The notes below the pieces were generated by a model. It did no database searches. It had not been told where the DNA came from and saw nothing but the letters and a program-made list of their open reading frames with translations. Below are positions 1 to 64,000 of a DNA stretch of 64,000 nt, one piece after another. Source of the DNA: Geosiphon pyriformis (Eukaryota; Glomeromycota; Glomeromycetes; Archaeosporales; Geosiphonaceae); the NCBI GenBank assembly GCA_016748015.1, contig JAAOMT010000607.1, positions 696,137-760,136 on the forward strand. The letters are read 5' to 3'. The number at the start of each line of letters is the position of its first letter. Within the stretch, counting starts at the first letter, position 1. Position numbers and translations under genes: made by a program.

Positions 1-1511
1 CAAACTAATAAATAGCAAAAAAGAACAAAATTGTATAATAGTAAAATAGATTAAAAAGAATTCAACTTTAAAGAGTAAATTAAATAAATATAGATTCAAT
101 GTATAAAATCAATTTCATAAAATATCTCAGTCACTATTTTTTCCAAAAGATAATCAAAAAATCTGAAGATAGAGAAATAGTTCATACTGTTAACAAATGA
201 TAACACACTAGTATAATTTTATATCTTATATTAACACTTTTAGAATTTGATATCAGATATTAAATGTGTTCTTCAATCACATTTTATTCAATAATCTTTA
301 AATACTACAATTACACAAATCAAAAAAAGGATAAAAAAGTACCAACAAGTAATCTTTTATCTTAAGATATTCAAATACTTAAAAATAAGAAAAAAAAATT
401 AGTAATACGAGAAAAATTAAGATAAAAGTTGTTATTTTATTTCTTTGATTTTTTTGATTTGTATATGTTTTTCTATAGCTAAGAGACTTATTGTTTATAT
501 AGCTATTGAAAATAATTAATGATCAAATTAATGATTAGATTAATAGTTAGATTATTAATCAGATTAATGATTACTATTTAAAATAAGATGGCTAATTATG
601 TAATATCAATGACTAATACATGTAATAATTAATAAAAACTATAAATTTCAACTATAATAATATATTAAAATAGTTTACAAACAAGATTTCTGTAAAAAAG
701 TTAACTTTTATAACAAAATAACTGCACAATTTTTAATGAGCTTTCAAACAAATATTCCTAAAAAAAAATTAACTTTTACTGCAAAATAATTATATAAGTA
801 ACTAGTACAAAATTGGTCATTTCACTTATAAATCTAACAGTTCAAATTATAGAAGATAATTTAAAAATAAATTCAGTTATTAAAGGTTTAATAACTTCTA
901 ATAATTAGAAATTACCAACAAAACAACATTAAAAAAATCCAAAAAAAAAATCCAAAACCTTTGATAATATTATTCTTACTTATCAGCACTTATATTGATA
1001 AACTCCAATACTTAATTACATAAAAACAATAGTTTTTAATCATAGCTATTATTGAAATACTAATTTTTTCTTTTTTTTTATTGGTTTTATTTTATTTTAT
1101 TTTATGTTATTAATTGTGTTTTGTATATACTAATTAATTAAGAAAAGATAGCCTGGTAAAAAACCTGTAAAACAAGTGTAAAAACTTAAAGATAGCTTAT
1201 TAAAAAGGCATAACTACTAGATTAAACCAGTCTTTACATTGAAGAAAAAAATTTGAAAAGACAATACAAATTGAATTTCTGTTTATTATACAAAAAATTC
1301 AAATTTCATTATCATTAACCAACCAGCACCAAGTTACAGATTTCAAATATCAAAGCCAACACCCAAATTCTCTTACTGTAACAGTAATCATAAAAATAAT
1401 ATTTTTAAAATTGTAAAATTATAATATTATACTTAAAAATATGGTTTATTATTTTATAAATATATTTTACTTTACAAAAATACTTAAACAAAAAATTTAA
1501 ATTTCTATATA
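1..1511. other. AT-rich intergenic DNA
   Basis: No reading frame of note. The stretch is almost entirely A and T with homopolymer runs. It contains one recognisable repeat, R2, at about 665-835, which recurs inverted near 27.04-27.19 kb. The 3' end of the host gene on the minus strand begins at 1512. Confidence 0.7.
665..835 (-). repeat. Dispersed repeat R2, copy 1 (inverted relative to copy 2)
   Basis: Read on the minus strand, this stretch holds two imperfect tandem copies of a ~75-80 bp unit whose core is close to TTATTTTGTTATAAAAGTTA followed by a T-run and ACA. The same two-unit arrangement occurs on the plus strand at about 27040-27185. It has no coding content. The family is not recognised; it may be the end of a decayed transposon. 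Confidence 0.5.
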
Positions 1512-4449
1512 TTAAAATGGTTTATTCCCCTTAATTGGTGTGTCAACGATTTTTGGCTTTTTTACAACTTCTCTTTCTGGTGTTCTCTCCAAATTCTTCT
1601 TTTTTGCTCCAGTAATTAATTTAATATTTTTTTTATTTAACTCACACAGGGCGTTCGTTGTTGCATCCAATTTCCTCTTGTATTCCTTTAACATAAGGTA
1701 CACCAATTTTATGTTGTCAAGATCTTGATGAGAAGATGGAATAGAGGCCTTATGCATTAAAAGCAAATGAAATAAACCTCCACTTGCAACAAGTGCATAA
1801 ACTCTGATCTCGCGACCTAATTCCATTGTAATTTAATAATTATTTATCTTGGAAAAAATTGTGAAACATCTTATATTACAATACTTACCAACTACTAAGA
1901 GACCCCAATAAACCAAGTTTCCTGTATCTACGCCAATCAACCGATCTTTAGCGGATGCCCACAAGTCCCGAAGTTCCAATCCCAATTTAAGAGTATCATT
2001 CCATTCTTTAAATCGTGAACACTGAGGAAGACCACCAGCCACTTCTAAACATCCAACAGCTGGGTTCCAATTAAGATTTTGGTACTCAATTATTGCATCG
2101 ACTTTATAGCCAATCCGTGCACGGTCATAAGGATCTCTTTCTTTGTTTCTGCGCATTGCCGTCTCTGGAAGCGACTGCTCACCACTAACATTTTAATATA
2201 ATAATGTAAGCACATTTATGTAAATAAAACCAATAATATTCATATTTCTTACTTACTATTTTAACCAGTACTGGTCGTCATTTCTAAAAATGGCATCCAA
2301 AAAAGGAACAACATTGCGAGTTTGGTGTTCGTTTTCGGATAAATCATTTTTTCTTATCATTGTCACGGAATCAAGGCTAAAAAAAATAAACAACAGTTAA
2401 ATATCATTTTTAAAAAGTAATTAATTATATAGCATACTTACAGGCGGCTAACAAGTTTCCTAAGAGTTTTTTCATTTACTGTCCTTGCTAGAACGTCATC
2501 AACATCATCTGCCTACAAAATAAAGTATTTAACAAAAAGTATTTTAAATAAAAAATACTAATTACCATAATAAGCTTATCAAAAAAGTCCTCCTCCTCTT
2601 CAGAAAGCCTTGGAACAGAGAAGTGCGTCTCCTTCGGAAGCACATTCAAGATCTGCGGGAGAACATCAACTAAAAGTTTTGATGTAGGCCCATGAGACCC
2701 TGAATGTTCAACGATATAATAATGCAAAGGGCTAAAAAAAAACTTTAAAATTTAAATAGGATGGTAAAAAAAAACTATAAAAAAATAAAAATTGAAAAAA
2801 GCAACCCACTCGCAAACACATCGCTCTTTACTCAACTTCCCACGATATGTCTCCACCCTTTCCATTACTTCATCCCAGTCTACACCATCTGAAGAGTTCT
2901 CACCGACATGAACAACGTGGGGCTTCTGAACCTTCTTAATCTTTATAAACTCTTCTTCCGATTCCTCAGTGGTCCTAAATACAGAGGAATTTAAAATGAA
3001 ATTCCCAAAATCATTGAAACAATGTAGACGAAAGTTAGCCTTACGATGGAAGGTATTCCGTCGCTGATTCTCCGGTCATCTCATCCACATCGGTGTCCTA
3101 AAGTAAGTTATTACTGGTTGCCAGATATTGTAAACTAAAAGTGAAAGTGAACAATACCGGTGAGCGTTCTTCGATGTCCTGGTCTTCTTCAGAGCCCCAG
3201 ACTAGCCAGAATCCTTCGATGGCTTTAGAATTTTTGGTGTCCTTGAATGAGATTACTTAGTATGATAGCTTTGGAATCCAACAACAGGTAACTCAGAGGA
3301 TGCCCAAATGTGTTGTATTCCATTGCCACACAGCTTTTTTGGATCCCAATAACAGGCAACTCAGAGGATGCCTTGGGCGATCTTACGCATAATCCATTGC
3401 CGCATAGCTTTGGAATACAACAATAGGTAACTCAGAGGATGCCCAAATGTGTTGTATTCCATTGCCACACAGCTTTGGATCCCAATAACAGGCAACTCAG
3501 AGGATGCCTTGGGCGATCTTNNNNNNNNNNNNNNNNNNNNATGAAATTCCCAAAATCATTGAAACAATGTAGACGAAAGTTAGCCTTACGATGGAAGGTA
3601 TTCCGTCGCTGATTCTCCGGTCATCTCATCCACATCGGTGTCCTAAAGTAAGTTATTACTGGTTGCCAGATATTGTAAACTAAAAGTGAAAGTGAACAAT
3701 ACCGGTGAGCGTTCTTCGATGTCCTGGTCTTCTTCAGAGCCCCAGACTAGCCAGAATCCTTCGATGGCTTTAGAATTTTTGGTGTCCTTGAATGAGATTA
3801 CTTAGTATGATAGCTTTGGAATCCAACAACAGGTAACTCAGAGGATGCCCAAATGTGTTGTATTCCATTGCCACACAGCTTTTTTGGATCCCAATAACAG
3901 GCAACTCAGAGGATGCCTTGGGCGATCTTACGCATAATCCATTGCCGCATAGCTTTGGAATACAACAATAGGTAACTCAGAGGATGCCCAAATGTGTTGT
4001 ATTCCATTGCCACACAGCTTTGGATCCCAATAACAGGCAACTCAGAGGATGCCTTGGGCGATCTTACGCGTAATCCATTGCCACATAGCTTTGGAATCCA
4101 ACAACAGGTAACTCAGAGGATGCCCAAATGTGTTGTATTCCATTGCCACAAAGCTTTGGATCCCAATAACAGGCAACTCAGAGGATGCCTTGGGCGATCT
4201 TACGCGTAATCCACTGTCGTAGAAACGGAAATAAAAGCAGTTACATACCTCCCAATTTTCGAGGAGTTCTTGCGCTTTTTTTGCATGCGCTAGGTTTTTT
4301 TCGTGGGAGATTTTTTTTAACAGTGTTAAGAATACGCTATGTTTAGAGTCTTTCTTCATTTGACCTCCGCTGTTACTCCACTCAAGAAAATCTAGTAGGG
4401 ACCACTCCGTAACCTTCGTTTCCACAAAGTACATTTTTGAATCGACCAT
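1512..4449 (-). CDS. Nine-exon hypothetical protein, 486 aa, with PD-(D/E)XK nuclease-like C-terminal half
   Basis: Exons on the minus strand: 4449-4249, 3786-3703, 3642-3590, 2974-2810, 2731-2566, 2512-2442, 2376-2257, 2184-1889 and 1816-1512. All junctions are GT/AG, phases match and the sum is 487 codons with stop. The ATG at 4449 is the first ATG in frame. Exons 2 and 3 exist twice (also 3241-3158 and 3097-3045) because of an assembly duplication. Residues 96-165 are acidic. Residues 260-362 show a Ser-Glu-rich helix, G-Y-K-V-D316, then G-C-L-E334-V-A-G-G, then K346 and a DTLKLGLELRDLW block. This is the D...E-x-(K) spacing of PD-(D/E)XK nuclease-like domains described in fungal and Crinkler-type proteins, but the Lys normally two residues after the Glu is an Ala. 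Family membership is inference. A basic tail (residues 450-486) could be a nuclear signal. It may belong to an expanded lineage-specific family. Confidence 0.75.
2996..4065. repeat. Assembly duplication around a 20-N gap (2996-3520 = 3541-4065)
   Basis: Bases 2996-3520 reappear at 3541-4065 with no difference that I can see, including the irregular six-T run inside the minisatellite. The two copies are separated by exactly 20 N (3521-3540). Two contig ends that overlap but were not merged would give this. The duplicated block contains exons 2 and 3 of the host gene, so the true locus is probably about 545 bp shorter. Confidence 0.85.
3812..4222. repeat. Intronic minisatellite, ~136-bp unit built from two ~68-bp halves
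   Basis: About three tandem units begin at 3812, 3951 and 4087. Each unit has two related halves that begin AGCTTTGGA and contain AACAGG(T/C)AACTCAGAGGAT and ATCCATTGCC-type blocks. One half carries GCCCAAATGTGTTGTATTCC and the other GCCTTGGGCGATCTTACGC. The array fills the first intron of the minus-strand host gene (4248-3787). A partial copy at 3267-3520 belongs to the assembly duplication. The unit is more GC-rich than the surrounding DNA. Confidence 0.85.
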
Positions 4450-5089
4450 GTTTATAATAAAAAAAGGTATCCGGTTCAAATTTGGGGTACTCTTTGAAAT
4501 AGAAAAAATTGTTTCGCTATTCGTCGTGAAGAATAATAAAATGAGACGCGTGAGTAAAGTAGGGGTTAAATAGAATGTTTTTCATGTCAAAAATAACAGG
4601 GTAAAAAAAAATTTTCATGGGTAAGAAAATTTTTTCATGGATACGTCACTGATAGCTAAGCCATATTAATTATACTAAATTTAAAGGTGATACTTTAAAA
4701 GTTAGTAGTACCACCACCCAAAAAGCTTAGAAAATTATGTGTTAAAAAAGCCTCTTTAACCACTTTTGAAAAGAATAATTCTTTTATCTTAGTTAATTTC
4801 TATAAATTCCATAATTAATAATTATTTTTCAAAATCCAAAATTTTGATTTAATATAAAAGATAAAAAATAAAGGTATTATAAACTATTAATTAACACAAC
4901 TAACAAATTTGTAACAAAAGTAATAAATATTGTAAAAAAATATAAAATAATAATATACAATATTAAAATTAAGCATTTAGTTTTAATAAAAAAAAATTTA
5001 TTTTTGATATTATTGGTTATTTATTATGTATTAAAAGTATAAAAGCATTAAAAAAGTTGGAATTTTTATTTTGTAATTAATTAATAAAT
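4450..5089. other. Upstream region of the host gene, AT-rich
   Basis: This is the 5' flank of the minus-strand host gene. The first ~180 bases are of moderate composition and could hold its promoter; beyond that the DNA is simple AT. I see no other gene and no clear TATA element. Confidence 0.4.
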
Positions 5090-5101
5090 AATTTTTATTT
5101 T

Positions 5102-8083
5102 TATTTTTTTTATTTTTTTTTTAAAGCTTAACGAATGAAGTCCAAACACGAACTATACATCATACAAATGATCTAAACTAGGTGCGAATCATGCCTTTGC
5201 TATACATGACCAGACATTCAGACTAGTCAGAACAACACTATACACTTATATGAATGGAAGCCATGTTACCAACACCTGCATAAAACAAACAACACTTATG
5301 ATACTCAAAACTGATGCCAAGTGCATTAGCAATGCCCAACAACCTAATCACCCAGCTGAAAACCATGTAGAAAAACCAGAAACAGTGACAGAAATAGAAC
5401 CATCACATGGAATCAGCTTATTCTTCTCCATAATGGCCTGGTGTTTCGCACAGACCAGCCAGATATTATCATAAAATGCAAGGCAAAATTTCTGCACAAA
5501 ATCCACAACTTTAACCACCACCATCTTAGGATCCTTGTAAACAGAAACAGACTCTCAATACCAATTGCCGAAAACAAAGTCTTTACACAGAGCTGTACTG
5601 ACAGCCACATCTGAAATGCAAGTTGACAACAACTGCAACACACATGAAGAAAAATGAAACAGGCCAGAACGCATCTCCCAGGCAGCCGCTAAAGTGTCCA
5701 ATAAACTGGTGCAACTATCAGCATCAAAAGAGCAGGAAAAAACATGGTCTAAGACTTCAACCTCATCACAGAACAAACAAACCACACTGGAATAAATCCT
5801 ATCATACAGACGTTTTCGCACAGCAACAGGAAGGCGATGATGAAGAGCTTTCATGAAATATGTACGAAAGCCAGCTGTCTGAGTACTAGTAAAACCAGCC
5901 ACCATGTGGGAATCTGAGTGCCACACCAGAGAGAACCTCAACCAGTCAATATTAGCACACATACACCCTAGAACAATCTGGGAACCAGAACCAATCTCCC
6001 AATATACACGATGAATCGACCTGAATACATTACGAACAAAATGTCTTGAATTGCCAGAAACCGTATCAATACCAGCCTTTAAAAACCTCTCACTGACCAA
6101 GTGGGGCAAGTGCCAGGCAGAAAGGGCAGCATTCTTAGCCAACGCATCAGCACGCACATTGCCTGAAACTCTTGAATGGCCCTTAACCTTAATCCAATTA
6201 ATATCCAAATTTTTGTGATAAATGACATTGGCAATGTGACAATGCTCAACCCAACAACAATTCCTGAAATCAGGGCCAGCCAATAAAGACTTTGACCTGC
6301 AAGCATCTATAGCCACCTGGCTGTCCAAAAACAAGTCAACCAAACGAGAAGAAGGAACACACTCAAGAGCTAAAGCAATGGTCTGTAACTCCACCAAAGT
6401 AGAAGAAACCAAACCAGAAACCCTCACACTCAGACCCAAATCAATGTCCTCAAAGAAAACTGCAGCACCAGCCAACATGTCAACAGTGCCCAAGTTACTT
6501 AGAGACCTATCTGTGTATACAGAGAGGCGGGCGGCACCAACATTCAATAGATCATTACAAATAACACCAAAACCAAAAGACTGTCAGATGTCAGAAGAGC
6601 CACAAACACCCCCATGAGGAAAATGACCAGAAAGAAAAGCCACACTACCAAGAAAACACACAAAGAGATCAAACCAGAAGGGGACTGGGCCATGGAAATC
6701 CAGTCTTTTCCAATACTTGAAAGTCTTCCAATCGAATACAACGCCATTCCAGTCATGAAGCTGTTCTACAAAAGCAATACCATAATGTTTAAGGAAAGAG
6801 ACACATTTGAAAAAAATCATCTCACCGAAAACTAGAGACATAGGAGTACTGCTCCGAAGATGAAAAGCATCAGCCAGAGAGCCATCCAAAAACAAATCAC
6901 ATCCAGAAAAAATATGAACCACACCTGCCAAAAAGTTGTTTGAAGGGCTAACTCCAACATGAACAGGAAACAACAAAGAGTGATGAGGACGCCAGCTGAG
7001 AACCTGGAGATTGTAAGACCTATGAGAAAACAAGCAACCCAAAACACCAACCGAATTTGCAAAAGTGATGACAGAAGCTGATTTGCTCTCAGTTTGAATC
7101 TGCTCAAAAGTCTTTAAATTGTACAAGGAAGGATGATGAAGTGCATCATTGGAAAAGTCTAGAGGCAGTCCAGATTTAGACTTCAGGCTCTTACAAATCA
7201 AAGTGTTCTACTTATTACACACACTGAGAGGAATAAAACTAAACTGAGTTCTGTAGCTAATGATAGGTAAGAGAACTGAAGACACCAAATAAGCAAACTG
7301 TTTATCTGAAATAGCCTTTTTCAGAATAAGGTTGACAAAGAACCGAACATCCAAATGTGTTTTAACCAAGTTAAGCTTCAAAAGACCTTTAGAAGATAAA
7401 AAAATCCCCAGATAATGATGAGGTTCATCTCTTTTAGTGATGAAAATCAGCATACCACTGATAGTTAGATAAGGAGCAGTGATCTGACAGTTGATAAGAA
7501 TAGCCACAGTCTTGTCATTGTTAATCAAAATGTTATTTAAACAAAAAAAATCACTAGCAAAATTAAGGATGTGTTGTATAACAGTCTGGCTGCTACTGAT
7601 CCAGATAGTATCATTAATAAAAGCACCAGCAGCCATAAACATCATCAGTTCAGCTTGAGATTCTACCTGGCCAGTCTTAGAAACAAAATGAGAAATCAGC
7701 CTGTAACTACAAACACTCTCCTGTCTCTTAATCTCACACAACAGCAAGTCATAAAATATGCACCAGAGAAGAGACAAAAAAACCTCTCCTTGATCCAATC
7801 CATCATAAACATGATATCCATCAGTCAAACCAAAATCCATCATCACTCTGTTAATGCGACTATTGTAAATGCTACCAAAAAACCTGATAAATTTGTTACA
7901 TATTTTGATCCTAACCAAACTCCTCTTGAGATGCTCCCAATCAACAGAATCATAAGCTTTGTACATATCTTGTAAAACCAACCACAACTTCCAATTCTTT
8001 TCCAAAGCATCTTCGATTACTGAACTAATAGCAAAAATAGATGATTGAGTAGACATACCCTTTAGGACAGAGAAATTGTCCCC
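5102..8083 (-). mobile_element. LINE copy A, 5'-truncated
   Basis: A non-LTR retrotransposon fragment on the minus strand. It starts inside the reverse transcriptase region and runs through RNase H to the 3' UTR and A-rich tail (plus-strand T-runs at 5102-5130). The 3' end matches the signature of the other copies: a TCTGGTCATGTATAGCAAA-like block, then TTTGGACTTCATTCGTTAA. A 12-bp direct repeat AATTTTTATTTT flanks it at 5090-5101 and 8084-8095. That is the expected size for a target-site duplication, but low complexity limits the weight. 5' truncation is typical of target-primed reverse transcription. Confidence 0.85.
5238..8079 (-). pseudogene. LINE A ORF2 remnant (RT C-terminal part, RNase H, zinc finger)
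   Basis: One frame runs from 8056 to 5555, broken only by stops at 7208-7210 and 6584-6586 and a stop ending at 5555. A one-base loss near 5370 shifts the last ~45 codons, which end at 5238. RT motif A is LQDMYKAYDSVDW and motif B HDGLDQ. Motif C reads FINDT instead of FVDDT (AAT at 7613-7615), so the first catalytic Asp is gone. RNase H shows YTDRS, ELQ, DSQ and N-x-x-AD. The C-terminal zinc-binding motif is CLFCDEVEVLDHVFSC. The first stop replaces a conserved Trp. Dead. Confidence 0.85.
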
Positions 8084-8095
8084 AATTTTTATTTT

Positions 8096-8930
8096 GCTTT
8101 AATAAAGTATATCATTTTAATATATTTATAATCTTAACTTATTATAAATTAAATAATAATTAACAAAATCAGTTATATTAAAAAAAAATTTCTAGTTTAG
8201 ATACAATAATAATTTAGCATGTAAAAACCCAAACCAGAAAGGCAAAAATTAAACAATATAATTAATATATAATTAAAAAATAAAAAAAATAATTTTAAAA
8301 TAATTCAAAAAATATCAATTAGTTTTTAGCCCAAAATTTTTTTTAATAATATATTAATATAAAAATAATTAAAATAATTAAAAAAAAACAACAAAATATT
8401 AAAAAAAATCATTAAATTTAATAAAAATAATATTGTATTATTAAAAAATTTAATAATAATTATTTTATTAATAATAAATCTATTATTTAAACAATTTGGT
8501 TTAATTTTATTAATATAATATAATTTTTAAAATATTAAAAAAATACTATAAATTCATATTTAAATTCATATTTTTTAAGTAATTATTATCTGATTTTAGC
8601 TATAAAAAATTTGTAAATATAATAATTTAAGTTTTAATTATTAATTTTTGATAAATTTTATAATTTTTTTTAAAACATAAAATTTAATAATAGAATAATA
8701 TAATTTTAAAATTATTAATTTATAACAAAAAAATAAATTGAATTTTAGTTATTTATTTTTTAATTAAAAAAAAATATTTTTATAAATTAAATTTTGTTTA
8801 AATATACAAATATTTTATTATACTATTTTATATTTTTAAATTTTGTTTTTGTTAAAATATTTGCTAATTTTTTAAAATTAAATATGAATTTTAAAAAACT
8901 TTAATTACAATTTAAACTTGTTAAACTTTA
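8096..8930. other. AT-rich spacer between LINE A and LINE B
   Basis: Near-pure A/T sequence with no coding signal. A short more complex stretch at about 8215-8255 (containing CCCAAACCAGAAAGGC) is not assigned to anything. Confidence 0.6.
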
Positions 8931-9065
8931 TTTAAATTACTTAAAATTTACATAAAATACAAAAAACTTCTTTCTTTCTTACCTCTAAATAATCCTCAAA
9001 GAGCACATTTTCTAAAAAAGAAGTTTTTTGTTTTTTTTCTTATTAAAGTTTATATCAACATTTTT

Positions 9066-10949
9066 TTGCCTAATAATCTTTTTGTTGTGGATTTAAAGAC
9101 TGCTTCTAGCAGTGATATGTCTAAGAAAAAAGTGCCTAAGAACACTTTCTATGGTCTTGTTGGTGGTTTTTTCTCCCAAAAGAAAAAAATGATTCTTGGT
9201 AATGTTAAACATTCAAGTAATGAAAGAGATATTTCTTTAGTCAAACTTGGTTCTGGTGGCATGTATTTGGACATGGATAGTGAGTCTAGTTGTGGTAAAG
9301 ACAATATGGTTTTGAAGAGTATCAACAGTGGATCTCTTTTAGACTTAGCAGCTACTACTTCTAAAGCAAAAAGAGTGAATTCCAACATGGTTTTTGGGTC
9401 CCTTCTTGGCTCTCCCAATTATGATATAGATGAAGAAGCAGAACTCCTCCCACCTCCCCTCAGTATATCTTTGGAAAAGAAATAGATAAATCCTAAAATT
9501 GTGAAGACTCCTGTGGAAGTTTCTGTTAAGAAGTTATTTGCTTTGGATATCAATTTTTCAGTAGTGGAAGGCAAATCTGCTACAGCAAAGACCCAGTTTA
9601 TTAGGAAAATTTTTTCAACAGTCAATAGTTTTGAAGAGGCCACCACCCTCTTAAAATTTGAAAGGATCATTTGATCAATGTTTACTTCTGAGGAAAGCTT
9701 GATTAAGGCTACATTATTGGCCAGAAAGAAAGGGATTATCATAAACAGCAATCTTAAAAAACAAGAAATTTGTTCAAATTAGACCATAGTAATCAAGAAA
9801 ATTCTCATGGATACACCAAAGAAAATGATTGTCACTGCAGTATCTGAGTTTGGTAATATTAAGTCAATCAAGATTTAGCTAATTGGAATGTGGCAGAAGG
9901 CTGTAGTGAAATTCACCGAATTGGAACAGGCAAAACAACTGGTATTAAGATAGTCATTTCTCATTGGAAAAAATTTGGTGCATATGGCTATGGCCGTGGA
10001 AGATCATGATACTTGGATGTTTAGAGATTGCTTCAAGGCACTTTTGTTTACTTTGCCAATAGGAACAACAGCTTATAATCTTGGTACTTTTTTAGAAGAA
10101 GCTGGTGGGAAAACTTGTGTGATTAATTGTTCTCTGGAAACTGGAAACCAGACCCACTGTGCTGTTGTTGGTTTTGAGTCTAAAAATAAGCTTGAATTTG
10201 CATTTCACACAGAGCCAATTTTTGGTGGTGTAAGACTTTCTTGGACTAGGTTGGACTTGGTTGGACTTGGTTCAGTGTGAGAAGTGTGGAAGGTTTAAAC
10301 ATTCAGCTTTGGAATGTAATGCTTCTGACACCCTGGTGTCTGCTCTATCTAAAAAGACTTATAAAAAAACTGCTTCTGACAAGAATCGTGTTTGGTTGAC
10401 TAAGTTGTATGTCAAGAAAAATGTTCCTATTTCTTGCCCTGCTGCTTTTGGTGGCAAATCCTGGACTCAAATAGTTTCTTCTGTCTCTTCTTCTGGTGGT
10501 CTTCTATTTGAGTTTGGTTCTGGTTCTGGTTCTTTTTCTTCTGGTGTCTCAGATATGGTGGTGGTTTTCTTCTAGCTCTGACCAACAATTTGTCTTTAGA
10601 TGCTTATTTGTCGTCTTTGAAATGCTTCTTAGAGCTCTTAGGTAATCAGGTGTCTGGCATTTTGCATAAACTTAACAGCATGGAATTGGTGCCTTTAGTT
10701 TCCCTATCTTCTTCTAATAGTCTAGTTACATTAATAAATGTTAAATTGGATTCAAATTAAGATATGGTTTTGGAAAGTTCTATAATGGTGTCTGTGTCTT
10801 CTCCTGTTGTTTCAAAGATTTTGACAACTAAAGTGGGCTGTTTGGAGTCCAAGTTAGTGGCTTTTAAAGCCTCTATTAGTTCAGTTTTGGTAAAGTTAGA
10901 TTAGTTGTGTGCTAGCTTGGGTTCTTAGGTATTTTTTGCTTCTCAATGA
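9066..10949 (+). pseudogene. LINE B ORF1 (gag-like, RRM-like and CCHC zinc knuckle), broken
   Basis: This aligns by eye with ORF1 of copies C and D: LFALDI, a KIF...VN-F segment, a degenerate RRM-like block (IKKI...FGNIKSIKI...IGMWQKAVVKF), a second block with FKALLFTLPIGTTA...GGKTC, and a zinc knuckle CEKCGRFKHSALEC. Stops interrupt it at about 9483, 9673, 9778, 9876 and 9948. A 10-bp tandem duplication (GTTGGACTTG twice, near 10252-10273) shifts the frame just before the zinc knuckle. No good ATG is seen at the 5' end. The frame ends in the ATGA overlap with ORF2 at 10946-10949. Confidence 0.8.
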
Positions 10950-13900
10950 GTGACTTGATTTGGAAATTTGCTATGTGCAATATTAGAGGTCTTAATGTTC
11001 CAGCTAAACAAGATGATGTCATATGGTGGCACATAAGTTTGGATAACATAGTTTTTTTATCACTGAAACTAAATTAAGGTCTAGCATAAGGCCATAGATT
11101 ATAAGAAAATTTGATGGTGTATAGATATTCACTTCTGGGCTAGAAAAAAGTTTTCTAGGAGCTGGTGTAACAGTTATCATGAATGAATATCTGACTTGGT
11201 ATATTTCTAAGATGGAAAAAGTTCCTGGGTGGATTATTTCAATTAGACTTCTTTTCAAGGACAATATCTCAATATCTATTGTGGATTTATACGCTGGTGC
11301 CTCTTTTGTATCAAGATTTAGTCAAGCTTCAGTCATCAATTTTTTCATTGCCAAAGCAGTTAATTCTAGCACGTTTGTGATTTTGGGTAGGAATTTCAAT
11401 GAAAATAGGAAAGAGAAGAATGCAAATGTCAAGTTTTGTTCTGATTTGGGTCTGGTAAATTCATTCATTGGCCATGCACTGGTTGAAACTTCTACATGGT
11501 CCAACTCATAAAGGATTGAAAGAACTATTGATTTTATCTTTGTTAATTGCAATTTGTCTTCCGCTGTTGCTGGCCATGAGGTTAACTCTGTTGTGAAATT
11601 TTTCAATACTAATCATCAGGCAGTTTCAGTCTTGATTGGATTGAGAGGTCTTGTGGATTCTGATTTAAATAGTTTACATAAGCAAGCCAATAGTAACAAG
11701 TGAAAGTTCAAGATCAAAGATGCTGACACTGGTAAATAACTACATTTTAGAGAGTACTCGTCTGATAAGTTTGCTATAGCTTTGCCTGAATTCAACTTGA
11801 CAAAAGACCTTGGAGATTTAAATATGATGTGGGACATTCTGAGAAAGGCTGTGGTGATGTTAGCTGATAAAATTTTCTCCAAATATTGGTTCAGTGACTT
11901 CAAGTGTACAAGGAACAAATATTCTTCCAAGTTTTTTAGGTTAGAACTTCTGGTAGCAAAGATTGTGAAGAGTCTAAGTTTGGGTTATACTGTTGACTTT
12001 GCTTGTTTTTTATATACTTGGTCTGGTTTTAATAAGACAGAAGCTTTCGAGTTTGAAACCCTGATTAATAATAATGTTGGGACCAAAGTAGCTCTCTGGT
12101 ACTTGACAGGTGTAAAAAAAAAATACCACAAATCCAAGTATTATGAATCCAAAATGGCAAGGGATGACTCCATCAGAAAAGCAATCGACAAACATATGGA
12201 GAACTTTAGCTCTGATAAAGGGTGTATGATTCAGAGTGTGTTAGACCAGCCAGTTCAAAAGGTAATGCTCAACCATCTAATAGTGAATAATAATTTGATC
12301 CTAGATCCTTGTGATATCAAGTCAAACATTGATATGATTATGGAAAGATGAACAAGGAAACGTATAGTGTCCGAAGTTCTGCCAAATCACTGGTTGACTT
12401 AATATGCTTCCTTGGTTTATGTTGACTCTAGTGCCTTTGCAGATGTTATAAGTGATTTCAGTTTGAATGAATTGCTGGTGGTGGTCAGTAACCTACTGGA
12501 TAACAAAGCAGCTAGGCTTTCTGATATTACCAATGAACTGTAGAAACATTGTAATAGGAGAGTTTTGAGTGGTTTATTGGAAATTTGCAACATGTGTCTA
12601 ACTCTGACAATGGTTCCTATGCTATGGAAGAGGGCTTGGATCTCCATGATACCCAAACCATATGAATGAGAAGATACTTTGACCAACACAAAACCTATTG
12701 CTCTGATCAAAACTGCTCACAAGGTGCTGTCTAAGCTGCTCTCAGATAAGATCTCTTTAGCATGTAGCAAGTTTGATGTTCTTCAGAGTAACAACTTCTC
12801 AGTTTTGAAGGGCATGTCTACTCTTTCTCCGATTTTTGCTGTTGGCTCAGTGGTTAAAGATGCTCTGGAAAAGGGCAGAGAAGTGTGATTAGTGCTATAG
12901 GACATGCAAAAGGCATATAACTCTGTTGAATGGCATCACTTGAAGAATAGTTTGAACAGGATCAAAATGTGTCCTTGTTTTGTTAAGTTTTTTGAGAATA
13001 TTCACAATGGTTGGATAAACTATGTTATAACAGATTTTGAATTGACATCAGGATATACAGTCCATGATGGACTTGACCAGAGTGAGGTTTTCTCTCTGTT
13101 ACTGTGGAAGATCTTTTATGATTCTTTGCTTTGTGAAGTCAAAAAATTTGAATATGTATATGACTATAAAATAGAATCCAGGTTTTTTATATGCACTGGC
13201 AAACCAGATTTTGGGTCTAACAAAGTGTTCTTTATGGCTGTTGGAGCCTTTGTGGATGATACAATCTGAATTGGGAACAGCTTGACTGTTACTCAGAGTA
13301 TTTTAAATATTGCTAGTAAGTTTTTTTGTGTCAATGATATTTCGATCAATACAGATAAGACAGTGGCTATACCAATCAATAAAAAAGTTGCCAATCCTTG
13401 ACTGGTAATTAGTAAATTAAACATTACAATAGTGAAAAAATATGAGGTTCATAAATACTTAAGCATTTTTTTGTTAACTGAGAGACTTTCTTGCCCTAGT
13501 ATTGCTAAGACACATTTGGACTTAAAGTTTTTTACGAACTTGGTTCTGAGGAAAGCGGTTTCTAATAAACAATTTCTGTATCTAATTTTTGCTGTTTTAC
13601 AGTCTATTATTAGTTATAAATTCCAATTTAATCATGTTCCTATTAGTGTGTATGAAAAATAGAACAAGTTGTTGAAAAAAAGTCTGAAACTCAAGACTAA
13701 CCTGCCTAAAAATTTTCCCACAAAGGCTTTTTATCACCCAGGTTTATATAATATGGTGCCCTTCAGACAGCTCCTAGCCTGAAAATTCACTGGCCAATTT
13801 TGTGTTCTTTGCCAATTCTGTGAGCATACTTGGCGACTTGTTTGAACACCATGCAATGAATCTGCAGACCATTAGTTGGCTGCCCCGAAACCCTCTTAAT

Positions 13901-14604
13901 TTTCCGATAATGCTTCCGGGTAATCCTGTGGACTGTTTTTTAGCTGGCATAATAAACATACTTTCATCATATGGCCTGTCCTTAGGAAGTAGTACGACTA
14001 ATGTGTTTCATGTGAGCAGTAAAGTTGCTGCTGCTGATGTTCTTAGACTGAATGTTTACATGAAGGGGTAAGTTTACTAAGAAGATTTGGGATAATCTAC
14101 GTGAACCAGCTTTTGAACCATTATGGCAGGTGTTTTATATGGAATACATTTCATAGATAGAAAAGGTTGGATCCTAGAAGACCAACTTCTGATTGGTTCA
14201 TCTCTCTTGTAGAATTTATTGAGTCTGGTGGTCTGATTGGTGGTAGCGACTCATCATATCTTCTCTCTTCCAAATTTTTCTCATATAACACTGGTTATAT
14301 TAGGGATTGTTTAAGACAAGTGGGTTCTGATGTTATACCTATTTATACCAACAGTTCAGTTAGAAATTTTAGTTCCTTTGGTGCTAGTGGTGGTACTGCT
14401 GCTTATTTTCCTAGTGCTGACATTGGTGTTGGTATTAGAGTTTTCAATTTACTGTCTTCTATGCTTGCAGAAATGCAGGCAATAACTCTGGTCTTGGACT
14501 GTGTCCCTAATTATAGCTCAGTAATGTTGTTTACTAATAGTCAGGCTTTGTTGGACTTATGTGTGGTGTTATCTGAGTAAAAAAACCGATTCAAAGTTAG
14601 GAAG

Positions 14605-14965
14605 AAATGTGACATAACACAGAATAGCACAATAACATTGGATAATGTATTATAACATAGGATAACATGTTATAACACAGGATAACACAGAATAATGTGC
14701 AATAATATAGGATAATATGTTATAATGCAGGATAACACAGAATAACATGTAATAATGTTAGATAACATGTTATAACATAGAATAACTAGCAATAACATAG
14801 AAAAATAAAGCAATAACAGAAATAACAAAGCAATAGCTAGCAATAGCGAGACAATTGAAAGCAATCCTGTAAAACCAAAAGAATATATAAAAACAAGTAG
14901 TTGTAGAAATTAGAAAAGACAGACAGACAGATAGATACAAATCTCTAGACAAAAATAAAATATCC
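14605..14965. repeat. R3 repeat, imperfect (g/t)ATAACA(c/t)AG array, copy 1
   Basis: Successive short blocks such as GGATAACATGTTATAACACA and AGAATAACATGTAATAATGT repeat imperfectly every ~20-30 bases. They are followed by GCAATAACA blocks and a GACAGACAGACAGATAGATA run. The sequence at 63755-63985 has the same order of blocks at lower GC. Open frames on the minus strand here are low-complexity products of the repeat and not genes. Confidence 0.6.
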
Positions 14966-15644
14966 ATACCCTTTCATTATTTATTATTCTCCCTATTTTT
15001 CATCTTCTGAAATAAACCAATTATTAAAGAAATCAAAGTCATGAATTCATGTTCCCGAACTTTGTGGAATTTATGTGAATTAACCTTTGTCTCGTACTTT
15101 TGTTCTAGAACAGATGCTCTTAGCATAACCACCTCAAATGATCAATAATTTGGACCAATCACTCTTGATCATGGTGATTGATGATATTAATTTATCTTTT
15201 CTTTCTTTTTTTTTCTTTTCTTTTCCTTCTCTTTTCTTTCTTATTTTTTTGTGGAGCAGCAACATAGTAAAATCGACTGTCTGGGAATAGACTTCGTAAT
15301 AGCCTGGTAAAAGAAAAAAGCTCTCTCTAAGTTTTGGATATTAATGTTATCTTGTAAGCTTACCAGAAGGGCAAAAAGACAACACCAGACCCTAATAACT
15401 GTGCTCATTAGCTTGGAGAAGAAAACTCACATTTACAAAAAACATTGCAATTAACGAAAGACAAACTCTGTGCCTTATAACAAAAAAACTCAACAGGTAA
15501 ATTCACATTCAGGAATAGACCTTTAGAGATTGATAATCAAGACTAAGCCAACAGAATTATGCGGAAGACGCATCATCAATAATTGAAAGCACCAAATATT
15601 ACTATTTCCCATACCCACCAAGTTTACTCATAATAGTGGCAATC
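14605..15644. mobile_element. Unidentified 1,040-bp insertion nested in LINE B, 8-bp direct repeats
   Basis: The RNase H frame of LINE B stops matching at 14604 and resumes at 15645. The 8-mer TTAGGAAG occurs on both sides (14597-14604 and 15645-15652). Reading across without the insert restores the family's S-K-x-x-x-x-x-x-D-F stretch, so the insertion is precise. The first ~350 bp are ATAACA(T/C)AG-type imperfect repeats that also occur at about 63755-63985. The rest is more complex, with a CT-rich run at 15196-15250, and is unrecognised. I see no terminal inverted repeats and no long ORF. Eight-bp duplications occur for hAT and some other DNA transposons, so a non-autonomous DNA element is one option. 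Confidence 0.65.
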
Positions 15645-17084
15645 TTAGGAAGCACCAGAATAGACTTCAAAAAAAAATGCTGGATGGAGTGTGAGTTTAT
15701 TCATAAAACTATTTTGTCAAAAAATCTTTTAGTTACATGAAATAAGGTGAAAGACCATGCTGGTATTGTTGGCAACAAGTGTGCTAACTTTTTTGCTGGT
15801 GCTGCTACTGGTTCTAGTTTTATTCTTCCTGTCAAAACATCACACCACTTTCTTAGCATAGAAGGCAGACCTCTTTCTGGCAATGCTTATCACATGGCCA
15901 GAAGACTTTATGAAGCTGTCAATCTTGTTAGATAGGAATTCAGATACACAAATAGTGTGGTTGATGAATCTTTCAGCAGCCTGATAGACAAGTATAATAC
16001 TTTCAACATATGGCATGCAGATGGTTTGGTTACACAAATTCTGCTTCTGTAATGCTCCATTTATACTTTATGAAGGCCTTGCACCATCAGTTGCCTATGG
16101 CCAAAAGAAAAAAGTTATATAATTCAGGTTATCCTAGTGTGTTGTGTATTCATTGTGGACTTTTAGAGGATTCAGATCACATATTTGTCTGTGTTTCTGA
16201 TGTCAACACTCGTAATGACTTAATATTGGAAGCCATCAAAGATTGGATGATTCTGTTGAATGCATGTGCCACCTGTGATGTGGTGGTTTGCTTGCTTTGT
16301 GAGGCTGTGGACTCAGATCGTCTGTATATATCTTTGTCCAAAGGTTTTGTGTTTAAGGACTAGGTGGTTAAGGTAAAGCAAATTTTGGAGATTGAGTCAA
16401 ATAGTGAATTCCTGGTGGTTGATCTGGTTTGTTATTTTGCTGAGAATCACAGATCTAGTATATGGCTGCTAAAAGCCAAACTAAGAGCTCATTATGAGAA
16501 ACATGGCCTTTTGCCACACAATAGATCCATTATTCCATTAGTAACTGGTTTGTTTTTGGTTTAGTCCTATGGCATGATTCATAACTTTGGGATTAAGTTA
16601 GGTATATATACATGTTTCAGTCTCTATCTTTATTTAAATAGTATGTGGTTTGGTTTTCTATGTGATTTCTCTATGGTTGGTATTCTTGGTGTGTAATGTT
16701 GCCTTGACTGATTCAAATAGCTGGTCATGTGTGGAAAATACATAAGTCACACTTAATATAAGATCTGGTTTTTATGTAATTAGATAGTGGTTGGACTGCA
16801 CTTATTAAACCTAATAAAAAAAAAAAATACATAAATTTTAGCTTAAATTATTTAAATTTAAATTACTTAAAATTATTATTATTATAGTTTTATATATTTT
16901 AATATAATATTTTTTATTATGTTTTAACAAGATGAATAAAATTCGATCAAAACAAAAAACTCTTTCTTTCATTGATCCCCTGGTCACAACGAGAGCTTTG
17001 AGTCATCATTGAAATAGCCTTCTTTTTCCCTTTCCCTTTCACCTCTCTCCAGTTATTTCTTCAGACATTCCCCTTTTTGTGGCT

Positions 17085-19039
17085 ATGGAACCGGTGGGCA
17101 TTGCTGCTGGTGGTTTTGGGTCCATTTCAGCTGGGTTGGGGACCCAGTCTGGTGTCAAAAATAAGTGTTTGGTTGGTCCTCAATCTTGCGGTGCGTTCTA
17201 TAAGAAGCCAAGAAACCTGTGGCAGTTGACGGTTTGGTGGAGTCGTCTGCTGGTGTTTCAAACATTATGGATGAAAGTGGTGACAGACCTAATATTGGGC
17301 GATCGTGGGCTAGTGAGGTTAACAGCGAAGTGGACAGCATAAGTGGCGTTTCGGACTTGGATAACTTGGAAAACGTTGTCGCTGAGAAAACTAGCTATGC
17401 AGAGTCAGATGCTTCAGGTTTGGACAACGACATGAATGATGCCATGCCTAGGAAGACGCATACTCGCACCTATGTTTTGAACAGTAAGCCGCCACCTCTT
17501 TCTTTCAACATGCTAAGTGATGGTGAAGACACTCTGCCTCTTCCGAGTCCAAAATTTTGTGGGTCCAATCGCCTTCCTCCAGCTGGGTCACATGCTCTGG
17601 AGAAATGGAGTTTTATTTCGTCAAAATTGTTTGCATTGGATATTAAGCTATCTGCCATTCCTGGCAAAACTACTGGTGATAAATTGGTTTGTGTGAAAAA
17701 AATTTTTTATCAGGTTGATGGTTTTGGGGGGGCTTTAACTCCCTCAAAATTTCCTGGAATAATAAGATCATCATTTACATCTGAAAAAAGTTTGTTTAAG
17801 ACGAAGGAAATGGCAATCAGTGAAAAAATATTGGTAAATAATAATCTAAGAAAAGTAAACAGCCATTCAGATTGGGAGGTGATTGTCAAAGAAATCCCAG
17901 TGGATCTTCCCAAATCGGCAATTAAGGCAGTGTTCTCCAGGTTTGGCAAGATTGTTTCAATCAAAGTGCAGCTTATTGGTCTTTGGCAAAAGGCCCTGGT
18001 AGAATATGAATCTTCTGAGATGGCTGATTTGGTCGCAGCTAGATGGTCTGTGCTCATGGAAAAGGATTCGGTCCGAGTGGCAAAAGCAAATATTGATAAA
18101 CAAACGTGGGTATCGAGGGATCAGCATCGGGCTTTACTTTATACTCTTCTAGTTGGCACTAATGCTCATGATCTCTCCAATTTGTTGGAATCATATGGTG
18201 AAAAGACTTGTTATATCGGCCGTAACCCTAGTTCATATGTTCGTGATAGATGTGCTGTAATTTGTTTTGGTGATGAGGCATCCAAATTGGCTGCTATTGG
18301 TACCGTTCCAGTTTTCAGGAATGTGAGTTTGCGTTGGGCTGGTCTTTCTTTGGCCAGTTGTGCTCGTTGTAAACAATTTGGTCATGTTTCGGTCAATTGT
18401 TCCTTGGGTATGTATTCTGGTGTTCGAAGAAGAAGGGTGGTTTCTGAGCAAGATCGGGTTCATCTAGCTGGGATATATAAGAAGAAGTCGGCCTTTGTCG
18501 CTCGTCCAGTTTCTTTTGGTGGGAAAACGTGGGCCCAAGTGGCAGGCAGTTCCTCCTCTCGTGTTGTCTCTTTAGGTGCTCCTGGTGTCAGTTTGGTCTC
18601 TGGTTTGATGGCTTTCTCAATGGATTCCTCTTCGTTTAGTGCCGCTGATCTAGGTGGTCGCCTAGCTGTGCTGGAACGCTCTGTGGAAATTCTCTCAGAC
18701 CAAGTCTCACTCATTTTAAAGAAGTTAAGTTTCGTTGACTTGGTGCCATTGGCGTCTTCTCCCTCAGCTCTTTCTTTGGTGTCTCCAACTGCCGTTGTTT
18801 CAGATATGGATCCGGGTTTGGAGTTGGATGGCACGTTGTTGTCGTCTGCCTCTTCTTCTCCCAATGTTGGTGGGTCGGTTGTTGATTTCAGTCCGAGCAG
18901 TTCTAAGGTTTTGACTGCCAAGATTGGCAGTTTGGAATCGAATATGATGGCTCTTGAGGCTTCAGTTCGCTTGGTCTTGGATAGATTGGATCATCTGCAT
19001 TCTGGATCAGGTTCGTTGGCTTTTCCTCCATCTCAATGA
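17085..19039 (+). pseudogene. LINE C ORF1, gag-like nucleic-acid-binding protein
   Basis: A long frame covers 17204-19039 (~610 codons). The likely ATG at 17085 lies in another frame, so a one-base indel near 17200 seems to separate the N-terminus; a downstream start (ATG at 17264) is also possible. Domains: variable acidic N-terminus; KLFALDIKLS block; RRM-like fold (VIVKEIPVDLPK, then FGKIVSIKVQLIGLWQKALV) at ~17.88-18.07 kb; a second block HRALLYTLLVGTNA...GEKTC; zinc knuckle CARCKQFGHVSVNC (C-x2-C-x4-H-x4-C) at ~18.36 kb; a Ser/Val-rich linker; and heptad-like segments near 18.66 and 18.92 kb that could mediate trimerisation. It should coat the LINE RNA. The stop TGA overlaps the ORF2 ATG. 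Confidence 0.85.
19036..19039 (+). promoter_or_regulatory. ATGA stop/start overlap coupling LINE ORF1 and ORF2
   Basis: The ORF1 stop and ORF2 start share ATGA, preceded by TCTCA. The same four bases in the same position occur in copy B (10946-10949) and copy D (45871-45874, minus strand). Such overlaps are used by some two-ORF LINEs for termination-reinitiation. That mechanism is inferred here only from position and conservation. Confidence 0.65.
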
Positions 19040-22000
19040 GTAGTTTGGTTTGGAAATTTGCTACGTGCAATGTTCGGGGTATCAATGTTTCTGTGAAACA
19101 AGCGGATGTTGTTCGTTGGCATGTGAACTCGGGAAATATGGTTTTTTTTATCACTGAGACTAAGTTGAGGTCCTCTTTTGGGCCATGGATAAAGGATAAG
19201 TTTGATGGAGTGCGAGTATTTTCTTCTGGCTTGAATAAGGGTTTCATGGGTGCTGGGGTTGCGATTGTTATGAACACTTCTTTGGCCCGTCATGTATCTA
19301 AGGTGGAGGAGATTCCTGGTCAGGTTATTTCTGTTCGGCTCCTGTTTAAGGGCAAGCTCTCAGTTACTGTTTTGAGGTTGTATGCTGGTGCCTCCTCTGG
19401 GGCTAGATTTGGTCAGGCTTTTGAAGTTAACACCCTCATTGCAAAGGCGGTCAATTTCAGCAATTTTGTTGTCTTGGGTGGGGACCTTAATAAGAATGGA
19501 TCTGGTAGAAGTGCTAGTTTCAAGTTTTGTTTGAGTTTGGGTTTGGTCAATTCATTTGTTGGTCATCATTTGGCTAATTCTTATACGTGGAGCAATTCGA
19601 GAGGGGTTGGGAAAACGATTGATTACATTTTTGTTGGTGGTAATTTGTCTTCTGCTGTTGCTGGTCATCAAGTTGTCTCTGTTTCGGATTTCTTTGACAC
19701 CGATCACAAGGCAGTTGTGGTTTCAGTCGGTTTGGGTGGGCTTTTAGATATATAATTGAACAGTTTGCACAAGCAGGCAAATAAGGATCGTTGGAAGTTC
19801 AAAATCAGGAATGCTGACTGTGTTGGATGGGCTAAGTTTAAGGATCTCTTGTTAGCTAAACTTTTGTCTTTGGGTGAGGTGTTCTCTGGTGCCGAAATAC
19901 GTGGTGATGTGAATGCTATGTGGGCAGTTCTGGTGGAAGCTGTGGTGGATTCTGCTAATGTGACATTTTCGAGGCATTGGTTTAGTAAATTCAAGTGTTT
20001 GAGAAACAAACATTCTTCTAGGTTTTTTGGTCTGGAATTGTTGGTGGCCAAGATTGTCAAGAAATTTTGCTCTGGTGACTTGCTGGGCACTGATCGTCTT
20101 GTGAGTAAATGGTTGACTCTAGATGACGCGAAGGCTCATGCTTTCAAGGATTTGGTTGGCTCGGGTGTTAAATCTGATGTTGTTGTTAGGCATTTGTTAT
20201 TGGTTCATAGAGATTACAGGAGGTCGAAGATGTTTGAGTCAAAGTTGGCTGAGGAAGCTTCGGTTAGGAAGGCAATTGAGAAGCGCATGGATAATTTCTG
20301 TTCGGATAAGGGTAGTATGATCAGGAGTGTGTTGGAAAAGCCTTTTCACAAGGTTGTGTTGGATCACTTGATAGTTGATGATAATCTGGTTTTGTTGCCT
20401 GAAGAGGTGAAGTCCAGTGTGGATGGAATAATGGAGGGGTGGACGAGGAAATGCTCTGTGCAGTCAGTGCTTCCTGATCTTTGGGCTCGTCAGTACGCAC
20501 CTTTGGACTATGTTAGGGATGATGCTTTTTCAGGTGTTATGAGTGCAATCAGTATGGGTGAGTTACTTTCTGTTGTTGGTGGTCTTTCTGATGGCAAGGC
20601 TGCTGGTTTGTCTGGTGTTCCTAATGAATTATGGAAACATGGTGGTGAGGTAGTTTTGGGGTGCCTGCTGGCGCTGTTTAATAAATGTTTATTGGGTGGT
20701 ATGGTGCCTGTTTTGTGGAAGAGGGCTTGGGTGTCTATGATTCCTAAGTCTTATGACTGGGATGGAGTTCTTACGAACACTCAGCCCATTGCTTTGATTG
20801 AGACTGCCAGAAAGATTCTTTCTAAGATTCTGTCTGACCGTATTTCAATGGCTTGTAGCAAGTTCAATGTTCTTCAGGGTGACAACTTTTCGGTGCTGAA
20901 GGGTACGTCAACACAATCTCCAGTGTTTGCTGTCAGTTTGGTAATTGAGGATGCCATTGAGAAGGATAGGGAGTTATGGTTGGTCTTGCAAGATATGCGG
21001 AAAGCTTACAATTCAGTTGGGTGGCATCATTTAAAAGCTAGTTTGCGGCATGTCAAGATGTGTGAGAGGTTCATAAGATTTTTTGGTGGTATTCATGAGA
21101 ATAGAGTTAATAGGGTGATGACTGACTTTGGTTTGTCTGGTGGTTATAAGGTGCATGATGGGCTGGACCAGAGTGAGGTCTTTTCGCCACTTCTTTGGAG
21201 GATTTTTTACAATCCGCTTTTGTGTGAGGTTAAAAGACACGAACAATTGTGTGAGTACCAGATTGATACTAAGTTTGTTTTGAAATCTGGCAGGATTGAG
21301 AGCAGTAGTGGTTTGACATCGTATTTTTCGGCTGGTGCGTTTGTCGATAATACGATCTGGGTTGGAAATTGTCAGGCTTCTACTCAATATGCTCTGAACA
21401 TTGCCAGTGAATTTTTTGTGATCAATGACATTTCTATTAATAGTGAGAAGATGGTGGCTATTCCCATCAATCAGGGCGTTAAAGTTGCTTCACTAAACAT
21501 TTGTGGTCAGCCAATCTCTATTGCCAAGAAAGGGGAAGCACATCGGTATCTGGGTATTTTTCTGTCGACTGAGGGGCTCTCTAAGCCGAGTGTTGCCAAG
21601 GCTCATGCGGATGTACATTTCTTTGTCAATGTTGTGCTTAAGAAGGCTATTATGGACAAACAATTCTCGTATCTGGTGTCAGCTGTTTTGCAGCCTATTG
21701 TTAGCTATCATACTCAGTTCAGTTTTGTCTCATTTAATGTTTGTCGCAAGTGGGATGTCTTGGTTAGAAAGAGTCTTAGGTCTAAGGCTTGTCTCCTCCA
21801 TGATTTTCCTAATGCTGCTTTGCATCATCCCTCATTGTATGGCCTAAAGCCTTTTGAGCAGGTGCAGTCTGAAGGAAAGGTTGCTGCTTTGATGGCATTC
21901 TCTAATGCTTTTGGCATTCTTGGGCGTTTGTTTAGACATAGGTTTTTGGACCTACAGATTCTTGATTGGGCTCCTTTGGATCTTTTGCAGTTTCCAGTCA

Positions 22001-23721
22001 GGTTGCGTATTAGTCCGGTGAACAATTTTTTGGCTGGGATGGTGAAGATCTTTCTGGGCAATGAGCTTACTTTGGTGAACAACCTTCCCACTGCATTTCG
22101 TAGTCCTGGTCGGTTCCCGTTGTCCTCTGTTCTTGGAAAGTCTCTGTATTTTGATTCGGTCAAATCTCTTAAGCATTTTGGTGTCGCTTTTGGTGATCGG
22201 CTTTTTGATAAGAAAGGTGTTTTGTTGGATTGGAAAACTTTTTGTCATTGGAAGAGGTTGGATCCACGTGGTCCTGTGCCTCATTGGTTCATGGTTTCTT
22301 CTGAGTTTTTGAAAGGTCAGAGTTACTCATTTTCTGGTTCTGTTGGCTCAGCAGAGAAGCTTGGTTTGGACATTTTGGGGTCTGGGGAATTTTCTGCGGT
22401 TAAAGATGGATTGCATGACATTTGGTCAGACTCTTTTGAAGTTTTCACGGATGAGTCTTTGAGGAATGCAGGCTTTGCTGAGGTCGCCTGTGGTGCTGTT
22501 GCATACTTTTCGGTCTTGGATATGAGTATTGGTGTCACTGTTCGTGGTCTTTTGTCATCTACTATGGCCGAGTTACAGACTGTCGCTTTGGCTTTGGAGT
22601 GTGTTCCTTCTTCAAGTACTGTGGTGTTGCGTCTTGACAGCCAGGCTGCCATTGACGCATGTGTGTCTAAGATGTCTTTGGTTGCTCCTGATTTCCGTAA
22701 TCAATGCTGGCTGGAAAGGCGTCATATTTTCAATTTGGTCAGGAATAAGGATCTTAGTGTGAGTTGGGTTAAGGTAAAAGGACACTCTGGGATTTCTGGT
22801 AATGTGAGAGCTGACTTGGCTGCTGGGGCTGCCTCTGGGTCTTTTTTTTCCCTTTGTGCCAATGTGCGTGAACATTTTTTGGTTGCTAAGGGTGTCGCTG
22901 TTTCTGGTAATGCCCGTCATTTTGTCAGAAATATTTTTCGATCAATTCGTTGTGCTCGTTGAGAAGCTGGGCCTGGTTGTGATATAGTTCCGGATGTGAT
23001 GGTTGGTTGCATAGACTGGGTTGTCACGGTGAAGGTGTGGCATCCTAATTCTCATATGCTTGTTGGTTTCACTAGCCGTGCATTCTCATCACTTCGCACT
23101 TATGTTATGAAGACTGTGCACAGGAGGTTGCCGGTGGCCATTAGGAAGAGATTGTATGATAAATGCTATCCTAGTGTGTTGTGTTTGCTTTGCGGTGAGG
23201 TGGAGTTCTCTGACCACATTTTTACTTGTGTTCATGAGTCTGGCATTCGTGGTGAAATTTTGGCGGAGGCTTCTGCTCATTGGTCAGCTTTGTCTGGTGG
23301 TTCCTCTGCTTCTGCTGTGTTGTGGGTTTTGTCTCAATGTTCCATTGATGTTGGGCTGTACACTTTGGTGTGCAAAGGGTTTGTGCTGGAGGAGTGGTAT
23401 GAGGAGGCTTGCGATGTTTTTGAGGATAGAAAGGTGGCCACTGCTAGGATTGTTGATTATGTCAGGTTCGTTGTTGGTTTACATCGTACTAAGGTATGGT
23501 TGGCTAGAGCCAGCCACCGGGTAGTAATGGAGAAGGCTGGTCTGGTCTGTGATGTTGGTGTTGTTTCTGGGCTCCCTTGTGGTGTGTCTTCAGTTTTATC
23601 TGACGGTGTTGTGAGATTGCTTGGTTTGGCCAATTCCTTTGCTGTTAGCTTTGGTCGTCGGAAGTCTTTTTGTTTCTTTTCTGGTCTGGGTGGCAGTGTG
23701 CAGGTAGTTATAAATGTGTAG
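19036..23721 (+). pseudogene. LINE C ORF2 (APE endonuclease, RT, RNase H), two nonsense codons
   Basis: One uninterrupted frame of 1,561 codons apart from TAA at 19753-19755 and TGA at 22960-22962. Comparison with copy D suggests CAA-to-TAA and TGG-to-TGA. Endonuclease (19.04-19.74 kb): TCNVRGIN, ITETKL, GGDLNKNG, IDYIFV, TDHKAV. RT (20.6-21.7 kb): ACS-FNVLQGDNFSVLKG, QDMRKAYNSVGW (motif A), HDGLDQSEVFSPLLW (motif B), FVDNTIW (motif C). The second Asp of motif C is Asn (AAT at 21349-21351), which should abolish polymerase activity. A conserved DWKTF-HWKRLD-RGPVP-WF block (~22.2 kb) precedes RNase H (TDES, AELQ, DSQ, NVRAD). A zinc-binding CLLCGEVEFSDHIFTC lies at ~23.19 kb. Confidence 0.9.
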
Positions 23722-23845
23722 TATTGCCTTGTCTGGCCTGAGTGGCTAGCCACATGTAGAAAGTGCGTGAGTCGCGTTTAGTTTGAGCCTCTTAGTTTGG
23801 TTCTATGTACTAGATAGTGATTGGGCTACACTCGTTAAATGCGTT
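23722..23845 (+). promoter_or_regulatory. Conserved LINE 3' UTR signature (likely RT recognition region)
   Basis: Contains GGCTAGCCACATGTAGAAAG then GTGCGTGAGTCGCG, and further on TAGATAGTGATTGGGCTACA and CTCGTTAAA. Matching blocks in the same order are found in copies A, B, D, E and F, and the terminal block recurs alone near 55.06, 55.23 and 55.91 kb. Conservation between copies whose coding regions differ implies a function, most simply recognition by the reverse transcriptase. Confidence 0.6.
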
Positions 23846-24884
23846 AAATAAAAAATAATTTTAACAAGATATAATTTATTTACTAATTAAAAAAAAATTC
23901 TAAAATTTCAAAAATATTTATAATTATATGTTTTTACATATAATTAACTATTTAAATTGATTTAAAACAAACCAAATTGAATTTATAAAAGCAAATTTGT
24001 TTAAAAAAAATATTTTATACATATTTATAATTAAATTATTACTAATAAAAACCAAATTAATTAATTATATAACAATTTTATTTATAAAAAAGTTTAAACA
24101 ATTATTAAGTTAATAATTTTTTAATTAATATAGTACTTTTAAAAAATATTAACAAAATAATTTTTATAACACATAATTCTTATTATAATTTGATTAACTA
24201 TTATTAAAACATTTTAAGCAATAATTTATATATATATATTTTTTATATTACTATTTTTATTTTTAAAACAAAATTATTTTAATCAATAATATGTTTTATT
24301 TCTTGTAATATAAAATAATCCTGTAAAATTTAATTGTAAAATTTCTAAGAAATGTTAACAATAAAATTATTAAAATATCTTAAAAAACCAATATTTTTTT
24401 TGTTTTTGTGAATAATATATAAAACAACTTTATAAAAATAGTCAAATTTAAGCAATTTATTATTTAAGTAATTTACAAAAAACTTTATCAAAAATATATT
24501 ATTAAATTAAAAAAATTGTAAATTAAAACTATTTTACTATAGCAATTAAAATTAAGATACAATTTATAAAAACATATATTTTAAAATTAAAATAAATAAA
24601 CAGACTATTTATAATAAACTTTATAAGCTTAATTATATAGCTGTTTTATTAAAACATGTATTTTTATTTATTAAATAAGCCAAATAAAACCAATTAGTAT
24701 AGATTTAAAAACATTTTAATTATAATTAATACAAAATAATATTTTTAGATAAAACAATTTTATAAATGTTTTAAAATATTTGTTTAACTTGGTTTTATTT
24801 AAATAAATTTATTGTATTAATAGTAAAACTTTTATTTAAACTTTATATATAAAAAATAATTTGTACATATAAAAAAATTAAAAT

Positions 24885-25720
24885 ATTGTTACAATTCAAA
24901 AATTTAGCAAAAAAATTATAAAATAATATAAATTATTCAATTATAATATACATAATAATAATTTTATAAAAATAATAATTAACATAGTAATAAATATTTC
25001 ATAATAATAACAAATATTAATTTACAACAATAGCTAATACTAATTGATAATAATAGTAAATATTAAGTTAAGATATTAAAAAAAAGTATTATAATATGTT
25101 TTTTTATAAAACTATAAATATATATATATAATAGCTTTAATATTAAGAAAAACAACAAGTTATTAAACAATTTATTCAATAATTCTACTTTAATTATCTT
25201 TTAATTTATATTTTTAAAATAAATATTCACAAAAATTTTTAATCAAAAAAAATATTAAAATATTAAAATTAAATTATTACAATTTAAAATATTAAGAAAC
25301 TTATTTGTATTATTTATTAAATAAAATTATTATTCATTAAATAAATTTTTTGAAAGAATAATCTCTAATTAAAATTATTTATATTGTTATTAATTGATAA
25401 AAACTTTATTGTAAAAATTAAAAAAAGTGCTAAAAACTATGTTTTTAGATTAAAAAAACACAATAAACAATTGCAAAAATAGCTTCAGAAAAAATCTCAA
25501 ACAGTAAGTAAATTTCAGTTTAGTCTTTAAAAAAAATATATAAATATATATAACAATAAAAATTAAGAAATAACTTATATTATAATATCAAAAAAAAATT
25601 TTTAGTATAAATATTATTATTATTATACAAATAGAATTAAGAAATTTATAAGAGACTAATTACAATTAAATTAAAATATTAACAAATAAAATAACCAAGA
25701 AAACTATTTTATAATAATAT
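24885..25720 (+). repeat. R1 dispersed repeat, copy a
   Basis: Matches copies b (29425-30850) and c (62873-63750) along its length, e.g. ATTTAGCAAAA, TATAATAGCTTTAATATTAA, GAAAAACAACAAGTTAT, TTTTTAATCAAAAAAA, CAGTTTAGTCT and AATAACCAAGAAAA in the same order. It has the lowest GC of the three: where copy c reads AGCACCAGTTTACAA, this copy reads AATATTAATTTACAA. No coding capacity; family unknown. Confidence 0.75.
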
Positions 25721-27039
25721 ATATTTTTACAAAAAATATAAATTAATATTTTTATTATAAAATTTTCAATAAAAATTTATATTATAATATAATTAATATA
25801 TATAAATAACAATAATTAATTTTTTAATATAATAACAATTTAAAACATATCTTAAAAAATATTTATACAAATCTTGAAATATAATTGCTAAATTGTATTT
25901 TGTTTTAGTTATTATATTATTTAAATCTTAATTTAATTAAAAATATTTGGATTATTCTTAAATAAAATATATAAAAAAAAATCAAAACCAATAATAATAT
26001 ATAAAAAAATAGTTTTTAAGTAATTTTTATTATGATAAGAGAAAAAAAATAGAATAATTTGTTTAATAAAACTATTTTTAATTGTATTATAAAATAATTT
26101 GCTCTTTAAAAAAATTTAAAATAATTTTTAGTAAATATTTAATTAATAAATATGATTAAGTATTTAAATAAAAAACTTTTTACAAATAAAAATATTAAAT
26201 CTAAAAAATTTTATGCTTTGTTAATTTATTATTACTGATTTTATTTAAAATAAAAATTTATAAATAATTGTTTTATTTTCTAAACATAATTTTGGTTATC
26301 AAAATATTCTTAATTTGTATAATCTACTTATAATTAAAAAATATTTAATAAAAACTAAACTGTTTATTATTAATATTTTTATAAATAGTTTATTAAAAAA
26401 ACTATTAGTTTTTAAAAATGTTTAGTATTTTATTTATAATATTTTCAGTTAATTTGTTATGTTTGTTAAAAAATTAGGTTTAATTATAATACTATTAATA
26501 AAATATAATTAAAAATATTGATTAGATTTAAATATTTTTAATATAATATCTTAATTTATATATGATTTTTGAATTTATATATAAATTTACAGCTGATTTA
26601 TATTTTTATTTTATAAAAACTTTGTATTATTATTTGTTTATTGTAATTTAAAAATATTTACATAACAAAAAATATTTTAAAATTTGGTATTTTTATTATA
26701 GTAAAATTAAGTTTTTAGATTATGTATTTATATATAAAATAAATATTAATATTTATAAAAGTTTGTTGAATTTATTTATTATTTAATAAAAGTTTTATTA
26801 AAAATATATATTCTATTATTATATATATTACAAATATTATTTTTTTTTATATTTAATAATACAATATATATTATTATTATTAGAAATTTTTTTACTTTTT
26901 TTTAGTGTTATTAATACTATTTTATTGTTAATTTTTTTGCTAATAGAAGCTAATAAACTTTTAATAAGCTAATTTATTTTTTAAAATATTTTTTTATATT
27001 TTTAACTATATATATTATTAAACTTATAATAAAATAGCC

Positions 27040-27185
27040 AATTTTATGTTAATTATTTTGTATAGTTACTTTGTAATAAAAGTCAATTTTTTTACAGAAA
27101 AATTTTATTTGTAAGTTTTTTAAATATGTGTAATTATTTTGTTGTAAAAGTTAATTTTTTTACAAAAAATCTTAACTATAGACTA
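27040..27185 (+). repeat. Dispersed repeat R2, copy 2
   Basis: Two imperfect tandem units of ~75 bp, each with a (GTAA)TTATTTTGT(t/a)GTAAAAGT(T/C)AATTTTTTTACA-like core. Homologous to the minus strand of 665-835, with the same two-unit structure. Confidence 0.5.
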
Positions 27186-27470
27186 TTTAATAATAATAAA
27201 AATAAACTAAAAAAATAAATAAATGTGTTTTACAGAAATTGTTTCGAATTCAGATTTAATAATTACTAAAATTAGTAACTAATTAATTTCAAAAAATTAG
27301 TTTAAAATAGATAATTTTAAAGTAATAATAATTAAAAATTTTGAGTTTTCAAAATAATTTTTTATAGTAATTAAATAATTAATATTAAATTAATTTTAAT
27401 TTTAAAGAAAAAAGCTCTTTTTAATATAATTTAGCAATTTTTTTAATATTTTAATAAATTAAAGATATAT

Positions 27471-27580
27471 TTTGTTAAACTACAAGTTATTTTTGTAAAC
27501 TATAAATTATTTTAGTAAACTATTAAATAGTTTGTTAAATTTATAAATAGTTTGTTAAATTTATAAATATTTTAACAAAT
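27471..27580. repeat. 20-bp tandem repeat, about 5.5 units
   Basis: Units such as TTTGTTAAATTTATAAATAG and TTTAGTAAACTATTAAATAG follow each other at 20-bp spacing from 27471. The two units at 27511-27550 are the most alike to the next pair. Adjacent DNA is featureless A/T. Confidence 0.7.
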
Positions 27581-29584
27581 TTTGAATATTATATAATTTA
27601 ATATATTATATAATTTAATTATTACAATTTAGTTATTTTTGTATTTTATACAAATTAGATTATTAATTAAATAATAATTCAAGTAATTTAATAAAATAGT
27701 AAATAATAATTTGAAATAATAATTTATGTTAATTAATAATAAAAATTATAAAAATAATTTTATATTAGTTAATATCTCAAATTTTTATTAATAATATTGT
27801 TTTATATTAAAATATTGTCTTTAAAAATTAATATAATAGTTTTGTTTATTTTTAGTAATATTAAAGATATTAATAATAAAATATAATTAGTTAGATTTAA
27901 ATATAGAATAATTATAGAAAAAAATAATTTGGTATTATATAATAAATTTGTATTTTCAATAATTAGTGTTTTGTTATTTTTGTTTTTAAATAGTATAATA
28001 AAAATGCTTAATATATAATACAGTTAAATTTTTATAAAAAAACACAATTAGAACATATAAATTATGTTTTATTATAAAGATGTTTTATTATAATTATTAT
28101 CAAATAAACTATATTTATTTATTAAATTAATCAATTATTATTATTATTATTATTATTAAAATATTAATTAATTATTATCTGTTTTTTATAATATTTTTTA
28201 TTTTTTATATTTATATAATTTTATTTTGGTTTTTTATACTAAAATTTTTTTTTGTTAATTGCTCTTTAAATTTAATTATTTTTTTTAATATTTTATATAT
28301 TTCTGTAATTATAATTATAGCAAATAGAAAATTTTTTAATTTTTCTTTTGAGTCATTAATTATATTGGTTTTAATTTAAACATCAATTAAAATTATATTT
28401 ACAATTTTATTATTATTAAAAATATTTTTAATTGCTAATAATTCATTAACTATAATAATATAATTTAAAATTTTTGATTAATTGTTGTGTATTTAATGGT
28501 AAATTGCTAAATATATCTATAGTAATTAATATTTTAGATATTTGAATTTCTAATTTTTAATTATAAAAAAAAATATTTGTTTTTTGTCAACAGTTTTAAA
28601 TTATAATAAGTAATACTTAAAATCATGATTAAACAACATAATTAATTATTTGTTTTATGTTTAATTTATTTCTAAAAAATAAATTAATATTAGATAAAAT
28701 TATATAATATATAATAATAATAATATTGTATATATTATATTACTTAACTGTTCAATATTAATTTTTTATTTAAATTAATATAAAATATATTAACAATATA
28801 AGTATTTATATTTGCTTTTAAAAGATTTAATAGTGTCAATATTTATTAATTAAAAATATAATGTAGTATTTAAAAAAAAATAATACAAAATAATATTAGT
28901 TAATTGAAATAAATTTTTTTTGATTTGAATATAATAAGAAGTTATATTATTAATCAAAAATAATATATGTTAATTTTAAATTTAAAAAACTTTATTTATA
29001 TATTTGAGTCATGCTTTTCATATATCTAAATGTATCTATATTTTGAAATTAAATTTGTAAATCACAGATAGATTGGAAATATTAATTCTTTTAAAGCATT
29101 TTAGATTTTTTGTAAGTCTAATTATTAAAAGTTATAATTTGTAAAATCTAATTAAATTTGTAGCAAAAAAAATTGTAATTTGAGATTTATTTTATAAAAA
29201 ATTTAATTAATTTAATATAACAATAATATATAATAATAATAATTGGTAAATATAATATATTAAATTTTTTTCTGTATTTTAACATTTTACAAGTGTTTAA
29301 TTTAGTCTTATATAAAAAATAATTCTGTTTTATTAGCATTATATATGTTAGCAGAATCAAATTTAAATATAATGGTTTTTAATTTTCTTTATTTTTTTAG
29401 TAAACTTTTAGTTGATACACTTTTTGTTGTTATAGTTTAAAAATTTAGCAAAAGAATCATAAATTATCTAATCATAATATAGCACAGCAATAATTTTAGA
29501 AAGGTAATAATTAACATAATAACAAGCACTATTTTATAATAATAATAAATACCAGTTTGCAATAATAATCAACACCAACTGATA

Positions 29585-30175
29585 CAGAGAGTGTCCAAAA
29601 GTTTCCGAACAAGATTTTATTTAACAATAATATTTATTTTTTTATAAAATAAAACAAAATAAACAACATATTTATAATTTATAGTAATTTTCTAAATTTT
29701 TCCATTAAGTGTTACTAAACGTTTAAGTCAGCGATATTTTTGGTGAGTAAACAAACGTGGACCTTGAATCAATTGAACCAGTTTCTTTAAATCGTTTTAT
29801 TGTATCCGAAACTGTTGTCAAGCTGCAATTGACTATGTTGGCAATATCACGATATTTCTTGCCATGCTGTTGTAATAAGCATATAGTATTACGTTGAGCA
29901 ATCCTTAATTCTTTTTTTGCTCCCATTTCGTTTTAATAAAAACGACGAAAAAATTTTATATGCGCGTTACATTTCATTTTTATAAAAAAACGAGTATGAA
30001 TAAAATCGATTATGCGCGTCGCGAAAAAACATTATACACGCGTGTTTAAAAAATAAAAAACGCGTAATTAAATAATTAACTAACTTAATTTAGTAATAAA
30101 CTCGTGCTTTTCTAATTATTCAAGCATGTGGAATGTTACTCCAAAGTTTGTTCGGAAACTTTTGGACACCCTCTG
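29585..30175. mobile_element. Tc1/mariner remnant, 591 bp, TA target site
   Basis: Terminal inverted repeats of at least 28 bp with one mismatch: the left end starts CAGAGAGTGTCCAAAAGTTT and the right end, reverse-complemented, starts CAGAGGGTGTCCAAAAGTTT. Both continue CCGAACAA. TA dinucleotides flank it at 29583-29584 and 30176-30177, and R1 copies a and c show the empty site. It encodes only the N-terminus of a transposase, so it is an internally deleted, non-autonomous element. It has noticeably more CG dinucleotides than the host DNA. Confidence 0.9.
29723..29926 (-). pseudogene. Tc1/mariner transposase, N-terminal helix-turn-helix fragment
   Basis: 67 codons beginning MGAKKELRIAQRNTICLL, with LLQQHGKKYRDIANIVNCSL and TVSDTIKRFKETGSI. 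This is the first paired-like HTH of Tc1-family transposases, which binds the inverted repeats. The second HTH and the whole DDE catalytic domain are missing. Only terminal-repeat-like sequence remains downstream, so the gene is deleted and not merely mutated. Confidence 0.85.
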
Positions 30176-33100
30176 TAATAGCAATAAACACCGGGTTGAA
30201 ATATCAAAAAGAAAGTATTACAATGTGTTTTCTTATAGAACTATAAACATATATATATAATAGCTTTAATATTAAGAAAAACAACAAGTTATAAAACAAT
30301 TCATCCAACAATTCTACTTTAATTATCTTTTAGTTTTATTTTTAAAATAAATATTCACAAAAATTTTTAATAAAAAAAAACCATTAAAACTGAATTATTA
30401 CAATCCAAAATATTAAAAAACCTACTTGTATTATTTATTAAATAAAACTATTATTCATCAGCTAAATTTCTTAAAAAAATAATCCTTAATCAAAATTATT
30501 CATATTATTATTAATTAATAAAAGCTTTATTGTGAAAATTAGAAAAAGTGCTAAAAACCATTAACATTTTGTGTTTTTATATTAAAAAAACACATTAAGC
30601 AATTGCAAAAATAGTCTTAAAAAAGACTTTAAACAGCAAATGGATTTTAGTTTAGTCTTTAAAAAAAAAAATATAAACATATACACAATAATTAAGAATT
30701 GAAAAATAATTTATATTGTAATATAAGAAAAAGTCTTTAGTATAATAGTAATATTATTATACAAATAAAATTAAAGAATTCATAAAAGACTAATTACAAT
30801 TAAAACAAAATAGTAACAATTAAAATAACCAAGAAAATTATTTTATAATACTGTTTTATCATAAAATCAGTAAATATGTAATTGGTTTTATTTTTTAAAT
30901 TTTTAAACTTATTTATTTGAAAATTGTATTTATTTTTATGTATATTAAGAAGTTTGGCAAATTTTTTTCATTTTTTTTTAATTAGTTAATCGTTAAATTT
31001 AATAGTAACTACAATTATTTGTTTTACTTAATAGCTTAAAACTTAGAAATTTAATGTTCTTGTGTCAAATAAATTTTTTTAAGATTTTATTAATTTTAAT
31101 ATTTAATTATTGTTACTCAATAGAAATTAACAAAAATTAAAAATAATAATATAAATAGCATAGATTAATGAATAAAATTAAAAAATGTAATATATACATA
31201 ATAGTATGCAAAATATGCACAAATATGCTTAATTTAATATAATTACAAACAAATAAACCAAGAAGCACTTACAGTCAAATAAAAAATCCAATATTTTAGC
31301 AATTATTCATTAATTAATTAGAATATATATGATTATATATAATTCAAAGTATATATATATAATAGCTTTTTAACTAAAAAAAACAAACAAAAAGAAAAAA
31401 TAATAAAGAATAAGAAGTCAATTAGATAAAATAAAACAAAAAAAAAAAAAATTTAGATTATAATTTTAAAAAAAATTAGAAAGTGTGCTTTTTAAGCTTT
31501 GTATTATAATATTTACTAATATTAAGATCAGTAAAATTGGAAATTTTCTATTTTTATAATCTAGTTCTTTATAAATAACCAAAAAAATTACTACTTTTTT
31601 TTATCATTGTCTTTTTATTAATGAAAAACAATAGTAAAAATATCTAATACACCAACAAAAACATGAATAAAATCCAAGTTTAACAAGATTAAAAACATAT
31701 TAAAAGAATATTAAATACATAAAATTATCTAAAAACTATTCATAATAATATCTTGGCCAAAATTAACAGTTAACTTAAAAATCTAAAATAAGCTTTCTAT
31801 CTTTTTGGAAAATAATTTTTGATCAAAATTATTTTACAAATACAAATTTTGTTGAATTCTATTTTTTATTTTTAATTCTTTTTGAATTTATTAGAAATAA
31901 TATACCACTTTATTATAAGCAAAAAAATACAAACATTTAATATTAGTGCAAAATAAAAAAAGTATTTCTATAAGAGTCTTAAAGAAAAACACAATCAAAA
32001 ATATAAAAATATAACAGAAATTTTTCTTAAAGAATTAGCATAACAGTAACTATTAACAGCAATTTTAATAGAAATATTATATAATACATTAAATCCAATA
32101 ACAAAGACACTTATCAAAAAAAATTATTTAATATCTGCTAAAAAGTTAAGAAAAACTTATCAAACTAATTTTCAGATTCTTAAATAAAAAAATAGTAATA
32201 ATATATTAAATAAAAATTCAGTATAAATCAAAAATAATGCTAATTAAGACTAATATATTTATTTCTATGTCAAAATTAAATAATTTTTTATATTATTGCT
32301 TGATATAAAAAACCATAAAAATTAATTATAATATAACTACTAAAAAAAAAAAAATTTATAATATTATTTTTGATTATTTTGAAAACAATTAAATAAAAAA
32401 TATAAAGTTCTAAATATTTATAATTAAAATAAGCTACAATATTATTATGTTTTATATTATAGTAATTTTTGGAATATTAATAATTTTTTTTATAAAAAAC
32501 ATTATTAATTGTTGTTTATTTTTGTTTTTAAATAAAAATTTTAATATTATAATAATTTAGCAAATCTGTTAAAGAATGTATCTATAATAATAATATTAGA
32601 TTTGTTTTTAAAAAAGTTAAATTAAAATACAATAAGGATTAAATAGCTATATATAAAAACAAACAAGATCAAAAAAAGTAAGTTTAATATAAATTAATTT
32701 AAAAAAAAGTTTGATAAAAGTAATTTAAAAATCAATTTTGTAATTTCTGAAATAATACTTCTTAGTATATTAATAGTTTTTATAGTATTTATATAAAAAT
32801 TTACTATATATTTTTAGAAAATAATACAAAAGACAGCTTTATAAGCAAATAAGAATATAATAATTATAGTATTAGAAAATATAAAATGTTTTTTTCAAAT
32901 ACAATATTATGTATTAAGTTTTGCATAAAATAAATAATCTGTTAATTTAAAAGATATAATAATAAAAATATTATAATTATATTATATAAGAATCTTTGAT
33001 TTTTTTAATAAATCTTCAATATTTTTTATATAAAAATAAAACTTTTTAATTCTATATTTAAAATTCAAAAATAAAGATTTATTATATATTATATTTATAA

Positions 33101-33414
33101 TATTTGTCTGAATTTTTTAAACATATTTTTTTTAATTTACATATTATTCAAAATATATTCTTAAATTTTACCATTATATTAAACTCTTTTATAACAAATT
33201 AATTTATCAGATTTTGTAATAGTTTAAGTAAATTCATAAGAGTTTATAGTTTATATATAAGAATTTAATTATATATAAAAATATGTTTCATGATTTATTA
33301 TAGCAATTTTTTTATTTTAAATATATAATTTATTTTTTATTCTTATTTTTTTTTATTTAATTTATATATTAACTATGATAAATAAATTGATTATTAATTA
33401 ATATAATTTTAATT

Positions 33415-35612
33415 ACACTATTTTAAAGCAGAAAGCTTTGTCAAATAAACAATTTTTCTATTTGGTTTTAGTTATTTTATAGCTTATTGTTAGTTACCAG
33501 ATGCAGTTTTGCTTTGTTTTTATAAGTATATACCAGAAATGAGATGTTTTAATAAAAAAAGACTTAAGTTTAAAGCCAATTTACTTAAAAATTTTCTTAA
33601 TAAGACTTTGTATCACTTATTTCTTTATAAATTAAAGATATTTGAATAATTATAAGCAAAAAACAAGATTGTTTTACTAATTGCATTCTTTAATGCATCT
33701 AGAATTCTTGATTGGTTGTTTGAGTATTATTTTTTGAACTTACAAGTTTTAGAATAGGCTTCAATAAATCCTTTGTGACATTTTATTAAATTGAGAATCA
33801 GTTCTGCAAATAACTTTCTAAATAATAAAATCTTTTTGACTAACTGTTTGTCTAGTATATTTTATGGTTCTGGTCATTTTTCAATGTCAAAAATCTTAGA
33901 TAATTCTTTTTATTTCAATGTGGTTGTTTTTTAAAATGCTTTGATGTTGTCTTTGATAACAAATTGTTAAATAAGCATAAGTTAATTATAAATTGAAAGA
34001 CTTTTTAATATTAAAAAAAACTGAATCCTAGAGATTTAGTACTATTGTGATTTATAAAAGCTTTAAGTTATATAAATAAACTTTTTATTATTTCTAATGA
34101 GATGGTGTTAGCTTCTGGTTGCTTGGACTTCTTTTTTTTAAGTAAATTTTCAAATATTCAAGAGTGTTTACATAATTTATGAGCAAAAAATTTTAATATA
34201 TACATAGATAGTTCTTTAAAACAGTTGGGTATATTAGAAATTGCTGGTAAGACAGTAGTTTATTTTTTAGATGTTGAGATGACCATAAGTGTTAAAATAC
34301 ATAGGCTGTTGTTTTCTATGATAACTAAACTTTAGATAGTTGCTTTGGCATTGGAGTGTGTTTTTTTGTTTTGTTTAGTTGTTATATATATGAACAATAA
34401 AACAACTTTAAATGTATGTACTTTGAAACTTATACTTTGTCAGCTAAACTTTAGAAACAAATGCTGAATGAAAAGGTGTTATATTGTTAATTTAATAAGA
34501 TTTAAAAATATTTTAGTCAGGTGAGTGAAAGTCAAAAATTATTTAGGAGATATTAATAATAATAGAGTTAATATTCTTACATATAAAGCAGTATGTTCTG
34601 GTTTTTTTTTTTTAAAGAGATACATAAGAGATTTATCATAACTGATAGAAAGATTATGTCAGAAAATACTTGTCATTTTGTTTGGAACATTTATTAATCT
34701 GTTTGTTATGCTCAGTAAGAAATTGGTTCTGATATTGGAATTATTAGTAAATCTTTAATTAAGAATATAAATTAAAATGGTACTGCTATAATATAATATT
34801 CAGATTTTCATATGCTATTAGGATTTATAAGTAAGACTTTGATTGTTTTTCATACATATTTAATAAAAACAGTTCATAAAAGACTGCCAACAGCTGTAAA
34901 AAAAAAACTTTATAACAGAAATTATCCAAATATACTGTATTTATTATGTAACAATATTAAATTATTAAATCATGTTTTTATTTATTTAAAGAAGACTAAT
35001 ATGTATTCTAAAATATTACTAAATTATATAAATTTTTGAAAATCTTTGACAAAAAGTTATTTTCTATCTTTTTTTGTAGTATTAAATACACTCTTTTCTG
35101 GAAATTTGGATGTTAGCATTTATATTGTTTTGTATAAAAATTTTGTTTTCAAAGATTGAGTTGATAAAACAGCTTTAATTTTTGATAATAAAAAAAAGAT
35201 GGTGTTAACAATTATTGATTTTGTTTAGAGTTTGGCCAAAAAACATTGAAATGATTTGTGATTGTCTAGAACAAAATTTAAGATAAACATGAAAAAAATG
35301 GCCTGGTTAAAAATGTTGAATTGGTTCTTGTGACTTCATGTAGTGTGTCAAGTTTTTTGTTTATAAAGGTTGTTTAGTTGTTAAGTGTTTTTGAATTTTT
35401 TGTTGTTGGTTTTGGTTTATATAAAGTGTGTACTTTTTTTTAAGTATTGATAATGATACAAGAGTTTATATAAATATATAGTATTGCCTTAATTGGTTTA
35501 AGTGATTGATTATATGTAGCAAGTATATAAATTACATTTAATTAAATTTATCTATTTGTTTCTGTAAATTAGATAATAATTGGACCATACTTGTTAATAA
35601 AAAAATATAAAT
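33415..35612 (+). mobile_element. LINE fossil E, 5'-truncated, deeply AT-decayed
   Basis: Begins in the RT region (ALSNKQFFYLV, cf. AIMDKQFSYLV in copy C) and continues through the post-RT block, RNase H remnants (~34.2-34.6 kb) and zinc-finger region to a 3' UTR. That UTR has AGTATTGCCTT, GATTGATTATATGTAGCAAG, TTAGATAATAATTGGACCAT and an A-rich tail. Nearly every difference from copy C is C-to-T or G-to-A, and stops occur every few tens of codons. The flanks ATATAATTTTAA (5') and ATATAAATTTTAA (3') might be an eroded target duplication. Confidence 0.8.
34812..35039 (+). pseudogene. LINE E ORF2 fragment (zinc-finger region)
   Basis: A 75-codon open stretch reading MLLGFISKTLIVFHTYLIKT, then VHKRLPTAVKKKLYNRNYPN and LYLLCNN...LLNHVFIYL. 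It matches MLVGFTSRAFSSLRTYVMKT, RLPVAIRKRLYDKCYPSVLC and the zinc-binding Cys/His motif of copy C ORF2. The last Cys of the motif is lost. It is only the longest surviving piece of a dead gene. Confidence 0.8.
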
Positions 35613-38324
35613 TTTAAAGCTTTAATTAGATTATAATAGTTAAATAGTTTGTTTAATAAAGCTTTAAAAATATTGTCTTATGTTTATAAATAATATAATC
35701 TTTAATTTGTTTTATTATAGGCATAAAAAAATATAAAAACATAAAACAATAGTTTATTTTACTATAATTACAGTTTTTTATCAAGAGCTTTTTTATAATT
35801 AAAATATTAAATAAGTATTCTTTATATTATAAAACATTTTTTTTTAAAAAAATCTTAATATTATTATAGTAGTAAAGTTTTAACTTTATAAATTAAACAT
35901 TAAAAAAATACACAAAATAATTTTTTTTTTATTTTATTTCAATAGATTTAATAATAATTTTTGATTTAGTTCTTTGGTTTTTTTTAAAAACAAATTAGAA
36001 GATATTATTTTTTTACAATTTATTAAATTGCTTGTAATATTTACAATTCAATTTTAATAATAATTAAATTGCTACTAAAAAAATCTGTTAAATATTATTT
36101 CAATTGTTTAATACTTATTGTTAATAATATAAGTTAAGCAAATAAAATTTTTTTGATATTATTAAAAAACAGCCAAAATATGTAACAAATTTACAGAAAG
36201 TAATTCAATAAAAAAAAATGCCAAATTTTTTTCAAAATTATTATTTATGACAATAAAAAACAGCTTATTAAAAAATAAGTATATTCAAAATATTAGTTAT
36301 TAACTAATATAAAAATTGGAATAATATAATTAACTATTAAAGATTATTCTTTAATATTAAGTAATTTTTTGTTAATTATAATGTTAATAAACATAATAAT
36401 ACTGTTTTACAGAATTAATAACTCTTTTTATGCAGATAATAAATATATTTAAATATAATTTGTCTGTTTGTACAATTAATTTTAAATAGTAAGTATAAAT
36501 TTATATTTAATTAAAAATTAAAATTTATTAAAAACTATTTTATTCTTTTTTTTAATCTATTATTTAGTCTTAATAAGTTAATTTAATATAAAAAAACGAA
36601 TTAATATTTAATAATATTGATAAATTATTAAAATAATTAATAGTAAGTGCTTTTTTTAATTAAAATTATATATAATTTTTTTTACTAATAACAATTTTTA
36701 TACTTAAAAAACTTATTTACTAATTATTATATGAATTTTTTTAAATTAAAAATAATTTAAATCCATATAAAAAAATTTCAGTAAGAAGATTAAAATACAA
36801 ATTAAAACTATATAGTTTTGTTTATATTAAATAATAAATAAAAAATAAAAAAAAATTAAGAATATTATAATTTTTATAATATAAAAAATTTATTTTATGT
36901 TTAATATTCAATTAAATTATTAATAAATAAAACTTTGTAATAAGTGTCCAATCTTTTTTTTATATTTAACTAGTTATAAATAATACATGAATATAAAAAA
37001 ATTATCAAAATATCTATAATTATATTATATATTTTTTAATATATAATTTATTAAATTATTTAAAGACAAAAGTTTTTGCAGTTTATATATATTTTATTGT
37101 TTCTGAAATAGACATCTAAAATTAATATAATAATCATGATGTTTTATTATCTGCAAAAAGTAAAAAAATATTATTATTTTATAAATTATTATTATAATCA
37201 TAAATATATATTTTAAATATATTATTGTTTTTATTTTTTTATCATTTAATACTCGTTTTTTCTATATTAAACCACTCAAAAACTTTTTCAGTTCTAAAAT
37301 ATAAATTATTAATTATCAACTTTTTTAACAAAACTCCAAAATTTTATTATAAAAACAACAAAAATAATATCTTTTATATTTTTTTTAGAGTATTTCTTTG
37401 ATTTATGTATTAATGTTTATAAATATGTGTTTATGTTTCTAATATGTCTTAGCATTAATGTAAACCAAATACATAGATTAATAATTTGGTTAACAAAATA
37501 AAAGTTGAATATTAAAAATAAGCTGGTAAATAATGAGCAATTGGTTGTTAAAATATGTAAAAATTTATTATTATTATTAAATTTAAATTAAAACAATTAT
37601 ATATGCCATTTAAAATAATTAAAAAATACTAATTAAATAAATTATAAAGTTATAGATTTAGAAAAAAAACCTATTAAATATAACAAAATTATTAATAGTT
37701 TGTTTAATTTAAGATTTTAAGTTTATAGTAAAATAAAAAGATAGAAAATTTTAAAGTTGTATATAAAAATAAGCAATAATATTATTAAATTATTAAAAAA
37801 ATACTATTAAATATAAGAGATATATATAAGATAATAGCAATAATAATTATTAATAATAAAAACAAAAGGATATATAATAATTTATAATATATATATTAAT
37901 ATTTATTAATTAAAAAAAACACTATTAAATGTAAAAAAATTAAAAAATAATATTTAAAAATTATAATACTAATAATTTACTAGTTATATTTTTTGTAATT
38001 ATGATTTTTATTTATTTTTTGGTTTTTTTTGCATTATTATATGCAAAAAAAATGTATTTTAAAAATTTATACTTACTTGAATAAATATTTTTATTAAAAA
38101 TAATATTAAATTGATACAATTTTTGATTTATAGAGTTTGAAGTATTTTAAATAAACCAAACTAATTAATAAATAATTAGATTTTTTTTCATTTAATTAAG
38201 TTTAATATTTTGTTAAAGCTTGTTTTTAAAAGTTTTTAATATATAAATTACTATTTAATACAGTATATTTTATTAATTGTTATTTTATTTTATTTTATTC
38301 AAACCAAATATTTTATTAGTTCAT
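35613..38324. other. AT-rich block without genes
   Basis: Near-pure A/T DNA, 2.7 kb. No reading frame, repeat unit or RNA gene could be recognised. It is probably old transposon sequence. Confidence 0.65.
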
Positions 38325-40610
38325 AAAAAACTCTTTGTCTCCTTAATTTTATGACCACAACCAGAACAAAGAGTAAAAAAGCTGCACCTGATATCTGTCC
38401 TGAGATATCTAATAAAATTTCAAACAGAGAAACTCTCTCTGTTGTAAAAGCAACTAGGCAAAACGTTTTAGAAGCCTTTCCCCTACCCAGTAATCATGAT
38501 AAGCTGTCTTTGATAGCCACTGAAGCAACTTCCTTATCTTTGGCTGGTTTCTTACCAGTCAAAGTTCTCTCAAAGAGACACACTTGGGTTAGTCTCAGTG
38601 TTGTCTTCACCCCTACTAAGAGCCCAAAAGTGTTTAATAATAAACCAGTTAACAAGCTGATCTTTCCTTCCATAGTTTTTACATCTGGTGCTGCTAGCAC
38701 CACCTCTTCAAAAAATGGTCAAAAAAACCAAAAGTTCAGAAAAGTGGGGGCAATCATTTGCCTCTGCTATTGTTACACCGAACCTCTTTGTGGTTCCCAA
38801 TAAGATCTTAGATGAGATTTCTATAGCATCATCTGGCACGTCATTCAAGATAGGCCAAGATCAACCACTGGCTGTGTTGCTGAATATGGTGTCTTCCGGC
38901 AGATCATCGCCAATTGTGGAAGCAAAACAATCTCTTCCTGTTGGGTCACCTGTTCTTGGGAACTGGACTGATCAAATGAAAACTGATTCATCTCCTCCTC
39001 TAGTTTCTGGTGCTACTTCTGGTGGTGCTTGAGAAACTATTACTAGTTGTCAAAGATTCGCTGGGTGGATGGCCTCCACTCTGGTGCCTGGTGCTACTTT
39101 TAAGATCAAATTGGCTCATGTTAAGACTGTTTTTCAGTCTGTGCATGGTTTTTTGGGTGCTAAATCTGTTTCAAAAGACAATATGAAGCTTTTCTGTATG
39201 GAGTTTGCTTTTTAACAGTCTTTGGAAGCTGTATTTCTGGTTGAGCTTACAAGCTCTGTTCATTTGGCCACTCTTAAAATTGCCAAGTCTTTGGTGGTTT
39301 CTGAATCTGGTTCCTCTCCTGCTGCTGTTGCACTGTATAATGTACCTTTGAGTGTGTCTGCTGCTGATGTTAAGTTGGCTCTCAATGTGTTTGGTGGTGT
39401 TACTTATGTTGTGCTGAAGTCTGCTGGCATTTGGCAGTATGTGGTGGTTTATTTTGAAAAGTTGAACTCTGCTGTGTCTGCTTTGAAGCATTGATTAGTC
39501 TTAATGGGCAAGAATAGTGTTAGAATCCTCCCTCTGGTAAATCAAAATGAGACTATTTTGTTTCATGATAAGTTTAAGACCAAATTGGTCAACCTTCCCC
39601 CTGGCTGTACTGCCTTTGAAATCAGTAATATGATTTCTCAGATTGGTGGTCAAACATGTTTCATCCCTTATTTTTCTGATTCTGGTTGTCATTCCCAGTT
39701 TGCTTTGGTTACATTTGACTCTCAAGGCGATTTGGATTCTGCTGTAGTCAAGACTGGTACTCTAAGGAAATGCCATATCTGGTGGGAAACTTTTGACTAC
39801 TGGCGCTGCTTTAGGTGTTAAGAAATGAGCCATTTGGCCATGGATTGCAAGATTTTCTCACCTTCCATTCCCAAGATTCCCAAGATTTTCAAGTCTTATT
39901 TTGTGGATTCTGCTTCATATGCCAAGACTACTGCTCCTTTTGGTCTTTCTGAGTTTCCTCCTTTAGTGGCTCCTTCGGCTGCTTCTGCTGCTAATCCTGC
40001 TGTTGGTTCCAGATTAGACTCTTTGGAAAAGCAGATTTCAGATTTGGCTGTTCTGGTTAAGTCTATTGTTGAGCCTATTGGTTTTTTAGTTGCTTTAGTG
40101 TCTTGTCTTCTTGATGATAATGCTGTTAAGACTGTTCAGATTAAGAAAAATATCATTTCTATGAAGAGTGCTGCTAACAATTTTGCTAGCCTCATGGTCA
40201 GAGTTTCCAAGGACATTGCTTGTCTTAGATCTGAGATTGACTTTGGTAATATGAATTATAATAGTATGCTGGCTGCTAAACCTTCTTTTTTAAGTGAGAA
40301 CACTATTGAACATGTTATCACTTTGTGACAAATATCTGATGCTAAGACCAGGGGCAATATTGAGTCTACTAGATTGTTTTTTAGTGAGTTTATTTTTAAC
40401 TCTAGAAATCTGAATGGTATCATTGAGAGAATTCATGGATTGGGGTTGTTCTCACCTACTTTTAATTCAGCGTAGTAAGTCTTTGATTGAGCCGAGTGTC
40501 TGATCACATATAAAAAATGCATAATTTATGCTTATAATGTAATCCCTTCTGTAGTATCATAGTTTAGGTAGTATATGGGTTTCACTCATTAAAAAAATAA
40601 AAAAATAAAA
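38325..40610 (+). mobile_element. Element F: ORF1-only LINE-like element
   Basis: About 2.3 kb. The 5' end CATAAAAAACTCTTTGTCTC resembles the 5' signature of LINEs B, C and D. A single gag-like ORF follows. The 3' UTR has GTCTGATCACATATAAAAAA, then TAGGTAGTATATGGGTTTCA and CTCATTAAA, and a tail of TAAAAAA units (40590-40615). No endonuclease, RT or RNase H sequence is present and no scar of a deletion is visible; the ORF runs into the UTR. It is best read as a non-autonomous element that borrows the LINE ORF2 machinery. A weak AAATATTTT repeat at both flanks may be its target duplication. Confidence 0.75.
38351..40474 (+). pseudogene. Element F gag-like ORF (RRM-like, CCHC knuckle), broken
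   Basis: The start ATG at 38351 gives MTTTRTKSKKAAPDIC. A frameshift lies near 38740, and stops occur at about 39030, 39212, 39492, 39819 and 40326; several replace Trp or Gln. The order matches LINE ORF1: RRM-like block (VALYNVPLSVSAADVKLALN, GIWQYVVVYFEKL), then a GKNSVRI strand, a second block (FKTKLVNLPPGCTAFEI, GGQTCFIP), and a zinc knuckle CFRC*EMSHLAMDC with a stop in place of one residue. A predicted coiled coil (RLDSLEKQISDLAVLVKSIV) follows. The frame ends SPTFNSA at 40474. Confidence 0.8.
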
Positions 40611-40615
40611 AAATA

Positions 40616-41042
40616 TTTTTATATTAAATTTAATATTTTTTATATATATTTTTGTTTTTATTGTAATTTTTTTTATTTTAATTTGTTTTATTTTTTTAAT
40701 AGTATTTTTTTCTTTTTTTATGAAATAAAATTGAAAAAAGTGAAAAAAAACAATTAGAAATAAAGATTAAAATTATTAAATAAAAATAAAAATAAAAATA
40801 ATATAATATGTTTTAATTTTTTTTTAATTATTAGTTAACATCTAATACATAATATTTGTTCTTATATAAAGATAAATTTTGAATAATATTTGATAAAATT
40901 ATATTTTTATTTTTTTATAGGTTGTTTTTATATATATATAAAAATATTAATTAATTTTATAAAAAAATGTTTTTTGTAAGAAATTATTTTTTTATAAAGA
41001 GTTTTTTTATGGAAATCTAACTGTATTAAATTATATTTATAC
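40616..41042. other. AT-rich spacer between element F and LINE D
   Basis: Simple A/T sequence with no feature I can support. Confidence 0.6.
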
Positions 41043-41185
41043 TTTATTTATTTATTTTTTTTTTATTGCTTAACGAATGAGATCCAAACACTATCTAGTA
41101 CTATACATCAAGGAATTGATCTAAACTAGGCGTGAATCATGCACTTTCTACACGTGACCAGCCACTTGGGCCAATCAGAACAACA

Positions 41186-44100
41186 CTACGCAGCTATATG
41201 AACTGACACTGATTCACCTATACCTGAAAAGAACAAGCAAGCCTTGCGAAAACCAAAATGAACACCTAAAGCACTAGTAATGCCAAGTAACCTAACCACC
41301 CCTGCAGAGAACCTCGAAGCCAAACCATGAACCGAGACGATGGCTGAACCATCTAGCGGGATTAGTCCATTCTTCTCCATATACGCACGATGCTTAGCAC
41401 GAATCGACCAGACATCCTTCCTGAAAGCAAGACCAAGAGAGCGCACAAACTTGACAATCTCCAAAACAGCAATCTTGGGGTTGTGAAAGACGGAAACAGT
41501 CTTGCTAAACCATCCATTGAAAACAAAGCCCTTAAAAAGAGCCATAGACACAGAGGAATCAGAGACACTGAATGACAACAGCTGCAATATACCCGAGGAA
41601 GAGTGAGAGGAGCCAGAAAACGCCTTCCAGGACCCTACATGAGAATTCAACAACTGGCACTGAACAGACTCGTCAATCTTGTAAGAGAACACATGATCCG
41701 ACACTTCCACCTTACCACAATACAAGCACAACACGCTAGGATAATGTTTATCATAGAGGTGCTTCCAAATAACAACTGGCAGCTGATAGTACAAAGACTT
41801 CATAAAATAAGTACGCACATTGGACGAACACCTGCTGGTAAATCCTGCAGCCATGTGCAAATCAGGATGCCACACCAATGATGAACGGGGCCAATTGACC
41901 TCAGAAGACAAGCTGCCAACCAAAACCCCAGAACCAGAACCAACCTCCCATTGCACACGACAAATAAAACGATAAATATCATGAACAAAATGCCTCGAAT
42001 TCCCAGAAACAACATCACCATCAGCCGCCAAGAAGTGCTCACTCAAGTGAGGGGGAAGATACCAATTAGAGAGAGAAGCGGCACCAGCGATCGTGTCGGC
42101 ACACTCGTTTTCCGAAACACCAGAATGACCTTTCACCTTGCGAAAACTAACTCTTAACTTCTTACTGCAAATTACGTTGACAATATGATGACGCTTGACC
42201 CAATACTGATTATGAAAATCGGGACACACCAGATCTAACTCCGACCTGCAAGCATCCAATGCCGATTGACTATCTGAGAACAAACAGACAGAGCTTGATG
42301 AGGGAACACACTTCAGAGCTAAAGCAACAGCCTGCAATTCCGCCAAAGTAGACGACATCAAACCTGAAACCCTTACGCCCAAACCCAAACCAATGTCCTC
42401 AAAAAAAACAGCAGCACCAGCTCTACAGCCAACCGTGCCAAGACCACTAAGAGATCCATCTGTATACACTGACAGGCTGCTAGCACCGGTCACCAAGAGA
42501 CGATCACAAATAGACTTAAATTCACCAGACTCAAGAATGTTTGAAGGACTACCATCTCCCAAAACTAGAGACTGATTGCGAGAAGATCTCACACTATTAA
42601 GAAACAAAACAGAAAGCCTGAACCACTCAGGAACTGGATCATGGAGGTCCAATCTCTTCCACTGCTTGAAAGTATACCAATTATAGACAGCACCATGATG
42701 GTCACGAAGTTGATTCACAAAGGCAATACCATACCACCGAAGGAAAGGGAGAAACCTGAGAAACCTTGACTCGCCCAGAACCTCAGACATAGGCACTCCA
42801 CCATGAGACCGAAAGAAACTAACCAAAGAGCCACTCAGAGAAACATTGCAATCGACAAGAACACAAACCATGCCTGCCAGAAAGTTATTAGAAGCACTGA
42901 CACAAATATGAACAAGAGAACACAAAGGATAAACAGGGTGCCAATACAGAACTTGCAAGTCATGAGACCTGTGGGAAAACAAACGACCCAAAATACCACC
43001 AGAGTTCGCAAAACTGACAAGGGAAGCGATCTTGCTTTCAGATTGAACTTGAAAAAATGACTTCAAACTATAAAACAAAGAGTGGTAAACCACATCATTG
43101 GGGAAATCAAGTGGCAAACCAGACTTGAGCTTCAAACCTTTACGAATCAGAGCATCCCACTTCCTGCACACGCCAACAGGAATAAAACTGAACTGAGTTC
43201 TATAGCTGACTATCGGATGCAGAACTGCCGACACCAAATACAAAAACTGCTTATCTGAGACCGCCTTCCTCAACACCAGATTGGTGAAAAAGCGAACGTC
43301 CGAATGTGCCTTAGCCAAGCTAGGCCTCGAAAGACCCTCAGTCGATAGAAAAATGCCCAGATATCAGTAAAATTCACCCTTTTTGGCAATAGAAATGGGT
43401 GAACTGCTAATAGAAAGAGAGGGACTACTGACTCTGCTATTGATAGGAATGGCTACCGTTTTGTCGTTGTTAATAGAAATGTCATTGATAAAAAAAAATT
43501 CACTAGCAACATCGAGAATATGTTGAGTAGCCGTCTGACTGCTACCAACCCAAATCGTATCATCAACAAAAGCACCAGTGGCAAAAAAAGAAGAAAACCC
43601 AGCCTGGGATTCAGAACGACCATTCTTGGAAACAAAGTGAGAGTTCAACCTATACCCACATACACTCTCCTGTCTTTTGACTTCGCACAAAAGAGGATCA
43701 TAAAATATGCGCCAGAGAAGAGGAGAGAAGACCTCTCTCTGGTCCAAACCATCGTGCACATGGTAACCGTTCATCAGTCTAAAATCAGTCATAACTTGGT
43801 TGGTACGATCTCTATGAATACCACCAAAAAACCAAATAAATTTGCTACACATCTTAATCCTAACCAAACTTTTCTCGAAATGCTCCCAGCCAACTGAGTC
43901 ATACGTCTTCCGCATGTCCTGCAGAACCAGCCATAGCTCCCTGTTTTTTTCCAAAGCATCTTCGACCACCGAACCAATTGCAAAAATAGAGGACTGGGTT
44001 GTCATACCCTTCAAAACTGAGAAATTAGCCCTTCGAAGCATGTCAAAAGTACTGCATGCCAAAGAAATCCTGTCCGAGAGTATCTTGGAAAGAACCTTGC

Positions 44101-45874
44101 AAGCCGTTTCGATCAAGGCAATAGGACGTGTGTTCGTTAAAACACCTTCCCACTCATACAGTTTTGGAATCATCGAGACCCATGCTTCCTTCCAAGGGCC
44201 GGGCACTGACTCACTAGACAAACAAGAGTTCAAGAGCACCAACAACATATCCAAAACTGACCTATCACAATGTTTCCAAAGCTCATTTAAAATACCCGAC
44301 AAACCAGCCGCTTTACCCTCCGGAAGATCAGAAATCACCCCAAGGAACTCATCATACCCAATTGAACACATGACACCAGAAAAAGCCTTGTCAAAAACAT
44401 ACTCCAGCGGCTGATATTGGAAGCGCCAATCATTCAATACATTATCGACCACCCGACGCTTCCTAGTCCAACCTTCCATAATTGCATCTACCTTGGATTT
44501 GACCTGCTCAGGTTCCAAAATCAATTCGTCATCAACCACCAAATGATTCAGCACAATCTTATGAAATAGGTGCTCCAACACACTTTTTATTGTATGACCT
44601 TTATTTACCTCAAAGCTTTCCATCCTCTTGTCTATCGCAGATCTGATGCATGCCTCTTTAGCACTCTGAGATTCAATGAACTTGGACTTTCGATAAGATT
44701 TCCTGGCACCAAAAAGAGCAGAACAAACACGACCAGATTCCACACCAGAGTCCACCAGATCCTGAATGACCAAAGCCTTGACACTGTCCAGAGAAGCCCA
44801 ACACCTCATGAGAGAAGCAAAATCCACAGCACACCTCACACGAAATGCCTTAATAATTTTTGAAACCAGAAGCTCCAACTTGTGGAACCTCGATGACTCT
44901 TTGGTAAAGACACTATCAAATTCCTTGAACCACTTTTTCTTGAACACTTCATTAGCCGAAAGAATCATTATTCTGCGAACAACATCTCACATTGTGTCCA
45001 AATCCAAAAACCTCATAAAAACAGCAAACTCATCTGAGAACATTGCTGCATTAGCCAATGTGGCACACTTAAAATCGATCCATTTACTCTCATCAGCACC
45101 CTTGAAATCAAACTTCCATCTGTCTCTGTTTGCTTGCTTGCGAAAAGAGCACAATTGCATATCCAGAAGCCCACCCAGACCCAAAAACACTAAGACAGCT
45201 TGATGATCCATGTCAAAGTGCTCACTGACACCCGATACATTACGATGTACCATCGCATTGACCAGATTTGGAGAGACAAACACGTAATCAATTGTTCTTT
45301 TGACTCCCCTAGAATTCTCCCAAGTGGGCATTTTCACAGCCGGGCTCCCGACCAAAGAGTTAATCAATCCCAAATCAAGGCATTTTTTGAAACTCGCACA
45401 CTTATGAGAGCCGTTTTCATTAAAATCGCCACCGAGGATAACAAAGGAGGACTTGTTAACAGCCTTTGCGATGATAGAGTTGATTTCACCTGCCTGAAAG
45501 AACCGGACCACCGAAGAAGCACCAGCATACAGTCCCAAAATTGACACAGAGAGCCTGTTCTTGAAAAGTAACTTGATAGACAACAACCGACCCAGGACCT
45601 CAGACATCTTGCACACATGTCTCGCCAAAGAAGAGTTCATAACCACCGCCACACCAGCACCCAGATACCCAGAATCCAAACCAGTAGTAAACACCCGAAT
45701 CCCATCAAACTTGTCAATGATCCAGGGCTGAACCTTATCTTTTAACTTAGTTTCAGTAAAAATCGAAATTGAATTGTCCATGTCCTTATGCCAACGAATG
45801 ACATTACCCTGCTTCGCAGGGTTGTTCATTCCTCTAACATTGCATGTAGCGACTTTCCATACTAATTCACTCAT
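41186..45874 (-). pseudogene. LINE D ORF2 (APE endonuclease, RT, RNase H), two nonsense codons
   Basis: One frame from 45874 to 41186 with TGA at 44987-44989 (family has Trp after Met) and TGA at 43364-43366 (family has Arg in GEAHRYLGIF). Endonuclease: TCNVRGMN, TETKL, GGDFNENG, IDYVFV, MDHQAV. RT: NFSVLKGMTTQSS, LQDMRKTYDSVGW, HDGLDQREVFSPLLW and an intact FVDDTIW motif. RNase H: YTDGSLSG, AELQ, DSQ, NECAD, giving the four acidic residues. Zinc-binding CLYCGKVEVSDHVFSY has the last Cys replaced by Tyr. Of all copies here this one keeps the best catalytic residues, but it is cut by stops. Confidence 0.9.
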
Positions 45875-47670
45875 TGGGAAGGGGATTGGAAGTTCGCACC
45901 ACCAGTCAAAGCCAGACTATCGAAACGAGCGGACAAGATCAACACAGATTTGGAGAGGCTCTCCAACATATTTTCCAACTTGACAACATGGAGGGACGTG
46001 AATGAATCCACAATCATAGTAAACTCAAGGCTATCAGTCATATTTAAGTCCATATCCAATGTCACATCACTTTCTGAATTCTGTGGTGGGGCGACTACCG
46101 GCAGCCGGCATCCGTGACCAGGCTGGGAAACCACCAGCACAAGCAAATCTAACCTCTTGGCCAACCCATCAATTTGTTTTGCGAGACTGACGAGACCATT
46201 CTCAATACTGACCAGTTTTTTTTCCAGATCTTTTGCAACAGGAGGAGTAGGTTTACCATCAACGACGGAACCAAAACTTGCCTTATTACCAGAGAGAGAT
46301 GGAGCAGAGGGAGTGCTAACTACCGACGCCCAAGTTTTACCACCAAAAGCCAAAGGACAAGAGATAGATGCAGATCTTTTTGCATAAATTTTCGCCAATC
46401 TGGATTGGTCCAGAACCGAAAGGTGAGCCTTTCTGCCTCCTGCAAACCCAGCACCCTTGACTGTTCTGCAACCAAGAGAAGTATGACCAAATTTCTTACA
46501 AACCGCACATGAAGCTAAAGAAAGACGGGACCAACGGAGACCAAAGCCCTTTATAACTGGAGTCATTGCCATTGCATTAATTAATTCCACTTCCGAGCTA
46601 AAACACACAGTGGCACAGCGGGCGCAAGAATAACTGACGGGATTGCGATCGATGAAGCAGGTTTTCCCACCAATAGAACCAATAAAATCCCACAAATCAT
46701 GAGCAGTGGTTCCCATGGGAAGAGTATATAGCAAAGCCCTAAAATTATCTCTGGCATCCCACAATTGTTTGTCAATATCAGTCCTGGCCACCCGAATCGC
46801 GTCCTTCCCAATGAGGATAGACCACTTAGAGGCCAGAAAATCAGCCTGGTCTTGATCTTCCAATTCGATGACCGCTTTTTGCCATAAACTCACCAGCTGC
46901 ATTTTGATCGACTTAATGATGCCAAATTTGGCCACAGCCACACACACAGCCTCCAAAGATGTTCCCACAGGAATTTCTTTCAGCACAATTGCCCGATTTG
47001 TACGATTGTTGACAGGGCGCTTGAGATCAGTGTTTACCACAACACCACGGTCATTAGCCAGATTAGCTGCAGTTATCATCGCCTCTTTAGAAGTGAAAGT
47101 AGCCCAAATGATTCCACCAAATTTTGAGAGGGTAGAGGCCTCCCCAAAACCATTTACACCTGAAAAGATTTTCCTGACAAAATTGACTTTTTCCTGAGAG
47201 GATTTACCTACCACCGCCACCAGATCAATATCCAAAGCGAAGGACTTGCAAACAGGCACCTGAACGGATAGCTTGACTGGAAAAGAAGGTGGGAAAAGAA
47301 GAGATTCATCCAACACATCACCATCCACATCGACAGCACCATAATCAATCACACCCAATGGCTTCCCTAATACCTTTTTGGTCTTTACACACAAACCTCT
47401 AGGCGTTTAATCAGGATCCCCTCCCACGAAAGGACCATCATCACCATAGTCCACACTGGTTTCTTCCACCAAGCATTCTTCCTCCATGTCAATACTCTCA
47501 GATTCCGTAGTGTTACCAGTCTCCGAATCCCATGAACAAACACCAGGAACTTCAGCAGCAACCCTTCCGTTATCAATACTCTCTGCCAACACACCTCCCT
47601 TCCTCTTTTTCCTTGAAGCAACCACTTTAAAACCACTCTCAGAACCCGAAACTTTAGCAGTCTTTTTCAT
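45871..47670 (-). pseudogene. LINE D ORF1, gag-like protein, one nonsense codon
   Basis: ATG at 47670 (MKKTAKVSGSESGFKVVASR). A single in-frame TAA at 47407-47409 splits it into 87 and ~510 codons. Basic N-terminus (RKKRKGG), acidic stretch, KSFALDIDLVAV block, RRM-like domain (AIVLKEIPVG..., FGIIKSIKMQLVSLWQKAVI), second block (FRALLYTLPMGTTAHDLWDF, GGKTCFI), zinc knuckle CAVCKKFGHTSLGC at ~46.5 kb, and two heptad-like segments (LEKKLVSIENGLVSLAKQID; LENMLESLSKSVLILSARFD). The stop overlaps the ORF2 start as ATGA. Confidence 0.88.
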
Positions 47671-47835
47671 AACAGTGATAACAGAGCCAACAGTGGCCTC
47701 GTAATCAAAAAACAGTTTTGATTTATCGTACTGAATGGTAAAAAAACTTCTTTCGAAAAAACTTTTGACTCTTTTTTGGGAATTTTGGACAAAGGAGAGA
47801 AAGAAGTTTTTTTTTTTTTTTTTTTTTTATTTATT

Positions 47836-48322
47836 AAAATAACAAAAATTTTTTAAAAAATATATAAAATAACAAAAATTTTTATTATTATTAATTATTT
47901 AACTATAATAAAAATTAAGAGTATTAAAACTTTTAAAACAAGCTTTAAAAAAAAACTTATTATTTATTTTTATAATATTTAAAAAAATATTAAAGTTTAA
48001 CAAAAATTTTAACAGTATTTTAATAAATAAAACAATATATATTCTTTAATTTATAAATATTTTTAAAAAAAAAACTAGATTAAAACAATAAATTTTATAC
48101 CAAAAATTATTTAAAAGCAAATACATAATAAATTTAGAATAACAGCTAAAATAACAAATACTTATTATAAAATTAAAGCAGTTTTTAGATTTTATAACAT
48201 ATTTTATATTTGTAAAAACATTTTACAAAATTTAATATATTAAAAAGCTTAAAAAACTAAAATTTTAACAAATTTTAAACCAAATTGCTTTAATAATTTT
48301 AGATTATTATTTAAAAATTACA

Positions 48323-48362
<40 letters not shown>

Positions 48363-49328
48363 GAAGTTTATTTTTTTTAATTTTTAATATTTTTTATTAA
48401 TTAATTTTATATTTAATTAATAATTTTTTTTTATAAAAGTTTTAATTATAAACAATTAAACATTGGAAAAAAAAAAGAAAAAAAAACATTAATAATTTAT
48501 TTAACAAAAATAAAATAAAATAAAACCAAATAATTTTTTATATATCTTATTCAATTTTTTTAAATAATAAATAATTTATTAATATATTTGATTTTTTATT
48601 TTATTATTTAAAATAAAATAAAATCAAATAACCAATAACAAATAATTAAAAAGAATTATTATAATTAAAATTATTAAATTGTATTAGATAAATTTCCAAA
48701 AAAAATCATATGTATAATTAGAAAACAATATTTTTTTAAGAAAAATAATAATATTATAATAATTAATAATTATAATAATTCTATGTTTTAGAAATAATAA
48801 CTCAGTAAATAATTACAAAATAAAATGTTTTATCAAAAAAGTGGTTTTTAGCTGTTTATTTTTTCATATAAGTTAATTTTAAATTTATTATTCATTTAAA
48901 TTCTGCTTTTTACACAAAATAAAATGAAACAAAATTTTATTACGCTAAATGTCCGTTTTTCAAAATACATGCAAGATTATTATTATTAAATTAATGTTGT
49001 AATTCATCTGTCTATAAAAGGCTTGATTTTCTTAAAAAATAATTTTCAAAAATTTCAATAAAATTACACAATAATAAATATAAACAAATTATTAATCAAA
49101 AAAAGTTAATTATAAATTTGCTATATTATTAAAATTATTAATTCGTACTTATAAAATGTATATAAACAAAAACACAAAGATTTCTTTAATATAATAATTA
49201 ATAATTTTATTATTGATTTTCAAATTCACACTTATTATGTGTATACTTAATTTTCAGAAAAATAAGTCATAGTAATTTAAACATTGGATTGGTTCGGAAA
49301 TATGATTAATTTTTATTGAAAGTGAAAA
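47836..49328. other. AT-rich spacer with an AAT microsatellite
   Basis: Simple A/T DNA between LINE D and the RRP5-like gene. An (AAT)n microsatellite of about 12 units lies at 48327-48363. No gene is visible; the 3' UTR of the RRP5-like gene probably lies in the last ~150 bases. Confidence 0.65.
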
Positions 49329-50717
49329 TTATTTATTTCTTGATTTAACATACGCTTTTGCTCTTTCTTTAACTTTTTCTATTTGGTCACTTGACCCACA
49401 TTCTTCCTCAAACTTTAACCATTTATTAAAAAGAAATTGCATCACCTTTGAAGAATAACTTGTGATACTAGTGACCCGTTCAAATAAAGATCTTGTTGAA
49501 AAGAAAGGAGATATTGTAGTTATGATAAAGACAATTTTTTAACCATTTCATCTTTGAAATTTGGCCAATAACTTACCGAACATTATCTAGTTGATCTGCT
49601 TTCCGTTCCATATCAATCCAAACTGACCAAATATCGGAGCGTTTCCGATTATCTTTTACCAGTCGTTCAAAAATTGTACGACCTCGTTCCGGATCACCAT
49701 GTTTAAATTCCATGGTAGCAAATTGTGTTGCAATTTGAATTTCTTTTTTGGAAGAATAATATGGGAGGAATTGTAAAAAGATGATGTGGGAGAGAATTAA
49801 TATGAAAATGAACATATTTATTTGAATCGAGGGTACAATTTGATTCGGAAATGTTGAAAATGATAAGGAAATGATTACTTACGATCTCGTTTGTCAAACC
49901 TTTTCAAACAAGTCTTGAGAAGCTCACGGGCAACTTCAATTTTTCCCTGTTTATAAAGAAACAAACCAAATTTCGTACAAGCTTCAACATCTTGTGGAAA
50001 TTTCTTCAACATATTTCTAAAAGTTTCTTGGGCTGCCTAAGAACAAGTTGAAATCAATTTCCAACAGAAAATTAGGTTAATTCTTAAAAATATACAATCA
50101 AGTTGTCAAGATTATACATGACTAACCTCGAATTTATTATGAGCCTCATAATCGTCAGCCAAAGCGAAATACAACGGTTTTTCATCACACATTTGTAAAG
50201 CTTGTGAGAAAACATTTTTTACATCCTCGTCATTACCAAACCTTACTTCTAAATTAATTAAAGCTTTATGAACATTCATACGTTCCTTCTCCTCTAATTG
50301 ACTAATAATCTTCAGGGCACGAGCACCAACTTCACGTGATTTTTGTATTTCACCCATGCCAATTTGATGAGACATATATTGAACCCAAAGTATGGAAGAA
50401 TTGGGTGAACCAAGCAAAAGACGTTCAAAGTCTTGATTTGTTTCCGGTTTTCTATGATCTAGGTCTCCCGTTTCGTCATTTATAAAAATTTTATTTTTTG
50501 CTTTTTTGCTTTTCTTATTCAATTGTTCAGGATGTGCCGGGGAAAGAGAGACATCTTTTCGTTTTTCTCCAGTGACATTATTGTTTCCCGCACTGTCTAT
50601 GTCAACGTTATCACTTTTAATATCCTTAAAATCTTTTAAATTTCTCCATACCCAATTTCGTTTGCCACTAGTAAGACATGTTAATGGTTCTCCTTTTAAA
50701 GAAGATTTTAAAGACAT
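49329..50717 (-). CDS. RRP5/PDCD11 C-terminal-like HAT-repeat protein, 357 aa
   Basis: Exons on the minus strand: 50717-50127, 50036-49883, 49742-49577 and 49491-49329. All are GT/AG with matching phases, 358 codons including stop. Residues 1-90 are low complexity with a basic stretch KKSKKAKNK (69-76). From residue ~94 the sequence reads like the end of RRP5: FERLLLGSPNSSILWVQYM, SREVGARALKIISQLEEKER, then HAT/TPR-like helices to KVKERAKAYVKSRNK at the end. RRP5 is a nucleolar scaffold for 18S and 5.8S/25S pre-rRNA processing, normally >1,600 aa with a dozen S1 domains. Here the S1 part is absent and no S1-coding exon lies upstream in this window. Either S1 and HAT halves are separate genes in this fungus, or this is a partial paralogue. 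The frame is intact, so it is probably expressed. Confidence 0.85.
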
Positions 50718-51098
50718 TAATTAGTTTGTTATAGTTGTTATAGGGGTAAAATTAATTAGGGAAAGTATATTAAATTTTGATCGACATAAAAAATGGTAAT
50801 GTTAAAAAAAATTTCCATCAAAAAATGGTGAGATTTTTTTTTTTTCAAACAAAGGTATGCAACTTTAACAATAACGCTTTGCAGGAGATTAAATTATTAT
50901 TTAAAATTTTAATTCTATTGGATAGGTTTCAATAATCAATTACAAATAAAGGATTAAAGATTTTCTTATGATATTTAAAATTATACCCTTTTATCCTATC
51001 ATCCTATAGGAGATTTTTTTTTTTATCTTTTTAACGAAGTTGGGGCTGTTTCAATTTAATTTTCACCAACTTAATTTCAAAGAGACATTTTAATTATA

Positions 51099-51137
<39 letters not shown>

Positions 51138-51583
51138 TCACTCTTTTTTTTATTATCTAAATAAAACCCTTAACTGTAACACAAAATTGGGTAATTATGC
51201 AAATAATCACAAGGGTGACGAACAAAGTTTGAAAACTATTAAAGAACTCATGATAAAGAAAACATGACACCAAAAAATGGAACAAGTGAAAACAACAAAA
51301 GGACCCTTTGTTTCATATTTATTTGATCACTGTCACAGTTTTTTTGGCTGTGCAAATAGTTTAAAAAATAAATTACACTTTGTTTTTTTTATAATAATAT
51401 TATATTATATTATATTATATTGAAAAAAAACAAAAAAAACAAAGAGATGATAATTGATAATTCATAATTGATAATTGGAAGAGGAAAAGGAAAAAAAAGA
51501 ACCTGTGCATTTATAAATGTAGATGTCAAGTACAGGACAGTGGCGGGGGGGGGGGGGGGGAAANNNNNNNNNNNNNNNNNNNN

Positions 51584-51614
<31 letters not shown>

Positions 51615-52102
51615 ATAACCGAATGGGAACTGAAAATATATATATACAGTTTTTCAAATAAATTTATATTAACATATTTTTTTTTAATTTTATATATATA
51701 TTTATTTTTTGATTATTGACCATATTTTTTTACCCCGTATTCGTTTTAGGTTTTGTTATATACATGTAAAACTTTTACCATGATTGTCATGATTGTCGTA
51801 AAGGTAGTGAGATATATGGACTGTGACAATTATTATAATTATTATTATTAAAAGACTTTTGTATATAGGCAGTCATTAAAAACTTTTTGGTTGTGGAATG
51901 TCGGAATTTATTTATTTTTTGAAATAAAAAAATTACTAGTATAGTGGAAGTTTCTCGGATAAAAAAAGTAAGGAAAATAATTCAACTTCTCTTACCTTTC
52001 TATTTCTATCTCCTCTTTCCTACCTTTAAAAAAAAAACCCCTACCCCCCACACTCCCCAAAATCACAATCATAACCATAATCATAATCACTAGTGACCCA
52101 AA
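50718..52102. other. Divergent intergenic region between RRP5-like and RGS genes
   Basis: Shared 5' flank of the two divergent genes. It holds an (ATT)n microsatellite at about 51100-51136, an (ATATT)n stretch near 51405-51420, the poly-G gap at 51544-51612 and, next to the RGS start, a pyrimidine-rich tract (51985-52065) that is likely its 5' UTR or core promoter. No other gene is evident. Confidence 0.55.
51544..51612. other. Assembly gap (51564-51583) inside a G homopolymer
   Basis: Seventeen G, AAA, exactly 20 N, then 29 G. Runs of G this long are out of character with the AT-rich surroundings. They look like sequencing or gap-filling artefacts, or a true poly-G that broke the assembly. 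The open frame spanning the gap is not a gene. Confidence 0.85.
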
Positions 52103-54110
52103 ATGTCTCGTCACTCTTCTGGCTCTCACAATCACCGTTCACCCTTCTCTTCAAAACGTCGCTCTTCAATAATCTCCGAAATAACTTCTACCCATTTATC
52201 CGTTTCAACTTTAACTTTATCAACAAGTAGTGAAGAAGACTTAACAAAAGCTTTATTGGGTCCTAAAAAAAACGGTTCATCAATCATATCAAAACGTCGT
52301 GGATCAGCTGTATCGATTGATTCAATACAATCAAATTCAAGACGAAATTCAATAGTTTTAATTGAAGATTTAATGACTATTGGTGGAAATAATTGTTCAC
52401 AAAATTATGTAAATACTTCATCGATTATGATGAGTTCTAATACACAACCTACCTTAATTGTTGCTTGCACAGCTACCACTACTATTCCTCCTCCTCCTCC
52501 TCCTCCTCCTCCTATTAACAATAGCAATAATAATAACAAAAACAACAACAACAACAGCAACAACAATAATAATAATCATAATAATATTAATAATATTAAT
52601 AGTAGTAATTCAATATTAGAAGATGATTTTTGTTTAGGAAAAATTTCCTTGGATTCAATAGACACTCAAGATTTTATTTCAATGACTCGTAATGGATTAT
52701 TACTTTTCCCTTCATTTCCAAAACCTCCTAAAGATTCTTCAAATGATATCTATGATCATCCTGAGAGCGATACAGATACATATCCTTCAACTCATAATCG
52801 AACTTCTAGAAAATCTTCAGTTGATCATACCATTCATCATTCAAGGTCGTTTTCCGATTCTTCAACCATTTCACCAATCCCTTTTTTTAATTCTGGTCGT
52901 CCATTAGTCCCATCAGCAAATTATGATAATCACTATCAGTATAAACAAAGGAATCGTCAAACCTCGAAAAAATTGACAAACTTTTTCGGTGACAAACCTC
53001 CCATGGATATTTGTGTACGAGAGATTGAGAAGGAAGGATTAAAGGCAATGTTACATTCAAAGGTTCCTTTATGCTATTTCTTATATTCATTGTTGGAAGA
53101 GTATTCATCTGAGAATTTGGTAAGTTCAAGAGGGATATTTTGTTTGTATTTGATTTTGATTTATTATAAATTCATCCAAATCTCATCTTAAAAATAAATG
53201 TTCTCATTTACTAAACATCCAATCCTCTATTTATTTATTTATTTATTTTTAGTTTTTCTTTTTGGAAGTTGAGCAATACGAATCGTACGATTACATGAAC
53301 TCATCGCAACAATTCGCAACAGCATCTCATATATTTGACACTTACCTCACCCATAACTCTCAGTTCGAGGTCAACGTGGATGACAAAGTTCGAAAATCGG
53401 TTATAGCAGCTTTAAAAAGTCCTCGAGAACCACGTCGATGTTTCGATGATGCAAAACGTGCAATATTCTTATTATTAGAAGTTAGTTTTGCCCGGTTTAT
53501 TCGTGGTCCAATGGCTGAACAAATGAAACGTGAAATCGGTGAAATCACTACACAGTACTCACCAAAAGCACGTGACGCGGCTGTAAGACTCTTGTTGAAA
53601 TTTTTAGAACGTCAAGCGTCAAATTTTAAAGAATTGTCTCCGAATCAACACGGCAGGTCAAAGAGTAAAAATTTGATTAATATTGCTGGAATTGCTTCCG
53701 CAAATTTTATATCTTCCAACAACAACAACAACAACACAAAAAATCCTACTTCGCCAACTTCACTAATATCTCGAAAAAGATATGAACTTGTGAGGACAAT
53801 GATTTCGGAATTCGTGCGTACATTGTTGAATCTGGATTTGGAACGACATCAATACGATTCTTTTAGAAATCGTAGTTGGGAGCCTGCTAGTGATTCATGG
53901 AGTGGTGATGACAGTAATGGGAGTAGTACCAACAATAACGAATATGAATCTTGGGATTGTATTGGTGGTGGTGGTGGTGGTGTTGCTGGTGCTGGTGGTG
54001 ATATCTCATTCCCTACGGATCAAATGCATGATGGAAAATCGACGAGAGTAAACACTAACAAAAAAAGGTTCAGGAAGTATTCAATCAAGAATGGAATAAA
54101 GATTGTATAG
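52103..54110 (+). CDS. RGS-domain protein (regulator of G-protein signalling), 624 aa
   Basis: Two exons, 52103-53119 and 53253-54110. The 133-bp intron has GTAAGT...TTTTTAG ends and phase 0. Residues 1-300 are Ser-rich and probably disordered, with repeated S-K-R-R-S/G-S phosphorylation-like motifs, a nine-Pro run (129-137) and an Asn-rich stretch (139-166). The RGS fold starts near residue 310 (EGLKAMLHSKVPLCYFLYSL, then LEEYSSENLFFFLEVEQYES across the splice). It runs through IFDTYLTHNSQFEVNVDD, CFDDAKRAIFLLLE and FIRGPMAEQM to ~430. RGS proteins speed GTP hydrolysis by G-alpha subunits at the membrane. The C-terminus has Asn and Gly runs and a basic tail. No membrane segments. Start: first ATG after a pyrimidine-rich tract. 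Confidence 0.88.
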
Positions 54111-55059
54111 TTTGAGTAAAAAGGATCGGGGTCGGGGAACAGTAGGAAAAAGGACCTTTTTTTTTCTTTGTGACTGGAGATTAAAGGTACGAAGACAATG
54201 ATAGGAATTGGAAGATGAAATTTTTTTCCCAATTTTATAAACCAAATAATTTAGAATAGATATGTAAAAAACAAAAAGTCTCGATTTCCCAGGCAGCCAT
54301 TTTTTTTACTTTTTCTTTTTTTCGCGGTGGGTTCGAGCCTTTTTTTCTTCAATTTTTTGTGAACATTTGCTTTATCAAAATTTATTTTAGAATCAGCTAC
54401 ATGTGATATTGGTTTGTTAAATTAAAATAAAAGTTACCTTTGTACAGCAATCAACCATGATCAGCCCATTAAAAAAAAAACAATTAAACCAATCGGGTCT
54501 TAAATTGCATTCAACCATTTCATTTCAAAGTTCAAATTTTTGTAATATAAAATTACCAATTAACATTAACATAGACAAAATAAATCTTGAATTACAAACA
54601 TAATTATAAAGTGTTACAATAATAATAATATTAAATATGATCAAAAATGTTATTTTGCTTTATTATACAATATAACACAAGTAATATAACAAATTTAAAA
54701 GTATAAATTTTAATATTTTTTTACAATTCATTTTTGTTAATTAAAAATTTTTATAAAAATTGATATAATTATTATTATTTAAATTTTGTTATTTAAATAA
54801 TATATTATTACAAATTACAATATTAAATTTTTAAAATTAAATTTGTTTTGATTTTTTTAATTTATTTTTATTTTGTAATAAATATTATAATATGATAAAA
54901 ATTATTTTAAAATAATATAATTCATTCTTTATTTACATATAACCAGTTATATAATTGATTTTTTACATTTTTATAATTAATTTTATTATATTTTTAATAT
55001 TTATATTGTTTTAAAATAATATTATAAATTAAAAAATTTTATTTATATTAATAAATATG

Positions 55060-55105
55060 CGGTTGGGCTTCACTCGTTAAATTAAATGAAAAATAAATAA
55101 ATAAA
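55060..55105 (+). mobile_element. LINE 3'-end fragment (~45 bp)
   Basis: GGTTGGGCTTCACTCGTTAA at 55061-55080 is the terminal signature of the LINE family, followed by an A-rich tail of AAATA units. The sequence upstream is unrelated A/T DNA, so this is an extremely 5'-truncated insertion. ATAAATAT-like repeats on both sides could be the target duplication. Confidence 0.65.
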
Positions 55106-55227
55106 TATAGTTTATTAAAATATAATAAAAATTATATTAAAATAATTATAACTTATATATTTTTTATATATAATTAATTATCTGAATTTATTAAAATTAT
55201 ATTATATATATTATTATAATTTAATTA

Positions 55228-55266
55228 GATAACAGTTGGATTTTACTTGTAAAATGATAAAAAAAA
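55228..55266 (+). mobile_element. 39-bp LINE insertion with 12-bp target-site duplication
   Basis: GATAACAGTTGGATTTTACT followed by TGTAAAATGATAAAAAAAA is a slightly decayed copy of the LINE terminal block (GATAGTGATTGGGCTACACT...). It is bounded by a perfect 12-mer ATAATTTAATTA at 55216-55227 and 55267-55278. The size and tail fit target-primed reverse transcription aborted after a few tens of bases. Confidence 0.7.
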
Positions 55267-55799
55267 ATAATTTAATTAAATAATAAACTAATAAATAACA
55301 AAAAAATAATAATTAAAAAATGATTTAATTTAAAAAAATAATTTAATATATATATAATTTAATTTTAAAATTAAAAACCTAATTTTTTTAAAAAAATAAA
55401 AAATAAAAAATAAAATAAAATAGGTTATAATTATTTTATGTTTTATTTAACAATTTTTAAATAGTTTTTTAAGTTAAATTTTAAGAATAAAAATTAAGAA
55501 AAAATATATATATATATATATATATATTAAAAGCCAATAAATAAATATATTTAAAAAAAAATTTTTATTATATAATTTAAAAAAATTAAAATAAAATAAA
55601 ATAAATACAAAGTAAATTGAAAATTTTTAATAAATTTATTTGTTAATACAGTAAAAAACATAAAAAATTTTTTTTTTAAAAGAGTTTAATAATATTGGTA
55701 TTATTATAAAAAATATTAATTTTATTTGCTTAATCTAAATGTTAAGTTTATTTTTATTCTTTAAGACTAAAGATTTTAATTTATATTATTTGTAAAATA

Positions 55800-55950
55800 G
55801 GTAGTATGAAGTTGTTTTCTCTTTATTTAATAGTTTAATATAAGTCCAGATGACTGGTTATGTGTAACCTGCGTTTATTGTATAATGTTTGAGTTTTTAT
55901 GTTTGTAGATAGCACTTTGTTAATATTTTTAATGAAAAATAATTAAATTC
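55800..55950 (+). mobile_element. LINE 3' UTR fragment (~150 bp)
   Basis: GACTGGTTATGTGTAACCTG, then GCGTTTATTG, then GTAGATAGCACTTTGTTAAT and an A-rich tail appear in the order of the LINE 3' UTR. No ORF2 coding sequence precedes it. The terminal block has lost the TTGG portion. Confidence 0.6.
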
Positions 55951-56176
55951 AACAAATTTAACAATAAATTTTACATTAATATTTATTTTAATCATTATCA
56001 GATTTTTTGATAATCTGCTTATTTATTCGCGTGGTAAAGTTAGTTGATTACGCGGCCTCCCTTTTAATAATATAATAAACACTCCCTTTAACTTTAAATT
56101 ATTTTAAATTATCAAGATAAATTCTGTTCTATCTACTTTAAGTTCTACATTTACAAAGCCCTTCAAAGTAAAAACC

Positions 56177-57557
56177 ATGGCCGAAGTTGCAGAACAAACG
56201 CACAAGAAGTCAAAGTGGCTACCGTTGGAGTCTAATCCTGAGGTACTGCAAAAGAAAGTGGGATGAAGAAAGGCTATTTGCCCATTTACTTAAAAAGAAA
56301 AAAACATTGTGGTTTCTTCTGAAAATCTGTGTCGTGGTTCAGTGTTATTTTTGTATTCAGCAGATACTCCCAGGATACTTATGAGTTTGACTTTTCCTTT
56401 TTATATTGGCTCTTCCTGTGGGTTGCTTGAATCTGACTGATATTTTTTGAGAAAAGGTTATGAACAAGGTAAAGAATTTCAGTCATTAAAGTCTTTCAAT
56501 TAAACTTTTACCTACCCTTGTAAAAGTTAAGTTTCTGAAATTTACCAAATGATTTTTATCACTTATCCGCCGCTTTACCCTTCCATATGAAACAATAAAA
56601 AAGTATGTCCATAAACTAGGGGTATCAACAAAATGGGCGTTTACCGATGTCTGGGGTACCGTAATTTCAATTTAATGTTTCGAAAAATAAAAATATGCCT
56701 TTGATTTAACTTTTCCTCATGATATAGTTAACTTGATAATCAAGCATTCTTAATTTTAAATAGCACTGGAGTCAGAATTCCTTAATATGATTCCTCACCC
56801 AGTCCTTGCAGTCCTACTCTTATACCCAATCACAGCCAATAACGAAAATATTCGTCAAGAACAAGAAGCACTCTTGGTATCGGCTCAAGAGGCTGGTGCT
56901 GGGCAAATTGTTTCCGACAATGTTATTTTTTACAAACAGACTATACCGAACGCTTGTGGGACGATTTCGTTGTTACATTCTCTGGCAAATAATCTTGATA
57001 AGATTGAGATTGGTGAGATATTACTAAATTTAGTTTTATTCACCAATATTTCAAATTCTGATCATTATTTCAATTTTAGATGAGGGTCCAATTAAACGAT
57101 TAATCGATAGAACTCGTTCATCGAGCCCTGAGGAACGTGCTAAAGTTCTTGAAGGAGATGAAGAGTTGGCTCAAGCTCACAGAATCTCGGCTGAAGCTGG
57201 GCAAAGCAGAGTACGTCTATAATCTAATATTCTTTGATTCATCTCTTTCTAATCCAACAAATTGACCTTTTTAGCCATATGAGGATACCAACTTGCATTT
57301 CACATGTTTCGTCCAGAAAGATGGACACTTGTATGAACTGGATGGTAGAAAACCATTTCCTATTAATCATGGGCCTTCTTCAAATTTACTGGAGGTATAG
57401 TGAAGATTTTGATTCTTTATTTTCATTAATAATCTCCTCACTAAATAACATCATTGTTTATAACAAGGATTCTGCACGAGTTATTAAGGAATTTATGAAT
57501 CAAAATTCAGGTGAAAGCCAGTTTACTGTAATCGCTTTGGGGCCGAATCAACAATAA
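56177..57557 (+). CDS. Ubiquitin C-terminal hydrolase, UCH-L1/L3 (YUH1) family, 239 aa
   Basis: Seven exons: 56177-56242, 56457-56468 (only 12 nt), 56604-56655, 56764-57012, 57080-57210, 57275-57394 and 57468-57557. All GT/AG, phases match, 240 codons with stop; the UCH-L3 family is ~230 aa. The protein starts [20 protein letters not shown] and continues [17 protein letters not shown], like UCH-L3. Active site: oxyanion Gln102 and nucleophile Cys108 in [17 protein letters not shown], His178 in NLHF, Asp193 in LYELDGR. All are present and spaced as in the family (15 residues from His to Asp). The crossover loop is around [14 protein letters not shown]. It releases ubiquitin from small adducts and ubiquitin precursors in cytosol and nucleus. 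The 12-nt exon encodes V-M-N-K. Confidence 0.93.
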
Positions 57558-59141
57558 TTGCCCTTGTTTGAAAGTACGGTTTTTGGGATTAATGTTATGA
57601 TTATTTTGAAAGACTACACTAAGTGTCATAAGCAGTTGGATGCTCAAGGAATTAAGAATATTGTGTACTACTCGTTAATCTAGCGAGTTACCGTATATAC
57701 CTATTGGAGTAATAGAAAAAAGTAATTGTTTTGATTTAGCTATCAAATGGATAATATTTTAGGTAAAAGACTGATATACATCATTTGTCAGGGTTAAAAA
57801 GCTCGATATATGTACGCTCATTCATTAAATGCTAGTTGCAGCAAAAAACGTCAGAACTTTAAATATTTAAACATCATTTAAATAGTATATTACATCATTA
57901 TTTAAAGAGTGTTAAACTCTGATTGGCTTACCTCAGTAGTCAGGATCAACAAGAACGGGACAGAACTGAGAAAAAAAATATTGCAATATTATGAAAAAGT
58001 TAGAATCTTTTACAAACATTATCAATATCTCGTCTGGTAAATAATTATACACAATATCAGAAGCCTTAACAATTACTCATTTCCATTCCATCCGCGTTAT
58101 GAGGCACGTGTGGAATGAGTCATGTGAAGAAATTCAAATATTTTGTTCATCATTTAATTTTGTATATAATATTCAGGTTGCCTCGGTGAGACAATTTTGT
58201 ACCTCGTAATTAGCCCGAGGCTGCTTAGCCGGTTACATCGACACGTAGCTTGACTTCTGCCTTCCTTGCCATTAGAACCAAATAAAATTCGACTTTCATT
58301 TACAGAGATATTTTTGGCTGCATCTTTGTTTGATAAAGGTTTGGCCATATGCTCCTGATCGAAAAACTTCATGAACACTTTGGGAAAGCCATCCTTCGTC
58401 CAACGGAACTTTAAGATGAATAGGAGAGTGATTTAAGTCATCAAATACTATTCGTCCTTTGGGATTCGTGGAGAAAGCTATCAAAATCTTAATCACTGCT
58501 GCGAAACATGGGACTTTTCCCATCAGGAAAATATCTTGCTGCGTCATATTCACATTGGTCGCCCCATGAGTTATCAGATACTTTTAATGAATGGTGTAGC
58601 GTAAAATGGACTTAATGAAAAAGAGGAGGAAACGGAATGTGAATTTAGATGAGTCTGTTAAATAACATTATCAAAAATAAAAATTGTCTGGAGAAAATAG
58701 TGTTCAAATGATTAATCACCGTCGATTCTCAAACTTTTCTGTGTCGTTTCAAATAAAATGAACTCTCAGTTCTTAGATCGGTGATATTAGATATTTCATG
58801 AAGCGTATTAGATGCCATAGGCATTTTTCAATTAGTTTCAATTATATGAAGGTCGAGTTTTAAGTTTTTTATTGCTTTATGGTTTTCTTTCTTTCACGCT
58901 CGCTGCTTTGTCGATTAAACTTTAAAAAAGGAAAAGAAAACCTCTTCAATTTCACTTCCTTATTGTTTAATACTAACCAGATAATAATAGTCTACAGACA
59001 GATTGAAGGTCTTAAGACCTCCTTTGTTACTTATTGAAGACAAGTATAATAGAAAGGGAAAAATTTTTTTTTTCGAGATTGATATATATTATATATATTG
59101 GTACGATGTTCGGATCGAATCTAATCTCAATTGAATTAGAA
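57558..59141. other. Spacer between the UCH and GILT genes with a possible exon remnant
   Basis: Moderately complex DNA, less AT-rich than the repeat blocks. The UCH 3' UTR lies at the left and the GILT 3' UTR (minus strand) at the right. The minus-strand open stretches at 58154-58840 are annotated separately. I see no RNA gene. Confidence 0.5.
58154..58840 (-). pseudogene. Unrecognised minus-strand coding-like remnant
   Basis: Two overlapping minus-strand open stretches have non-repetitive, protein-like content: GRIVFDDLNHSPIHLKVPLD followed by EGWLSQSVHEVF (58553-58296), and KPLSNKDAAKNISVNESRIL (58378-58154). A possible first exon begins at 58825 (MPMASNTLHEISNITDLRTE). I could not join them into one model with sound splice sites. 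It is either a decayed gene, a gene with indel errors, or chance. No family recognised. Confidence 0.25.
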
Positions 59142-60005
59142 TTAGGCTTCATAAAGACCATGGACTTCTTTTATGATTCTGACAAAATCGTCAACACCAT
59201 ACCCATCCGGACATTCATACCAACCACCATCTCGAATACATCGTTGTTTACCATTTATAAAAATGGTACAACTTTTGGTCACGTTTGCTGCTTGTGTGCG
59301 CTTCACACTTTCAATCAGTAGTAGAGGTCCAAGCGTAGAATCATTGGCACATGCTGCTATTGGCGTATAATCAAGACCAATATATTCGGCGCATTTCCGG
59401 GTATAATCATGAGTACCTTTTTGCGAAATATCACGATTTAGACAATATAGAAACTCGAGAAATCTACGTTGATATATTGGTGCAGGAAATACGTGTTGAG
59501 AACATAACTCTAAAATGTTCCCTGTAAAATTGTTTAGAGAAATGGGAGTGGGAGATTTGTGTCAAAGTTTCAGAATTGAGTTATAACCTGTCAAAATTCG
59601 CCTCATAGTGCTAAGAACAGTAAGTGAATAAAATTTGGCTGCCTAAAATACTTGACCAAAACACTCTTGTTCTCCATGTTTGCAAATAACCCTTAAAGTA
59701 GAAGGATCCTGTTCTCGTTTATCTTCAGCAAAACGACCAATATAATCTATTTGAAGTTTCGTAATATGATTAACTTTACGTAACACTTTTCTGAAAAGAT
59801 CCTCACAAACTACCGCGTCTGGACATTGCGACATTGCATATAAAGTTATTGGCACGCGTTCATCATTTTTTGAAGAAAAAGTGGTTGAAGACTGAAAACA
59901 GTCTAAAGACCAAGTCAAGAAGAAAGAAAGTGGGATGAAAAGTAGTATGAAAATTAAGAAGAGTCCGGTAGGTGACATTTTCGGATAGAAAAATTCGTCC
60001 AGCAC
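59142..60005 (-). CDS. GILT-like (gamma-interferon-inducible lysosomal thiol reductase family) secreted protein, 242 aa
   Basis: Two exons on the minus strand, 60005-59657 and 59521-59142; GT/AG intron of 135 bp, 243 codons with stop. ATG at 59978 (233 aa) is an equally good start. An N-terminal hydrophobic segment (residues 14-32) is a signal peptide or anchor. The GILT signature C-x-H-G-x2-E-C-x2-N-x4-C is complete and spans the splice: C108, H110, G111, E114, C115, N118, C123. The usual CXXC redox pair at the thioredoxin-like strand is replaced by C61-P-D-A-V-V-C67. Further cysteines lie in CLNRD, RKCAEYIG, AACAND, SCTIF and CIRDGGWYEC. GILT proteins reduce disulfides in lysosomes or vacuoles. 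With the altered motif this one may work differently. Confidence 0.88.
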
Positions 60006-60390
60006 TATTTAATATGAAGACTTTATTTCCATCCAAATTCCCCAGATATGGATGTTATCATAATGTCGCCATATTTTCATCAATTAAGTCATTTTAAAAA
60101 GTTGCTGATCCACAAAATAATTGTATCAAAAGTTTTTATTTGGATTAAAATCTGAATTTTAAAAAAGGATGAATCTAGTTGTAACAACCTGTTACATGAA
60201 ACAAACTCAAAAATAGCTTCAATTAAGATCGGAAATTTTATTAAATTTTAAAAAAATAAGATGTAATAATGATGTGTATTATTTATTTTTATTGAACAAA
60301 TTAAAGTTGGATCATTAATTTCACTAGAAATAAATGCAATATTTAGTTATTGCAAAGTAAGAAATAAACAAATAATTGACTAAATCTTAC
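60006..60390. other. Spacer upstream of the GILT gene
   Basis: 5' flank of the GILT gene followed by AT-rich DNA leading into the MULE fossil. Nothing else recognised. Confidence 0.5.
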
Positions 60391-62750
60391 CTAATTTTGA
60401 CATTTTGCATTATTGTGTCCTAAAAGACCACATCTACTACAAATGTATTTTGTACATGGTTTTCCTTTTTTTTTAGTAGCAGACTTATAATGTTTGGTTT
60501 TTGGGCATCTTTTATGTCATAATACTAATAAATTTTCAACTTGTTTAAGCTTATTTTCTTTATTGGCATCATTAACTTGATTGTTCTCCAGAATTTGGTC
60601 TTGATTTTGAAGCGTAGACACCACTTTTTTATGTTGGCCAATAAATTGTCTTAATTATATTATTATCTTACTATGATTGTTATGTTTAATAGCAAGCTAA
60701 GCAGTTTGTCATGTAAGTTTCTACACTTTACCATATTTTTGTTTCTTTTATACTGCAAAGTATAAAACATTGATAATGGTCTTAGATACAGTTAAAAAAT
60801 TTGGAATTACTATTTTATTAGAAAATTTTTTTGTAGTTTCTTGATTTGCAAAGCAAAAAACTTTAGTGATTAAATTATTGTCTCTTTTTTCATTAGTATA
60901 TTATTGTAAGAGTATTATTTAAATGTAAAATTCCACAATTTTTGAATGTAGTATTACTTAAAAATAATGATAACAAACAATACCACAAGATATATTAGAC
61001 AAACATAAACAAAGATAAGAAACAAAATTAACAATTATAATAAAATATAAATGTTTGCTGTTTTTGGTCATAAGTTTGTAATCTTTCATACTTTTTTAAT
61101 GTTTTTTTCATTGACTTTAACAACTATTAATATCAATAAAATTTGTTTTATATCATACAGATTTTTAATGAAATTATCTGTTATATTAGAATTAAAATTT
61201 TAAATATCAAAATATTGTTAAATAAATAACTTGAAAAAATACATTAGAAAATAAATTTTTTTATCTTATTATAAGTATTAATATTTAATAATAATTGATT
61301 TACAATAAAATATAAATATTGTGTTATTTATAAATATTTCATAAATAAAATATAAAACATAAAATATTAAGTTATTTGTTTATTAACTTTAAAAAAAAGA
61401 TTATAGCCAACTGATATGATTTTTATACAAGATAAAAGTATATAATATTCAAAAAAACAATTTTATTTTGTTTTATTTTTAAGTTTTGTGTCTAATATAC
61501 CAGCAAAATTACACAAACTGCTATTTCTTAAAAACATGTGTTTAATAATATTGTTGAAATCTTCAATATAAAAGGTAGTTTGAGTTCCTACAGTAAATAT
61601 TTTTAATGTAAATATACAAGTCTATGCTTGTCAACTAAAATAAAAAGCTTTTATTAAATAATTTTTAGTATTAATATATGTTTTAATAAGTTGTAATTAT
61701 TGTTTATAGAAATTTTTTTTATATAAATTATTGCAACATAAAAAAAAATTATAAACAAAGCTTTCATATTAATCATAAAGCTTTAACTTGAAATTTTTAG
61801 TAAGTTTTTATTAATGTAAAAAATACAATAAATTTGATAAGTTGTTTTATATACTTAAACAACTATTGTATCTGTTACAGAATCAACATCAGTAATAAAC
61901 ACTAATAATTCTATTATTGTTGTTTTTTTTGTGTATTCTAGAATTTATTTATATGATTTAACAGTTTTATCTAATACAAAAGTTTGTGCAATAAAGTAAA
62001 ATTTTGTGCTATTGTCTATAATAAAAAAAAAGTAATATCTAATAGCAGTTGGTCTTTGCTATATTGTTATTTAAAACAATATTATGATACTTTAACCAAA
62101 GAACAACTTGTACAAAAAACATTTAAAATATACAAATAAGTTAATTTTTATTAATTTCAAATTCTACAATTTATTTAGGATCATTTAATTTGTGATTTAT
62201 AAAGATTATTAACAAACAGAATATATTGTGCTTTTTATTATTATGAACTTTAAATCTTTGTATTGCATTTATAAGATTACAATTGAGAATAAATGTAATT
62301 GGAAAATTTCATTTTTAATAATTTTTTTTAGATAATAATTGATAGATTTATACATTCCATAAAAAATCAGATCTTTTAAAAAATATTATCTAAAATTTTT
62401 CAATACATCAAAACATATTTTCTAGTATTGGGATATAATAAATAATTGTGTATATTGTTAAAAATAGTAAGAATTATTTTGCATAAGTTTTTGATATAGT
62501 TGATATTGACATGCCAACTATATTTTTGATATTTTAATTTGGTGTTCTGATAATTTTAAATGTTGATCTTTTTTTTTGGTCTATATTGGCCAGCAAATTT
62601 ACATTCAAAAGTGCAATATTTAATACTATTATCTAAATATCATTCTAATTTCTTTTGAATGACTCCAAATTTTTGTTGTTTACTATATATTTTTATAATT
62701 ATATTGATATCTTTTTATGTTTTAAAAGCATAGTTAATACAAAATTTTAT
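60391..62750 (-). pseudogene. MULE transposase fossil with FAR1-type N-terminus and C-terminal zinc knuckle
   Basis: Read on the minus strand in shifting frames. N-terminal piece (62750-62480): FGVIQKKLE-YLDNSIKYCTF, ECKFAGQYRPKKKIN, QKYSWHVN, the C...C...WH pattern of FAR1 DNA-binding domains. Middle (62040-61860): FIIDNSTKFYFIAQTFVLDK, TVKSYK-ILEYTKK, then VFITDVDSVTD, the conserved MULE transposase core with its D-x-D. C-terminal (60650-60391): LRQFIGQHKKVVS, HKRCPKTKHYKSATKKKGK, then CCHC knuckle CSRCGLLGHNNAKC and a TAG. Numerous stops and frameshifts make it dead. The bounds are approximate and no terminal inverted repeats were identified. Confidence 0.7.
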
Positions 62751-62872
62751 AGTTAAATAAATATAAAAAAATTTAATACTATTACTTAAATAAAAAAACC
62801 AATCTAAAAGATATTAAAAAAACGTGATTAAGAAATATAATAATTTAGAAAAATGTAATAATACAGAATAAT

Positions 62873-63750
62873 ATGTTGTTATAATTTAAAAATTTAGCAA
62901 AAAAATCATAAATTAATATAAATTATCTAATCATAATATAGCACAGTAATAATTCTAAAAAAACAATAATTAACATAGTAATAAATACTATCTCATGATA
63001 ATGGCAAGCACCAGTTTACAATAGCAGTCAACACCAACTAATAATAATAGCAAATACCAAATTGAGATACCAAAAAAAAAGTATTACAATATGTTTTCTT
63101 ATAGAACTATAAACATATATATATACAATAGTTTTAATATTGAAAAAAACAACAAGTCATAAAACAAATTATAAAAACAAGTTATCAAACAATTCATTTA
63201 ACAGTTCTATTTTAATTATTTTTTAGTCTTTATTTTTAAATAAATATCTACAAAAATCTTTAATCAAAAAAAAATAAAAAAATATTGAAAACTAAATGAT
63301 TACAACCCAAAGTAATAAAAAACTTATTTGTATTATTTATTGAATGAAACTATCATTTATCAGCTGAATCTTTTAAAAGAATAATCTCTGATCAAAATTA
63401 TTCATATTGTTACTAATTAATAAAAGCTTTATTATGAAAATTAAAAAAAGCACTAAAGGCCATTAATATTCTATGTTTTTAAATTAAAAAAATACATTAG
63501 ACAATTACAAAGATTGTCTCAAAGAAAATCTCAGACAGCAGATAGATTTCAGTTTAGTCTCTAGAAAGGAGTATATAAAAACACACAACATTAGAAATTG
63601 AGAAATAACTTATATTATAACATTAAAAAAAAAGTCTTTAGTATAACAGTAATATTATTACACAAATAAAATTGAGAAATTCACAAAAAACTGATTGCAA
63701 TTAAATAGAATATTGGCAATTAAATATACTAAGAAAACCATTTTATAATA
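62873..63750 (+). repeat. R1 dispersed repeat, copy c
   Basis: Same order of blocks as R1 copies a and b, with the highest GC of the three (e.g. AGCACCAGTTTACAATAGCA, GTCAACACCAACTA). It is the best guide to the ancestral sequence. It is followed directly by an R3-like segment. No coding capacity was seen. Confidence 0.75.
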
Positions 63751-63754
63751 ATAT

Positions 63755-63985
63755 TATAACTTAAGATAATATAAGTTAACACAGAATAATATAAAATAGC
63801 ATAGAATAACTAGCTGTAATATAAAATAACTAGTTATAATGTAAAAAAATAAAGCAACAACATAAATAGTAAGTAATAGCTGATAAAAACAAGTAATCAA
63901 AAGCAATCTTATAAAATTAGAGATATATATAAAAATGAATAGTTTTAGTAGAATAAAAAAAAACAGACAGAAAAACAAGATAGAA
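63755..63985 (+). repeat. R3 repeat, copy 2 (related to the insertion in LINE B)
   Basis: ATAACACAG/ATAGCATAG-type blocks, then AGAATAACTAGC, AAATAAAGCAACAACATAAA, AAAGCAATCTTATAAAATTA and AACAGACAGAAAAACAAGAT, in the order seen at 14605-14965. The window ends inside or just after it, so its right boundary is unknown. Confidence 0.55.
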
Positions 63986-64000
63986 AATATTTTTTTTTAT

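What the first reader, a model, noticed from the sequence alone, without database searches (positions are those of the whole stretch)
38325..40610. A gag-only retroelement with LINE-like ends
Element F carries one ORF with the domain order of LINE ORF1 (RRM-like, second globular block, CCHC knuckle, coiled coil) and 5' and 3' end signatures resembling those of LINEs B, C and D. It has no endonuclease, RT or RNase H and no visible deletion scar. If reproducible in other copies, this is a family of non-autonomous elements that supply their own RNA-binding protein but borrow ORF2 in trans, unlike SINEs, which supply none.
Basis: partly seen in the sequence, partly recalled or inferred. Interest (0 to 1): 0.8.

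Follow-up and report, generated by a model that had tools for sequence, protein, structure and literature searches.

The report
Gag-only LINE-like retroelement family
The 2.3-kb stretch is a decayed member of a large family of mobile elements that carry their own RNA-packaging protein but no copying enzyme, and that end in the same folded RNA tail as the neighbouring LINE elements, whose enzyme they most likely borrow.

Summary
The finding holds up. The window copy (38325-40610) is degenerate, but the host genome (124.7 Mb, AT-rich, name not given) holds at least ~120 relatives. They start at the same 5' base (AAAAAACTCTTTGTCTCC), end at the same A-rich 3' point, sit in unrelated AT-rich flanks and show an excess of short target-site duplications. 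Three of the 37 F1 copies held keep a 701-708-codon ORF1 (RRM, CCHC knuckle, coiled coil). None of more than 50 copies checked at the 3' side has endonuclease, RT or RNase H.

ORF1 stops directly on a ~120-nt 3' tail homologous to the tails of all five LINEs in the window; F and LINE tails share a covarying RNA fold. F ORF1 is not a recently truncated LINE ORF1: F and 22 sampled LINE ORF1s fall on opposite sides of a 100/100 branch. At least three subfamilies exist, mosaic in their 3' half. Differences fixed between them are biased to synonymous sites, so the protein was maintained while copies multiplied.

The working model is HAL1/HeT-A-like: own gag, borrowed ORF2, tail recognition as in LINE/SINE pairs. 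Trans-mobilisation is inferred. An unseen autonomous F-type LINE is not excluded. New variant of a known kind.

The parts
38325..40610 (+). element F (subfamily F1), whole degenerate copy
   Evidence: full-length matches with the same ends across the genome at 88-90% identity; 62 ORF1 matches
38325..38347 (+). 5' start signature shared with LINEs B, C and D
   Evidence: motif occurs only at the four element starts in the window
38351..40475 (+). ORF1 (gag-like) coding region, broken in this copy; 701-708 codons in intact copies
39042..39284 (+). N-terminal globular block shared with LINE ORF1s
   Evidence: alignment with LINE C and D ORF1; coordinates mapped through
39312..39794 (+). tandem RRM-like region
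   Evidence: RRM_1 E 7.5e-7 in intact copy L043, two stretches; mapped through
39804..39851 (+). CCHC zinc knuckle (degenerate in this copy)
   Evidence: zf-CCHC E 0.0027 in P0001 aa 494-509; mapped through
40047..40475 (+). C-terminal coiled-coil-like region of ORF1 (module a); replaced in subfamily F3
40473..40593 (+). structured 3' tail, including the ORF1 stop codon as its first bases
   Evidence: RNA model hit 88 bits; stop at the tail start
38306..38314 (.). possible left copy of target-site duplication (AAATATTTT)
   Evidence: weak on its own, in excess across 37 copies
40611..40619 (.). possible right copy of target-site duplication
41055..47815 (-). LINE D: ORF1, endonuclease, RT, RNase H; its clade carries the closest tails and is the likely enzyme donor
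   Evidence: Pfam hits; tail 41069-41188; D-like RT family with >6000 first-look candidates
16952..23850 (+). LINE C, with the same kind of 5' start and 3' tail
8959..16809 (+). LINE B, degenerate, with the same kind of 5' start and 3' tail
5127..8083 (-). LINE A, 5'-truncated, with the same kind of 3' tail
33405..35598 (+). LINE E, truncated, with the same kind of 3' tail

Best explanation
F belongs to a high-copy family of non-autonomous LINE-like retrotransposons that encode only ORF1p (gag). Proposed cycle: F RNA starts at the conserved AAAAAACTYTTTGTCTCC end and is translated into a ~707-aa RRM/CCHC/coiled-coil protein, which packages its own RNA. The ORF2 protein (EN-RT-RNase H) of a co-resident LINE, most likely of the D clade, binds the shared 3' tail fold and copies the RNA into AT-rich target sites by target-primed reverse transcription. 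Shown here: the family, common ends, lack of ORF2, intact gag in some copies, synonymous bias between subfamilies, target duplications, and the shared covarying tail. Inferred: transcription, protein function, cis packaging, and ORF2 supplied in trans. Likely origin (inferred): an ancient LINE whose ORF1 became joined to the last codon and stop of ORF2, removing the rest of ORF2.
For: About 120 distinct places: full-length F1/F2 matches, F1 tails with ORF1 attached and F3 copies. Common ends. No ORF2: the 37 F1 copies held and 16 further ones run straight from ORF1 into the tail. Three open frames. Fixed differences favour synonymous sites: F1 vs F2 28 non/33 syn against 42.0/16.5 expected; F1 vs F3 26/47 against 49.9/19.8; 0 of 2000 permutations each. 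Variants within F1 look neutral. Target duplications: 28 of 37 copies score >=10 against 9.2 expected with swapped flanks. Tail: 94.0% of cells paired; 72 cells changed on both sides against 30.1 shuffled; slid controls 30-38% paired. One base triplet covaries by group: CAC/GUG in LINEs, UAC/GUA in F1, AGC/GCU in F2/F3. Stop codon of the last ORF at the same tail position in F and LINEs. D-like RTs abundant.
Against: No functional data. Most copies carry stops, and the closest pair differs by 6%, so present activity is doubtful. No LINE tail reaches F's own level of identity; the best LINE tail is 70% identical to F1 tails and 77-79% to F2/F3 tails. Only about 25 LINE ORF1s were examined out of thousands of candidates.
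Confidence: 0.83

Rival explanations
1. F elements are internally deleted derivatives of an autonomous LINE with an F-type ORF1 (a TAHRE-like master) that is rare, unsampled or extinct; selection on ORF1 acted in that master.
For: HeT-A has such a relative (TAHRE; PMC5537684). Genome searches score only the best candidates, so a rare master could be missed. The stop placement suggests an ORF1-to-ORF2-end fusion.
Against: No F copy checked at its 3' side is followed by ORF2. The LINE ORF1s examined (about 11 from the window, one F2/F3-like-tailed LINE and flanks, 14 at RT-anchored loci of C and D type) are all LINE-clade; 22 of them placed in a tree. F1, F2 and F3 share one junction and their tails form one clade (98/97), arguing against repeated deletions.
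Confidence: 0.25
2. F is a one-off deletion product of a single LINE, with no life as a family.
For: The window copy is degenerate and sits 0.6 kb from LINE D.
Against: More than 100 copies share ends in different flanks; ORF1 is only 21-32% identical to LINE ORF1s.
Confidence: 0.02
3. F behaves like a large SINE: the ORF is a passenger and only the tail matters; F RNA is packaged by LINE ORF1p.
For: Tail sharing with LINEs is as in stringent LINE/SINE pairs (PMC4176376). Most copies have lost the frame.
Against: Fixed differences between subfamilies are biased to synonymous sites; the ORF1 is divergent but keeps RRM and CCHC.
Confidence: 0.12

Closest known systems
HAL1 (half-L1) of mammals
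   Same: LINE-derived element encoding only ORF1p, non-autonomous, RT in trans; HAL1s arose several times (PMC5753468)
   Different: HAL1 derives from L1 (relaxed, poly-A type). F's ORF1 is separated by a long branch from all sampled LINE ORF1s of its genome, F has mosaic subfamilies, and it shares a structured tail with LINEs.
HeT-A of Drosophila telomeres
   Same: gag-only non-LTR element, far more abundant than its autonomous relative, depends on another element's RT (PMC5537684)
   Different: HeT-A transposes only to chromosome ends in head-to-tail arrays; F is dispersed, with target-site duplications. An autonomous gag relative (TAHRE) is known for HeT-A; none has been seen for F.
Stringent-type LINE/SINE pairs (UnaL2 and its SINE, ZfL2)
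   Same: partner elements share a 3' tail with a stem-loop recognised by the LINE ORF2 protein (PMC4176376)
   Different: SINEs encode no protein; F encodes a gag-like ORF1, and its shared tail is longer, with six helices.
LINEs with ORF1 (RRM, CCHC) and ORF2 (APE-type EN, RT, RNase H): window LINEs A-E
   Same: ORF1 domain order, 5' start motif, 3' tail fold, stop codon at the tail start
   Different: F has no ORF2; its ORF1 has a longer N-terminal region and its own C-terminal domain

Membership tests
HAL1-type half-LINE | encodes ORF1p only, no EN/RT | tested here: met
HAL1-type half-LINE | ORF1 derived from an autonomous LINE of the same genome (L1 in HAL1) | tested here: not met
   F and 22 LINE ORF1s on opposite sides of a 100/100 branch; not all LINEs sampled. 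So F works like HAL1 but is not filed as HAL1.
HeT-A | gag-only, enzyme from another element | tested here: inconclusive
   gag-only met; use of another element's RT inferred from the tail
HeT-A | insertion only at chromosome ends, without target duplication | tested here: not met
   dispersed copies at interior contig positions and target duplications
SINE | short, no protein encoded | tested here: not met
   2.3 kb, ORF1 with synonymous bias, RRM and CCHC
SINE | RNA polymerase III promoter | not tested
   no A/B-box or tRNA scan was run on F
Stringent LINE/partner pair | 3' tail sequence and fold shared with a LINE | tested here: met
Stringent LINE/partner pair | partner ORF2p binds the tail and mobilises the element | not testable with these tools
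   needs a retrotransposition or binding assay
Autonomous LINE (EN-RT) | ORF2 with EN and RT | tested here: not met

The most novel reading that the evidence does not exclude
F is an old, self-standing lineage of gag satellites: it has long evolved its own RNA-packaging protein independently of the LINE ORF1s, splits into subfamilies by exchanging ORF1 C-terminal modules, and lives only by matching its RNA tail to the ORF2 of whichever LINE clade is active. The ORF1 partnership would be private and the ORF2 shared.
Probability: 0.4. Interest if true: 0.75.

Novelty: new variant of a known kind. Interest (0 to 1): 0.58.

Why it matters
Gag-only LINE relatives are known mainly from mammals (HAL1) and fly telomeres (HeT-A). 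Here is a large, diversified family in an AT-rich genome, next to probable enzyme donors with the same RNA tail. It makes a standing question testable: why would an element that borrows the polymerase keep its own packaging protein? The covarying tail predicts which base pairs the LINE enzyme needs, with lineage-specific compensations that could be swapped in an assay. For genome annotation, such families may be left among unclassified repeats because they lack RT.

Tried and rejected
(1) Tail capture: F1 and F2 tails differ more than their 5' halves, which at first suggested recruitment of tails from different LINEs. The tail tree puts all F tails in one clade (98/97) with F1 on a long branch, so separate captures are not supported. 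(2) Two flanking pieces (L009, L037) that looked like distant F families at 50-57% identity were heavily AT-drifted F copies. (3) Genome search by RVT_1 returned top hits that look like other classes of RT and was not useful. (5) Rfam: no match in 38300-41300. (6) The HAL1 primary paper is not in the held library. (8) Shared variants within F1 were not used as internal-branch changes: they are mostly recurrent C>T/G>A. (9) Segmental duplication: adjacent flanks are mostly unrelated, and the few matching pairs look like other repeats.

Full report
1. What is in the window. F lies at 38325-40610 on the + strand. It starts with AAAAAACTCTTTGTCTCCTTAATTTTATG and ends with ...TTAAA plus an A-rich tail. 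The gag frame of this copy is broken (ORFs of 150 and 167 aa). The same 64 kb holds five LINEs: A (8083-5127, -), B (about 8960-16809, +), C (about 16954-23850, +), E (33405-35598, +) and D (about 47815-41055, -). LINE D encodes ORF1, endonuclease, RT and RNase H (Pfam: Exo_endo_phos 1e-6, RVT_1 2.5e-12, RNase_H 3e-15). The motif AAAACT(T)CTTT[CG]T[CT]TCC, allowing one mismatch, occurs exactly at the starts of B, C, D and F and nowhere else in the window.

2. F is a family. A search of the host genome (124.7 Mb, 406 contigs, unnamed) with F found 40 scored near-full-length matches at 87-90% identity, with 1391 first-look candidates. The intact protein found 62 ORF1 places, with 5616 candidates. 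Further searches and classified tails bring the distinct places seen to about 120 (counted by hand from these lists). This is a lower bound, since each search scores only the best candidates. Copies share both end points; flanks differ and have 14% GC against 40% in the element. About 30 of the 40 best tail matches belong to full-length copies. Flank matches expected of target-site duplications are in excess: 28 of 37 copies reach score 10, against 9.2 expected when flanks are swapped between copies. Clear cases are L005 AAATTAGATTAG, L011 AAACAATATAAG, L014 AACTCTTAAT and L018 ACAACTCAAA. The 37 F1 copies differ pairwise by 9.6% on average (range 6.1-12.4%), mostly by C>T and G>A, so amplification is not recent.

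3. The protein. Three copies keep an open frame of 701-708 codons from the conserved ATG. RRM_1 scores above its gathering threshold in L043 (E 7.5e-7), and zf-CCHC is just below threshold in L004 (E 0.0027). The alignment with LINE C and D ORF1 keeps the order N-terminal block, RRM-like region, CCHC, coiled-coil region, at 24-26% identity. Changes confined to single F1 copies look neutral (non/syn ratio 0.89 of expectation), as expected after insertion. Differences fixed between subfamilies are biased to synonymous sites: ratio 0.33 for F1 vs F2 and 0.22 for F1 vs F3, with 0 of 2000 permutations reaching the observed synonymous count in either. F2 vs F3 is weaker (0.64, 100 of 2000). F2 and F3 rest on three and two copies. 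So the protein was constrained in the multiplying lineage.

4. No ORF2, and the relation to LINE ORF1s. Every F copy checked at its 3' side runs from ORF1 straight into the tail: the 37 F1 copies held and 16 further copies. About 25 LINE ORF1s from this genome were examined: the window, flanks of F copies, one LINE with an F2/F3-like tail (L109), and 14 loci picked by their distance from C- or D-type RTs. All resemble LINE C or D ORF1 and, where the match to F was measured, it was only 21-32%. In a tree of the RRM-CCHC region, 22 LINE rows and 7 F rows are split by a 100/100 branch of about 1.8 changes per site. The tree has no outgroup, so it shows separation, not which side is older.

5. Subfamilies and mosaics. 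F2 (L051-L053, L062) has the same architecture, with ORF1 73% identical to F1. F3 (L087+L078, L088+L082) keeps the 5' part of F but has a very different ORF1 C-terminal module, 22% identical to that of F1 (E 2e-12), and an F2-like tail. Net divergence between subfamilies is 0-0.07 over the first 1.3 kb and jumps to 0.16-0.22 around position 1520. So 5' and 3' parts have different histories, as template switching or recombination would give.

6. The tail. About 120 nt are shared by F1, F2, F3 and LINEs. The fold has six helices; 94.0% of cells pair, against 88.2% in column shuffles and 30-38% when partners are slid. 72 cells are changed on both sides, against 30.1 in shuffles. The shuffles ignore relatedness and the structure came from the same alignment, so the controls are supportive rather than exact. 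The clearest sign is one triplet that changes as a block: CAC/GUG in LINEs, UAC/GUA in F1, AGC/GCU in F2 and F3. A covariance model of the tail hits the ends of all six elements of the window and nothing else there. The stop codon of the last ORF (ORF1 in F, ORF2 in LINEs) is the TAG that opens the tail, usually after a valine codon. In the tail tree the branch to F is short (0.13) and F falls on the D-like side of a 99/99 split from C-like LINEs, while in ORF1 the F branch far exceeds the LINE C-D distance. The tail therefore changed much less than the protein, or was acquired later from a D-like LINE. Either fits dependence on a D-type enzyme.

7. Mechanism. Shown: a family with fixed ends, an intact gag in some copies, no enzyme genes, target duplications, and a tail fold shared with resident LINEs. 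From the literature: stringent LINE ORF2 proteins recognise the cognate 3' tail, and SINEs exploit this (PMC4176376). Inferred: F RNA is packaged by F ORF1p and copied by D-clade ORF2p.

8. Comparison. HAL1 encodes only ORF1p and is a non-autonomous derivative of L1 (PMC5753468). HeT-A encodes gag without RT and most likely uses TART or TAHRE RT (PMC5537684). F works like these but is a member of neither: its ORF1 is not derived from any sampled LINE of its genome, and it is not telomere-bound. A published description of this family was not found in the few literature searches run, which is weak evidence; most subscription papers are not held. A Rhizophagus repeat paper was consulted as a lead only; the host here is not identified.

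9. Limits. Present activity is doubtful.

Noticed in passing
window:14607-15663: LINE B's RNase H region is interrupted by about 1 kb without LINE similarity, probably a nested insertion.
   Followed up: no
L030 3' flank; L004 3' flank; L053 3' end; G000:C357:6046-10661: F copies and LINE starts often lie close behind another F tail, including F pieces head to tail within a few bases at C357; insertion may prefer A-rich tails.
   Followed up: partly
L037 flanks, L009 3' flank: Older F copies are strongly AT-drifted (C>T and G>A), reaching 50-57% protein identity; a methylation- or RIP-like process may act on repeats.
   Followed up: partly
window:53262-54110: ORF of 282 aa with an RGS domain match (E 2e-8), a likely host gene exon.
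   Followed up: no
L016 5' flank 826-1414 (-): Very degenerate F-like N-terminal sequence with an inserted asparagine-rich stretch, 29-36% identical to F; either an old copy or a further subfamily.
   Followed up: no
L030 and L031 3' flanks: The two downstream flanks are 86% identical over 193 bp; in L030 a LINE 5' end (CTTCTTTCTCTCC) lies directly behind the F tail.
   Followed up: no
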